Below the pieces are notes generated by a model, which searched no databases, had not been told where the DNA came from, and was given only the letters and a program-made list of their open reading frames with translations. A DNA stretch of 50,847 nt from Deltaproteobacteria bacterium (GTDB lineage Bacteria > Myxococcota_A > UBA9042 > DTJE01): NCBI GenBank assembly GCA_029547805.1, contig JAKPOP010000011.1, positions 1 to 50,847 of the forward strand. The letters run 5' to 3'. Positions 1 through 50,847 of this stretch are shown here, piece by piece. Position numbers and translations under genes: made by a program. How positions within the stretch are numbered: position 1 is the stretch's first letter; every line of letters begins with the position of its first letter.

Positions 1-183
1 GGTTTCAAAGGCATCTGACTCGGCGACCCGCCCCCCACACGCCAGACATGGTCTGGTCGCCGAGTCGGGGACTTCAAACCCTCAGCCCCCTGGACGGAGT
101 CTGCCCAAATCCCTGCGGATCTGGGCCGGAACGCGCCGGGAACATGCCCGAGTCAGGCCTGGCCGCCTTACCGGTCAGTCCTG
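1..183 (+). mobile_element. Left insertion-sequence end (partial copy)
   Basis: This 183-bp stretch matches 50634-50452 in inverted orientation. By eye the first ~134 bp are identical and about 7 mismatches fall in the last ~49 bp. The first 18 bases are the last five codons and stop of the transposase whose longer 3' end is at the right edge. The repeat stops at about 183, where the flanks diverge, which sets the likely outer end of the element. The family is unknown because only the C-terminal part of the transposase is visible. Confidence 0.75.
17..66 (+). repeat. Nested inverted repeats after the transposase stop
   Basis: GACTCGGCGACC (17-28) is the exact reverse complement of GGTCGCCGAGTC (55-66). 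A second hairpin, CCAGAC-ATG-GTCTGG (42-56), lies inside it. The same structure is at 50569-50618. It directly follows the transposase stop codon and could act as a transcription terminator or a recognition structure at the element end. No T-tract follows, so a classical intrinsic terminator is not certain. Confidence 0.6.
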
Positions 184-201
184 TCCGGCCTCCCGGACGT
201 C

Positions 202-231
202 TTGATTTCCATGCCGGTCGGGGGCCACAAT
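202..231 (+). promoter_or_regulatory. Possible sigma-70 promoter of cysteine synthase gene
   Basis: TTGATT (202-207) and CACAAT (226-231) are separated by 18 bp just outside the insertion-sequence end and 24 bp upstream of the ATG at 255. Each box is only a partial match, so this is a weak call. Confidence 0.3.
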
Positions 232-254
232 CGCGGCCGTTTCGGGAGGAGCCC

Positions 255-1151
255 ATGAGCCACGTCTCCTGCATCCTCGACCACATCGGCAACACCCCCC
301 TGGTGGCCATCCGGCATCTCTCGCCCGGTCCCGTGCTGGCCAAGGCAGAGTTCCTGAACCCCGGAGGCAGCATCAAGGACCGCATCGCCCTCCACATCCT
401 CCGCCGGGCGCGGGAGCGGGGCGACCTGCGGGAGGGGGACGTCATCGCCGAGGCCACCTCGGGCAACACCGGCATCGGCATCGCCCTGGTGGGGCGCCAG
501 ATGGGCTTTCGGGTCATCATCGTGATGCCCGAGAACATGAGCGAGGAGCGCAAGAAGATCATCCGGGCCCTCGGGGCGGACCTCGAGTTGACCCCCGCCG
601 AGAAGAGCCTGTCGGGATGCCTGGAACGGCTGGAGGAGATCCGGGGCGAGCATCCCCGGGTCTTCGTGCCGGGGCAGTTCACGAACCCCGACAATCCCGA
701 GGCCCACTACCTGACCACCGGCCCCGAGATCTGGCAGCAGACCGGGGGGCAGGTGGACGTCTTCGTGGCCGGCATCGGCAGCGGGGGGACGCTGATGGGC
801 GTGGGGCGCTATCTCCGAGAACGGAACCCGCGGGTGCAGATCGTCGCCGTGGAGCCGCGGAACGCCTCGGCCCTGCTGGGCCGGGAGCCGGGGCTCCACG
901 TGATCCAGGGCATCGGCGACGGCTTCGTGCCCCCGGTGGTGGACCGGCACCTGATCGACATGGTGATGACCATCAGCGACGACGACGCGGTGGAGACCAC
1001 CCGGCGTCTGGCCCGGGACTGCGGGCTGCTGGTCGGAACCTCCTCCGGGGCCAACGCCTGGTGCGCGGCCCACTTTGCCGATGGGCGCCGCCATGTCGTG
1101 ACGGTGCTCCCGGATCGGGCCGAGCGCTACTTCAGCACCGCCCTGCTGTGA
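255..1151 (+). CDS. cysM: Cysteine synthase / PLP-dependent beta-replacement enzyme
   Basis: This encodes a 298-aa fold-type II PLP enzyme of the O-acetylserine sulfhydrylase family, which makes L-cysteine from O-acetylserine (or a related activated serine) and sulfide or thiosulfate in the cytoplasm. The PLP lysine is K41 in NPGGSIKDR. The substrate loop is TSGNTGIG (about 69-76). A glycine-rich phosphate-binding GIGSGGT and a late GTSSGAN motif follow. Length fits the CysK/CysM family. I chose the ATG at 255 because GGGAGGA lies 4 nt upstream and the protein then begins at the conserved family N-terminus; the frame is open back to 48, but that part reads through the insertion-sequence end. 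It stands alone next to that end. CysK versus CysM cannot be decided safely by eye; the short length and the MPENMS loop slightly favour the CysM type. Confidence 0.88.
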   Translation: MSHVSCILDHIGNTPLVAIRHLSPGPVLAKAEFLNPGGSIKDRIALHILRRARERGDLREGDVIAEATSGNTGIGIALVGRQMGFRVIIVMPENMSEERKKIIRALGADLELTPAEKSLSGCLERLEEIRGEHPRVFVPGQFTNPDNPEAHYLTTGPEIWQQTGGQVDVFVAGIGSGGTLMGVGRYLRERNPRVQIVAVEPRNASALLGREPGLHVIQGIGDGFVPPVVDRHLIDMVMTISDDDAVETTRRLARDCGLLVGTSSGANAWCAAHFADGRRHVVTVLPDRAERYFSTALL

Positions 1152-1154
1152 TCC

Positions 1155-1697
1155 TCACGGCCCGGCCGGCGGCGACTCCCCGGGGTTCGGGGACCCCCGT
1201 TGCCGGGCCCGAATCAACCAGGTGGTCGGGTCCGAGACGACCCAGGGGAGGGCGAATCGCGGCTCCTCCGGGAGGCTCGTCTCGACGACCAGGAAGCCCT
1301 CGGTGGTCCTGGGGGCCTCGACGGCCACGACCCGGATCAGCCAGGCGTTCCCCTCGGGGGCCACGGCCCCCCGCAGTGCCCCCGACGGGTCTCGCACCCG
1401 GACCAGGCGAAACGGCCGGCCCGTGGGAGACGTGACCCGGAGCGTGATCTCCGGGGGTGGCTGTCCGGGTTCGAAGGGAGACAGGACCGCGGCCCCGGGA
1501 ACGACCCGGAGCAGTCTCGGCGGCGGTGGCGTCGCCTCCTGGCCCGGATCGGAGGAGGGGGCAGGCGGCGGCCGGTCCTTTCCGGGGCATCCCCAACAGG
1601 CCAGGACCAGGGCGACCCACCGGAATCGCCGTGCCGTTGTGGATCGCCCCGGAAGACCCGGCGCGTTCTGGGAGACCCCTTTGCCGCCAGCGCGCAT
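1155..1697 (-). CDS. Hypothetical lipoprotein
   Basis: This is a predicted 180-aa lipoprotein of unknown function. A long basic N-region is followed by a hydrophobic stretch ending in LVLACWGC, a plausible lipobox. A Pro-rich linker follows, then a compact domain that may be a small beta-sandwich (EITLRVTSPTGRPFRLVRV). I do not recognise a family. The ATG at 1697 overlaps the stop of the upstream small lipoprotein gene by one base (TGATG), which implies translational coupling. Overlapping ORFs on the plus strand are codon-bias shadows. Confidence 0.65.
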   Translation of the reverse strand: MRAGGKGVSQNAPGLPGRSTTARRFRWVALVLACWGCPGKDRPPPAPSSDPGQEATPPPPRLLRVVPGAAVLSPFEPGQPPPEITLRVTSPTGRPFRLVRVRDPSGALRGAVAPEGNAWLIRVVAVEAPRTTEGFLVVETSLPEEPRFALPWVVSDPTTWLIRARQRGSPNPGESPPAGP

Positions 1698-1942
1698 CAG
1701 TTCCCTTTCCCGGCGTCCTGGAACGATCGAAGCAGCCGCCCGCAGGCCTCGAACTCCGCCTGGGTCCTCGCCTCCTTGGCGGACCTCCGGGCGGCCTGGC
1801 AGTCCTGCGGGCTCGTTCCCTCGGTCTTGCAGGTCAGTTCCGCGAGGCGCTGACAGTCGTTCTTCGGGCCGCAGGCCCCGAAGACCAGCATCGCCAGCAC
1901 TCCCCCACCGACCACCCATCGTTGCCACGATCTTCCTTGCAC
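1697..1942 (-). CDS. Small Cys-containing lipoprotein
   Basis: This is a predicted 81-aa lipoprotein. I chose the GTG at 1942 because GGGGGAAG lies just upstream and the product then begins with a short basic N-region and a hydrophobic core ending in VFGAC. An ATG farther upstream would give an implausibly long leader. The mature part carries Cys at about 30, 38, 48 and 67 in an Ala/Arg/Glu-rich, probably helical sequence, reminiscent of small disulfide-stabilised helical hairpins. Function is unknown. It is co-transcribed with the next lipoprotein and divergent from the porin operon. Confidence 0.6.
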   Translation of the reverse strand: MQGRSWQRWVVGGGVLAMLVFGACGPKNDCQRLAELTCKTEGTSPQDCQAARRSAKEARTQAEFEACGRLLRSFQDAGKGN

Positions 1943-2037
1943 GGGTCTTCCCCCTTTCCTGCCGCCCGGATGGTATCGCGGCGGCATCGTCCCTGCACGC
2001 CCCCTGGAGAATTGCAGGCCCTCAGGCGACTCGCAAG

Positions 2038-2065
2038 TTGACCTTCCTCCGTTTCGGGATAGCAT
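2038..2065 (+). promoter_or_regulatory. Sigma-70-like promoter of the porin operon
   Basis: TTGACC (2038-2043), 16-bp spacer, TAGCAT (2060-2065). It lies 34 bp upstream of the porin ATG in an intergenic region that is relatively AT-rich for this genome. I see no convincing Pho box. Confidence 0.55.
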
Positions 2066-2098
2066 CGCCTCACTTGCTTCCTACCTCGGGGAGGAGAG

Positions 2099-3274
2099 AT
2101 GCACGTTCATCGTTTCTCTGGGATCCTGGCGATGCTGTGCTGCGTTCCGGTGCTGGCCCGGGCAGAAGAGACCGCGGAGGCGATTGGCCCGCGCACCTTT
2201 GCCGACAAGGCCCTCCCCGTCCTGCAGCGGGGGGCCGCCCGTTTCGAGGCGGGACCCTTCGAGGCGAGCCTCCATGGCCGCCTGAACGTCTGGACCGGCT
2301 GGGTGGGGTCCGATGCCCTGCTGTCGGAGGGGGACCCGATGCAGGAGTACGGGTTCCGGATGCGGCGGGTCCGGTTCGGCGTGGACGGGAGCCTGTTCAA
2401 GACCGTGACCTTTGGCATCGAGATGGACCTCTTCGACTCGGAGAAGCAGGGCGGTCCCCTCTACGACGCCTGGGTGGACTGGACCCCGACCCACTGGTTC
2501 GGCTTCCAGGTGGGCTTCCAGAAGTTCCCCTTCGCGAAGACCGAGATGAACTCCTCCGCCGGGACCGCCCACCTGGATCGGGCGCTGGGGGTCAAGGCCA
2601 TGGCGCCCTCGAACACCCTCGGTCTCGTGATCCACTCGGACCTCTGGAAGGACCACCTGCGCCTCACCCTGGGCGTCTTCAATGGCCTTCAGCGCAATGC
2701 CTCCTTCTGGGAGGGCTACGAGGGGGTCGGCGTGAGCCTGGGCAGCCGCTTCCAGCGTCTGGCCTACGTGGGACGCCTGGACATCGAGCCCCTGGCGCGC
2801 CTCGGATCGGGTGAGCCCGACCTCCAGGGCGGGCCCGTCCGCCTGGGCCTCGGCGGTGGCGGCTTCTACAGCGACGGCAAGACCGACGAGATCTTCGGGG
2901 CCTCGGGCTACCTGCACCTGAAGGCCTACGGGTTCCATTTCCTGGGGGAGGCCATCTGGGACCGTGCCCGGCCCCAGAAGCAGCCCACCACGGTCACCAC
3001 CACCCCGGCCGAGGTGGACCGGGTGACGGCCCAGGGGACGATCGGCTACTTCATCCGGCCCATCACGACGGGGCTGGCGGTCCGGACCGAGTACATCGAC
3101 AACCACATGGACCAGAAGGACGAGGGGGACCAGGTCGTCGTCGCGGCGACGCTGACCCACTACCTGGTGCAGCACTACCTGAAGGCCTCCTTCGAGTACC
3201 AGACCCGGATTGAACTGCATGGACGGAAACTGAAGAACGACTCGGCCATCCTGGGCATCCAGCTGGCCTTCTAG
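2099..3274 (+). CDS. Phosphate-selective porin O/P family outer-membrane protein
   Basis: This encodes a 391-aa outer-membrane beta-barrel protein of the OprO/OprP type. OprP members form anion channels selective for phosphate or polyphosphate, though many relatives have unknown substrates. The sequence has a Sec signal ending near ARAEE (about residue 22). It then has alternating aromatic/hydrophobic strands typical of this family, for example FRMRRVRFGVDGSLF, FGIEMDLFDSE and VGFQKFPFAKTEM, and ends in ILGIQLAF with the terminal Phe expected for Bam-dependent barrels. The start has GGGGAGGAG directly upstream. It is the first gene of a four-gene operon; the next gene starts 18 bp downstream. 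Confidence 0.8.
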   Translation: MHVHRFSGILAMLCCVPVLARAEETAEAIGPRTFADKALPVLQRGAARFEAGPFEASLHGRLNVWTGWVGSDALLSEGDPMQEYGFRMRRVRFGVDGSLFKTVTFGIEMDLFDSEKQGGPLYDAWVDWTPTHWFGFQVGFQKFPFAKTEMNSSAGTAHLDRALGVKAMAPSNTLGLVIHSDLWKDHLRLTLGVFNGLQRNASFWEGYEGVGVSLGSRFQRLAYVGRLDIEPLARLGSGEPDLQGGPVRLGLGGGGFYSDGKTDEIFGASGYLHLKAYGFHFLGEAIWDRARPQKQPTTVTTTPAEVDRVTAQGTIGYFIRPITTGLAVRTEYIDNHMDQKDEGDQVVVAATLTHYLVQHYLKASFEYQTRIELHGRKLKNDSAILGIQLAF

Positions 3275-3292
3275 TCTCCCCGGGAGGGCACG

Positions 3293-6200
3293 ATGAACGG
3301 TCGGATTCTCTGGCGAGGGGCCCTTCTGGGGCTTGCGTCGCTGCTCTGGTGGACGGCCTGCACGGACGGCCGGGGGTTGCGGGCCAAACGGGTCGAGTCC
3401 CAGGCCGAACTGATCGGGGGGCCCACGGCCAAGGGCAAGGTCGGCGACTACCTGCTGGAAAACGACCGCATCCGGGTCGTGATCAGCGGTCCCGGCCCGA
3501 CCTTCACCGCCGGTCTCTTCGGGGGCACGGTGCTGGACGTGGACCTCCAGCGGACCCGGTCCCAGGACGTTCAGGGCCGGGGATTCGATGCCTTTGCCGA
3601 GGCCTTCCCGCTGGCGAACCTCCTGATCGTGAACCCGATGAACCCCACTCGGGCCATCCGCCTCTCCGATGCGGGAGTCCGGGCCGAGGACGTCCAGGGG
3701 TCCGTCTCGGTCTTCAAGGACGGCAGCGACGGCCAGGAGGCCGTGATCCGGGTCACCGGCCACTCGGCCTACATCTTCGATGTCCTGAAGATGCTGAACC
3801 GGGACTTCCTGGAGGGGATGCTGAACCCCCTGACGGTGGCGGGCCTGGAACTGGACATGTACCAGTTGGCGGACCTGCTGCCGGCCCTGGTGGGGGAGCC
3901 GGACCTGAACCTCTTCGGGCTGCTGAACCGCCTCCAGATCTCCTTCGACTTCCAGACGGACTACATCTTGCGCCCCGGGGAGCCCTTCCTGCGACAGGTG
4001 ACCACTGTCACCCTGGCGCCCCAGTCGGACCGCCTCCTCCAGGGGTGTCCCCCGACCCCATGCGACAAGACCTGCGAGTTCGGTTACGCCGTGGCGGAGT
4101 TCTCGGAGACGGTGTCCGGCGCCTCGACGCCCTACAAGCGGATGTGCCCGGTCTGCCAGTGCGCCGAGGCCCCGGCGGAGATGGCCACCTTCAACGAGAG
4201 CCGGGACTTCTTCCAGGTGCTCCTGGGCACCCTGGACGGCTGGGTGGACCCCCTCTGGAAGGGCGGGGTCGTGACCGGGGACTTCCTCTTCTTCGGGTCC
4301 GACGCGCCGCCCTTCGCCCCGGGCTTTGGCTTCGACATCGACCGGAAGGTCTACGAGGACCTCTGGCAGGGCGTGGGGACGATGGGCAGCCCCATCGCCG
4401 CCGAGTGGGTCGCCGGCGTCGGAGAGAACGTCTCCTATGCCTGGGCCACCGTGAATCCGAGGGAGCGCCGGGGGTTCGATTGCCCCGGGCACCGCCTGGC
4501 CATCGTCCGGATCACTCCCGACCGGGAGGATGCCGTGGCCCAGGCCCTGACCGGGCAGAACGACCTGGACCTGGCGAAGAACCTGGCGGCCCGGGACGCC
4601 GCGGCCCGGGTGCGACAGGCGATCGTCGATCGGCGGCCGATTCCCCTGGTCTCGGTCCCCACGGACCGGACCTCGGACCCCGGGAACCAGGCGGACCCGG
4701 CCCTGCGGGACCAGGCCTACCGCCAGTGGGTGGCCGGGGTGCTCTCGGGCCCCGGGCAGGCCCTGGCGGCCCGGTTCGGCGAGGGGGTCGACCTCGACCT
4801 CCTGCCGGCCCACGACTGCCTGCCCTCCCGGGTCCTGGTGCCCCTCTTCACGACCAGCGCCACAGCGGTGCTGACCCACTTCGCCGAGGGGGACACCCTC
4901 AAGGCTGCCGGGGAGGACGCGCCCCTGGTGGATGATCGCCGTGCCTACACCTTCACCCGGTATCTGAGCGTCGGCGAAGGGGACGTGGCCACCGCCGTGG
5001 CGCCCCTCTACGGGCTCCGTGGCACCCCCACGGGCACGCTGGAGGGCGTGGTCTTCGAGGACCCGTCCCGGAAACCCCTGTCCCACATCGACGTCTTCCT
5101 GCTCCAGGACCCCCGGGAGAAGCCCGAGGACCCCATTCCGACCTCGTTTGCCGCCTACCGGCGGCTGGCCGTCGATCGCTTCGGGAACTCGGGCATCGTG
5201 TCCCATTTCCAGAGCGACGTGGGACTCCGGGCCCAGACGGAGCCCTCGGGGTCCTTCGAGGGGCCCGTGCCGCCCGGGCGATACCTCGCCATGGCCCACG
5301 ACCCCGAGCGGGGGTCCTCGGCCCTGGAACCGGTGGAGGTCCGGGTCAGCGAGCGGTCCCGGGTGCTGTTGTTCCTCCAGGCCCCTGGAGAGGTGGCCTA
5401 CCGGGTCACGGACCAGGCCGGGAACCGGATCCCGGCGCGCCTCTCCTTCCAGGCCCTTGACGAAACCGGCAAGCCCCTGGACTGGGACGGGACCAACGAG
5501 CCCGAGCTGGGGGACCACCGGTACGACCACGGTGTCCGGAAGGCGGAGCACTCGGGACATGGCGAAGGGACCGTTCGCCTGGCTCCCGGCCGGTACCGGG
5601 TGCTGGTGTCCCGGGGCATGGAGTACGCCGTGGCCGAGGTCCCGGACCTGGAGGTGGCCCCGGCCCAGACCGTGCCCCTGCAGGTGACGCTGATCCGGGA
5701 GGTGGACACGACTGGCTGGCTGGCCGGGGACTTCCACGTCCATGCGGTGGCCTCGGTGGACTCCTCGCTGCCCATGGAGACCCGGATCCGGGCGGCGGTG
5801 GCCGAGGGCCTCGAGGTCGTGGCCGCCACGGACCACGACCACATCGTGGACTACGGCCCCTGGATCCGCCAGGAGGGACTCGAGAACTTCCTGAAATACG
5901 AGGTGGCGGCGGAGGTCTCTCCGCTGGAATACGGGCACTTCAACGCGTTCCCCATGCGCTATGACGACACCGCCGGGTTCGTCCACGGGGCCCCGGGATG
6001 GCATGGCCTCACGATGCGCCAGATCTTCGACCGGATGCGGGAGATGCGTGACGGCCCGCCGGAGAGTTTCGTGATGGAGGCGAACCATCCCCGGGACGGC
6101 TTCATGGGCTACCTGGCCCAGCTGGGCGTGAAGGGCTACGACATGACCCGCAAGCGCCCGGGCATGGAGTTGTGCAATCAGGTGATGAGCGAGGCGCCTT

Positions 6201-7777
6201 GCGACTTCGACTCCTTCGAGGTTCAGAACGGCAAGAATCTCCAGTACCTCCACACCCCCACGGTCGGCGAGGCCGAACGGCACAACCGCTGCTACCGGGA
6301 GATCCTGGACCTCCGGGACGCGAAGCGTCTGGCCTTCGAGCCGGGGGCCTCCGTCTGCGCCTGGCTCCTGGTTGACCCGGTGGCCGACTGCGACCGGGCG
6401 GAGGCCGCGGCCAGGGACCCGGCCCTCGGGGAGGCGGAGCGCCTGGCCTGGGCCGTGACCCGGGACCACTGCGCCTGGCACCGGGAGGCCCGGGAGGCCT
6501 TCCAGGCGGCGTCAAAGGCCGACGGGCTGCTGTCGGCCAAGCGCCAGGCCCTGGAGGCCCTCAAGGCCCTGAGCCTGCGCTACCAGCTGGAGCGGACGGA
6601 CCTGGAGAACGACGCCTTCTTCAACACCACCTCCGAGGAGCAGGCGGCCAGCGACCCGACGAAGTTCGCCGATGTGGGCTGCTCCCAGCAGAAGGCCTGC
6701 GAGGCCTGCGTCGGGAAGCGCCACCCCGAGTGCGCGAAGAAGGTCTCCGACGGGGGGACCGGCTGGACCACCGCCTGCGTGATCTGGTGCCGGGACGAGT
6801 GCCCCGAACACGACGCCCGGCCCTGCACGGACCGCTTCGAGGTCCTGGAGGACTGGTTCCACTTCCTGGACATCGGCTTCGACAAGGTCGGCGTGGCCAA
6901 CTCCGACAGCCACGGCACCGCCAAGGAGATCGGACATCCCCGGACCTATGTCCAGGCCGGGACCGACTCTCCGGCGGCGGCCGATGTCCGGGACGTGAAC
7001 CGGGCCATGAAGGCCGGCCGGGTGACCCTCTCATCGGGGGCCTTCATCGAGTTCTCCCTGCGCCAGGAGGGGACCCCGGGCCAGGCATCCATCGGCGATG
7101 TGCTGACGGCCACCGGCGACGGGGACCTGCTGGCTCATATCCGCGTCCAGACCCCCTCCTGGTACCGGGTCGAGCGCATCGAGGTCTGGAGCAACAGCCG
7201 GCGGGTGAAGCAGATCTTCGTGGACCCCCCGAAGGAGGTCATCGAGGACTTCAACGCGGAGGTGCGCCTGCCCCGACCCGAGATCGACTCCTGGTATCTG
7301 GTCATCGCCTATGGCACCTCCGGGGAGGCCTCGATGTCCCCGGTGTACAAGCGGGAGCCCTACGGCAACATCCTGATCTCGACCGTGATTGCCCTGGCGG
7401 CGGACCAGCTGCTGGCGAACTTCTCGTCGTTGCTCGACAAGGTCTCCTCCCTGGGGCTGGACGTGTCCTCGCTCCTCGGGTCCCTGGAACTGCCCGACTC
7501 CTATCCCTCCCTTGCCTGGGGCGCCACGAACCCCATCCGGGTGGACGTCGATGGCGGCGGCTTCCGGCCTCCTCGGGCGGTGGACACGAACGGCGATGGC
7601 GTCTGGGACCCGCCGCCGTTCTGCTCGGTCCCCTGCGACCCCTCGAAGGGCGAGGCGGCGTGTCCTGCGGGTCAGGCCTGCCTGCCGCGCATCGGCACCT
7701 CCGGCGCCGATGCGGTCCATGTCTGCCAGTCCCCGACCCCTGAGTACTGCGTGGGACTTCAGCGGGTCAGCCCCTGA
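3293..7777 (+). CDS. Large lipoprotein with CehA/McbA-type PHP metallohydrolase domain
   Basis: This is a 1494-aa predicted lipoprotein (lipobox LWWTAC near residue 22). About 800 residues of beta-rich, partly carboxypeptidase-regulatory-like sequence precede a PHP-type metal-dependent hydrolase domain. PHP motifs are clear: FHVH (H815, H817), ATDHDH (847-850), NHPRDG (931-936) and NSDSHG (1203-1208). A ~270-residue insertion rich in Ala/Glu and Cys separates the last two motifs. The family includes CehA/McbA carbamate and phosphate-ester hydrolases, so an outer-membrane-attached or periplasmic esterase or phosphoesterase is likely, but the substrate is unknown. The C-terminus is Cys-rich (FCSVPCDPSKGE onward). 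A further Cys cluster lies around residues 250-295. The neighbouring porin suggests hydrolysis coupled to uptake. RBS GGGAGG precedes the ATG. Confidence 0.8.
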   Translation: MNGRILWRGALLGLASLLWWTACTDGRGLRAKRVESQAELIGGPTAKGKVGDYLLENDRIRVVISGPGPTFTAGLFGGTVLDVDLQRTRSQDVQGRGFDAFAEAFPLANLLIVNPMNPTRAIRLSDAGVRAEDVQGSVSVFKDGSDGQEAVIRVTGHSAYIFDVLKMLNRDFLEGMLNPLTVAGLELDMYQLADLLPALVGEPDLNLFGLLNRLQISFDFQTDYILRPGEPFLRQVTTVTLAPQSDRLLQGCPPTPCDKTCEFGYAVAEFSETVSGASTPYKRMCPVCQCAEAPAEMATFNESRDFFQVLLGTLDGWVDPLWKGGVVTGDFLFFGSDAPPFAPGFGFDIDRKVYEDLWQGVGTMGSPIAAEWVAGVGENVSYAWATVNPRERRGFDCPGHRLAIVRITPDREDAVAQALTGQNDLDLAKNLAARDAAARVRQAIVDRRPIPLVSVPTDRTSDPGNQADPALRDQAYRQWVAGVLSGPGQALAARFGEGVDLDLLPAHDCLPSRVLVPLFTTSATAVLTHFAEGDTLKAAGEDAPLVDDRRAYTFTRYLSVGEGDVATAVAPLYGLRGTPTGTLEGVVFEDPSRKPLSHIDVFLLQDPREKPEDPIPTSFAAYRRLAVDRFGNSGIVSHFQSDVGLRAQTEPSGSFEGPVPPGRYLAMAHDPERGSSALEPVEVRVSERSRVLLFLQAPGEVAYRVTDQAGNRIPARLSFQALDETGKPLDWDGTNEPELGDHRYDHGVRKAEHSGHGEGTVRLAPGRYRVLVSRGMEYAVAEVPDLEVAPAQTVPLQVTLIREVDTTGWLAGDFHVHAVASVDSSLPMETRIRAAVAEGLEVVAATDHDHIVDYGPWIRQEGLENFLKYEVAAEVSPLEYGHFNAFPMRYDDTAGFVHGAPGWHGLTMRQIFDRMREMRDGPPESFVMEANHPRDGFMGYLAQLGVKGYDMTRKRPGMELCNQVMSEAPCDFDSFEVQNGKNLQYLHTPTVGEAERHNRCYREILDLRDAKRLAFEPGASVCAWLLVDPVADCDRAEAAARDPALGEAERLAWAVTRDHCAWHREAREAFQAASKADGLLSAKRQALEALKALSLRYQLERTDLENDAFFNTTSEEQAASDPTKFADVGCSQQKACEACVGKRHPECAKKVSDGGTGWTTACVIWCRDECPEHDARPCTDRFEVLEDWFHFLDIGFDKVGVANSDSHGTAKEIGHPRTYVQAGTDSPAAADVRDVNRAMKAGRVTLSSGAFIEFSLRQEGTPGQASIGDVLTATGDGDLLAHIRVQTPSWYRVERIEVWSNSRRVKQIFVDPPKEVIEDFNAEVRLPRPEIDSWYLVIAYGTSGEASMSPVYKREPYGNILISTVIALAADQLLANFSSLLDKVSSLGLDVSSLLGSLELPDSYPSLAWGATNPIRVDVDGGGFRPPRAVDTNGDGVWDPPPFCSVPCDPSKGEAACPAGQACLPRIGTSGADAVHVCQSPTPEYCVGLQRVSP

Positions 7778-7799
7778 CCGTCCCGGAGAGGAGTCCCCG

Positions 7800-9578
7800 G
7801 TGAGTCGGACGCACCCTTCCTGCCAGGCAGGCGCCGGATCCCTTCTCCCTGGGGTCCTGGTCCTTGCCGGGGTGCTGGGCCTCCCGGGGGAGGGGGCCTC
7901 TCGGGTGCTGCCGCCCCGGGCCTCCGAGGTCGTGTCCCGGACCTTCCAGGCCTTGGACCCGGCGTGGCGCCTGGACCGGGCCAGCATCGATCGCTCCCAG
8001 GTCCGGGTCACCCTCTGCCCGGTCCCCCAGGGGGCGTGTCTCGAGGCCCTCCTGACCGACCCAGACGAGGGGTGCCCCGACGGGGATCAGGCGGGCCTCT
8101 GGTGCCTGCGACTGCCTCCGGGCGACGACTCCCGGCGGCTGCGGGAGGTCCTGGTTCCCCTGCTCTCGGCCCAGCCCGCAGACCCCCTCTGGGAGGTCCC
8201 GGGAGGCCAGGAGGCCGGCCAGGAGACCTCGGGAGGGGCCGTCGGGACGACCGCCCCCGGCGCGAGCGGCGAGGCGCCGATGTCCCGCTGGTGGGCGACC
8301 ATCGGGTTCCTGGCCCTGTGGACTCTCGGGTTCTGGCCGGGGGTCGGGGTGGCGTGGCTGATTCGGGCGCGCGTTCCGGCGGTCGAACGCCATCGAGGAC
8401 CCATGGCCCTGCTGGCGGTGGCGGTCCTGCTGGGACTGGTGCTGGCGGGCCTGTTGGTGGTCCCCTGGCGGGCCTGGGGGATCCTCCTGGGAGGAGGGGG
8501 CCTGTTCGGGGTCGGATTCCTGTCGGGCCTGGCCGGGGCTGGACCCCGGGCCAGGGCCCTCCGGCGTCTCGGGTGGGTCTGGGTCATCCTGGCGCTCCAC
8601 GGGATCGGGGCCGAGGCCCTGATGGGAGCCGGGGCCCCAGAGGACTCCGGGACCGGGTCCAGCGGCCGTCCCCCGGCGCCCGATCGGTCCGCGATGATCG
8701 GGCCCACCTGTTCCGCCCTGTTTCCTGAGGATCCCCCCTCCCTGGAGCCCTACCGGGCGATGCGCCGGGCGTTGCGGCAGCAGCCCCCTCCTCGCCTCTG
8801 GCTGCACCTGGGCGGCGACACGGTCCTCGAGGAACCTGCCGGCCAGAGCCTTCCAGCGCTGATCGGGGCCCTGCGGCCCCAGGAATTGCACTGGAACGGG
8901 GGCCTGTCCGGGACGGCGACGGACGTGCACCTGCGCCAGGCCCTCGCCTGGACACGCCGGGATCCGCCACCGGCCGGCGTCGTGCTCTACCTGCGGCCCG
9001 CGACGGACCTCCCGCCCCTGGGGGAGCGGAACGCCTGCTGCGGCGCCGAGCCCCTCTTCCGCTTCCCCGACGGGGAACCGCGCCTCGCCTGCGATCACCC
9101 GGACCTCCGGGGCCGCTGGCGGGTGCTGTTGGGCCAGACCCCGTTGCCCCTGGGGGTGGATGCTTTTCAGGAATCCCACCTGGCCCGGCGATTCGGGGAG
9201 GTCTGGGGTGGTGCCTTCGGCCGGCTGCTGGCGGGCCGTGACGATCGGGCGGCGGTGATCAGCCGCCTCCGGATGCTGTTGCCCTGGGTCCGGGACCGCC
9301 TGGGGGAACGGGGCGTCCGGTTGCTGATCGTGCTCATCCCATCGCCCCGGGACCTGGGACCGGGGGCCGACGCCGGCCTGGAATCCCGGGAATGGGTGCA
9401 GACGATGGAGATCTGCCGGGTGCTGGACCTTCCCTGCCGAAATGCCCGGGAGGCCTGGAACGACCCGGAGGTCGCCCCGTTCCTCCCGGGGACCTGGCAC
9501 CTGTCGCCCGCAGGAGAGCGACACCTGGCCCGGTGGGTTGCCGGGCACCTGGCCTCGTTGGAAGATTCACCGCAGTAG
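7800..9578 (+). CDS. Membrane protein with SGNH-hydrolase-like C-terminal domain
   Basis: This is a predicted 592-aa protein. I chose GTG 7800 because GGAGAGGAG lies 6 nt upstream and it sits 22 bp after the previous stop. The frame is open far upstream but overlaps the PHP gene. The order is a signal or first helix (about 14-30), a periplasmic-looking region with Cys pairs (72-102), four hydrophobic helices (about 165-187, 201-221, 226-246, 258-275), then a ~300-aa domain resembling SGNH/GDSL hydrolases. [11 protein letters not shown] resembles block I with Thr where Ser is expected, and [15 protein letters not shown] resembles the C-terminal His block. The nucleophile substitution leaves activity doubtful. 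Function is unknown; operon context suggests a role in envelope esters or polymers. Confidence 0.62.
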
Positions 9579-9598
9579 GTCCCAGCAGAGGAGGCGAC

Positions 9599-11242
9599 AT
9601 GGCACATCCCCTGGCAGGACGACCGGCCCCGAGGGAGGCCTTGGTGGACATCGAGACCCTGGTGACGGCCTATCACCAGCGACGACCGGACCTGTCGGAC
9701 CCCGCCCAGCGGGTCGCCTTCGGGACCTCGGGTCACCGGGGCAGTTCCCTCCGGGGGTCCTTCCAGGAGGACCACATCCTCGCCATTGCCCAGGCCCTGG
9801 TGGAGTATCGACGGGAACACGGGATCACCGGTCCCCTCTACCTGGCCCCCGACACCCATGCGCTCTCCCGTCCGGCCCTGGAGACGGCCCTCCAGGTCCT
9901 GGCTGCGAACGGCGTCCGGGTGGTGCTGCCCCCGGACCTCGCCCCGATGCCGACCCCCGTGGTCTCCCGGGCGATCGTGGTCCACAACCGGCCGCCTCGG
10001 CCCGACCTGGCCGACGGGGTGGTGGTCACGCCGTCCCACAACCCCCCGGAGGACGGCGGATTCAAGTACAACCCTCCCCACGGGGGGCCCGCCGAGTCGG
10101 CCATCACCGACGCGATCCAGAAGCGGGCCAACCAGATCCTCGAAGGCGGGCTTCGAGAGGTCCGGACGGTCCCCCTGGCCCAGGCCCTCTCGGCGGACAC
10201 GACGGCCTTTCAGGACCTGGCCGCGCCGTATGTCCGGGACCTTCCCGAGATCCTGCGGCTGGAGGCCATCCGGGAGGCTGGGGTGCGGATCGGCGTGGAC
10301 CCCCTCGGGGGCACTTCCCTCTCCCTCTGGGACCGGATTGCCGACCAGCATGGCCTTTCCCTGGAGGTGGTGCAGCGGACCCTGGACCCCTCCTTCGGAT
10401 TCATGCCCCTGGATCATGACGGCCGCATTCGCATGGACTGCTCGTCCCCCTGGGCGATGGCGGGCCTGATCGCCTGGAAGGACCGCTTCGACGTCGCCTT
10501 CGGTTGCGACCCCGATGCCGATCGCCACGGCATCGTCACGCCCCGGGGCGGCCTCATGAACCCCAACGCCTTTCTGGCCGTCGCGGTGGACCACCTGCTG
10601 CAACACCGGCCCCGGTGGTCCCAGGCAATCGGGATCGGCAAGACCGTGGTGACCTCCTCGATGCTGGACCGGGTCGCCCGGGGTCGAGGCCGGGAGGTGG
10701 TGGAGGTCCCGGTGGGGTTCAAGTGGTTCGTGCCGGGCCTCTCGGCCGGGACTCTGGGCTTCGCCGGGGAGGAGAGCGCCGGGGCGGTCTTCCTCTGTCA
10801 GGACGGTTCCCCCTGGACCACCGACAAGGACGGCCTGGTCATGGGACTGCTGGCCGCCGAGATCCGATCCCTGTCGGGACAGGACCCTGGGGCGCGCTAC
10901 GAGGACCTGGTGGCGGTCCATGGTCGCCCCTGGTATGCCCGGGTCGATGCCCAGGCCGATGCAGCGGAGCGGCAGCGCCTGGCCCGCCTGTCCCCATCGG
11001 ACCTGAAGGCCACGATGCTCGCCGGGGAGTCCATTCGGGAGACCCTGACCCGGGCTCCCGGCAACGGCGCGGCGATCGGGGGCCTCAAGGTGATCACCGA
11101 CAACGGATGGTTCGCGGCCCGGCCCTCGGGCACCGAGGACATCTACAAGATCTACGCCGAGTCCTTCCTGGGGCCCGATCACCTCTCCCGGCTCCTGGAG
11201 GAGGCCCGGGACCTCGTGACCAGCGTCCTCCAGGGCGGATAG
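9599..11242 (+). CDS. pgm: Phosphoglucomutase, alpha-D-glucose-specific
   Basis: This 547-aa protein matches the length and order of the bacterial Pgm family and interconverts glucose-1-phosphate and glucose-6-phosphate in the cytoplasm. Visible motifs are FGTSGHRG near residue 42, the phosphoserine loop [15 protein letters not shown] near 145-160, the Mg-binding loop DPDADRHG near 304, GEESAGA in the sugar-binding loop, and the phosphate-binding [15 protein letters not shown] near the C-terminus. ATG 9599 has GAGGAGGCG 4 nt upstream. It is the last gene of the porin operon, 20 bp after the SGNH-like gene. It converges on the tetR gene with only 21 bp between stops and no recognisable hairpin terminator. 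Confidence 0.93.
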
Positions 11243-11263
11243 GGAGGCGAGGGGGGAGCGGTC

Positions 11264-11863
11264 TCAAGCCTGCAGGGACAGGAATCCCCGGCGCAACAGC
11301 GCCAGCAGCTCCTCGACAGCCGTGTCCAGGTCCAGTTCCAGGTCCTCGTCGGCCCAGGCCCGGAAGGTCCCTTCGACCATGCCGACCAGGGCCCGGGCCA
11401 TCAGCGCCGCGTTTCCCCGGTGGACGATTCCGGCGGCCATGCCGTCCTCCAGGGACTCGGCCACCCATGCCCCCAGGAGCCGGTGGAAGGTCGCCACCCG
11501 TTCCCGGGCCGGCGAGTCGAGGCCTCCGGCCTCCCGGAGCAGCAGGCGGACCAGGTCCCGCTCCTCCAGCAGCAACGACACCAGTTGCCGGGCGTTCCGG
11601 CGGATCTGGTCCATCACCGCCGGGTCGTCCCGACCCTGTTCCGGGAGTCGGACCGGGGCCAGGCGATCCCGCAACCGCTCCAGGAACTCGTCCAGGAGTG
11701 CCTCGAAGATCTCCCGCTTGCCCGGGAAATAGAGATAGAAGGTCCCCCGGGCGACGCCCGTCGCCTCGATGATGTCGGTGACCGAGGCCTCGTGAAACCC
11801 CTTCGTGGCGAAGACCCTCATCGCGGCTTGGAGGAACTGGCGGCGGCGGCTCTCCGATCCCAT
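11264..11863 (-). CDS. TetR-family transcriptional regulator
   Basis: This is a 199-aa one-component repressor-type protein. The N-terminal helix-turn-helix is classical: ATKGFHEASVTDIIEATG followed by VARGTFYLYFPGKREIFEAL (residues about 18-55). The C-terminal two thirds is all-helical, as expected for the ligand-binding and dimerisation domain. ATG 11863 lies inside the end of the upstream activase gene (46-nt overlap), so the two are translated from one message and translation is probably coupled. A perfect palindrome in the activase promoter at 16436-16449 is the obvious candidate operator, giving autoregulation of the pair. The ligand is unknown; an acyl-CoA or acyl acid would fit the partner gene. 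Confidence 0.9.
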   Translation of the reverse strand: MGSESRRRQFLQAAMRVFATKGFHEASVTDIIEATGVARGTFYLYFPGKREIFEALLDEFLERLRDRLAPVRLPEQGRDDPAVMDQIRRNARQLVSLLLEERDLVRLLLREAGGLDSPARERVATFHRLLGAWVAESLEDGMAAGIVHRGNAALMARALVGMVEGTFRAWADEDLELDLDTAVEELLALLRRGFLSLQA

Positions 11864-14800
11864 GGCGTCCCCTGTTCCAGGTCCGGATCCCCGAGTTCGG
11901 GGGCAGTCTCCCGCCGGAATGGGGATGCCGTCAACGGGGCCGTGGTCGTCCGACCCGGCAGATCCCCTGCGGACGGCGGGTGCAGATCCGAGGGGGATCC
12001 GGAGGTTGGCACCCGGCGGGCCACCTCCCGGAGCCCCCGGGCCAGCACCCGCTGGCCCAGGTCCCGAACCACCTCTCCCAGTGTCGGGGCCGGGGCCCGG
12101 AGGGCCTTGCGTCTGCCCCGGGCCTCCCGGACCTGGAACACGAAGTCCTCCAGCACTCGGGGGTCGATGGGGTCGCCATGGACTGCAAGGGCCAGGGAGG
12201 GCATTCCCACCTCCCGCTCGATCCGGATCAGGTGGGACTCGGCGATCTTGTTGGGCATGCACTCGAGGGGGCCCACGGCGATGGCCCCATCCACCTCTCC
12301 CGACAGGTATTCGTGCAGCGGGGTGCCCACCGTCAGGATCGCCTCGCCCAGGAGGTCCTGCGTCACGGCACGCCCCCCGGTGCGGACCACCGCCGAGATC
12401 GGCGGCCGGGGATGCCAGTCCAGGGCCGCCGCCATCTCTCCCCAGAGGGCCCTGGAGATGGCGTCCTGGATCAGCGTCGAGACCCGGGTGGTCACCGGGT
12501 GGTCCCCCGGTGCGGGTCGCCCCTCGGCCAGGCGCTTCCAGGCCGTCCAGTCGGTGTAGTCGATCCACTCCCCGAAGGGCGCCAGTCGGGCCCTGGCCCC
12601 GGCCGCCTCGAGGCGTTCCACGAGCCAGTCATTGGCGAAGGGATCCAGCCGAACGTAGATCTCTCCCACCACCGCGATCACCGGTCGGTCGGTCGGTGTG
12701 CCCCGGGCCTCCCGGAAGCGTCGGGCCGCCTCCCGGATCACGGGTCGGATCCCGAAGAGGTCGCCGCCGACCTCCACCACGGCCCGGGCCAGGGAGAGGC
12801 GTCCCGGGCGTTCCAGGACCCGGTGCAGCGCCTCCGTGGCCTCCTTCCAGATCGCCCGGGCCTGGCCCGGGACCGCCTCGTCGGGCCGGACGTCGTGCAG
12901 GGCGGCGAGGAGGACGTCGGTGGCCACCATGCCGGCCCAGACCCGAAGCCGAAAGTCCGGTGAGAGCCCCGCGAAGTAGTCCTCGTCCGAGGGGGAGACC
13001 GTCCGGATCCGTTCCCGGTGACCGGCCCGTTCGTAGACGATCCGGTGCAGGATGTGGTAGGCCCCGAACCGACAGGGGCCATTGGCGGTGGGCATCAACA
13101 GCGCGAAGGTCTGTTCTGGGTCGGTCTCCTGGTCCAGGCGCTTCAGCACGCTGCCCAGCGTGATCGTCATGGGCACGCACTCCTTGCCGCTGGTCCACCG
13201 CCGGCCCCGATCAAGGGCGTCCCGGTCTGGGGTGGGCAGCACCTCGGCCCGGAAGCCCTCCGATCGGAGCGCTGCCGCGGTGGCCGCCGCCGCCGGTCCC
13301 ATGGGGTTGATCAGGAGGATGTCCCCCCGTCGTCGAACGTCCTCGAGTCCATGGCGATCCCGCAGGATGTGCAGCAACTGCTGCCTCGGGCGGCCCTCCC
13401 GATCCCGAGGAGTCCGCCGCTGGTCCGCCTCCACGCAGTGCAGGAAGGCCTCGATGCGCGTCCGGGTCCCAGCGTCCCCCGCATGCCCGTCCGTCTCGAT
13501 CACCGCGTAGGGCTTGTGCTCCATCTCGTACTGGAAGAAGTCCAGCGTGAAACTGTCGGGGCCACAGGAGTAGTTCGAGCAGAAGACGGCATGGAGGTCG
13601 TCCCGGTCCCGGACCCGGTCGGCAGCCCGGAGATTCCGCTGGCTGTGGGCCCAGTAGATGTCCGGAAGGACCGGCGTCTCCTCCCCGAGGGGCAGGCAGT
13701 CCACCGGAAGGGCCATCGCCCCCTGGGCCCGCAGCAGGTTCGGAACGTTCGAGTTCAGGACGTCGTTGTAGATCGTGTAGGTCCGTCCCAGGACCACCAC
13801 CGCCGGCACCGCCGCTTCCCGGGCCGCCTGCAGGGCTCGCTCTCCGATGCGGAGACACTCCCGCTGGAAGGCCTCCTGGGCCGCCAGGGCCGCCTCGAGG
13901 GCCGGTCCGACCCGACGATCGGGGATGTCCAGGCGCCGGGCCAGTTCCCGGGCGGACTGCCGGAGCGACGGGTCGTCGGCCATCCCGCGGCCGAAGTCCC
14001 AGGTCGGGTCAACCAGTCGGGGGGTCTCGGCGCCTCGAAAGAAGAGGTCCCGGAGGATCCCGGAGGCCCCCTGGACCATCGGGCAGGTCACCGAGTGGGA
14101 CTCCCCGGAGTGCCTGGGGAATTCCCGGAGGATCGGGACCAGCACGAAGTCCGGGCGGTCCCTGACCATCCGGGCGACCATGCCGTGGAACATCTGCAAG
14201 GGCGCACAGAAGGGCACGCTGGCCCGGGCAATCCCCTCCCGGAGGGTCTCGGCATTGCCCCGGCGGGCCACCCGCACCTGGAGGCCCAGGTTCGCCAGGA
14301 AGGTGGCGAAGAAGGGGGCGTGATCCTTGAGCAGGAACTCGTCGGCCATCGCCACGACGGGCGCTCCGGCCGGCGCCGGGAGGTGAGTCAGCAGGCGGTC
14401 CAGCAGGGCCTCCCGTTCCCGGAAGGGGTCCGGCAGCCCGTCCGGGAGCCGTCGCGTCCCCACGCCGCCGTCGTAGAGGGAACAGCCGCCACCCCAGGTG
14501 AAGCGCCGGTGCTTCCCGGCCACGGTGACCTCCAGGCGATCGACGCGGCAGAGGTTCCCTGGCTCTCCGCAGCCCTTCGTGGACCGGCACCGGAAGGAGG
14601 TCCGGGAGGTCACCTGGGCCTCCAGCAGCGCCGGGAGGTCCAACCCGGCCCCCTCCTGGCCCAGGCCCCCGGCCCGGGCCAGCAAGGCGATGCCGATGGC
14701 CCCCATCAGCCCGGGCCTCGGTGGTACCACCACCTCCGACCCGGTCCGGGAGGCCACCGCCGCTGCCAGGGCCGGTGACGCGAAGGGCATCCCCTGGCAG

Positions 14801-16395
14801 AAGACCCGGCGACCCACGCTCCGGGGGCCCTTCACCCGGTTCAGGTAGTTCTGGATCACCGAGTCATGGAGGCCCGCCACCACGGTCTCCAGTGGCTCTC
14901 CGGCCCCCAGGGCACGCTCGATCACCTCCGCCATGAAGACGCTGCAGTGCTGTCCCAGGTCCAGGGCCGCATCGGCCGCCAGGGCCTTCCGCGACAGGTC
15001 CTGGACCCCCGGACACCCCGGGAGGGCCTTTCCCTGCTCCTCGATGAAGGACCCTGTCCCGGCGCTGCATGCCTCGTTCATCGCCGCGTCCACCACCTGT
15101 CCGTCCTCCAGGCGGATGTACTTGGCGTCCTGGCCGCCGATCTCGAAGATCGTGTCCACCTCCGGGTCCAGGAAGGAGGCCGCCGCAGCATGGGCCGCGA
15201 TCTCGTTCTTCACGAAGACCCGATCGGGCCCGTAGCACACCGTGGCCAGGGACCCGGCGATCTCCCGTCCCGACCCCGTCACCGCCAGGCCCAGGACCCG
15301 GATGGAGGCCCCCTTCTCCCGCCAGAGGGCCTCCACGAGGGCCTTTGCCGCCCCGACGGGGTCCCCCAGGGTCTGCCGGTAGTGGGTCCACAGCACCTCG
15401 CCGTTCTCCGGGTCCACCGCGGCGGCCTTGGATCCGGTGCTGCCGATGTCCAGGCCCAGCAGGGCGTCCCGGGTGCCGTCCCAGGTGGGCAACGGCGTCT
15501 CCGGGATCCGGCGCACCTGGGCCAGGGCCAGTCGAGGAGCCGCACGGCGTGGGAACGACTCCGGCGGTTCCTCCAGGAACAGCGTCTCCAGGTCCAGGGG
15601 CGCCGCGCCCATGCGCCAGGCATGGAATGCCGCCCCGAAGGCCTCCAGGCAGGGGTCCCGCTCCTCGTCCGGTGGGACCACCTGGATGCCCAGGTCTGTT
15701 GCCAGCCGGGCGAAGTACCTCCGGATGCGGGGGCTTCGGGACACGCCCCCGACCAGCAGCAGGGCCCCGGGGGGATCGGCCCGTGGAAACAGGGACGCGA
15801 CGTTTTCGCAGACCGCATCCTCGAGCCCCGCCAGGATTCGGGCTCGATCCTCCCCCCGATTGGCCAGGTGGGTCATGTCCGTCTTCAGGATCACCGGGCA
15901 GCGACCCGAGAGGGGCGCCGGGTCCATGACGGGGTCTGCCAGGAGGTCCGCCTCGGCGGGGGTGAGGCCGAAGCGTCCCACCAGTTGCCGCAGGAAGTTG
16001 CCGGTCCCCTGGCTGCAGCGGGAGTTCTCCCGGATGCGACACCGGTCCTCGCCTCGCCAGTCGATCACGGCGAAGCCATGGGCCCCGATGGAGACCACCC
16101 CCACCGACTCCAGGCCCGGGTGGAGGACCTGCAGTCCCGCCGTCACCGCGGCCTTCTGGGGAATCCGCGACAGGGCCAGGCCCGTGGCCAGCCGCCCCGT
16201 TGCCGCCGCGCCCGTGTGGCCCTGGGCCACCCATGGCTCGAGGACCTCGCGCAATACCGGTTCCGGTCGGCCGCCATGCTCCCGGACCACGCCGGCACCG
16301 GGCCGTGCCCGGCCGTCGGCGTCCACCTCCAGCCGGGCCACCTTGAGGCGCTCGGCCCCGACATCGATTCCCAGGAAGACCAGACTCGACCCCAT
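11818..16395 (-). CDS. Tandem CoA-dehydratase activase (BcrAD/BadFG plus DUF2229-type) protein
   Basis: This 1525-aa protein combines two ASKHA-fold activase domains with a large DUF2229 / HgdD-like C-terminal part, the architecture annotated as acyl-CoA dehydratase activase-related protein. Related activases use ATP and a bridging [4Fe-4S] cluster to inject low-potential electrons into 2-hydroxyacyl-CoA dehydratases or benzoyl-CoA reductases. Domain 1 starts with LGIDVGAERLKVARLEVD and domain 2 (~315 on) with LLGLDIGSTGSKAAAVD. Both carry the two cluster cysteines: CSQGTGNF and GRCPVIL in domain 1, EACSAGTGSFIEEQ and GQHCSVFMAEVIERA in domain 2. The rest has several conserved Cys (CGEPGNLC, GGGCSLYDG, CSNYSCGPDSF). 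I chose ATG 16395 (GGGAG upstream) over 16443, because 16443 lies inside the promoter palindrome. Substrate unknown. Confidence 0.85.
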   Translation of the reverse strand: MGSSLVFLGIDVGAERLKVARLEVDADGRARPGAGVVREHGGRPEPVLREVLEPWVAQGHTGAAATGRLATGLALSRIPQKAAVTAGLQVLHPGLESVGVVSIGAHGFAVIDWRGEDRCRIRENSRCSQGTGNFLRQLVGRFGLTPAEADLLADPVMDPAPLSGRCPVILKTDMTHLANRGEDRARILAGLEDAVCENVASLFPRADPPGALLLVGGVSRSPRIRRYFARLATDLGIQVVPPDEERDPCLEAFGAAFHAWRMGAAPLDLETLFLEEPPESFPRRAAPRLALAQVRRIPETPLPTWDGTRDALLGLDIGSTGSKAAAVDPENGEVLWTHYRQTLGDPVGAAKALVEALWREKGASIRVLGLAVTGSGREIAGSLATVCYGPDRVFVKNEIAAHAAAASFLDPEVDTIFEIGGQDAKYIRLEDGQVVDAAMNEACSAGTGSFIEEQGKALPGCPGVQDLSRKALAADAALDLGQHCSVFMAEVIERALGAGEPLETVVAGLHDSVIQNYLNRVKGPRSVGRRVFCQGMPFASPALAAAVASRTGSEVVVPPRPGLMGAIGIALLARAGGLGQEGAGLDLPALLEAQVTSRTSFRCRSTKGCGEPGNLCRVDRLEVTVAGKHRRFTWGGGCSLYDGGVGTRRLPDGLPDPFREREALLDRLLTHLPAPAGAPVVAMADEFLLKDHAPFFATFLANLGLQVRVARRGNAETLREGIARASVPFCAPLQMFHGMVARMVRDRPDFVLVPILREFPRHSGESHSVTCPMVQGASGILRDLFFRGAETPRLVDPTWDFGRGMADDPSLRQSARELARRLDIPDRRVGPALEAALAAQEAFQRECLRIGERALQAAREAAVPAVVVLGRTYTIYNDVLNSNVPNLLRAQGAMALPVDCLPLGEETPVLPDIYWAHSQRNLRAADRVRDRDDLHAVFCSNYSCGPDSFTLDFFQYEMEHKPYAVIETDGHAGDAGTRTRIEAFLHCVEADQRRTPRDREGRPRQQLLHILRDRHGLEDVRRRGDILLINPMGPAAAATAAALRSEGFRAEVLPTPDRDALDRGRRWTSGKECVPMTITLGSVLKRLDQETDPEQTFALLMPTANGPCRFGAYHILHRIVYERAGHRERIRTVSPSDEDYFAGLSPDFRLRVWAGMVATDVLLAALHDVRPDEAVPGQARAIWKEATEALHRVLERPGRLSLARAVVEVGGDLFGIRPVIREAARRFREARGTPTDRPVIAVVGEIYVRLDPFANDWLVERLEAAGARARLAPFGEWIDYTDWTAWKRLAEGRPAPGDHPVTTRVSTLIQDAISRALWGEMAAALDWHPRPPISAVVRTGGRAVTQDLLGEAILTVGTPLHEYLSGEVDGAIAVGPLECMPNKIAESHLIRIEREVGMPSLALAVHGDPIDPRVLEDFVFQVREARGRRKALRAPAPTLGEVVRDLGQRVLARGLREVARRVPTSGSPSDLHPPSAGDLPGRTTTAPLTASPFRRETAPELGDPDLEQGTPWDRRAAAASSSKPR

Positions 16396-16423
16396 CGACG
16401 GGACTCCCTTCCAGGAGGCCGCG

Positions 16424-16452
16424 AGGATAGAGAAAACTGACATGTCAGTCTA
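16424..16452 (-). promoter_or_regulatory. Promoter of the activase-tetR operon
   Basis: On the minus strand, TAGACT (16452-16447), a 17-bp spacer and TATCCT (16429-16424) form a sigma-70-like promoter 29 bp upstream of the ATG at 16395. The whole palindrome at 16436-16449 overlaps the -35 box and spacer, the classical position for repression by a TetR dimer. Confidence 0.55.
16436..16449. promoter_or_regulatory. Candidate TetR operator, perfect 14-bp palindrome
   Basis: ACTGACATGTCAGT is identical to its reverse complement. It is centred in the -35/-10 spacer of the activase-tetR promoter. Its TGACA-TGTCA core resembles operators bound by several TetR regulators. Binding by the TetR encoded at 11264-11863 is inferred from position only. 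Confidence 0.6.
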
Positions 16453-16538
16453 GTTGCTGCCACGAAACTGAGGGAAGTGCCAAACGGTTCCACTGTGCGA
16501 TGGTGTGCTACGAGGCCCGGGGGGGCGGCCGAGGGATC

Positions 16539-17681
16539 CTAGCCCTGGCAGTCCTGGGCGCTGTCATCGAGGTTCTGCTGGTCTGGATAGAGGGAGTTGC
16601 AGGCCGCGGAGTCGCAGTAGCCGTCCCCGATCCAGCCGCAGGGGTCCGCCGCACCGCAGGTGCAGGGCGTGCGGACCCCCGCATCGCACTGGTTGGCCAC
16701 CTTGGCCGGGTCCTCGCAGGTCCAGTCCTGGCAGTTGCAGAAGGCCATGCCATAGAAGACCGTGCATCGCTCCTGCACGTTCGGGACCCCTGCCTGGTCA
16801 CTGCAATAGGCATCGCAGTTCAGCGTGACCTGGGTTCCCTCGGTGCCGCACTGGCAGGGGTTCCGGTCCAGGTCGCAGTATTCCGAGAACTGCTGCGGGT
16901 CGCAGGCGCCTCCGCAGGTGCAGTCCGCCGTATCCACGAGGTGATCATCGGGGAAGGTCACCGCGCAGTCCGCGTCGCAGAAGCCGTCCCCGATCCAGTT
17001 GCAGGGGTCCGCCGCACCGCAGGTGCAGGGCGTGTAGTAGAGTTGATCGCACTGGGTCGCCACCAGGTCCGACCGCGAGCAATCAAAGGTGCAGTCGCAG
17101 GTGGGGTCCCCGTTCTCGCCAAGGATGCAGGCCGTGCCCACCATGCCGTTGGCCGTGCAGACGTCGCCGCAACCGTAGGGCTCCCAGTTGCCGCTGTCGG
17201 GATTGCAGTAGCAGATCGTGAGGCCATCGGGCATGCACTGCGTCGTCTGGGTGGACGGGTCGCAGGTCCCGGTGCACTCGAAGGGAGGCACGTCGGCCGG
17301 CGGAAGGTCCGTTGGGGCCGGGACATCCTCGGGGCCCACGTCGGTCGTTCCCGTGTCCTGCGACCCGAGGTCAGCCGGTTCCGAGTCGGTCGCTCCCGGA
17401 TCCTGCGACCCGACATCGGTCGGTCCCACGTCAATGGTTCCAGTGTCCTGCGTTCCCGGGTCGGTGGTTCCCGGATCAACGATTCCCGGATCAGTGGTTC
17501 CCGGATCCGCGGGGGGCAGGTCCCGCGGGGGAGGGGTGTCCCGGGACACGTCGTCGGTAGAACCTGGATCGCTCGGCACGATCACATCCACCCTGGAAAG
17601 GGTGTCATCGCTGGAGTTGCCTCCCTCGCAGGCCGTGACGGCCAGCAACAGCACCGTGACCGCTCCTACAAAACGCTTCAT
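16539..17681 (-). CDS. Cys-rich lipoprotein with Asp/Pro-rich linker and Notch-repeat-like modules
   Basis: This is a predicted 380-aa lipoprotein (lipobox LLAVTAC, Cys 18). Residues about 25-135 are a low-complexity linker of DPG/TDxG units that probably holds the rest away from the membrane. The remainder has ~38 Cys and two closely similar modules, PCTCGAADPCNWIGDGFC and PCTCGAADPCGWIGDGYC, each followed by DxxC and a terminal DxxxDC. That spacing resembles LNR (Lin12/Notch) repeats, which bind calcium. The two modules come from a partial DNA duplication (16612-16680 versus about 16976-17040). ATG 17681 has GAGGAAA upstream and a perfect TATAAT 27 bp upstream. Likely surface-exposed; function unknown. 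Confidence 0.72.
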   Translation of the reverse strand: MKRFVGAVTVLLLAVTACEGGNSSDDTLSRVDVIVPSDPGSTDDVSRDTPPPRDLPPADPGTTDPGIVDPGTTDPGTQDTGTIDVGPTDVGSQDPGATDSEPADLGSQDTGTTDVGPEDVPAPTDLPPADVPPFECTGTCDPSTQTTQCMPDGLTICYCNPDSGNWEPYGCGDVCTANGMVGTACILGENGDPTCDCTFDCSRSDLVATQCDQLYYTPCTCGAADPCNWIGDGFCDADCAVTFPDDHLVDTADCTCGGACDPQQFSEYCDLDRNPCQCGTEGTQVTLNCDAYCSDQAGVPNVQERCTVFYGMAFCNCQDWTCEDPAKVANQCDAGVRTPCTCGAADPCGWIGDGYCDSAACNSLYPDQQNLDDSAQDCQG

Positions 17682-17707
17682 GTCATTTCCTCGATGACGG
17701 GCGAACC

Positions 17708-17713
17708 ATTATA
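17708..17713 (-). promoter_or_regulatory. -10 box upstream of the Cys-rich lipoprotein
   Basis: A perfect TATAAT reads on the minus strand at 17713-17708, 26 bp before the ATG. I cannot find a good -35 box at the usual spacing. Confidence 0.45.
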
Positions 17714-17855
17714 ACCGAATCCGGAGCGGACGCACGACGGGTTGCAAGAAGCTCCAATGTTCCCCTGCACTTGTCGGCACCCGGACCGTTCCCCGGGACG
17801 ACAGGAGGGACTCGGCCCCTGGTCTCGTCCAGCAAGCCTGGGTCTGGCTTCCGGC

Positions 17856-17883
17856 TGGACATGTCCCAGGAACATCGTATAGA
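17856..17883 (+). promoter_or_regulatory. Sigma-70-like promoter of the CNBD gene pair
   Basis: TGGACA (17856-17861), 16-bp spacer, TATAGA (17878-17883). It lies 27 bp upstream of the ATG at 17911. Confidence 0.55.
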
Positions 17884-17910
17884 ATGGTCGCGTTCACAGG
17901 AGATGACGGC

Positions 17911-18456
17911 ATGGCGACACAGGACGAGTGGAGTGCCCCTGTCTTCCGGGGGATGACCCCCGAGGACCTGGTACACCTGGGGCAGGTGGGCCGAACGTTG
18001 CCCTTCGTCGCAGGGGAGACCCTCTGCGCCGGCCGGGCCCGGACGGGCATCTTGTTCGTGCTGGCCCGGGGCAGCGCCTCGGTGATGCTCCCGGATCCCG
18101 AGACCGGGGAGGAGAAGCCCCTCGTCCTGCTCAAGGCGGGGGACTCCTTCGGGGAGACGTCGCTGCTGGACGGGCTGCCCCGGCAGGCCCGCATCGTCGC
18201 GAAGGGGTCGGGCACCTGCTGGACCCTGGACCGGGCAGGGCTGGACCGGCTCAAACGGGAGGCCCCCGGGACGGCCGCGGTGTTGCTGGCCAATCTGGCC
18301 GAGGCGATGGCCAACCGCCTCTGCCGCGCTGCGGACCAGATCACCCGGATTCAGGACCGGAAACGGGAGGTGTCGGAGGACCAGCAGCGGCGGGTCGGGG
18401 AACAGGTCACCCGATCCCTCTGGTCGCGCTGGTTTGGAGGGAAGCGCGATGCCTGA
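17911..18456 (+). CDS. Cyclic nucleotide-binding domain protein
   Basis: This is a 181-aa cytoplasmic protein consisting mainly of one CRP-type cNMP-binding domain. The beta-roll and phosphate-binding cassette are recognisable in LKAGDSFGETSLLDGLPRQA, with the conserved Glu and Arg that contact the cyclic nucleotide both present. There is no DNA-binding helix-turn-helix; a short basic, probably coiled tail (ITRIQDRKREVSEDQQRR) follows. It may act as a ligand-controlled partner for another protein. ATG 17911 has AGGAG 9 nt upstream; an ATG at 17884 is less likely because it overlaps the -10 box. Its end overlaps the next gene by 8 bp, so the two are coupled. Confidence 0.78.
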   Translation: MATQDEWSAPVFRGMTPEDLVHLGQVGRTLPFVAGETLCAGRARTGILFVLARGSASVMLPDPETGEEKPLVLLKAGDSFGETSLLDGLPRQARIVAKGSGTCWTLDRAGLDRLKREAPGTAAVLLANLAEAMANRLCRAADQITRIQDRKREVSEDQQRRVGEQVTRSLWSRWFGGKRDA

Positions 18457-19195
18457 CGACCGGACGAACCAGGTCATCGCCTGGTTGCGAACCCTGCCGT
18501 TTTTTCAGGACATGCCCCAGGAATACCTGGTCGCCCTGTTGCCTCGCCTGCGCAGAAGGCGTCTGCAGGACAGGGAGGTCCTCTGTCGCACCGGCGATCC
18601 CCCCGGCTGCAGCTGGCTCGTGGTCCGGGGTTCCCTCGAGGTCCGGTCCCCGAAGGGGCGCGTGGTCACCCGGGTCGAGACGGGCGGGGCCTTCGGGATC
18701 GGCACGCTGCTGGGCCATCGGCGGCGGATCCTCTGGGCCGTCGCCGTCGGGGAGACCTGGGTCCTGGAACTGGATCGGGCCTCCTGGGAGGACCTCATCG
18801 CCCGCCGGGACGGCCTCTCGCTGTTCCTGGCGCAGACGCTGGCGGGGCTGCTGGCATCCCAGATGCGCCACGCCGACGAGATCCTGCGGGCACTCGTCCT
18901 GTCTTCCTCGAAGGGCGCCGCGGCGGCCCCTTCCAAGACGGCGACTCCTCCAGGGCCTCCAAGGGCCCCGGAGGCCTCCCCTCCCGTGACCTCATCGGCA
19001 GAAGGGCTGGGACGGATGTTCGAGCCTCCGGTTCCGGCGTCGGCAGCCCGCAGGGCCGTGACCCGGATCTCGGAGCAGGACCTGGAGACCTTCCTGGCCG
19101 AGATGGAGTCGAAGGTCGGGCTGGCGGACCAGTCGAACATCCGGGTGGTCCACTCGGCCGAGAAGCCCGTGCGTCCCAAGAATCCCGGTCTCTGA
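18449..19195 (+). CDS. Second, degenerate cyclic nucleotide-binding domain protein
   Basis: This 248-aa protein starts with a helix containing LPFFQDMPQEYLVALLPRLR, typical of the region before a CRP-type domain, and then a beta-roll with LVVRGSLEVRSPKG. In the phosphate-binding cassette, GAFGIGTLLGHRRR lacks the Glu of FGE, so cyclic nucleotide binding is doubtful. Residues about 155-195 are an Ala/Pro linker, and the C-terminus (ISEQDLETFLAEMESKVG) is helical. ATG 18449 has GGAGG 9 nt upstream and overlaps the upstream stop (ATGCCTGA). The pair probably forms a complex; the output is unknown. Confidence 0.72.
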   Translation: MPDDRTNQVIAWLRTLPFFQDMPQEYLVALLPRLRRRRLQDREVLCRTGDPPGCSWLVVRGSLEVRSPKGRVVTRVETGGAFGIGTLLGHRRRILWAVAVGETWVLELDRASWEDLIARRDGLSLFLAQTLAGLLASQMRHADEILRALVLSSSKGAAAAPSKTATPPGPPRAPEASPPVTSSAEGLGRMFEPPVPASAARRAVTRISEQDLETFLAEMESKVGLADQSNIRVVHSAEKPVRPKNPGL

Positions 19196-19280
19196 CCCCC
19201 CGAATCCCCCCCTAAAGTTTTCCGGCCTGCCGGTCGAACTTCTTCCCGTGGAGTGCCCCGTCTGGGGGGGGAGGTTCCCG

Positions 19281-21239
19281 ATGAAGACTCGCAGCTGGAT
19301 GTTGGGAGTGGCGATGCTGGCGACGGCCTGCATTCCCGATACGGGGGACAGCGGTTCCTCGGTTCCTCAGGGGTCCTACGTGTCGCCGGTCTGCGAGGCC
19401 GTCTCTCCCGAGGTGCTTCTGCTCGTGGACACGTCGGACCGGATGGCCGATCCCTCGGGCTACAAGCAGGGCAACAACTATTACTCCCGGATCGACCTGG
19501 TGGTCCGGGCCCTCAAGCGCAACCTGCCCCACCTCAAGAAGGAGGTCCTCTTCGGCCTGCTGACCTTCCCCTTCGTGGATCATCGCGACGCCAATGGCAA
19601 CGACCGGATCTGCCCCGGGTCCTGCGAGGTGGGAGAGGTCGAGGTGAACCCCGGGGATCCCTATGGATGGATTGTCTCCCGGCTCGAGCACATCCAGACC
19701 GGCGGCAAGGCCGCGGTGGCCAAGGCGCTCTGGAAGGCCCGGGACTACTACCGAGATCGTCCCTCTTCCAATCGCATCCGATCGGTGGTGCTGTTCACGG
19801 CCGGGGGCGACCAGTGTGACGGGGAGGTGCTCCAGGCCATCGCGGCCCTCCAGGAGATCGGGGTCGCGACCTACGTGATCTCCTTCGAGAACGGGACCGA
19901 TCGGGACCTGCTGATCGTGGCGGCCGCTGCCGGGAGCCCGGCCGGGCGCCAGGCCGGGGTGCTCCGGATGCTCACCCCCGATTCGGGGATCGAACTGATC
20001 GAGGACGCCCTGAGCCTGCCCGGGAAGGTGGAGGTCTGCAACGGCATCGATGACGACTGCGACGGGCTGACCGACGAGGACTTCGACCAGGACGGGGACG
20101 GGTGGGCCACCTGCGCTGGCGACTGCAATGACTCGGACGCCGAGGTGAATCCGGGGATCGTGGAGGGCGGCCGGCTGGCGCCCTACGAGGCGGCCCGGGT
20201 CGTGACCTGGTTCCAGGGAACCACCGCGAACGGGGGGGAGGTCCAGGCGGTGAACTCGAATCCTGCCCGGGCCCTGACGCTGCAGGCCGGGGAGGCCGCC
20301 GGGGCGGCCTTCGCGCTGGGCTTCGACGGCTTCATCGAGGTGGAGTTCGACTGCCCGATTCGCAACGGCACGGGCATGGACCTGCGGGTCTTCGAGTGGA
20401 CCCCCACCGGCGACACGGGGGCCGCCGAGACCGCGGCGGTGTATGCCTGGAACGCCGCGGCGCAGGCCTGGGTGCTGCTGGGCACCGCCACCAACCAGGA
20501 TGGGCAGCGGCCCAATGCCCGCAATGACTTCGACCTGGGGGACCTCCCGGCCACTTCCCGGATCCGGCTGGTCAACACCAGCGTTCGGAGCGGGGCCGGC
20601 GACGGCTTCGACGTGAACGGGATCTACGCGCTGCACGACTGCGGCACCTGCGACGGGAAGGACAACAGTTGCGACGGCCAGGTGGACGAGGGCTACGCCA
20701 TCGGCACCGAGTGCTCGATGCTGCAGGGCGGCTGCCAGACGGGCGGTCACCTGGTCTGCTCCGACGACCACCTGTCGGCCTGGTGCGACGCCCCGCCAGC
20801 CATCGTCGGGTCCGAGACCTGCAACGGCATCGATGACGACTGCGACGGACAGGTGGACGAGGGGCTCCGGGAGGCCTGCCAGACCTCCTGCGGCAGCGGT
20901 CACCGGGCCTGCCAGGGAGGCGCCTGGACCCAGTGCATCATCGACCGCCCGAATCCCGAGGTCTGCAACGGCGTGGACGACAACTGCGACGGCCGGGTGG
21001 ACGAGGGCTTCGACGTCGGGGCCTCCTGCCAGGTCGGCAAGATGGGCTGCGGCGTGACCGGTGTGAAGGTCTGCTCCGAGGACGGCCTGGAGACGATCTG
21101 CATCCAGAGCGAGGGGCAGGGATCGGGCATCGAGGTCTGCAACGGTCTGGACGACGACTGCGACGGCGTGATCGACAACGGCAAGGGCCTCTGCCCGGCG
21201 GGCCAGGTCTGCTTCAAGGGGCAGTGCGTGTACGACTGA
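19281..21239 (+). CDS. Lipoprotein with vWA-like domain and MopE-type repeats
   Basis: This is a 652-aa predicted lipoprotein (LATAC, Cys about 16). Residues about 35-240 form a von Willebrand A-like domain with the MIDAS-like start LLLVDTSDRM and the helical and strand pattern of this fold. Five MopE-type units with the core CNGxDDDCDGxxDEG follow, one near residue 253 and four between about 455 and 640. Such units are common in Myxococcota surface proteins, and in MopE they are linked to copper binding. A ~150-aa beta domain (about 293-450) separates the first unit from the others. Likely a surface adhesin-like or metal-binding protein. ATG 19281 has GGGGGGAGG 7 nt upstream. A strong terminator follows the stop. 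Confidence 0.78.
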   Translation: MKTRSWMLGVAMLATACIPDTGDSGSSVPQGSYVSPVCEAVSPEVLLLVDTSDRMADPSGYKQGNNYYSRIDLVVRALKRNLPHLKKEVLFGLLTFPFVDHRDANGNDRICPGSCEVGEVEVNPGDPYGWIVSRLEHIQTGGKAAVAKALWKARDYYRDRPSSNRIRSVVLFTAGGDQCDGEVLQAIAALQEIGVATYVISFENGTDRDLLIVAAAAGSPAGRQAGVLRMLTPDSGIELIEDALSLPGKVEVCNGIDDDCDGLTDEDFDQDGDGWATCAGDCNDSDAEVNPGIVEGGRLAPYEAARVVTWFQGTTANGGEVQAVNSNPARALTLQAGEAAGAAFALGFDGFIEVEFDCPIRNGTGMDLRVFEWTPTGDTGAAETAAVYAWNAAAQAWVLLGTATNQDGQRPNARNDFDLGDLPATSRIRLVNTSVRSGAGDGFDVNGIYALHDCGTCDGKDNSCDGQVDEGYAIGTECSMLQGGCQTGGHLVCSDDHLSAWCDAPPAIVGSETCNGIDDDCDGQVDEGLREACQTSCGSGHRACQGGAWTQCIIDRPNPEVCNGVDDNCDGRVDEGFDVGASCQVGKMGCGVTGVKVCSEDGLETICIQSEGQGSGIEVCNGLDDDCDGVIDNGKGLCPAGQVCFKGQCVYD

Positions 21240-21292
21240 CCGGCCCCGGGCCTCACGAACTCCTTCTTTCCAACCTCCCTCTTCCCCCTGTT

Positions 21293-21320
21293 GGAACCCC
21301 CGTCCCCCCACGGGGGTTCC
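21293..21320 (+). terminator. Rho-independent terminator
   Basis: GGAACCCCCGT (21293-21303) pairs perfectly with ACGGGGGTTCC (21310-21320) around a 6-nt loop and is followed by CTTTTCC. It lies 53 bp after the vWA/MopE gene stop. Confidence 0.85.
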
Positions 21321-21516
21321 CTTTTCCTGGCCTGCCGGTCGGGGTCGGGGGATCCGGTCCCGTGCCGGGCAGCGCCAGCAGTGTGGAGATGCTGGGAGTT
21401 CCAAGGGGAAGGGGGCGGTCCGGGAGAGCGGCTTCTCGGGGGACCGATGATCCGGGCCGGGGTGACATGGGACTTCCGCGTCGTGCAGTGCGGGCACCGA
21501 CGCCGGGCGGGTGCCC

Positions 21517-22164
21517 TCAAGGGCCCAGGACCAGCAGCGTGGAGGCTTGGGGACGATCAGGCGACAGGAACCACGGTGCCTGGACCAGGGCTCGGGTCCC
21601 CTGGACGCAGAAGGGCCATCGATCCACGACCGTGCCCTGGTTGTCCATGACCAGGACCTCGCTGCCCTCGATGCGCACCGTCCAGGTGGTCCGGTCCGGG
21701 CGGACCATCGGGCGGCGACCCTCGCAGGCGCAGGCATCCCCCTGGTCCCGACACTCCGCCTGCCACCCGTCCAGCACCGTGACCTCCCCGCAGGAGGTCC
21801 CCTCCTCCAGGCAGGACTCCGGGAGGGAGAAGGTCGAGGCCTCCAGGGCGTCCTGCAGGAAGACCTCCAGCGTTCCCGCTTCGATGGAGAGGACGCCGGT
21901 CTGGATGGGAGTGACGGTGCCGGTCCGGTCGGGGCAGTAGCCCACCGGGTCCATCGGGAAGGGGGCCCCGTCGGGACAGATGCCCTCGATTCTCCAGGTG
22001 GTGCCATCCAGGGCGCCGCCGCATGGCTGGAAGGAGGCCTTCAGCGAGGCGCAGTCCGGGACCTCGGGCAGGTCGGTCAGGGAGGACGAAGCGTCGTCGG
22101 CGCAGCCGGCCCCCTGCCACAGGAATCCCGACAGGCCAAGCCAGAACCAGGCGCGGAGGGACAT
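21517..22164 (-). CDS. Hypothetical lipoprotein
   Basis: This is a 215-aa predicted lipoprotein: a hydrophobic leader ends in LWQGAGC (Cys 21). The mature part has 9 more Cys in pairs and an alternating beta pattern ending in STLLVLGP. Phrases such as TTWRIEGICPDGAPFP and TTWTVRIEGSEVLVMDN suggest two related beta-sandwich halves. I do not recognise a family. ATG 22164 has AGAGGAGAGG 6 nt upstream. It follows the LruC-domain gene by 188 bp in the same orientation, so it may be the tail of that operon or have its own promoter. Confidence 0.62.
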   Translation of the reverse strand: MSLRAWFWLGLSGFLWQGAGCADDASSSLTDLPEVPDCASLKASFQPCGGALDGTTWRIEGICPDGAPFPMDPVGYCPDRTGTVTPIQTGVLSIEAGTLEVFLQDALEASTFSLPESCLEEGTSCGEVTVLDGWQAECRDQGDACACEGRRPMVRPDRTTWTVRIEGSEVLVMDNQGTVVDRWPFCVQGTRALVQAPWFLSPDRPQASTLLVLGP

Positions 22165-22352
22165 GGTGGCCTCTCCTCTCGTCGGATGGAGGGCATTGTG
22201 TCCCAGGACCCCCTCGGGTCACAAGTCGGCGACGCGGGGGCTCTCCAGAGGGACCGCCGAGCCCGGCCCGGGGAGCGTGGGGGCTGCGGGTCTCGGGAGG
22301 GCAGAACGGAGGTGGCGGAGGACGGGGACGTGTCGAGTGAAGGGCCGGGAGG

Positions 22353-24023
22353 TCAGGGGGCGGTCCAGACCGCGTCGGGGTCGGGATGGAGGTACCAGTC
22401 GGCGGAGCGGGCACCGGCGGAGTTCACCCAGTCCAGGAACGAGGGGTAGGCCGAGGAGACCTCGGTGCCCTCCAGGGGCCAGGACCAGGGAACCGGCAGG
22501 TCAAGACCCCAGGGCAGGTTGCAGATCGACCGGTACCAGCGACCCTGGGCCGCCACCGAGTCGTCCTCCCCGGTCCGGAAGAGGCTCATGTCCACTCGGG
22601 CCGTGGGGGCATGGTCCACCAGGTGGATCTCGTGGCCCCGGCGGTCGGACCGGAACAGGAAGGGGTCGTAGGGCGGCACGCCCAGGACCTCGTTGGACTG
22701 GGGAGTCTGGAAGGTCAGGTCCAGCTCGAAGACCGTCCCGGGGCCCTCGGAACAGCCAGGCTCGGTGTTCAGGTAGAGGCACGTGGCCTTGGGAGCCCGG
22801 TCGGCGAAGAGGTCCTGGGAGAGGGGGAAGACCAGGTCCGGCTGGCCGGCCTCGGGGGTGACAGGAACCGGCGCCCCGCCGCCCGTCGAGAGGGTCGCGG
22901 TCTTCAAGGCCGTTGTCGGGATGCCCGGCAGGTGGAAGGCGAGGCCGTTCCGGAATTCCGACCCCCCGGCGAGAACCTGGAAGCGGGCGACCAGGTCCAC
23001 CACCTTCCCGTCCTTGTTCAACACCCGGTGGAAGCGGTAGGACAGGACCAGGTCGTTGAAGTCGTAGTCCCCGTGCCAGGGCCAGGCGTCCTCGAACACC
23101 AGGGTCCCGTCGGCGGTCGGGGAGGGGGTCCACTGGTCGAAGGTCCGGTCGGGGTCATCGGGGTAGTCGTCCACGCCGTCCTTGACCCCGTCGTTGTCCC
23201 GGTCCTCCGGGTCCGGGAGGACCACGATGTCCTCGGTGTCGAAGGCGTCGCCGGGGACCGACGAGATCGTGAAGAGGATGTCGTTGAAGTCGTGGTCGCA
23301 CCCGGAGGTGCTCCGCAGCAGGTCCTCCATGCCCAGGACGATGGTCCCGGTCTCGGTGTCGTGGAGCAGCACCGTGTGGCGCCGGAGGTCGGCGGCGGGC
23401 TCCGGGTTCAGGCCCTGGAGCGTGTAGAAGGTCCAGTCCCCGCCGGGTGGGCCCCCGGTGGCGTTGGTCGCCACGCCGGTCTTGCTGTCGAAGCCGTTGG
23501 CCACGACCACGAACCCGATGGCGGTGCCCTTCGTGAACCGCCCGATCCGCACGGTGTCGCCCGACCGCAGACCTGCGGAGGACCCCCCGCTGTTGTAGAA
23601 GGAGGCGTTCGGGAACAGGATGACCTCCCGGACATCCTGCTTGCGGGTCGGCGGGGCGCTCGGGTCGAAGGTGAAGAACCCGAAGGCGTTCTGGTAGCCG
23701 GCCCCCTCGTGGAGGAAGGTGACATAGACGTCGGCGTCCTTCTTGAGGATCAGGTTCGCCCCGGCATCGTCGGTAATCAGTCCCGGGTTCGTCTTGCGGA
23801 CGTCCTTCATCTCCGGCAGGGTCGTCGCCAGGCGGGTCAGGAAGGCCACCGGGAAGGTCTTCTTCTCGTCGATCGTCTTCGGGATCCCCGAGGCGTCGTA
23901 GTTCGAGGCGTAGGGCATCTTCAAGAAGGTCCAGACCACCTTCCCCTTGTTGTCCAGCGTGATGGCTCGGGCCGAGAGGCCGAGGCCCAGCAGCACCGGC
24001 AGGATCAGGATGCGCGTCTTCAT
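22353..24023 (-). CDS. LruC-domain exported protein
   Basis: This is a 556-aa protein with a Sec signal (MKTRILILPVLLGLGLSARA) and two LruC/DUF4114-type regions. The first carries CDHDFNDILFTIS (about residue 250) and the second DYDFNDLVLSYRF (about 325), the characteristic Asp-rich calcium-site-like motif of LruC proteins. An Asp-rich stretch, DPEDRDNDGVKDGVDDYPDD, lies between them and resembles thrombospondin type-3 calcium repeats. LruC proteins are exported or surface antigens of unknown biochemical role. I chose ATG 24023 (GGAGGG about 7 nt upstream); ATG 24029 overlaps the upstream stop as ATGA and is also possible. It is co-transcribed with the lipoprotein upstream. Confidence 0.75.
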   Translation of the reverse strand: MKTRILILPVLLGLGLSARAITLDNKGKVVWTFLKMPYASNYDASGIPKTIDEKKTFPVAFLTRLATTLPEMKDVRKTNPGLITDDAGANLILKKDADVYVTFLHEGAGYQNAFGFFTFDPSAPPTRKQDVREVILFPNASFYNSGGSSAGLRSGDTVRIGRFTKGTAIGFVVVANGFDSKTGVATNATGGPPGGDWTFYTLQGLNPEPAADLRRHTVLLHDTETGTIVLGMEDLLRSTSGCDHDFNDILFTISSVPGDAFDTEDIVVLPDPEDRDNDGVKDGVDDYPDDPDRTFDQWTPSPTADGTLVFEDAWPWHGDYDFNDLVLSYRFHRVLNKDGKVVDLVARFQVLAGGSEFRNGLAFHLPGIPTTALKTATLSTGGGAPVPVTPEAGQPDLVFPLSQDLFADRAPKATCLYLNTEPGCSEGPGTVFELDLTFQTPQSNEVLGVPPYDPFLFRSDRRGHEIHLVDHAPTARVDMSLFRTGEDDSVAAQGRWYRSICNLPWGLDLPVPWSWPLEGTEVSSAYPSFLDWVNSAGARSADWYLHPDPDAVWTAP

Positions 24024-24025
24024 GG

Positions 24026-24511
24026 TCATTCCCTCCCGAACTCGACGAAGATGCGGTCCTGCTGGACCGGGACCAGGGCCCAGTTGCTGGCGCCGACGAT
24101 GCCGGCCACCACGTTCACCTCCTGCACGGTCAGGGGGACCCACAGGATATCCAGCCACGTCCCCTGGTCGTCGGTGAGGCCCTGGCCAAGCAGGTGCATG
24201 TCCCCCGGGAGGTCCGACGCATTGTCCAGGACCTGGATCAGGACGCCTGGCCAGGGCTGGCCGTCGGGCTGGTAGACCCGGACCTCGGCCGCCACGCCGT
24301 CGCTGGTCCGCCAGTCGAAGGCCGGTTCCGCCCAGACGTTCTGGGACATGCAGGTGCCTGCCGGCGTGTCGCCCCGGACCTCCCACCAGCCCGGGGGATA
24401 GGCATCGGACTCGTAGGACGGGACGTCGGGGGTCAGGGACCCGCCTCCGGTCCCGCCGCAGGAGACCCACAGCAGGATCCCGATGAAGCAATGGCGCTTC
24501 AGAAGCATCAT
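24026..24511 (-). CDS. Small lipoprotein upstream of the LruC gene
   Basis: This is a predicted 161-aa lipoprotein (ILLWVSC, Cys about 18, followed by a Gly/Ser linker). The mature domain contains AAEVRVYQPDGQPWPGVLIQVLD, which looks like an Ig-like or carboxypeptidase-regulatory-like fold, and QGLTDDQGTWLDILWVP. ATG 24511 has GGGAGG 5 nt upstream. The stop lies 2 bp before the preferred LruC start, so both are translated from one message. The role may be to anchor or present the LruC protein, which is inference from the pairing. Confidence 0.62.
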   Translation of the reverse strand: MMLLKRHCFIGILLWVSCGGTGGGSLTPDVPSYESDAYPPGWWEVRGDTPAGTCMSQNVWAEPAFDWRTSDGVAAEVRVYQPDGQPWPGVLIQVLDNASDLPGDMHLLGQGLTDDQGTWLDILWVPLTVQEVNVVAGIVGASNWALVPVQQDRIFVEFGRE

Positions 24512-24748
24512 GAGAACCTCCCTCGTGCGATCCGGCCCCCGTCTCTCGAAGGCCGCCGGCCCGAACATCAGGGAACAGCCAACCGGATATCGGCACTTCT
24601 CCCGGAAAAGCATAGAGGGGGGGCGGAAGAATGGGAAAGGAGACGACGGAGGGGGCCCGGGGCCCGCAAAAACGCGTCGGTTTTCCGCAAGGGTCCTCGG
24701 TCGCGAAGGCGTTTCCCCCCACTCGGCGCGCCGGGAAGTCTCCCATGG
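24512..24748. other. Divergent intergenic region
   Basis: This lies between the minus-strand lipoprotein/LruC operon and the YbjN gene promoter. ORFs crossing it are shadows. I see no clear minus-strand promoter for the lipoprotein gene and no RNA gene. Confidence 0.4.
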
Positions 24749-24777
24749 TTGACAGGGGGAATGCATCGGCCTACGAT
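24749..24777 (+). promoter_or_regulatory. Textbook sigma-70 promoter of the YbjN-domain gene
   Basis: A perfect TTGACA (24749-24754), a 17-bp spacer and TACGAT (24772-24777). Transcription would start near 24784. This excludes the upstream ATG at 24776, which lies in the -10 box. Confidence 0.8.
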
Positions 24778-24805
24778 GAAATCCTCTCTTGTGGAGCGCA
24801 GGATC

Positions 24806-25267
24806 ATGCGTGTCCTCCTGGCGTCGGTCCTCGTGTGCCTGGTCGCGGCCCCGGTCCTTGCCCAGGAAGGCAAGAACACCTCCGGCTCGGAGGGATCGGG
24901 CGTCATCACGATGCTGTCCCCGAAGCAGGCCGAGCAGATCCTGAGGGGCATGGGCTTCGAGGTGGAGCAGCCCAAGGAAGGCGTCTTCGTCTTCCCCCTG
25001 GCGGGCTACAAGGCCCTGCTCTTCCTGTCGAAGAACCGGACCTCCCTCCAGCTCTATTCGGGGTTCAAGAAGAAGGCCACGGTGGCCAAGGTCAACGAGT
25101 GGAACAAGTCCAAGCGGTTCAGCCGGGCCTACATCGATGACGAGGGAGATCCCGTCATCGAGTCGGATCTGGACCTCGAGGGTGGCACCACGGTCGGGGC
25201 GATCCAGGAGTTCATCCGGACCTTCCGGCTGTCGGTGGACGCCTACGTGTCCTTCCTGTCCGACTAG
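24806..25267 (+). CDS. Exported YbjN-domain protein
   Basis: This is a 153-aa protein with a clear Sec signal (MRVLLASVLVCLVAAPVLAQ). The mature ~130-aa domain of the YbjN type, a fold related to type III secretion chaperones, contains ILRGMGFEVEQPKEGVFVFP, then ALLFLSKNRTSLQLYSGF, VNEWNKSKRFSRAYIDDEG and a final helix. YbjN proteins are annotated as sensory transduction regulators; exported versions are common but uncharacterised. Start is fixed by the strong promoter at 24749-24777 and by AGGA just upstream. It converges on the nitrogenase-like operon with 13 bp between stops. Confidence 0.78.
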   Translation: MRVLLASVLVCLVAAPVLAQEGKNTSGSEGSGVITMLSPKQAEQILRGMGFEVEQPKEGVFVFPLAGYKALLFLSKNRTSLQLYSGFKKKATVAKVNEWNKSKRFSRAYIDDEGDPVIESDLDLEGGTTVGAIQEFIRTFRLSVDAYVSFLSD

Positions 25268-25280
25268 CCCTCTGCCCGAA

Positions 25281-28205
25281 TCAGGGGTTGCCGATCGGGT
25301 CCAGGAGACCCGCCTGGAGGCGATCCTCCAGCACCTCCGCCTGCACCAGGGCGTCGGCCGCGTGGACCGGGTGCCCCCGATCCCGAAGCAGTGATGCCGC
25401 CTCCCGGAGCGCCCGTGCGCCCTCCCGCATGGCCTCGGGGTCCGTGAGGATGCTCTGGTCGTTCCGGTTGCGCTGGGGAAGCAGGAAGCGCACGGGGACC
25501 CCCTCCTCCAGTCCCATCCGGGCAAAGGCAACGACCTCGGCGAGGTTCGCCTTCAGCACGACGAAACTGTAGGTGAGCCCACCGGTGAAGCGTCCCTCCC
25601 GGCGGGCCGCCATCAGGGCGTCCAGGTTGCGCCGGATGGCCTCGAAGGGAAGGCCCCGGTTGACCTTGCGGTACGTCTCCGGTGTGGCCGCGTTCAGGCT
25701 GACCGTGATCGCCCGGAAGGGGAGCCGGGGCAGGGAGGCGATCCACCGGGGGGTCAGCAGGGAGCCGTTGGTCACGATGGCCACCGATGGGGGGCCGGGC
25801 TTCCGCGCCAGGTCCTCCAGGAAGGCCCGGAAGACCGGGGAGGACAGGGGCTCGCCGCCGTTGACGTCCATCTCGCACCCCCCCGACAGCCATGGGTCCA
25901 GTCCCTCCCAGAACTCCCGGGGCCGCTGGTCGTCGAGGGTCCCCGTTTCCCCGCACTCGCACATGAGGCAGTCGTAGTTGCAGAACGAGGTGACGGGCAC
26001 GCAGAAGGAGAGGGGGGTGTGGGACAGGTCCACACGTCGGTCCAGCAGCGCCTCGACGCAGCGGATCTGGTTTTCCACCGCCTCGGGAGGGCCTCCCCGG
26101 AGGAGCATCCGATCGGGGGTCTCCTGGCCTCCCCGGAGGACCGGGCAGGTGGTCCGGCAACCCTCCGGGTGTCCCGGCGCGAGCATTGCGACCCGGTAGC
26201 GCCGCAGGAGGTCCGACTGCCAGAGGTCCTCGGGAGTCGCGCTCGGGGGCACGAAGTGGCGTCCGTCCATGTAGTCGGCACAGCAGGGGCCGTAGGTGCC
26301 CCCGTCGTGGAGCTCCAGGCGGGTCCAGGGCCGGGTGCAGGGAATCGGGGGAAGGGCCTCGGCCGGGACCAGGCGGTGCAGCGGGAAGCGAACCTCGGGA
26401 CGGTTCGCCAGGAGGACCCGGGCGATGTCCTGCCAGCGGGGCTCGCGAGGGATCGCGGGGAAGGGACGCAGTTCCCGGGCGCCGAAGGTCTCGAGGTAGG
26501 AGGCCGAGAGGCCCGGACAGCGGTCCCGCAGACCACATTCGTGGCAGCCGGGACCGAAGGTGGCCCCTTCGGGGGTCCGGGGTGGGGTCGCGCCCTGGAC
26601 GAGGGCCTCCAACACCGACTCCGGGAACAGGCAGAGGGGGCGAAAGCGGCTCCGGATGCGCACCGAGTCCCCCAGCCGGGCCTTCCACTCCGGCAAGAGG
26701 GCCTCCTCCAGTTCCTGGAAGGAGACCGGGCGGTCCGGGGGCAGAACCTGGGAGGGGTCCTGCAGATCCAGCACCAGCAGGGTGCCCGGGTCCGAGGGGT
26801 GATCGGGGAACCGGGTCCGGAGTTCCTTGAGGGTTTTCTGGGTGATCGGGATCACCTGCTCCCGGCGGCCGGGCGGGGGCCCGAAAGGACGCAGGCCCTT
26901 CAGGCCGAATCGCCGGGCATAGGGGGCCGGGACGCCCAGGCAGTGGGGATCGGCGGGGCATTCCCGGCAGGTCCGGGCCTTGACCCAGGGACGCTCCAGG
27001 TCCTCGTAGCCGGTCTCCTCGGGATGAATCAGCGGCCGCTGCTTCATGCGCTGCCGCTCGCCGGGAGACACGAAGCAGGGGGGGATCGATGCGTGGGTGC
27101 TGCTGACCAGTGGCGAGAAGGGGACCCCGATCTCCCGGGCCAGGTAGGCGGCCTCCTCCAGTCGCGGCAGGAGGTCCTCGTAGGGCATCAACCACTCGGG
27201 GCTCCGTGGGCGGTGGGGAGGGCACATCAGGATCGAGAGGTGCACCTCCGGGAGGGGAAGCCCGTCGAGCCATCGCGGGAGGGTCCGGATCACCTCCGGC
27301 AGGTGGGCCGCATTGGGAGACCCCACGACGACGTTGACAATCACCCGGTGCCCTGCCCGGACCAGGGCCTGGAGCCCCTTCCTCGCCTTCGGCAGTTGCC
27401 CCCGGGTGGCCGTCATCTGATCGTAGAGGGCCGGATCGACCGCGTGGAGGGAGAAGAACCAGGTCAACCGTCGATGGGTCGGCAGGGCCGCGACGCGGGC
27501 CGGATCCGCCAGGGAGACCCCGTTGGTCTGGACCTGGACCCCCTCGATGCCCGGCTGGGCGAGGGCCAGTGCCAGCAATTCCTGGAAGTCCGGTCGCAGG
27601 GTCGGTTCGCCGCCGGTCAGCGTCAGCAAGCAGCCTGGGAACTCCCTGGCGGCCTCGACCAGGGATCGCCGGAGGTCCTCCAGGGAGGGATCCCGAATGA
27701 GGGGGGCGCTGCAGAAGGGGCACGCCTGGTTGCAGCGATCGGTGAGCCGGATCAGCACCTGACGGCGCACCGTGCCGTCCTCCGAGACCCCCTCGTCGAC
27801 CGAGACGAAGGGCAGGTGTCGGATCGACGCATGCCCCGAGGGAGGAAGGGCCGACTCCGAGAAGTCGGGAAGTCGATCCTCGAGATGGGCCAGCACCGCG
27901 ATGGTCCGGTCCACGAGGGCCTGCTGCCGGGCATCGTTCTCCCGGGAGAGGCGGTAGGAGAAGTCGTGGGTCGCCGTGGATCGGTAGGCCGGGACGTTCG
28001 AGGCCCGCCGGGACATCCGGACAGTGGCCGACCCTTCCGGGGAATCGAGAACCACCACCAGGGAGTCCCCTTCGACCCGGACGTCCTCCACCGGGACCTC
28101 GACCTTCCGAAGCACGGTCAGCAGGCGCCGAGTCCAGGGGATCCGGGCATCCCCGGGGGCCTTGGAACTCCCGGCGGCTGCCGGCTGGGCCTTCCGGTCC
28201 TCCAT
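25281..28205 (-). CDS. Double radical SAM protein of the nitrogenase-like operon
   Basis: This 974-aa protein carries two radical SAM cores. Core 1 has the CxxxCxxC cluster motif in TDRCNQACPFC (C158, C162, C165). Core 2 has FCNYDCLMC (C742, C746, C749). Between them are two copies of a motif C-x2-C-x4/5-C-x-G-x4-Y-x3-FG-x3-LRPF (near residues 411 and 552), probable auxiliary cluster sites. A SPASM-like segment with PCTRPW (near 620) and YGPCCADYMDG (near 637) precedes core 2. An N-terminal beta module (about 49-100) resembles residues 53-102 of the 617-aa nitrogenase-like subunit. The family is not NifB, which has one core. ATG 28205 has GGAGGG 7 nt upstream; ATG 28226, 1 nt after the upstream stop, is the alternative. 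Role may be cofactor maturation or substrate radical chemistry. Confidence 0.82.
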   Translation of the reverse strand: MEDRKAQPAAAGSSKAPGDARIPWTRRLLTVLRKVEVPVEDVRVEGDSLVVVLDSPEGSATVRMSRRASNVPAYRSTATHDFSYRLSRENDARQQALVDRTIAVLAHLEDRLPDFSESALPPSGHASIRHLPFVSVDEGVSEDGTVRRQVLIRLTDRCNQACPFCSAPLIRDPSLEDLRRSLVEAAREFPGCLLTLTGGEPTLRPDFQELLALALAQPGIEGVQVQTNGVSLADPARVAALPTHRRLTWFFSLHAVDPALYDQMTATRGQLPKARKGLQALVRAGHRVIVNVVVGSPNAAHLPEVIRTLPRWLDGLPLPEVHLSILMCPPHRPRSPEWLMPYEDLLPRLEEAAYLAREIGVPFSPLVSSTHASIPPCFVSPGERQRMKQRPLIHPEETGYEDLERPWVKARTCRECPADPHCLGVPAPYARRFGLKGLRPFGPPPGRREQVIPITQKTLKELRTRFPDHPSDPGTLLVLDLQDPSQVLPPDRPVSFQELEEALLPEWKARLGDSVRIRSRFRPLCLFPESVLEALVQGATPPRTPEGATFGPGCHECGLRDRCPGLSASYLETFGARELRPFPAIPREPRWQDIARVLLANRPEVRFPLHRLVPAEALPPIPCTRPWTRLELHDGGTYGPCCADYMDGRHFVPPSATPEDLWQSDLLRRYRVAMLAPGHPEGCRTTCPVLRGGQETPDRMLLRGGPPEAVENQIRCVEALLDRRVDLSHTPLSFCVPVTSFCNYDCLMCECGETGTLDDQRPREFWEGLDPWLSGGCEMDVNGGEPLSSPVFRAFLEDLARKPGPPSVAIVTNGSLLTPRWIASLPRLPFRAITVSLNAATPETYRKVNRGLPFEAIRRNLDALMAARREGRFTGGLTYSFVVLKANLAEVVAFARMGLEEGVPVRFLLPQRNRNDQSILTDPEAMREGARALREAASLLRDRGHPVHAADALVQAEVLEDRLQAGLLDPIGNP

Positions 28206-28227
28206 GGGCGGTCCCTCCGGGACCATG

Positions 28228-29577
28228 CTACTTCCCCCAGAGGCGTTCCGTCCATTGGGCCACCTCGGCCATCCGAAGGGCATTGGCCATCGCGTCGATG
28301 AAGAAGAGGACTCCGCCGAAGCCCAGGAAGGGACGGTCTGCGAGGCAGTGGGTGTGGAAGGAGGGGAAGCCGAACTCCAGGGAGGCCAGACCGTGGCCGG
28401 TCACCAGGCCGACGGCGCCGCTGTGGGCCACCAGCAGGTGGATGCCCCGGGAGGCGACCCGGTCCCGGAGGAAGGCGATCATCTCCTTGAACCGGGGCCA
28501 TTCCAGTCGCTCCGTGGCGGGTCCCAGGGCTTCGGGCAGGCCGGCCAGGTGGTGTCGGGGGTGGGTGATCACCGCGAAGGAGAGTTCTGCCCCAAGCAGG
28601 TCCAGGGTCTCCCGGAGGCCACGGACCAGGACGGGATCCCCGACATAGCCCACTCGCCGATGCTGGAAGACGAAGGGGATCACGAACTCCAGGGACGGGA
28701 TGATCCGGGAGAGTTCGGCCTGGATCAGGGTCTGGGCCTCCTGTTCCCGGCCCAGTTCCTTTCCGAGGACCTGGACGAGGCGCTCGGTGGCCGGCAGGCC
28801 GAAGGGCAGGTCGCACTCGATGACCCGGGCCCCGGTCCTCCGGGCGATCCAGCGGGCGGCCTTGCGGCCATAGGGAAAGGCCAGCAGGGTTCCGGCCTCC
28901 CGGACCCGGGTCAGGTCCTGGAACCGCTGGCCTTCGAGCCAGATCGAGACGGGGTCCAGGCCCAAGGCGGTCAGCAGGCGCCGGATCTCCCGGAGATTGG
29001 CTCGATGGTCGCCCTCGTGGCGGTCCATCAGGTAACCGATCACCGCCACCCGCTCCGGCACCGGCGTGCTCCCCGAGAGGTCCAGTTGTCGGGCCAGGGA
29101 GACGAGGGTCTCCTGGTAGCCGTCCAGCCAGTCCCCGCTCAGGGACCTCCCGGGGACGTGGATCACCGTTCGGCCCGTGTCCGCCTGGACGTCCCGGCAG
29201 ATTCGCTCGTAGTCGGCGCCGGTGATCGCGGCCATGGGCATCGAGGTCAACAGGACACCCCCGGTCGTGGGGTGGGAGGCGATGCGGGCCAGGGTGCCCC
29301 GGAGGGCATCCTCCCGGGATCGGGTCATCTGGACCGGATGGAGGGCCGTGTTGGCGATGCGGTGGTGCCCGGACACGCTGGTCAACGTCGAGAGCCAGTC
29401 GTGGTTGCCCTGGACGTACTGGGTCTTCATGTGGACGCAGTCCGGTCCCTCGACCAGGGTCACCGTGTCCTTCAGGGCATTGGTGGCCAGATACACCCCC
29501 ACCAGGAAGGTGTAGGTGACCCGCTGGCTCAGGTCTTCCGGGTGGCCGCCCGGTGGGCTCCGGTCAACCTCGACCAT
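28228..29577 (-). CDS. Nitrogenase component 1-like subunit, short form
   Basis: This is a 449-aa protein with the three-domain Rossmann-like pattern of the NifD/K, BchN/B superfamily. The N-terminal third aligns by pattern with NifK: GVYLATNALKDTV, GPDC (C47, the position of the second P-cluster Cys), HPVQMTRSREDALRG, then LLTSMPMAAITGADYERI, where the family has TTCxxExxGDD. The third cluster Cys is thus replaced (S112/M113), and the first is not visible at its expected place. It would form a complex with the 617-aa subunit and be reduced by the NifH-like protein. ATG 29577 has AGGAGGT 4 nt upstream and overlaps the upstream gene by 14 bp. It lacks the features of a nitrogen-fixing alpha subunit. 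Confidence 0.8.
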   Translation of the reverse strand: MVEVDRSPPGGHPEDLSQRVTYTFLVGVYLATNALKDTVTLVEGPDCVHMKTQYVQGNHDWLSTLTSVSGHHRIANTALHPVQMTRSREDALRGTLARIASHPTTGGVLLTSMPMAAITGADYERICRDVQADTGRTVIHVPGRSLSGDWLDGYQETLVSLARQLDLSGSTPVPERVAVIGYLMDRHEGDHRANLREIRRLLTALGLDPVSIWLEGQRFQDLTRVREAGTLLAFPYGRKAARWIARRTGARVIECDLPFGLPATERLVQVLGKELGREQEAQTLIQAELSRIIPSLEFVIPFVFQHRRVGYVGDPVLVRGLRETLDLLGAELSFAVITHPRHHLAGLPEALGPATERLEWPRFKEMIAFLRDRVASRGIHLLVAHSGAVGLVTGHGLASLEFGFPSFHTHCLADRPFLGFGGVLFFIDAMANALRMAEVAQWTERLWGK

Positions 29578-31417
29578 CGAGACCTCCTGGACCCAGCGGG
29601 ACGCCTTCGGGGCTCCGGGCGAGGTAGTCCCGGTATCGGCGGTAGAACGGGGTCCGGCAGATGTTCAGCAGCCGCCGCACGCTCCGAATGGCCCCCGGGA
29701 GGCCCATCTCGAAGACCTGGAGGGAGAAGCGGTTCTTCCCCGCCTCCGAGAGGCGCCAGTCGAAGTAGTGGTAGGAGAGGGCCGCCTGGGCCTCGGACTC
29801 CCGCAGTCGCTGCCGCAGCGTCTCGAAGTCGTGAAACCCCTTCACCACGTGGCGATCCGGGTGTTCCATCCGCCGGACGATGGCCTGGGCGCTCTCCCGG
29901 GCCTGCTTGCGCTGGCGCACCTTGATCAGGATGTCCAGGCCGAAGCCCGCCTCCTCCAGGAAGGCCAGCAGCGGGACGCCCCAGGTGGTCGAGGGATCGG
30001 TCAGGTGTTCGGTCTCCTCGGCCCGGACCACCAGGGCGATCCGGTACTGGCGGGCCTCCGACACCAGGCGCTCCCACTCGGGAAGGAGGGGCCTCGCGAT
30101 GCCTTCATGGGCGGCATCGGCCTGCTCCGGTGGCAGGTCCAGGGCCTGGCAGACCTCCCGCAGCCAGCGGTGACTGCCCCGGAAGCCGTAGGGGGCATCG
30201 GGAGTCACACAGCGGATCCGGGTGTTTCCGGTCAGGTGGGTGTAGTGGTTCCGCCAGACTCGGTTGGGATAGAAGACGCTGACCGGGGCCAGGGGCAGTC
30301 GCTCGATCCGGGCAATGGCGAAGTCGGGAATCAGGTGGGTGTTCACGGTGATCCCGGCTCCCTGGAGCAGGTCCCGGACCCCCTGGGTCGTCGCGTCCTC
30401 GGCATAGCCCACCAGGTTCACGACGGGGCCCGTGGGAGGGGGGACCCGGGCCTCGACCGCCAGGCGGCGGGTCTCCAGGAGGTCCCGGAAGACGTTGAAC
30501 ATGCTGATGGGGGTCACGGTGAGGTAGACCAGGGGGGTCGGGCTCCGGGCGGCATAGCGCCGGACCACCGACTCCACGTCCTCGCCGGTGACCATCGGCA
30601 CGCAGGTGTTGCTGAAAAAGGTGATCTTGTCCGGCAGGGGATGGGCCACCACGTAGTCGAGCACCCGGCGCACCTTGTCGGGATTGCCCATGATGACGTC
30701 CGACTCGCTGAGGTCCGTGGTGACCATGCCCTCGACGCTCGGGTCCACCCGGCTGGCCTGGCCCGGGAGGTCCAGGGACCGCTGGCGGTTCTCCCAGGGA
30801 TACTCGACCGCCGAGAGGAGCGGCGCAACGCCATGCGGCGAGACGGTCATGCACTCGTTGTCGCAGTGCTGGACGAACCGGAAGGACCCCGAGAGGTCGA
30901 TGCTGTCCAGCTGGCTCCGGGCGATCTCCCCCACTGCGAAGAACTCCGCAAAGGCGTCGTCCCCGGCCCAGGTGGTCAGCAGGTTCGTGACCTGGTCGTC
31001 CGATCCGGTGGAGATGACGGGCAGGGGTCGGGTTCCCGGGTCGCTGCGAGCGATGGTCAGGAGGTCCTCCTCGGAGGACTCCCCCATCCGGGCCGGGGCG
31101 TGGGACCGCACCCGCTGGTCGATCTCCTCGGGAATCCGGGTCTCGCCCCGGTAGGAGATGGCCAGCCGGGGCGTCCTGACCCAGGCCTTCTCCCGGCGCT
31201 GGCCGTCCTCCAGCACCAGGACCATCCGGACCGACCCGGCCGGTCCCAGCAGCACCTCGAAATGGTCGTCGTAGTAGACCACCCACCGGACGCGCCAGTC
31301 CTCCGGCGCCGTCTCCAGTCCGAGGCGCCAGGCCACCAGGTCCCGGGTCGAGTCCCCTACCCGGATCCGGCTGCCCAGTTCCTCCGGGGCCTGCGTGGCC
31401 TCCAGGTTGCCGTGCAT
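29564..31417 (-). CDS. Nitrogenase component 1-like subunit, long form with N-terminal extension
   Basis: This is a 617-aa protein. Residues ~180 onward follow the NifD/K-type pattern: FVQHCDNECMTVSPHG (C185, C189), VTTDLSESDVIMGNPDKV (matching the family ExxxxFGG region), and FFSNTCVPMVTGEDV (C272, matching the TTCMAEVIGDD motif). It therefore keeps cluster cysteines at two family positions. The first ~175 residues are an extra module; residues 53-102 (EVLLGPAGSVRMVLV through ISYRGETRIP) resemble the N-terminus of the operon's radical SAM protein. The C-terminal domain ends with a basic helical region. ATG 31417 is 6 bp after the NifH-like stop. It probably forms the catalytic heterodimer or tetramer with the 449-aa subunit. 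Substrate is unknown. Confidence 0.8.
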   Translation of the reverse strand: MHGNLEATQAPEELGSRIRVGDSTRDLVAWRLGLETAPEDWRVRWVVYYDDHFEVLLGPAGSVRMVLVLEDGQRREKAWVRTPRLAISYRGETRIPEEIDQRVRSHAPARMGESSEEDLLTIARSDPGTRPLPVISTGSDDQVTNLLTTWAGDDAFAEFFAVGEIARSQLDSIDLSGSFRFVQHCDNECMTVSPHGVAPLLSAVEYPWENRQRSLDLPGQASRVDPSVEGMVTTDLSESDVIMGNPDKVRRVLDYVVAHPLPDKITFFSNTCVPMVTGEDVESVVRRYAARSPTPLVYLTVTPISMFNVFRDLLETRRLAVEARVPPPTGPVVNLVGYAEDATTQGVRDLLQGAGITVNTHLIPDFAIARIERLPLAPVSVFYPNRVWRNHYTHLTGNTRIRCVTPDAPYGFRGSHRWLREVCQALDLPPEQADAAHEGIARPLLPEWERLVSEARQYRIALVVRAEETEHLTDPSTTWGVPLLAFLEEAGFGLDILIKVRQRKQARESAQAIVRRMEHPDRHVVKGFHDFETLRQRLRESEAQAALSYHYFDWRLSEAGKNRFSLQVFEMGLPGAIRSVRRLLNICRTPFYRRYRDYLARSPEGVPLGPGGLDGRG

Positions 31418-31422
31418 CGGGG

Positions 31423-32244
31423 CTATCTCCCGTCGCTTCGAAGGAACTCGAAGAACTCCTCCTCGCTCATGGGGCTCGGCAGGGCGACCTGGTCCGGGTC
31501 GATCTCCAGCAGGGTCTGCCCCAGGCGCGCGATCGACCGGGAGGCCGGGGCATCGGGGGCGTATTCCAGGATGGTCTGCTGCTCCGTTTCCGCCTCCTGG
31601 ATCCGGGGGTCCCGCTCGATCACCTCCAGGATGCGGGTGCCCAGGCGTCGGGCGAAGCGATCCAGCATCTCCGTGCTGGCGGTGTTGGACCGCCGGTTCA
31701 CGACGAGGCCCGCCAGGCATACCCCGTTGTTGCGATAGATGTGGATGGCCCGGGCGATGTTGTTGGCCGCGAAGATGGCCATGGGCTCCTCCGAGAGGAC
31801 GATCAGGACCTTCCGGGCGAACCCGTCCCGGAGGGGAGCCGCAAAACCGCCGCAGACCACGTCCCCCAGCACGTCGAAGACCGCAATGTCGAAACGGCCG
31901 GACTGGAGCAGTTGCATCTCGTCGAGGGTCTCGATCATCCGGGCGACTCCCCGGCCGGCGCACCCGACCCCTGGCTCCGGCCCCCCGGCCTCGCAGCACG
32001 CGATCCCGTGGCGTCCCGTGGTCAGGATCTCGTCGGTTCCCGCCGCCTCGGGGTCGTCCCGGAGGACCTCCAGCACCGTCCGGATCCGGGTCCGCTGATC
32101 CAGCAGCCGCAGGGCCGAGTCGTGCTTCGGGTCGCAGCCCACGTGGAGCACCCGCTGTCCGTTCATGGCATACCAGGCGCTGAGGCTCGTGGCGACGACC
32201 GACTTCCCGATGCCACCCTTCCCGTAGACCGCGATGGTCTCCAT
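31423..32244 (-). CDS. NifH/BchL-like ATP-dependent iron-sulfur reductase
   Basis: This is a 273-aa homodimeric P-loop reductase of the nitrogenase iron-protein family. It donates low-potential electrons to a component 1-like partner with ATP hydrolysis. The P-loop is GKGGIGKS (8-15), the nucleotide-binding CDPKHDSA begins at 37, and the two [4Fe-4S] ligands are C95 (GVGCAGRGV) and C131 (DVLGDVVCGGF), at nearly the same positions as NifH C97 and C132. CAGRG also includes the Arg that is ADP-ribosylated in true NifH. ATG 32244 has AAGGAG 4 nt upstream. It is the first gene of the operon, directly behind a good promoter. Assignment to a nitrogenase-like rather than nitrogen-fixing group rests on its partners. 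Confidence 0.9.
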   Translation of the reverse strand: METIAVYGKGGIGKSVVATSLSAWYAMNGQRVLHVGCDPKHDSALRLLDQRTRIRTVLEVLRDDPEAAGTDEILTTGRHGIACCEAGGPEPGVGCAGRGVARMIETLDEMQLLQSGRFDIAVFDVLGDVVCGGFAAPLRDGFARKVLIVLSEEPMAIFAANNIARAIHIYRNNGVCLAGLVVNRRSNTASTEMLDRFARRLGTRILEVIERDPRIQEAETEQQTILEYAPDAPASRSIARLGQTLLEIDPDQVALPSPMSEEEFFEFLRSDGR

Positions 32245-32281
32245 GGCGCTCCTTGTCCGGCCCGGAACGTCGGGGCGGCTC

Positions 32282-32310
32282 AAGATAACGGGTTCCCGCG
32301 CACGGGTCAA
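32282..32310 (-). promoter_or_regulatory. Sigma-70-like promoter of the nitrogenase-like operon
   Basis: On the minus strand, TTGACC (32310-32305), a 17-bp spacer and TATCTT (32287-32282). Transcription would start near 32275, giving a ~30-nt leader before ATG 32244. There is no sigma-54 motif here, unlike typical nif operons. Confidence 0.62.
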
Positions 32311-32482
32311 ACCAGGCACTGCCACGGCCACGATGTTCTTGACAAACCCCGCAAAGAGGCCCTGGACTCTGCCGGGGCTGCGGCAGCCGGCCCCGTGGTG
32401 CCATCACCTCGGTCGCCGCAGGACTTGCCTTCCGGGAGGCCCTGGAGGACGATGAACGGGTCTTCTGGAGGGTGGGGTCAGA

Positions 32483-33346
32483 ATGAAGGGCTTGCGGCGG
32501 GCCTGGTTGTGTGCGGCGGCTGGCCTGGTGGCCTGCCAGGTCCAGGTGGAGGCCCCGGACCTGTCGGGGCTCCTGGGAGACTCGGGTGCCAGGTCGGACC
32601 TCGGGGTCGATGTCCCGGGGACCCTGGATCTGCCAATCGGGGATCCGGACGCGAACCGGGATCCGGGAGCGGAGGCGGTGCCCGAGGACCGGCTGGAGGA
32701 CCTGGCGCGGGATGCCGTCGAGGACATCGGGACAGACCCGGCGGCCGATCTCCCGGAGGAGCCCCAGATCGGAAATGCCCCCTGCCGGACCGAGGCAGGC
32801 TGCATCTCCGGCATCTGCAAGGAGGGCTGGTGTCGGTGCACCGAGACCTGGCACTGCGAGGCCGGGACGTGGTGCGACGGGGGATCCACCTTGGTCCGGG
32901 GCACGGGACAGTGCCTTCCGACCCGGGGACTGGCGGCCGGGTGCCAGTTCCACGACCAGTGCCAGACCGGGGCCTGCGACCCGACCGGGTACTGCGCCTG
33001 GTGCGCCTCGGGGGGCACCGGCTGCGATCCGAACAAGGTCTGCTGCTTTGGCGAGTGTCGGGAGGGCTGCCTCGGGTGCGCGGTGGCGCCGCCGCCGGCC
33101 CCCGTCTATACCCCCTGTGCCACGGGGTGCTACGACGCCGAGAAGGAGTTCTGCGGTCCCAACGGGGCCGAACCGAAGCGGCCGAACGGGAGCGATTGCC
33201 AGTTCAACGATGCCTGGTGCCAGAGCGGGGTCTGCTTCACCGAGGACCTGCGAGTGAGCGCCTGTGCCGATTGCCGGACCGACGACGACTGCAAGGCCCT
33301 TCATGGCGGAGGCGTCTGCATCGGGGGGTACTGCGCCATCCCTTGA
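32483..33346 (+). CDS. Cys-rich lipoprotein divergent from the nitrogenase-like operon
   Basis: This is a 287-aa predicted lipoprotein (AAAGLVAC, Cys 18). Residues about 25-95 are an Asp/Pro/Gly-rich linker. The rest has ~30 Cys in short spacings such as CISGICKEGWCRC, CQTGACDPTGYC and CQSGVCF, an EGF/Dickkopf-like disulfide-rich pattern common in Myxococcota surface lipoproteins. Function is unknown. ATG 32483 has GGAGGG upstream. A TTGACA at 32339-32344 lies upstream but without a convincing -10 box at the right spacing. It shares the 238-bp divergent region with the nitrogenase-like operon, so co-regulation is possible but unproven. Confidence 0.7.
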   Translation: MKGLRRAWLCAAAGLVACQVQVEAPDLSGLLGDSGARSDLGVDVPGTLDLPIGDPDANRDPGAEAVPEDRLEDLARDAVEDIGTDPAADLPEEPQIGNAPCRTEAGCISGICKEGWCRCTETWHCEAGTWCDGGSTLVRGTGQCLPTRGLAAGCQFHDQCQTGACDPTGYCAWCASGGTGCDPNKVCCFGECREGCLGCAVAPPPAPVYTPCATGCYDAEKEFCGPNGAEPKRPNGSDCQFNDAWCQSGVCFTEDLRVSACADCRTDDDCKALHGGGVCIGGYCAIP

Positions 33347-33428
33347 TGGTCCGGGGTCGTTCGGCCCTCGATGGGATTCTCCTCCAGGCGGTATCATCGA
33401 GCCGGGCCACGGGAAGGCAGGAGCGCCA

Positions 33429-34562
33429 GTGGAGGGCTGTGACGTCCTGGTGGTCGGGGCCGGTCTCTCGGGCGCCGTGGCCGCTCGGGCGATTGCGGAA
33501 CGGGGTCTCCGGGTGATGGTCGTCGAGCGGAGACCCTTCGTGGGCGGCCTGTGCCACGATGCTCCGGGTCCCGAGGGGGTTCCCTTGCCCGATTTTGGCC
33601 CCCACTATTTCCGGGCCCATCGGCCGGAACCGGTGGCGTTCCTGGGGCGGTTCACCGAGTGGCGACCGGTGGTCTTTCGGGTGCGGGTGCAGCGGGAAGG
33701 GGTCCTCTGGCCCTTTCCGATCCAGCTGGCCACCTTCGAGCAGTGGATCGGGAGGCCCTCGACCTCGGAGGAGATGGAGCGGACGCTGGCCATCTGGCGA
33801 GTTCCCTGCGAGGACCCTCAGGACTCGGAGTCCTTCGTGCTGTCCCGCGTGGGATGGCCCTTCTTTCGGTTCTTCTACGAGGGATACACTCGCAAGCAGT
33901 GGGGCATGGAGGCCCGGGACCTGCTGCCTTCGGCTTGCGGACGGGTCCCCATCCGGACCACCCGGGAGGACCGCTATCTCGATGCCCCCTTCCAGGCGAT
34001 GCCGGTGGAGGGCTACACGGCCATGGTGGAACGGATGCTTCGCCATCCGGGGATCGAGGTGCGCCGGGACTCGGAGGGCCAGGAGGCACGGCGGGAGGTC
34101 CCTCATCGTCATCTGGTCTGGACCGGCACCCCCGAGGAGTTCTTCGGGGAGCGGCCGGACCGATTGCCCCGGAGGTCCCTGCGCTGGGAACGGGAGGTCT
34201 TCCAGGGGCGGCGGGTGCTGGAGGCGCCGCAGATCAACTTTCCCGGTCCGGAGCCCTGGACCCGGTGGATCGAGACCTCCCAGCATCATGGGTCCCCGGG
34301 GCCAGTCACGACGGTGATCCGGGAGTATCCACAGGCCTTCCTGCCCGGGAGGGAGCCCCTCTACGCCATTCCCTCCCGACCGGCGGAGCAGGCCTTCGAG
34401 GCCTGGCGTCGCCGCATGGAGGCGGCGCCCGGGGTCACCTTCCTGGGACGGCAGGCCCTCTACCGCAATCTGGACATGGACCAGGCGGTGGAAATGGCCC
34501 TGGAGGCCGTTCCCGCCATCGAGGTGGCCGTCTTGACCGAGGCCGGGAGGCTTGCCCCATGA
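33429..34562 (+). CDS. glf: UDP-galactopyranose mutase
   Basis: This is a 377-aa FAD-dependent cytoplasmic enzyme interconverting UDP-galactopyranose and UDP-galactofuranose for surface glycans. The FAD dinucleotide motif is LVVGAGLSGAVAARAIAERG at the N-terminus, followed by the ERR motif and GGLCHD. The family signature GPHYFRAH and the active-site YTRKQWG are present, with a conserved Arg in the following region. Length fits the family (about 365-390). The GTG at 33429 has GGAAGGCAGGAG 5 nt upstream and gives the canonical N-terminus; the frame is open upstream but overlaps the lipoprotein gene. It overlaps the next gene by ATGA. Confidence 0.9.
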   Translation: MEGCDVLVVGAGLSGAVAARAIAERGLRVMVVERRPFVGGLCHDAPGPEGVPLPDFGPHYFRAHRPEPVAFLGRFTEWRPVVFRVRVQREGVLWPFPIQLATFEQWIGRPSTSEEMERTLAIWRVPCEDPQDSESFVLSRVGWPFFRFFYEGYTRKQWGMEARDLLPSACGRVPIRTTREDRYLDAPFQAMPVEGYTAMVERMLRHPGIEVRRDSEGQEARREVPHRHLVWTGTPEEFFGERPDRLPRRSLRWEREVFQGRRVLEAPQINFPGPEPWTRWIETSQHHGSPGPVTTVIREYPQAFLPGREPLYAIPSRPAEQAFEAWRRRMEAAPGVTFLGRQALYRNLDMDQAVEMALEAVPAIEVAVLTEAGRLAP

Positions 34563-35317
34563 CGGCTCCCTGGCGGCGGCGGCAGGACCCCCTGGAGCCT
34601 CCCCCGGCAGTCCAGGTGGAACTGGTGGTGGCCCGGTACCGGGAGTCGGTGCGGTGGGTGCGCAACGTCCCGTCCTCGGTCCAGGTGACGATCTACGACA
34701 AGGGCGGGGACCTGGACCCGGCCCTGCTGCCCTGGGCCCGGGTGGAGCCGCTGCCCAACGTGGGTCACGAGGGGCACACCTACCTGCATCACCTGGCGAC
34801 CCGCCACGACACCCTGGCCCCGGTGACGGTCTTCTGCCAGGGCCATCCCTTCGACCACGCCTGGGACCTGCATCCCTGGCTCCGGGACCTGGTCGCGGGC
34901 CGTCGAGAGGTCCGGGACTTCCAGTGGATCGGGTTCATCATCGACACCGACGACTCCCGTGGCCGCCGCCTGTTCGTACCCTGGGATCGGAACTCCGACG
35001 GCCGGGAACTGGCCGTGGACGAGTTCCACGAGGCCCTCCTCGGGACGTCGTGTCCCTCGGTCATGCACTTCTACCTGGGAGCCCAGTTCGCCGTGGCGGC
35101 GGAGTGCGTCCGGCGGCGCCCGCGGGAGTTCTATCGACGAGCCTGTGCCCTCGCGGCATCGTTTCCCGACGCGGCTCACTGCCTCGAGCGGATCTGGGAC
35201 CGGGTCTTCGGCGTGGTCGGGGTGGATCCGGCCTTCATGGAGGCCCGGCAGACCCGACACCTCCGGTCCACCCGGCGCCTGCGGGAGGGGATGGCGGGAA
35301 CGGATCGTCCGGCATAG
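34559..35317 (+). CDS. DUF3431-like protein
   Basis: This 252-aa protein begins with VQVELVVARYRESVRWVRNV, a pattern seen in DUF3431 proteins, followed by TIYDKGGDL, NVGHEGHTYLHHL and CQGHPFDHAWDL. The family has a glycosyltransferase-like fold but no proven activity. The ATGA overlap with glf indicates coupled translation and a role in the same glycan pathway. No signal peptide is visible, so it is probably cytoplasmic. The DUF3431 assignment is from memory of the motif and needs a profile search. Confidence 0.68.
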   Translation: MTAPWRRRQDPLEPPPAVQVELVVARYRESVRWVRNVPSSVQVTIYDKGGDLDPALLPWARVEPLPNVGHEGHTYLHHLATRHDTLAPVTVFCQGHPFDHAWDLHPWLRDLVAGRREVRDFQWIGFIIDTDDSRGRRLFVPWDRNSDGRELAVDEFHEALLGTSCPSVMHFYLGAQFAVAAECVRRRPREFYRRACALAASFPDAAHCLERIWDRVFGVVGVDPAFMEARQTRHLRSTRRLREGMAGTDRPA

Positions 35318-35344
35318 GATCGGGTGCCGCTCGGAGGGGACGCA

Positions 35345-35803
35345 ATGGACACGAACGACATGGCGATCGTGGACCTTCGGGACCCGACGGTCCTGGAGCG
35401 GGTGCTGGAGGAGTACTTGCGGTTCGGGGCCTGCCCCGTCGATGGGTCTCCGTTCCCGGGACTCATGAAGATGGTGACGGTGGTGCTGCGCCTGCCCGAC
35501 GGGGCGGACCTGCCGGTCGAGGCCCAGGTGGTCCTCCCGATGCATGCGGACCGGTATGTCGTGCAGTTCCAGGAACCGGTGGACGTTGCCCGTCTGCGGG
35601 CCCTGGTCCAGTTGGCTCGTCGGGCGGCCCGGGCCGGGCGGACGGTCTCGGGGGCCCAGGATCGGCCCTTCGAGGGGGCACCGACGCCCCGAAGGCGGGA
35701 CCGGCACCTGCCCAGGCCCGATCGGAGCGGGGTGGCCCCCTTGAAGGCCCCCGTGTTGCCGCAGAACCCGCCGCCCCGGGTCGTGCGGACACCGAAGCGG
35801 TGA
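35345..35803 (+). CDS. PilZ-like small protein
   Basis: This is a 152-aa cytoplasmic protein. The central part, VTVVLRLPDGADLPVEAQVVLP followed by DRYVVQFQEP, has the beta-barrel pattern of PilZ and related proteins, but the RxxxR and D/NxSxxG c-di-GMP motifs are not clearly visible. The last ~55 residues are a Pro/Arg-rich tail with no predicted fold. ATG 35345 has GGAGGGGA 4 nt upstream and follows the DUF3431 gene by 27 bp. The PilZ call is tentative. Confidence 0.5.
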   Translation: MDTNDMAIVDLRDPTVLERVLEEYLRFGACPVDGSPFPGLMKMVTVVLRLPDGADLPVEAQVVLPMHADRYVVQFQEPVDVARLRALVQLARRAARAGRTVSGAQDRPFEGAPTPRRRDRHLPRPDRSGVAPLKAPVLPQNPPPRVVRTPKR

Positions 35804-36129
35804 CTCGCGGTCGGGCTGCGATCGGCACCGGCGGCCCTTGTCCACCCCTGGTGGACTCCAGCCCCAGGGACACCGTCACGCCACCCGGGGGATGAACGCC
35901 CGGGTCTCGCCGTGGGGTTGAAGGGCCCCGGGACCCTGGGCCCTGCGGGAGCCTGGGGTCCCCGGAACTGTCCTCCGATGGGACCCATTTCCGCCAGGAG
36001 TGGATGGAACTCCCTCCCGTCGGGGGCCACCCGTGGGTCCCAACAGGCGTCAACTGCTGGAGATGACAGGACTTGATTGCTGGCACGGGCCTTGCGGGAA
36101 ATCCCCGTGGCCCATGAGGAGGGGGAACC
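35804..36129 (+). other. 326-bp intergenic region
   Basis: It contains the sigma-54 promoter (36080-36095). Three related GGG-N-CCC half-palindromes lie upstream: GGGGTCCCC (about 35955-35963), TGGGACCCA (35979-35987) and TGGGTCCCA (36034-36042). The second and third are exact reverse complements and could be activator-binding sites. I see no gene or RNA in it. Confidence 0.4.
36080..36095 (+). promoter_or_regulatory. Sigma-54 promoter
   Basis: CTGGCACGGGCCTTGC is a near-perfect match to the -24/-12 consensus (TGGCAC, N5, TTGC). The invariant GG (36082-36083) and GC (36094-36095) are separated by 10 bp. It lies 34 bp upstream of the ATG at 36130 and needs an NtrC-type activator. Confidence 0.85.
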
Positions 36130-36810
36130 ATGCGTTTGGGGATGCACGGTCCGATCGGGGCGTGGATGTGCCTGGTGGCGGTGGGAATTCCTGCGACCGG
36201 GAAGGCGGACGATGGGACGTCTCCGGGGGCCGAGCAGGAATCGGCCGAGGATCAGAGGGGCGCGACCTCCGGCTCTGGGCCCATGACGACCTGGTGGATT
36301 GGAACGGCGGTCGGGGTGGCCACCGGGTCTGGAATGCCCCGGGCCTTCCTGGCCGGGGGAGCCGGGGTCGAGTGGGGCGTCTGGTGGAGGTTCGCCCCCT
36401 GGTATCGCCTGGGCCTCCGGAACGACTTCTTCGTGATGCAGTTGCCATGGTCCGATCGGTCGGATCCAGCCCTGGTGGGGGCCTCCGACGACCCGGATGA
36501 CCCGGCCGGGGTCCATCCCGAGATCTCCCTCTCGTCGGGGCTCCTGATGACCCATGGGTTCCGGCTCGGGGGCCCCGTGTGGTTCGAACTGGCCCTGGGT
36601 CCGGCATTCCTGGCCGCCGGCCCCATGGGATGGTCTTCGATCCTGCCCCTGCCGGCCGGTGGCGCCGGGCTGCAGTTCGAGGCGGGGCGGGTCGGACCCT
36701 CGACGGTCCATGTGGGGATACGGTGCGACTTCCAGGTGCTGCCTCACCGGGACACCGAGGGCGACCGGGTGCTCTGGATGCCCAAGGCCTCGGTGCTGTT
36801 CGCCTTTTGA
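36130..36810 (+). CDS. Exported protein, outer-membrane beta-barrel-like
   Basis: This is a 226-aa protein with a signal sequence ending near ATGKADDG, then an acidic linker and alternating strands with aromatic residues: WWIGTAVGVATGSG, AGVEWGVWWRFAPWYRLGLRN, PEISLSSGLLM and FELALGPAF. It ends in KASVLFAF with a terminal Phe, as in OmpA-like or small barrel proteins. No known family is recognised. ATG 36130 has GAGGAGGGGGAACC directly upstream. Transcription is most likely driven by the sigma-54 promoter at 36080-36095, so it is expected to be induced by an enhancer-binding activator, possibly the NtrC-type regulator at 45904-47256. Confidence 0.68.
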   Translation: MRLGMHGPIGAWMCLVAVGIPATGKADDGTSPGAEQESAEDQRGATSGSGPMTTWWIGTAVGVATGSGMPRAFLAGGAGVEWGVWWRFAPWYRLGLRNDFFVMQLPWSDRSDPALVGASDDPDDPAGVHPEISLSSGLLMTHGFRLGGPVWFELALGPAFLAAGPMGWSSILPLPAGGAGLQFEAGRVGPSTVHVGIRCDFQVLPHRDTEGDRVLWMPKASVLFAF

Positions 36811-36916
36811 TGGAACGAATCGGTGCCCCGAATGCGGGCCGGGATGGCCGAAGGCGGTCTTGTCTCGGGAACGGAACCTTGCCAGAATGGGCTGGAATCG
36901 ACAGGGGGAGGGGAAC

Positions 36917-37297
36917 ATGGGTCGCCTCGGAGTGCCATGGGCCTGTCTGATCATCTCGGGGCTGCTGGTGGCGATGACCCTTCCCGCGGTTGCGCAGAGC
37001 GCCAAGGAACGACGGGCAAAGGCCGACTACGAGACGGGCTTGCGACTGTACCTCGACCAGGACTGGAGCGGGTCGGCCTACTATTTCGAACGGGCGCTCG
37101 ACAACTCGGATCGTGCCTCGGTCCGGGTGATGCTGGCATCCTCCCTGGCCCACAAGGGCACGTGCGACCGGGTGAAGGCGCTGCTGGATGGGATCGTCTG
37201 GACCCAGATCCCCAAGGGGGCGGCACGGGACGAGGCCCGGCGGCTGGCCGGGGAGGCCCGGGACCTGTGCGGTGGACGGAAGAAACCCTCCCGGTGA
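36917..37297 (+). CDS. Small exported tetratricopeptide-like protein
   Basis: This is a 126-aa protein with a Sec signal (IISGLLVAMTLPAVAQ) and a helical mature part reading ADYETGLRLYLDQDWSGSAYYF and a second helical hairpin, the pattern of one or two TPR-like units. Two Cys near 86 and 120 may form a disulfide. ATG 36917 has GGGGGAGGGG 4 nt upstream. It follows the barrel-like gene by 106 bp and may be in the same transcript. Function is unknown. Confidence 0.62.
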   Translation: MGRLGVPWACLIISGLLVAMTLPAVAQSAKERRAKADYETGLRLYLDQDWSGSAYYFERALDNSDRASVRVMLASSLAHKGTCDRVKALLDGIVWTQIPKGAARDEARRLAGEARDLCGGRKKPSR

Positions 37298-37334
37298 ATC
37301 CCCTGAGCGAGGGGGAGGGCTCTGCCCCGCCCTC

Positions 37335-37420
37335 CCGCGTCAACCACGGGTCGCGTCGCTCCTCCTTCTCCGACCTTCGCTCGCTGTCCTCCGGCCGCAA
37401 CGCTCCAGCGGCCCACCCAT
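37335..37420 (+). repeat. Intergenic repeat, copy A
   Basis: About 86 bp ending in CTCCAGCGGCCCACCCAT. It resembles 39470-39555 throughout by eye, and the last 18 bp differ at one position. The two copies lie as direct repeats on either side of the Ser/Thr kinase gene. The rest of 37298-37560 shows nothing else I can interpret. Confidence 0.4.
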
Positions 37421-37560
37421 CGTTGCCAACGGGGATCCTCCGGATCACCCGATCGAGGGTTCCCCTGCCGGCGTTCCCGCCTCGTGCAGGTTTCTTGAGC
37501 GCGACACGATTGGACGGAAAGGGGGTCTTGTCGGGCAGGGGGCGCTTCGGGACCACCCGG

Positions 37561-39366
37561 TCAGAAGGGGATGGGGATGATCCTCCGGGGAACCGACTTG
37601 CCTCGTTCCGGGGCCTTTAGCGCTGGCCGTGCTGCGGGGACGGTTCCGGGGGAGGGTTTCGGGGCGGGGGGCGGCGGGGCCACCTGGGCCGGGCCCGGAT
37701 CCGGAGCCGTCCTTTCAACCGACTGGACATCCGGCGCCGGTTCCCGGGCCGCTGGAATGTCCCCCTGGCTCTCCGCCGGGGCTTCGGCGGGGAGGGGCGG
37801 TTCTTCCGGGGTCAGGTCCCGTTGGACAACGGCATCCGGCAGCGGATCGGGCTGGCCGGTTCCCGCCGGGATGTCGGTGATGGCGAGGCCACCCGGCGGG
37901 GAACGCTGTCCCTGTTGCCACCAGGCAATCCCGGCTCCGACCAGCAGGATCCCTGCCAGGAACGCGACTCCCTTCCCCAGGAGGGAGGCCCGGGAGCCTC
38001 GCCTTCGGGACTCCTGGCCGAGGTCCGTCTGGGATTCTTCCGGCCTTCCGGTGCGTCCTGTGGGTTCCTTGTCCACGGGGGCCGGAACCGCGGTCTTCCC
38101 GTTGGCGAGGGGGCCCGGAGATGCTGGAAGCGTTTCCGCAATCGTCGCGGCGACCTCCTCAAACCGCCTTGCCGGCAGGGCCGCCTCCTGGAGCCGACGG
38201 GCCTCCAGTTGCCTCTTCTCCTCCTCGATCCGCGCCCGGTCCTGCTCCAGCCGGATTCTCTCTTCCTCCAGGCGCCTCTTTTCCTCCTGGAGGCGGGCCA
38301 GGTCCGACGAGTCCAGCAGCGAACTCAGGTCCACGGAGCCCCGGCTCTGGAGATGGGCGTCCCGCAGTTTCTCGAAGACCTGGGTCAGGGCCTTTCGGAA
38401 CTGCGGGACCGAGGAGATCCGGTCCTCGACGTTCCGGGCCATCGCCATGTGAAAGAAGTGCTGCAGGAAGGGCGGGACGTCCAGGTCCGACAGGCGGCTG
38501 TTGACGTCGTAGGACGGATCCAGTTTCTTGCCCAGGACCTCCTGGGTGGTTCGTCCGGCGAAGGGTCGTCGTCCCGTGATGAGTTCGAAGGCCAGCACGC
38601 CGACGGCGTACAGGTCGGTCCAGGGGCCGATGTTCTTCCGGGCGATCTGTTCCGGCGCCATGTACTGGGGCGTGCCGATCATCATCGTCGTGTCACGGCT
38701 GCCCTCCAGGAACTTGGCCAGGCCGAAGTCGAGGACCTTGACGTGCCAGGGGTCCCCGGGAATCTGCTGGACCATCAGGTTCTCGGGCTTGATGTCCCGG
38801 TGCACGAGCCCGATGGAGTGGGCGGCCTCCAGGGCGTTCAACAGTTGTTCCAGGATATGGAAGACCACGTCGTCCCCGATCTCCTCCCCGATCAGGATCA
38901 AGTCGTTGATGATCGCCTTGAGGCTCTTGCCTGGCACGTATTCCATCACGAGGTAGGGCAGTTCCCCCTGGTGCCCGTACTTGAGCAGCCGCACGATGTT
39001 CGGGTGGCTCAGGGAGGCGAGGGCCTGGGCCTCCATCAGGAACTTGTTTCGCAGGGATCCGATGGCCGTGGCCTGGAGGTTGTCCCGGTGCATGATCTTG
39101 AGGGCGGCCTTCATCTGGATCGGCTGCTGGAGCACGAGGTAGACCCGGCCGAATCCACCGCTGCCGATTCCCGACACGACCAGGTAGTCGCCGATCATCC
39201 GGCCGATCAGCGGGTCCCGATCCGCCGGGGAGACGGCCAGAAGCCGGTCGAACCATTCCCGGGGAATCCGGTGGTACTCCCGGAGGGAACAGGCCTTCTC
39301 GGGACAGGGGGTGCCGACGGCTCCCGCGGTCTCGCAGGAGGGACAGAATCCCTCGGTCGTGTTCAT
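37561..39366 (-). CDS. Membrane-anchored Ser/Thr protein kinase
   Basis: This 601-aa protein has a short Cys motif (C8, C11, C21, C26), possibly a zinc ribbon, then a Hanks-type kinase domain. GSGGFGRVY (about 68-76), AALK with the catalytic Lys near 90, HRDIKPEN, DFGLA and APEQ are all present, so it should be active. A basic/acidic coiled coil (QEEKRRLEEERIRLEQDRAR) lies at about 360-400. One transmembrane helix (about 464-484, VAFLAGILLVGAGIAW) leads to a Pro-rich C-terminal tail that would be periplasmic. ATG 39366 has GGGAGG 6 nt upstream. Signals across the membrane probably pass through the coil. It is monocistronic. Confidence 0.88.
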   Translation of the reverse strand: MNTTEGFCPSCETAGAVGTPCPEKACSLREYHRIPREWFDRLLAVSPADRDPLIGRMIGDYLVVSGIGSGGFGRVYLVLQQPIQMKAALKIMHRDNLQATAIGSLRNKFLMEAQALASLSHPNIVRLLKYGHQGELPYLVMEYVPGKSLKAIINDLILIGEEIGDDVVFHILEQLLNALEAAHSIGLVHRDIKPENLMVQQIPGDPWHVKVLDFGLAKFLEGSRDTTMMIGTPQYMAPEQIARKNIGPWTDLYAVGVLAFELITGRRPFAGRTTQEVLGKKLDPSYDVNSRLSDLDVPPFLQHFFHMAMARNVEDRISSVPQFRKALTQVFEKLRDAHLQSRGSVDLSSLLDSSDLARLQEEKRRLEEERIRLEQDRARIEEEKRQLEARRLQEAALPARRFEEVAATIAETLPASPGPLANGKTAVPAPVDKEPTGRTGRPEESQTDLGQESRRRGSRASLLGKGVAFLAGILLVGAGIAWWQQGQRSPPGGLAITDIPAGTGQPDPLPDAVVQRDLTPEEPPLPAEAPAESQGDIPAAREPAPDVQSVERTAPDPGPAQVAPPPPAPKPSPGTVPAARPALKAPERGKSVPRRIIPIPF

Positions 39367-39672
39367 GGGTGGCCTCCCAACCGCCCGATTCTGAATCAAC
39401 TGGCGGGAAGTGCAAGGCCGGATCGGTCTCTCAGATCCCCTGGTCCGACGGGAAGGGCGCCGCCTTCCCCCGCGCCGCGCACAGGTCGCGGCGCGTCCCC
39501 TTCCCCGCGCTTCCCTCGCGGCCATCAGGCCGCTCCGCTCCAGCGGCCCGCCCATGCGGGCGGGCGACGATTCCGCCATGGCAACGACGCCGGTCCTCGT
39601 TTCGGGTGACAGGGAATCCCATGGCACAACCATCGAGACATCGGCGCGGAGGGCCCGGCCCAGGGCAGGGGG
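39367..39672 (-). other. 306-bp intergenic region between kinase and macroglobulin genes
   Basis: It lies between the kinase start and the alpha-2-macroglobulin stop, both on the minus strand, so any kinase promoter must be here, but I see no convincing one. It holds copy B of the short repeat and a GCCCGCCCATGCGGGCGGGC palindrome (39546-39565) that could end macroglobulin transcription. Confidence 0.4.
39470..39555 (+). repeat. Intergenic repeat, copy B
   Basis: This is about 86 bp similar to 37335-37420 in the same orientation, ending in CTCCAGCGGCCCGCCCAT. It is more GC-rich and diverged than copy A, so the relationship is tentative. Confidence 0.35.
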
Positions 39673-42600
39673 TCAGTGGGCCGCCGGGGCGATATCCAGC
39701 AGGACGCCCGAGGAGAAGGCCTGGAATTCCGGGGCGTACATGGACTGGAGGGTCGCCGGGCCCACCCGGAAGGACCCGGCCATGGCCGCCCGCAGCCGGT
39801 ACTTGAGCCGGTATTCACCGGCGGGCATCCACTCCAGGAAGAAGTTCTGGCCGCTGTCCCGGACCTCCTCGTAGTAGCCGAGTCCGCTCTGCCACCGGTA
39901 GCGGGAGGTCTGTTCCACGGGCTCGAGGCCTGCGCCCCGGGGATCCCGGAGGTGCACGTACTCCATCGCGTGCTTGGCCCGGATCGAGAGGTGCACCTCC
40001 ACCTCGTCGCCGACGGCCAGGGTGGCCCCGGGCCCCAGGGGGCGGAGGACGACCTCGCCGCCGGAGGACTCCCGCTTGAAGTAGGACCGCTCCACCGACA
40101 GGAAGTCGCCGCGGCCCTCCTCGGGCAGCCGATCGGTGGCGTAGTGCCAGGTGGCCGATGCGAACTTGAACCCGGGGGTGGTCGAGGAGACCCGGATCAC
40201 CGCGTCCCGCTTCGGGACCACCTGGTCCCCGGGGAGCACCACCTGCTGCCTTCGGCCGGTATAGCGATCCGGGTCGAACCGGAAGGTGGTGACCCGGCCG
40301 CCCAGGTCGATCGAGAGGTCCTCCGGGACCCCCAGGCGCCCGGTGGTCCGCAGGTAGTGGGCCAGGGCGTAGAGGACCTCGGCGGTGGCCCGGGTGGACT
40401 TCCAGTGATTGAGTTTCCGGTTCAGGAAGAGCCACTGGACCATGCCCTCGATCCGGGGGTCCGTCGGGGCCAGTTCCATCGTGGTCCGGAGCGCGAAGGC
40501 GTGGGTCTCGATGGTGTCGTTGTACCAGAGCCAGGCCCGGTCCTCCGGGGCCCACCAGGTCCCGAGGTCCTCGTCGGTCCGGGCGCTGTCCAGCACGCTG
40601 TCCCAGACCTTCCGGGCGTCGGCGGCCTGGCCGCTCCGGTGCAGGGCCAGGGCCAGATAGCCCTTCAGGTAAGGAGAGTGATCCTTCCAGTGCCGGAGTC
40701 CGAAGGCCAGCATCGCCTGTCGTTCCTCGGGGCTGAAGACCCCGCCGGTCCAGGTCTCGTCAGGGAAGGCGGTCAGCACGAACCGCAGGAAGGTGACGAA
40801 TTCCCACCCGATGTCGTGGGCCTGCATCTCCCGGACCGCCTCGTCCAGGTAGTGGCGGTGGAGGTAGGCGAAGGCCCGCTGGACCAGGTCCCGGGGCACC
40901 TCGACGCCGAACTCGATGGCCCGGGAGAGGCCGTGGACGATGTAGAGGGTCAGGTAGGGGGACGGGGGGCCTCCCGGGAACCAGGGAAATCCGCCGGAGG
41001 CGGTCTGGATCTTCCGGAGGCGCGCCAGGGCGGCCTCCCGCTGGGCCCGGGCCACCTCGGGGTCCAGCACCGGCAAGAGGTCGTCGGGGGCCTGGTCCCC
41101 GCCCCGGGACTCCCGGAGCCAGGGCGTCTCCTCCAGGGCCATCCGCCGGTTGGGGTCCGGGTCGTCGAAGGGCTCGAGGCGGGTCTTGCGGGTCGCCATG
41201 CCCGCCGCCAGCCGGGCCACTTCGGGGTAGCGGTCGAACAGGGAGGCGAGGATCCCCGTCGAGACGAAGCGGTTCAGGGTCTGCTCGCTGCACTCGTAGG
41301 GGTACTGGACCAGGTAGGGGAGGGCCGACAGGACCGCGTAGAAGAGTTGCGCATCTGCGGTGACGACCACCTGTTCGGTGACCCGGGTGGGGTCGTCGTC
41401 CCGCAGGAGGTCCTGGAAGGTCATGGTCCGGGAGGTCGCGTCCTTCAGCGTGACGAACCGGGACTGGGCCAGGTGCAGGCGTCCTGGCAGCACCGGGAGG
41501 GGACGGATCTCGCCGTCGGAGACATCCCCGGCCGAGGCGGTCACCCGGACCGCGACCTCCCCCGGTCGGGCGGGCACGGCCAGGGGGAAGGACAGGTCCG
41601 CATCCTTCCCCGGGGCCACCTGGAAGGGCCGGTGGGTCTGGTCGGGACCCAGGCCGAAGTCCGCCGCCCGGGAGGACCCGGTCTCGGGGTCCAGGATCTC
41701 GAGGACCAGCGTCCCGGAGAGGGGGCGGTCCGAGGCGTTGTTGACCAGCACCTTCAGGACCGCCCGGTCCCCCTCCCGGAAGAAGCGGGGCAGGTAGGGG
41801 CGGACCATGAGGTCCTTCAGGGACCGGGTCTCGGCGGTGGTCGACCCGGCCTTCAGGTCCCGGGTCAGGGCATGGACGAAGACCTTCCAGGAGGTCACCG
41901 AGTCGGGGACCTGGAAGGACAGGGACACGGTCCCGTCCCGGCCGGTCAGCAGGTGAGGCTGGAAGAAGGCCGTCTCCCGGAAGTCGCTCCGGATGGCGGG
42001 GGCCTCGGTGGCGGGGGTCACCTCCCTCGTGGCAACCTCCTCCTGCGCCTCGAACGACATCACGGCCTCCTCACCGGCGTCCAGGGCCGCCTGGCGCTTC
42101 GCTCCCGGGGCCGGAGGTGCCGCGTAGGCCCGTTCCGCCGTGACCAGGCCACTGCCCCCCCCCAGGATCCGGAAGCGACGCACCCCGGGACCGCCGATGC
42201 CCCAGTCCTCCAGGAAACGAAGCCGGTCCTCCTGGAAGTCCACCAGACCGGTCCCGTCGGGGAGGCGGTTCCACGGAAGCCCGATGGTCCAGGCCTCCCG
42301 GAGGCACCAGGCCGTGGAGGGCACCCCGGTCCGGCGAGGATAGAGGGCCAGGGGGTCCGGCGGTTGATGGGGGGCGAAGAGGTCCAGGCTTCGGTCATAC
42401 ATGTAGGCCAGCACCTCGGCGGCGGCCACCGCCGCATCCCGCGGCCCCGCCGAGACCCGGATCGTGAAGGTCTCCTGGCTCCCGGGCCGCAGCCGATCGC
42501 GGAAGGTGGCCAGGCGCACCTGGAGCCGGCGGTCGTCCCAGGGCACGAAGACGTCCCGGGAGACCTGGACCCGCTGGAAATCCCGGACCAGGGTCAGGGT

Positions 42601-45600
42601 GACCGAGAAGCCACCCCGGTCCTCCTGCCGGACAGGAAACGCCACCACCCGGGGAGCCGCACCGGCGGTCCACTCCTGGCGGTCCACCCGCTGTCCCGCC
42701 CGCCATCGCTCCAGCACCAGGCGCTGGCCCGGAATGCCGCTGTGGACCAGGATCCGGGCCTCCTGTCCCACGGCCACGGATCCCGCTTCCGGGAGCAGGG
42801 CCGCGGCGACCGGGAGGGGACTGCCTCCCGGTCCGGCCACGATCAGGTCCACCGAGGTCTCGACCGGGGACCCGTAGGGGTCCTGCGACTGGTAGAACAG
42901 GCGCCAGGCCCCGGCCTCCAGGGGTGGCAGCCCCAGCCGGGCCTGGCCCCGCTGGTCATGCTGGATCGTTCCCCGGGCCAGTTCCTGGCCTGCTTCCCAC
43001 CGGGCGATCTCCCGGCTGGGGTCGTAGGCGGTGTCCCACCGGGGCCTGGTCCGGTCCCCCTCGGTCACGACCGGCGGCGGCGGGTTCGGCAGGTCCTGGG
43101 GCAGGTCGGCGGGGAGCCTCGCCGTGGCCGGAGGCAGCAGCCGGACCAGGCGCCAGGTCCCGGTCCCCGGCGCCGGGGCCCCGTCGAGGTCCTGCCGGTG
43201 AATCTGGACCTCTGCGGGAGTCCCCGCCCGCATGAACCCCGAGGGGACTTCGATCCGGGCCTCCACGGCGCAGAATCCCAGCCGGAAGACCCGGCTGGCC
43301 GACCGGGTCTCGCCGCCGTCGTCGGTGACGTCCACCTGGAGGCGGTAGCGCCAGGTGGGTGCCCCCGGTCCCTGGCCCAGGCGCTCGTCGGCCCTGGGGG
43401 TGAAGGACACCCGGAAGGTCCCCTCGTCGTCCAGCGCGGTGGTCCCGGAGGCCATCGTCTGGGGCCGGTCCGGAGTCGGCGGGCGCCACCACCACCAGCC
43501 CCAGTCAGGCCACTGGGGTTCCCGGGTAACCCGCCAGGTGACCCGGCCGCTGGTCACCGGGAGTCCGAAGTAGTAGCGGACCTCCCCCTGGACCTCGGCC
43601 GGCTCATTGATCCGGAGGGGAGAGGCGGGGTCCCGGACCTGGACCTCGAAGGTCGGCCGCTTGTACTCCTCGACCTGGATCGGGGACTGGCCTCCCAGGC
43701 TGGTCACCAGGGCCCATGACCCCAGCATCCGTCCCGGGGGGATCCGGAATCGGCCCGATGCGCTCCCGTGGGTGTTGGTCTTCAGGGTCTGCGTCTCGAC
43801 GACCTGGTGATTGGCGTCCCGCAGGGACACCGAGAGGGACCGGCCCGGAAGCGTCCGGAACGTCCCGTCGCGCCCCTGCCAGGCGACGACCTGGAAGAGG
43901 ACCTCCTGGCCGGGACGGTAGGCGCTCCGGTCGGTGTAGATCAACGCCGAGGTCCTGACCGGGTTCTCGGCCCGGCCGGGGGTCCAGCCCCCCATGGTCT
44001 CCAGGACCCGGTCCGGACCCAGGCGGACCGACAGGAACCGCTGCCCATAAAAGCCATCAGAGGTGGTCAACGGCAGGGTGGCCATGCCTTCGCTTCCGGT
44101 GACGCCCGCCTGGTCCAGCCGGGGAGGGGATCGCCAGTCCATCCGGTAGAGGCGCACCTCGGCGTCGGGCACGGCGGTCCCGTCGGCGCCCGCCAGGACC
44201 TCCACCTCCACGGCCTCCGGCAGAGGCCGATACCGGACCACCAGACGGCTGATCGTGAAGACCACCGCCGCCCGGAGGTCCGAGGAAGAACAGTCCGGAC
44301 CTGACGAGGCGACCACGACCCAGGTGCCCGGTCGGTCCATCGGGGGCGTCACGTCGGTCTGGTGATCCCGGAGGTCCGGCGTCGGGGGGAGGTCCACCGA
44401 CCACTGGTGGCTGGGTGGCCTGGAGGCGATCCAGGTCTCGACCTGTCGCGCATCCGGCAACCAGGAGCGGTCGTCCATCGCGTCCAGGGACCGTTCCAGG
44501 TCCAGGGGCCAGGCCCGGAAATGGACCTGGGGCAGGTTGCGATGGGTGACCCGGAGGGACCGCCGGCCGGGGCCGTCCACGGCCATGGAGGCCAGGGACA
44601 GGGAGGGCTGCTCCAGGTCCCGTACCCACCAGGCGCAATGCTGTCCCCCGGGGGTGTCGGGCCACCGCTCCGCACAGGATCGGGCCAGATCTCGGGCCCT
44701 GGCCCGGGCCAGGGGGTCTTCCTGGATCCACTGGACCTGGAGGGCCACGGCCGTCGCCTGCCAGGGGATCGGCCCGGCTGCATCGATGCGCCGCTCCAGG
44801 GCCTGGGCGATCAGGGCCCGGTCCTGGGCCTGGTCGAAGTGGTCCCGGAGCAACCGGAGACGTTCCAGGGCCGCCTCCAGGGCCGCCTGGGCCCGGCCCT
44901 CCTCCAGGTGCCAGCGCTCCAGGTCCGCCAGCACAAAGGCCATCCATGCCAGCGGGTGGGCATCGCGGTCCGGGACGGGGACCCGACTGGCCTCCCCGGC
45001 CAGGGCTGCCAGGTCCAGCAGGAAGACCTCGTTGGACTGCCGGGGCGTCCAGGTCGAGGAGTCGGCCAGGGCCGCGGCGTGGAGGTACGAGACGGCGTCG
45101 CGCAGGGTGGGTCGGATGTCCGCCGGGTAGGTGTTGACCTCCAGGAACTCCGACCAGGTCCGGGTCGGCAGTCTGCCGAGCGTGTCCCGCTGCTGCCAGG
45201 CCTCCCGGTACCCGTCCATGATCGCCGCGTGGACCTGGTCGATGGACCAGGTCTTCAGGTCCAGGGGGTCCGGAGAATCGATGCGTTCCCGCTGCCGGAT
45301 CTCCCATCCATAGGCATCGACCCACCGGTCAAGGACCCAGGCCTTGTAGAGGCCCAGCACCGCCCTTCCCACCGGGTCCTCGGGCCACGGACTCTCCAGC
45401 AGGAAGCGGACGGCGGTCTCGGCCTGATGCAGGGACACCCGGACCGCGGTGGCCCGGACCAGTGCCCGGGTCCACTCGGGGACCTTCCGGGCCTTCCGGG
45501 CATCGGCCAGGATCGCGTCGGCGACCTGCCGGGCCTCCTCGTATTGCTCCTCCTCGATCCGGGCGTCGTAGTCCTTCCACCGGGGGTCCTTCGGGCCCGT

Positions 45601-45768
45601 CCACATCCTGGCCATCTCTGCTCCTCCCGGCGCCTGGGGCGCCACCGGGGCCGGTGGACGACTCCGCCCATCGGCACAACTGGGGAGTCCGATCCCGACG
45701 ATCCACCAGGACAGTAGCAGCAGGGCAGGACATCGCCGGGAGGAGGCGGGGCGGCAGGTGGCATGCAT
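39673..45768 (-). CDS. Bacterial alpha-2-macroglobulin lipoprotein
   Basis: This 2031-aa predicted lipoprotein (GIGLPSC near residue 31) has the order of macroglobulin domains seen in bacterial A2Ms. Such proteins are periplasmic traps that bind and inhibit proteases. Residues about 50-480 are helical, Ala/Leu-rich and TPR-like. MG domains follow, including YTDRSAYRPGQEVLFQVVAW. The A2M signature appears as ETAFFQPHLLTGRDGTVSLS and PDSVTSWKV (about 1275-1310). The thioester motif CSEQ sits in YPYECSEQT with C1493 and Q1496 intact. The C-terminal receptor-like domain is present. Length is above the usual ~1550-1750 aa. The usual PBP1c partner is absent nearby. ATG 45768 has GGAGGT 6 nt upstream. 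Confidence 0.85.
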   Translation of the reverse strand: MHATCRPASSRRCPALLLLSWWIVGIGLPSCADGRSRPPAPVAPQAPGGAEMARMWTGPKDPRWKDYDARIEEEQYEEARQVADAILADARKARKVPEWTRALVRATAVRVSLHQAETAVRFLLESPWPEDPVGRAVLGLYKAWVLDRWVDAYGWEIRQRERIDSPDPLDLKTWSIDQVHAAIMDGYREAWQQRDTLGRLPTRTWSEFLEVNTYPADIRPTLRDAVSYLHAAALADSSTWTPRQSNEVFLLDLAALAGEASRVPVPDRDAHPLAWMAFVLADLERWHLEEGRAQAALEAALERLRLLRDHFDQAQDRALIAQALERRIDAAGPIPWQATAVALQVQWIQEDPLARARARDLARSCAERWPDTPGGQHCAWWVRDLEQPSLSLASMAVDGPGRRSLRVTHRNLPQVHFRAWPLDLERSLDAMDDRSWLPDARQVETWIASRPPSHQWSVDLPPTPDLRDHQTDVTPPMDRPGTWVVVASSGPDCSSSDLRAAVVFTISRLVVRYRPLPEAVEVEVLAGADGTAVPDAEVRLYRMDWRSPPRLDQAGVTGSEGMATLPLTTSDGFYGQRFLSVRLGPDRVLETMGGWTPGRAENPVRTSALIYTDRSAYRPGQEVLFQVVAWQGRDGTFRTLPGRSLSVSLRDANHQVVETQTLKTNTHGSASGRFRIPPGRMLGSWALVTSLGGQSPIQVEEYKRPTFEVQVRDPASPLRINEPAEVQGEVRYYFGLPVTSGRVTWRVTREPQWPDWGWWWWRPPTPDRPQTMASGTTALDDEGTFRVSFTPRADERLGQGPGAPTWRYRLQVDVTDDGGETRSASRVFRLGFCAVEARIEVPSGFMRAGTPAEVQIHRQDLDGAPAPGTGTWRLVRLLPPATARLPADLPQDLPNPPPPVVTEGDRTRPRWDTAYDPSREIARWEAGQELARGTIQHDQRGQARLGLPPLEAGAWRLFYQSQDPYGSPVETSVDLIVAGPGGSPLPVAAALLPEAGSVAVGQEARILVHSGIPGQRLVLERWRAGQRVDRQEWTAGAAPRVVAFPVRQEDRGGFSVTLTLVRDFQRVQVSRDVFVPWDDRRLQVRLATFRDRLRPGSQETFTIRVSAGPRDAAVAAAEVLAYMYDRSLDLFAPHQPPDPLALYPRRTGVPSTAWCLREAWTIGLPWNRLPDGTGLVDFQEDRLRFLEDWGIGGPGVRRFRILGGGSGLVTAERAYAAPPAPGAKRQAALDAGEEAVMSFEAQEEVATREVTPATEAPAIRSDFRETAFFQPHLLTGRDGTVSLSFQVPDSVTSWKVFVHALTRDLKAGSTTAETRSLKDLMVRPYLPRFFREGDRAVLKVLVNNASDRPLSGTLVLEILDPETGSSRAADFGLGPDQTHRPFQVAPGKDADLSFPLAVPARPGEVAVRVTASAGDVSDGEIRPLPVLPGRLHLAQSRFVTLKDATSRTMTFQDLLRDDDPTRVTEQVVVTADAQLFYAVLSALPYLVQYPYECSEQTLNRFVSTGILASLFDRYPEVARLAAGMATRKTRLEPFDDPDPNRRMALEETPWLRESRGGDQAPDDLLPVLDPEVARAQREAALARLRKIQTASGGFPWFPGGPPSPYLTLYIVHGLSRAIEFGVEVPRDLVQRAFAYLHRHYLDEAVREMQAHDIGWEFVTFLRFVLTAFPDETWTGGVFSPEERQAMLAFGLRHWKDHSPYLKGYLALALHRSGQAADARKVWDSVLDSARTDEDLGTWWAPEDRAWLWYNDTIETHAFALRTTMELAPTDPRIEGMVQWLFLNRKLNHWKSTRATAEVLYALAHYLRTTGRLGVPEDLSIDLGGRVTTFRFDPDRYTGRRQQVVLPGDQVVPKRDAVIRVSSTTPGFKFASATWHYATDRLPEEGRGDFLSVERSYFKRESSGGEVVLRPLGPGATLAVGDEVEVHLSIRAKHAMEYVHLRDPRGAGLEPVEQTSRYRWQSGLGYYEEVRDSGQNFFLEWMPAGEYRLKYRLRAAMAGSFRVGPATLQSMYAPEFQAFSSGVLLDIAPAAH

Positions 45769-45903
45769 GGAGGGACCTCCAGAAGTCAGGTCGTCCGCCG
45801 ACGATACCATGAAGCCGGGGATTCCATTTCGCCGGCGGCCCTGGGCGGTCCCTTGCGGGGGGTGCGGCCGGACGATCGGCGGGGGGAAGACCGGCATCTC
45901 GGA

Positions 45904-47256
45904 TCAGCGCCGGGACTCCCGTTGCCAGCGCTCCTGCATCCGGTACAGGGTCCGACGGTTGATGCCCAGCACGCGGGCAGCCTTCTCCTTGTTGCCGTGG
46001 ACCTGCTCCATCACGTGCTGCACGTAGGCCTTTTCCAGTTCACGCAGTTCCGGCAGGTGATCGCCGGACCATCCCGGGAACAGGGTGCGATCCGAGGAGG
46101 CGGTGGGCAGGTCCCCGACGTCGATCACCTCGCCGGGGGTCAGCACCACCAGCCGCTCGATGATGTTCTCCAGTTCCCGGACGTTGCCCTCCCAGGGGCG
46201 CTGCTGGAGCGCGTCCAGGGCCCGGGGAGTCAGGCGCTTGACCGGCGCCCCGGACCGGGCGGCGAAGGCGTGGAGGAAGTGATCGACCAGCAGGGGGATG
46301 TCCTCCACCCGCTCGGCCAGGGATGGCAGGCGAATCGGGATCACGCTGAGCCGGTAGTAGAGGTCCTCCCGAAAGGTCCCCTCGCGGATCGCGGTCCGGA
46401 GGTCCCGGTGGGTGGCGGTGATGACCCGGCAGTCCACCGTGATGGGCTTCGACGAGCCCACCGGGCGGACCTCCCGGTCCTGGAGCACCCGGAGCAACTT
46501 GGCCTGCAGGGCCAGCCCCATGTCCCCGATCTCGTCCAGGAACAGGGTGCCCCCGGAGGCCTCGACGAAGAGGCCCCGGTGGGAGGTGTAGGCCCCCGTG
46601 AAGGCCCCCCGGGCGTGGCCGAAGAGCTCGCTCTCCAGCAGCCCTTCGGGGATGGCGCTGCAGTTGACCGGGACGAAGGGGCCGCTGGATCGCTGTCCGC
46701 TGAAGTGGATGGCCCGGGCGACCAGTTCCTTGCCGGTCCCCGAGTCGCCGAGGATGAGGACGTTCGCGGTGCTGTCGGCGACCCGCTCCACCAGGCGGAA
46801 GACCTCCTTCATCGCCTTGGATCGGCCGATCAGTTGCTGCAGGCCGTATCGGTCCCCGACCTCCCGCCGAAGGCGCCGGTTTTCCGCCACCAGGCGGCGC
46901 TGCTCGACGGCCTTCGCAATGAGGGCCTCCATCTCGCGCATCTTGAAGGGCTTGGTGACGAAATAGAAGGCGCCGGCCTTCATCGCCTCGATCGCCCGGT
47001 CAATGGATCCGAAGGCCGTCACGATGATCACCGGGACGTCGGGCCGTTCCCGCCGGACCGTGGCCAGCACGTCCATGCCGTCCACGTCCCGCATGCGCAG
47101 GTCCGTGACCACCACGTCGAAGTCCCCGGACCGGACCTTGTCCAGGGCCTCGATTCCGCCCCGGGCGCACTCTGCCTGGTACCCGGCACGACCCAGGTAG
47201 TCCGTCAGCAGGTCGCCCATCTCGGGCTCGTCATCCACCACCAGCACCGAGGCCAT
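45904..47256 (-). CDS. NtrC-family sigma-54-dependent response regulator
   Basis: This is a 450-aa response regulator with three domains. The receiver (1-120) has the acidic pair in VVDDE, phosphoacceptor D52 (VVVTDLRM) and the K of TKPFK. The AAA+ domain (~145-370) has [14 protein letters not shown] at about 217-222 (the sigma-54 contact loop) and [11 protein letters not shown]. The C-terminal Fis-type helix-turn-helix is [20 protein letters not shown]. Sigma-54 promoters are therefore its targets, and one is in this window at 36080-36095. It is divergent from the kinase at 47339 (82 bp between starts). I chose ATG 47256; the GTG at 47265 with GGAGGT 3 nt upstream is an alternative. Downstream lies the macroglobulin gene, 135 bp away on the same strand. 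Confidence 0.92.
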
Positions 47257-47302
47257 CGGTTCCACGGGACCTCCCGTCATGCGCGACAAATTACCACATC
47301 CT

Positions 47303-47317
47303 GTGTCGCCATGACAC
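47303..47317. promoter_or_regulatory. Inverted repeat between the two-component genes
   Basis: GTGTC-gccat-GACAC is a 5-bp-arm inverted repeat in the 82-bp divergent region of the response regulator and histidine kinase. It could be an autoregulatory operator; short arms make this tentative. Confidence 0.3.
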
Positions 47318-47338
47318 GCCTCCCCGGGGAGGGGTCCC

Positions 47339-48601
47339 GTGGTAGAGTGGAAGGCACGGACGAGGGCCCTGGAGGCGGGATTGGGACCGAGCGAGACGGA
47401 CCTGCTGGAGGCGCTGGTGGAGGTCGAGACGCCGGAGGCGGCGGCGGGCACGATGGTCGCCTGGCTGCGGCAGGTGGGGTGTCCCCGGGCGGCGGTGCTG
47501 CTGTGCCAGCGGAGCGACGGCCCCGCCCTGCTGCCGGAGGGCCCCTGTCGCGCCTCGGTGCTGGCATCCGGGGGCGAATGGTCCGAAGGGGTGCTGGACC
47601 GGTTGGCGGAGTCCTTTCCCTGCCTGGCCGACGGTCCAGGGCCCGGGGAGGCGCCGGTGACCGGGGATCGCGTCCTGCTCGGGGATCCGGGACACCACCT
47701 CGGATGGCTGGTGGCCGATCCACCGCCCGGAGATCCGGAAGGTCGCCACCAGGAGCGCCTGATCACGGGCGCCCGCCGACTTGCCAGTGCCCTGCGTCGT
47801 GCCCTGGCCGTTCGGCGGCTCCAGCGGTCCATCGAGGATGCCCACCAGGTCCAGGGCCGACTGATCCAGGCGGAGAAGCACGCCGCCATCGGAAGGCTCG
47901 CCGCGGGCCTGGCCCACGAGATCGGCACGCCGCTCAACATCATCTCGGGACGGGCGGAACTCATGCTGGAGGAGGTGGGCAGCGACCATCCCGGGGTTCG
48001 CCAGGCCGTGAAGACCATCACGGGGCAGATCGAACGCATCAGCGGCCTGGTCCGGCAACTGCTGGACTTCGCGCGAGAGCACGCGCCGGTCCAGGAGGTC
48101 GTGGACCTGGAGGCGGTGGTCCGGGACGTGGCGGACCTGATGCAGCCGACCCTGCTGAAGCATGGCATCGCCCTGGTCCTGGCGTGGGAGGCCGGTCTTC
48201 CTCGGGTCCGGGCCAACGGGCACCAGTTGCAGCAGGTGCTTCTGAACCTGTTGCTGAACAGCCAGGATGCCATCCAGGGGGACCCCGGCCGGGACCGGAA
48301 GGGTCGAGGGGAAATCCGCATCACCGGGGAGCGGGAGCAACGGGGCTGGGTCCGGGTCCGCGTCTGGGACAACGGCCAGGGAATCCTGCCGTCCCACCTC
48401 CACAAGGTCTGCGACCCCTTCTTCACCACGAAGCCCGTCGGGACCGGCACGGGACTCGGCCTGGCGGTGGTCTATGGCATCGTGACCGAGCACGGGGGCA
48501 CCCTGGACATCCAGAGTCGTTGGGGGGAGGAGACGACGGTCTCCTTCACCCTCCGGGCGGTGCCGGACGACGAGGTCAGAGGCTTGGGGTTCCCACGGTG
48601 A
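47339..48601 (+). CDS. Soluble sensor histidine kinase
   Basis: This is a 420-aa histidine kinase with no transmembrane helix, so it senses a cytoplasmic signal. The first ~150 residues look like a GAF-type sensor domain; no cofactor-binding residues are obvious. The DHp domain carries the phosphoacceptor H193 in LAHEIGTPLNII, and the ATPase domain has NLLLNSQDAI (N-box), DNGQG (G1), FFTTK and GTGTGLGLAVV (G2). It should phosphorylate the NtrC-type regulator encoded divergently. GTG 47339 is the only start in this frame before the sensor region, with GGAGGGG 3-4 nt upstream. Its 3' end overlaps the mlaD-like gene by 26 bp. Confidence 0.85.
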   Translation: MVEWKARTRALEAGLGPSETDLLEALVEVETPEAAAGTMVAWLRQVGCPRAAVLLCQRSDGPALLPEGPCRASVLASGGEWSEGVLDRLAESFPCLADGPGPGEAPVTGDRVLLGDPGHHLGWLVADPPPGDPEGRHQERLITGARRLASALRRALAVRRLQRSIEDAHQVQGRLIQAEKHAAIGRLAAGLAHEIGTPLNIISGRAELMLEEVGSDHPGVRQAVKTITGQIERISGLVRQLLDFAREHAPVQEVVDLEAVVRDVADLMQPTLLKHGIALVLAWEAGLPRVRANGHQLQQVLLNLLLNSQDAIQGDPGRDRKGRGEIRITGEREQRGWVRVRVWDNGQGILPSHLHKVCDPFFTTKPVGTGTGLGLAVVYGIVTEHGGTLDIQSRWGEETTVSFTLRAVPDDEVRGLGFPR

Positions 48602-50183
48602 AGAGCAGGCCCCGGATGTCGTCGTCCCGGAACCGGAATCCGGCACCCAGGAAGTAGTCCCGTCCCCGGCGGTTGAAGACGTCGTCGAACCCGGCCGTGA
48701 CGTAGAAGACGTCCCAGAAGGTGTAGAGCAGGGAGCCCTTCAGCCGGGGCCATCGATCCGCCGAGAAGTCGAAGAGGTCCATCCCGATCTTCAGGCGGTC
48801 CTGGAAGAACTCGAAGTCCATCCCCACGCCGCCGGTGCTCTCGATCAGGCCGAACCGGCCCGTCCAGAAGCCGAAGCGCCTCGCGAACTCCAGGCTGAAC
48901 TTGACGCCGCCCTGGCTCGTCTCGGTGATGCGCTCCGAGACGGCCCCGGGGACCCGGGGGTCGTTCGTGACGGTCAGGCGCTCCATGGTGGAGGTCTTGC
49001 CTCGGGGGTCGAAGACCAGTTCGACCAGGTAGTACTTGGTCCGATCGGGCTGCAGGCGCAGCGTGAAGTAGTTCTTCAGGGCCCGCTGGTAGAAGTTGAA
49101 CTCGCTCCGAAACCCGATGTCAGTCCGGAGACGGGTGACGGACCGGACGACGCCGCCGATGTCGTCCACGACCCCCTCGACCTTCTGCATCAACTGGTCG
49201 TCGGTGACCAGCTTCCCGAGCGTTCCCTGGCCCGTGTTCACCTTCTGGGCGATCTCCGCCACCGACCGGGTCGCGGCCTCCAGGTTCCGCAGCGAGGCAT
49301 CGAGTCGGTCCACCATCCCTTCGAGGCGCTCGGGCTCGCCGGCGCCCTGGCGGACCAGGGCCTCCCGGAGGGCCTGGGTGATGGCCTCGACATTCCGGAC
49401 GCTGGCCTCCAGGGAGGCCGCGCTGGCCAGGGACACCCGGGCCGCCTCCCGGGACACGACCTCGATGTTGCGGACGATGTGGTCCAGGCGTCCGCCCTGG
49501 GTTCCGCCGACCTGGGCGTCCACGAATCGGCGGATCTCGGCCGCGGTCCGGGCGATGTCCTCGGCGGACCGGAGCAGGCTCTCGGCGATCTGCTCCACCC
49601 GCGGCTGCCCGTGGGGGCCCCCGACCACCGACGAGAGGGACCCGGTGATCACCTTGATGTCGTCCGCGATCTCCTGGATCCGGGGCAGGATGTCGGAGGA
49701 CCGCTCCATGCGATTGGCGATGGCCATCAGGCCCGCCTCGCCGATCACGATCGGGATGGCGTCGCCGTCCTTCAGGGGCTCTCCCGCGGCCCCGGGGGTG
49801 AGTTCCAGGTAGTAGTCCCCCAGCATCGTCGCGGCCCGCCGGGTGATGGTGGCGGCGTGGAGCGGCCTCCCGTCCGGTCCTGGAATCCCGTGGTAGAGGA
49901 CGATGTCGGGACGAAGGCGCAGGTGGACCCGGGCCCTGGTCAGCCCGGCCTCGCCCTGGACCAGTTCGATCCGGTCGATCGCCCCCACAGGGATGCCCGA
50001 GACGGTGACCCGGCTATAGGACGCCAGGCCCGAGACGTCGTCGAAGTCCGCGTGGACGACCATGCCCTCGCCCTTTCGGACCACCGGTCGCTGGACGGCG
50101 CCGAAGAGCAGCACGAACGACACCACGGCCCCGATTCCCACCAGTCCCACCAGCAGCGGGGGACGGATGCTCTTCCACCTCAT
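48576..50183 (-). CDS. MlaD/MCE-family lipid transport protein with barrel-like C-terminal domain
   Basis: This is a 535-aa protein. Residues ~12-34 (VGLVGIGAVVSFVLLFGAV) are the single N-terminal membrane anchor, followed by an MCE domain (about 38-115, with VTVSGIPVGAIDRI and the pore-loop ATMLGDYYLELTPG). Next comes a long helical region of Ala/Arg/Val coils (160-350), the needle-like part of MCE proteins, and then ~180 residues of aromatic, Gly-rich strands such as FGFWTGRFGLIESTGGVGMDF and DYFLGAGFRFRDDD. This last part looks like an outer-membrane barrel or cap domain and is not in E. coli MlaD. It may bridge the periplasm. ATG 50183 overlaps the mlaF stop (ATGA). Confidence 0.82.
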   Translation of the reverse strand: MRWKSIRPPLLVGLVGIGAVVSFVLLFGAVQRPVVRKGEGMVVHADFDDVSGLASYSRVTVSGIPVGAIDRIELVQGEAGLTRARVHLRLRPDIVLYHGIPGPDGRPLHAATITRRAATMLGDYYLELTPGAAGEPLKDGDAIPIVIGEAGLMAIANRMERSSDILPRIQEIADDIKVITGSLSSVVGGPHGQPRVEQIAESLLRSAEDIARTAAEIRRFVDAQVGGTQGGRLDHIVRNIEVVSREAARVSLASAASLEASVRNVEAITQALREALVRQGAGEPERLEGMVDRLDASLRNLEAATRSVAEIAQKVNTGQGTLGKLVTDDQLMQKVEGVVDDIGGVVRSVTRLRTDIGFRSEFNFYQRALKNYFTLRLQPDRTKYYLVELVFDPRGKTSTMERLTVTNDPRVPGAVSERITETSQGGVKFSLEFARRFGFWTGRFGLIESTGGVGMDFEFFQDRLKIGMDLFDFSADRWPRLKGSLLYTFWDVFYVTAGFDDVFNRRGRDYFLGAGFRFRDDDIRGLLFTVGTPSL

Positions 50184-50452
50184 GATGCCCCCGCCAGTTC
50201 CTTGGGCCCGGTGCCCGACAGCCAGATGAAGCGTCGGACCACGTCGTTGCGGCTCCGGCGCACCTCCTCGGGAGAACCCTCCACGGCGATCCGACCGTCG
50301 AAGAGCATCGCGATGCGGTCGGCCATCCGGAAGGTGCTCGCCATGTCGTGGCTGATCACCAGGGAGGTGATCCCCAGGTTCTCCCGGGCGGTCCGGATCA
50401 TGTCCTCGACATTCTCGCACATGATGGGGTCCAGGCCGGTCATGGGCTCGTC
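50180..50452 (-). pseudogene. MlaF-like ABC ATPase, N-terminal part cut off by an insertion sequence
   Basis: This is the last ~90 codons of an ABC-transporter ATPase of the Mla type, which powers phospholipid trafficking. It begins at DEPMTGLDP (Walker B and D-loop), then LVISHD (H-loop with the conserved His), MLFDGRIAVEGSPEEV, and ends in the short C-terminal helix typical of MlaF. The P-loop, Q-loop and signature motif are absent because the insertion-sequence end lies immediately upstream. The frame runs into the element without a start codon, so no functional ATPase is expected unless the other half is elsewhere. An internal ATG at 50443 cannot give a working enzyme. The permease MlaE, expected upstream, is not in the window. 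Confidence 0.75.
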
Positions 50453-50568
50453 AGGACTGACCGGTCAGGGGGCCAGGCCTGACTCGGGCATTCGCCCGGC
50501 GCGTCGCGGCCCAGATCCGCAGGGATTTGGGCAGACTCCGTCCAGGGGGCTGAGGGTTTGAAGTCCCC

Positions 50569-50618
50569 GACTCGGCGACCAGACCATGTCTGGCGTGTGG
50601 GGGGCGGGTCGCCGAGTC
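50569..50618 (-). repeat. Nested inverted repeats, right copy
   Basis: The same paired GACTCGGCGACC / GGTCGCCGAGTC arms and inner CCAGAC hairpin as at 17-66, in the opposite orientation. It directly follows the transposase stop codon. Confidence 0.6.
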
Positions 50619-50847
50619 AGATGCCTTTGAAACCACGCTTCGTGGCCATGGAGGCCACGTAGATGTAGGTGAGCAGAAGTCCCGCGAGACATTGCCAGGT
50701 CTTCTGGCGCCATTGCTCGGCCTTGGCGTGGACCTCCCGGAGGGTGACGACCAGGTTGTAGGCGATCATCCGCAGGAGGGAGCAGATGAGGAGCCCGTTT
50801 CCCTTGCGGACCCACAGCCCGGCGTCTTCCTTCCACTGGGTGTCGAG
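50617..50847 (-). CDS. Transposase, C-terminal fragment
   Basis: These last 76 residues run from the window edge to a TGA at 50619-50617. LLICSLLRMIAYNLVVTLRE followed by a basic, aromatic C-terminus (LLLTYIYVASMATKRGFKGI) resembles the end of DDE-type IS transposases such as the IS4-like group. The same last codons end at position 18 on the left. Family assignment needs the missing N-terminal part. Confidence 0.6.
   Translation of the reverse strand, partial: LDTQWKEDAGLWVRKGNGLLICSLLRMIAYNLVVTLREVHAKAEQWRQKTWQCLAGLLLTYIYVASMATKRGFKGI

Follow-up and report, generated by a model that had tools for sequence, protein, structure and literature searches.

A candidate Myxococcota-centred nitrogenase-like reductase operon with a double radical SAM protein and a shared N-terminal domain

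To our knowledge, the reaction has been established for only a few nitrogenase-like reductases. What might such a reductase act on when it is encoded next to a protein with two radical SAM cores? The question is raised by contig JAKPOP010000011.1 of a Deltaproteobacteria bacterium, whose 50,847 nucleotides form the window analysed here. An initial annotation had proposed an operon of a NifH-like gene, two NifD/K-like genes and a radical SAM gene, and coordinates and Pfam matches agree (Table 1): the four genes lie in the order H-D-K-radical SAM on the minus strand at 25281-32244. H and D are spaced by 5 bp, D and K overlap by 14 bp, and the radical SAM gene follows K after 1 bp. All four genes have a third-position GC of 0.88-0.91. 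Purifying selection is indicated for H and D because dN/dS, calculated against a same-genus genome, is 0.17 and 0.20, respectively. Two promoter-like sites were observed in the region versus 0.2 expected, and the sigma-70-type candidate 5′ of H is listed in the table. As the annotation had stated, a sigma-54 nif-type promoter does not rise above chance (nine weak matches in the window versus 11 expected).

Table 1. Coordinates of the operon genes, domain X and the candidate promoter in the window
Feature	Start	End	Strand	Evidence
H, NifH-like ATP-dependent iron protein, 273 aa	31423	32244	-	PF00142 E=8e-81
D, NifD-like, 617 aa, N-terminal extension with domain X	29564	31417	-	PF00148 E=3e-23
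K, NifK-like, 449 aa	28228	29577	-	PF00148 E=1e-44
Double radical SAM protein, 981 aa	25281	28226	-	PF04055 E=3e-31, two stretches
Domain X in D, about residues 12-128	31034	31384	-	hhalign, AF2
Domain X in radical SAM protein, N-terminal	27825	28184	-	X profile search, hhalign
Candidate sigma-70-type promoter, 5′ of H	32282	32310	-	consensus match only

Profile matches assign H, D and K to the nitrogenase superfamily (Oxidored_nitro plus NifH). H scores 272 bits against PF00142 (gathering cut-off 25), carries the Walker A motif GKGGIGKS, and has both [4Fe-4S] cysteines, C95 and C131, invariant in the alignment. D and K score 83 and 153 bits against PF00148 (gathering cut-off 28.6), with the match in D spanning residues ~226-547. 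In NCBIfam, H gives 278 bits versus a NifH cut-off of 394 and 271 versus 402 for CfbC. D and K stay below the equivalog cut-offs of the Nif, Bch and Cfb models; the NifE model gives D 38 bits versus a cut-off of 505. CfbCD was compared by profile score only and is set apart on that basis. A tree of D also places it apart from NifD/E, MarD, BchN and BchY. Because this was a quick tree with long branches, partial MarD and NifE sets, and CfbD, IsrD and NfaD left out, it was used solely to place D outside the clades it included. In it, D falls within a group of 17 rows (SH-aLRT 99), all from MAGs or other assemblies, which is nested in a Myxococcota group of 39 rows (SH-aLRT 95). Literature searches of partial coverage returned no description of this Myxococcota group, and the large Myxococcota NFL group is apparently undescribed.

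The cluster ligands bear on what the reductase could hold. A Cys map shows that D retains the equivalents of NifD Cys88 (C189) and Cys154 (C272) and misses that of Cys62, while K retains only the NifK Cys95 equivalent (C47), so that three of the six P-cluster-type cysteines are present (D88, D154 and K95, from a required set of 62/88/154 in D and 70/95/153 in K). The FeMo-co ligand Cys275 is replaced by Pro and His442 by Gln; the former position is non-Cys in every aligned Myxococcota D, and the latter is taken by Gln or Arg in most members of the window's group. The annotation had seen no nifB gene, and the search of the whole genome gave a best NifB score of 26 bits versus a cut-off of 344. 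The FeMo-co ligands, NifB and full set of six P-cluster cysteines of Nif, Vnf and Anf nitrogenases are thus lacking. D2K2 probably does not carry a nitrogen-fixing cofactor; the lost FeMo-co ligands, the three remaining P-cluster-type cysteines and the missing NifB together point to one [4Fe-4S] cluster as the likely catalytic centre. The lost cofactor ligands and missing NifB also speak against the radical SAM protein as the builder of a FeMo-type cofactor.

This protein does contain the two cores attributed to it, with a CX3CX2C motif in each (CNQACPFC and CNYDCLMC). Domain X comes first, followed by core 1 with a C-X2-C-X5-C auxiliary motif, a twitch/SPASM-like CTRPW...CC region and core 2; an alternative start at 28205 gives 974 aa. 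NCBIfam matches were all under cut-off, being HxsC/MoaA-like for core 1 and N_Twi_rSAM/viperin-like for core 2. The best match of core 1 is HxsC, at 97 bits versus the TIGR03977 cut-off of 268, which leaves it outside that family.

Homologous loci were found in 20-odd Myxococcota-type MAGs, with genes called using per-locus training. A radical SAM gene is close by at nearly every one of them, either as one fused gene, like that in the window, or as a pair of N and C genes, and at most the order is H-D-K-radical SAM or radical SAM-H-D-K. The linkage is kept in related genomes. The annotation had named its absence there, or a place of the subunits inside a known clade, as grounds for refutation, and neither was seen in the loci and clades covered. 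By this comparison the double-core protein is a fusion, its two parts being encoded apart in relatives. The annotation's interpretation is thus supported in part. It had further held that, to its knowledge, known nitrogenase relatives come without a protein of such architecture, and this claim is not supported: radical SAM partners are published for Isr, Mar and Nfa, and the double core, though real, is only the fused state of two separable genes. Isr and Nfa were missing from its list of nitrogenase relatives. What is new here is a domain shared by D and the radical SAM protein; NFL plus radical SAM sets were already known.

We call this domain X. It spans ~115 aa at the N-terminus of both proteins, and hhalign relates the two copies at 95.4% (E=1.8e-8). 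A profile of X searched against its own genome matches the radical SAM N-terminus at E=2.0e-21. The predicted order is beta-alpha-beta4-alpha-alpha, with an AF2 pLDDT of 94.4. No meaningful Pfam match was found among 38 members, and a PDB fold search at E<=0.001 gave none either. A neighbouring YbjN-type protein was considered as a relative of X, and hhalign found no relation. A profile made from D copies only detects X in ORFs that read as one U32-like and two B12-radical-SAM proteins (E 7e-9 to 8e-7), and X is C-terminal in such enzymes at other loci; B12-radical-SAM genes also recur next to the homologous loci. G196, a complete genome of 10.3 Mb, places two radical SAM genes with an X domain next to HxsB, HxsC4 and HxsD. 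These last three exceed their curated cut-offs and belong to the HxsBCD (His-Xaa-Ser) peptide system, the source of the nearest family match of core 1. In the window's genome, by contrast, the HxsB-HxsC locus is separate from the operon, and no NFL gene or X was found around it. RRE domains in RiPP enzymes are recognition modules, and we liken domain X to them. The presence of X in D and in clustered radical SAM enzymes suggests that these modify the same substrate.

The explanation we favour, with somewhat less than an even chance of being right as a whole, is a new Myxococcota-centred reductase family with a single [4Fe-4S] cluster, radical SAM enzymes linked to it through X, and a common substrate. 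By homology, H would pass ATP-gated low-potential electrons to D2K2. Residue loss and the missing NifB suggest that D2K2 has neither FeMo-co nor L-cluster; where the P-cluster used to be, one [4Fe-4S] cluster would most likely sit, ligated by two Cys of D, one Cys of K and one non-Cys ligand, for which a Glu close to the Cys62 position (E164) is a candidate. The emptied cofactor cavity could bind an organic substrate, as in DPOR. Whether joined in one protein, as here, or encoded apart, both radical SAM activities would serve the same pathway and act on the same molecule as the reductase. Domain X may recognise or tether the common substrate or carrier in an RRE-like manner, 'recognition' being used by analogy, so that several enzymes of one pathway would meet on a single recognised substrate or carrier, which might be a peptide.

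For the substrate, our leading guess is a peptide or a protein-borne molecule. In its most specific form, in which X is a leader- or substrate-recognition module and the reductase works on a ribosomal peptide or protein-tethered substrate together with X-bearing radical SAM, B12-radical-SAM and U32-like enzymes, we regard it as rather unlikely. No small ORF near the operon that could be a RiPP precursor is conserved between loci. The only conserved small-ORF pair near the operon is the same membrane-like ORF in two genomes. Against the favoured explanation we count the lack of a precursor ORF, the Hxs genes lying elsewhere, the lack of a structural homologue of X and of a linked substrate gene, the CobW-like and ABC-ATPase genes at two loci, and the fact that the window's group comes wholly from MAGs or other assemblies.

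The Myxococcota group combines fewer cluster ligands with a domain that can be seen to connect a reductase to the radical SAM enzymes beside it. With X shared, the question of a common substrate becomes directly testable, as a ligand of X would lead to the substrate. If that were a peptide or carrier-bound group, nitrogenase-type chemistry would reach a new kind of target; under the most specific form above, ATP-driven nitrogenase chemistry would have been recruited into a modification assembly line.

The alternative that survives best, although still unlikely, is that H-D-K cleaves a bond (e.g. C-S) in a small compound for assimilation while D-K depends on the radical SAM protein for maturation or activation, a role that the B proteins may also have in Isr, Mar and Nfa. 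IsrBHDK, MarBHDK and NfaBHDK are published Group IV NFL sets of H-D-K with radical SAM, and IsrB is essential for isethionate use in Rhodobacter capsulatus (PMC11423573). The window operon likewise has a radical SAM gene beside H-D-K, and its D, like that of Isr, is without FeMo-co ligands; the comparison with Isr and Nfa was by published Cys pattern and gene set only. The cysteines differ, however, with one in D and three in K for Isr versus two in D and one in K here. The description of IsrB (NflB) goes no further than a radical SAM enzyme, and the available text makes no mention of domain X or a second core. Isr sits among sulfonate genes, whereas none were seen at the window, nor sulfur or sulfonate metabolism genes beside the partly annotated homologous loci. 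MarHDK shares the H-D-K architecture (PMC12552129; PDB 9FMG, 9D9U), and both structural and profile searches with D return MarD among their best matches. Mar, however, carries P-clusters and [Fe8S9C], while the window D has domain X and no cofactor Cys or Cys62 equivalent; the L-cluster ligand Cys of MarD aligns to Pro.

Distinctly less probable is a scaffold role, with D-K as a NifEN-like platform for the assembly or insertion of a metal cofactor by radical SAM, CobW-like and ABC-ATPase proteins. NifE and NifN are indeed the best profile and fold matches of D: NifEN leads the PDB profile search (73 bits), and Foldseek with the AF2 model (pLDDT 82) places it above NifD and MarD. At 72 bits, core 2 is similar to TIGR04311, a model of putative metalloenzyme-maturase radical SAMs. 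Genes for CobW-like GTPases and ABC-ATPases could also speak for cofactor maturation, but they occur at two loci only. The L-cluster Cys of NifE, at the position of the NifD cofactor ligand, is missing, as is NifB from the genome.

We consider it very unlikely that the operon belongs to an unrecognised tetrapyrrole pathway and encodes a reductase like DPOR, COR or CfbCD. DPOR (BchLNB) and COR (BchXYZ) share its component logic, including the [4Fe-4S]-only component and emptied cavity proposed here, and tetrapyrrole pathways often include radical SAM and B12-radical-SAM enzymes. Yet D and K score 19-35 bits against Bch/Cfb models with cut-offs of 268-529, the Myxococcota BchN and BchY branch elsewhere in the D tree, and the DPOR set of three Cys in BchN and an Asp in BchB differs from that of the window. 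No tetrapyrrole genes were seen in the window or beside the homologous loci, which are partly annotated.

The genome has several NFL copies, including three further NifDK-like pairs, but intact frames, the low dN/dS of H and D, and conservation across the 20-odd MAGs leave next to no probability for a decaying or non-functional duplicate. PF00148 matches occur in 57 of 379 sampled genomes, among them 12 of the 13 from the window's own family.

The window is the entire contig C13 of a 4.08 Mb assembly that is 97% complete. The four-gene operon of the initial annotation stood up on coordinates, spacing, Pfam support, GC3 and dN/dS: the genes, in the order H, D, K and radical SAM protein, are spaced by 5, -14 and 1 bp, each has a GC3 of 0.88-0.91, and selection is seen in dN/dS values against a same-genus genome of 0.17 (H) and 0.20 (D). 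The annotation's statement that a sigma-54 promoter is missing also holds, as no site near the operon scored above chance. At 45904-48601 a histidine kinase gene diverges from one for a sigma-54-activating response regulator.

Operon genes in the window and other nitrogenase-like (NFL) D/K pairs of the same genome
Feature	Location	Strand	Remarks
H	31423-32244	minus	Pfam support
D	29564-31417	minus	Pfam support
K	28228-29577	minus	Pfam support
Radical SAM protein	25281-28226	minus	Pfam support
Pair a	L014 5795-9967		own H; 721-aa protein adjoining
Pair b	L014 10312-14523		own H
Pair c	L013 9299-11973		no adjacent H

H, D and K all score below every NCBIfam equivalog cut-off. The best PDB matches are NifE and MarD for D (each ~73 bits) and V-, Fe- and Mo-nitrogenase chains for K, and Foldseek, given D's AlphaFold structure (pLDDT 82), finds NifEN, NifD and MarD. 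In a quick ML tree, the window's D belongs to a 17-row group (SH-aLRT 99) nested in a 39-row Myxococcota group (95) and separate from NifD/E, MarD, BchN and BchY; the placement is tentative, as the tree has long branches and partial MarD and NifE, and leaves out CfbD, IsrD and NfaD. Loci L135-L138, from genomes G223, G224 and G164, have genes reading as DPOR (BchN, BchB), with COR subunits too in G223 and G224; these would be Myxococcota with bacteriochlorophyll genes.

Cys ligands were mapped onto sequences of A. vinelandii NifD and NifK whose identity to the PDB chains was checked. D retains the equivalents of Cys88 (C189) and Cys154 (C272) and is missing that of Cys62, and K retains only that of Cys95 (C47). 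At the FeMo-co ligand positions of D, Cys275 is replaced by Pro and His442 by Gln, and NifB is absent from the genome. Published cluster ligands (PMC11423573) are three Cys and an Asp for DPOR and 1+3 Cys for Isr; by analogy, the simplest reading is that DK would carry one [4Fe-4S] cluster with a non-Cys fourth ligand. H would pass electrons to DK, the centre of DK would be [4Fe-4S] only, and the substrate may sit in the emptied cavity.

Co-occurrence with radical SAM genes, a check proposed in the initial annotation, is strong across the gene lists of K-homologue loci. Scanning one genome per species gave 23 such loci (identity 39-69%), all in MAGs titled Myxococcota, Myxococcales, Deltaproteobacteria, Bradymonadales, Oligoflexales or Anaeromyxobacter; those homologues that carry a name thus come from MAGs of the Myxococcota type. 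The fused double radical SAM protein occurs in the window and at L082, L083, L084, L087 and L095. The operon adjoins only the N-half at L086, L088, L091, L096, L097, L098, L099 and L100, and only the C-half at L090, L094 and L103. Since the halves are fused at some loci and separate at others, the double core is a fused state of two partners, which may act on the same molecule as DK. At L089, L093, L101, L102 and L104 the radical SAM genes are of other kinds and often include a B12-binding domain; the L085 contig ends past K, and at L092 no radical SAM-group gene lies closer than ~5 kb. The deep-branching L104 offers a further fused double radical SAM protein: immediately downstream of H-D-K, a 975-aa product (7371-10295) combines two radical SAM stretches and a B12-binding domain. 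At two loci, L086 (1241-2646) and L097 (14317-17788), the operon has GTPase genes of the CobW/HypB/UreG kind and a gene for an ABC-type ATPase nearby.

The annotation's view that known nitrogenase relatives lack such a partner was not supported: the pairing itself is not new, because PMC11423573 describes the Isr, Mar and Nfa sets, in which NFL and radical SAM genes go together. Searches of part of the published record turned up no account of this group, of its pattern of Cys ligands, of the fused partner with two cores or of domain X.

Domain X (~115 aa) is common to the D extension and the radical SAM N-terminus; the hhalign match of the two was 78% (E=1.8e-5) in a first comparison and 95.4% (E=1.8e-8) with deeper profiles. 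Its model (pLDDT 94.4) runs one beta-strand, a helix, four strands and two helices; X has no match in Pfam, nor in PDB at E<=0.001. X is also N-terminal in stand-alone C-half radical SAM proteins and C-terminal in a radical-SAM-like ORF on contig C29 of the window's genome (E=8e-6); D subunits from other kinds of NFL bear it too. A D-only profile finds it C-terminal in B12-radical-SAM ORFs of genomes G224 and G196 and in a U32-like ORF of G050, the U32 assignment being from sequence motifs, with no NCBIfam match; domain arrangements at L202, L203 and L205 were judged by eye and profile. An ORF at L216 (8088-9401), U32-peptidase-like by eye, has a C-terminal X (profile E=4.5e-10). X may be a recognition or tethering module, and it offers an inviting test. 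In G196, a complete genome in one 10.3 Mb contig, two X-bearing radical SAM genes adjoin Hxs genes at C1 ~418-427 kb (L214 3237-11748), with bits/cut-off of 533/370 for HxsB, 631/500 for HxsC4, 52/50 for HxsD and 65/41 for an HxsD-like gene; dioxygenase-like ORFs are also present. This locus is possibly a cultured route to X. Across the window's family, 11 of the 13 genomes score above the cut-off for HxsB. The link of X to peptide modification is suggestive only, since the window genome's own Hxs locus (HxsB/HxsC/HxsD-like; L223 8861-12100, contig C9) is separate from the operon, with neither X nor NFL genes found there. A search near the operon for a RiPP-type precursor ORF found none.

PF00148 matches occur in 57 of 379 sampled Myxococcota genomes (above the family's cut-off in 46) and in 12/13 of the window's family. 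The window's genome has eight, forming four D/K pairs. The 721-aa protein beside pair a has a CX5CX2C-type Cys motif and no Pfam match; the D of that pair has an upstream Cys visible by eye and unplaced by alignment. In pair c, D has all three D-type Cys and K has one Cys.

Elsewhere in the window, a YbjN-domain protein (24806-25267, plus) is convergent with the radical SAM gene, and a UDP-galactopyranose mutase-like gene (GLF; 33429-34562, plus) is divergent from the operon. A 1525-aa protein (11818-16395, minus) with BadF/BcrAD ATPase and DUF2229 parts is of the type that activates 2-hydroxyacyl-CoA dehydratase and gives the window a second type of ATP-driven low-potential electron donor.
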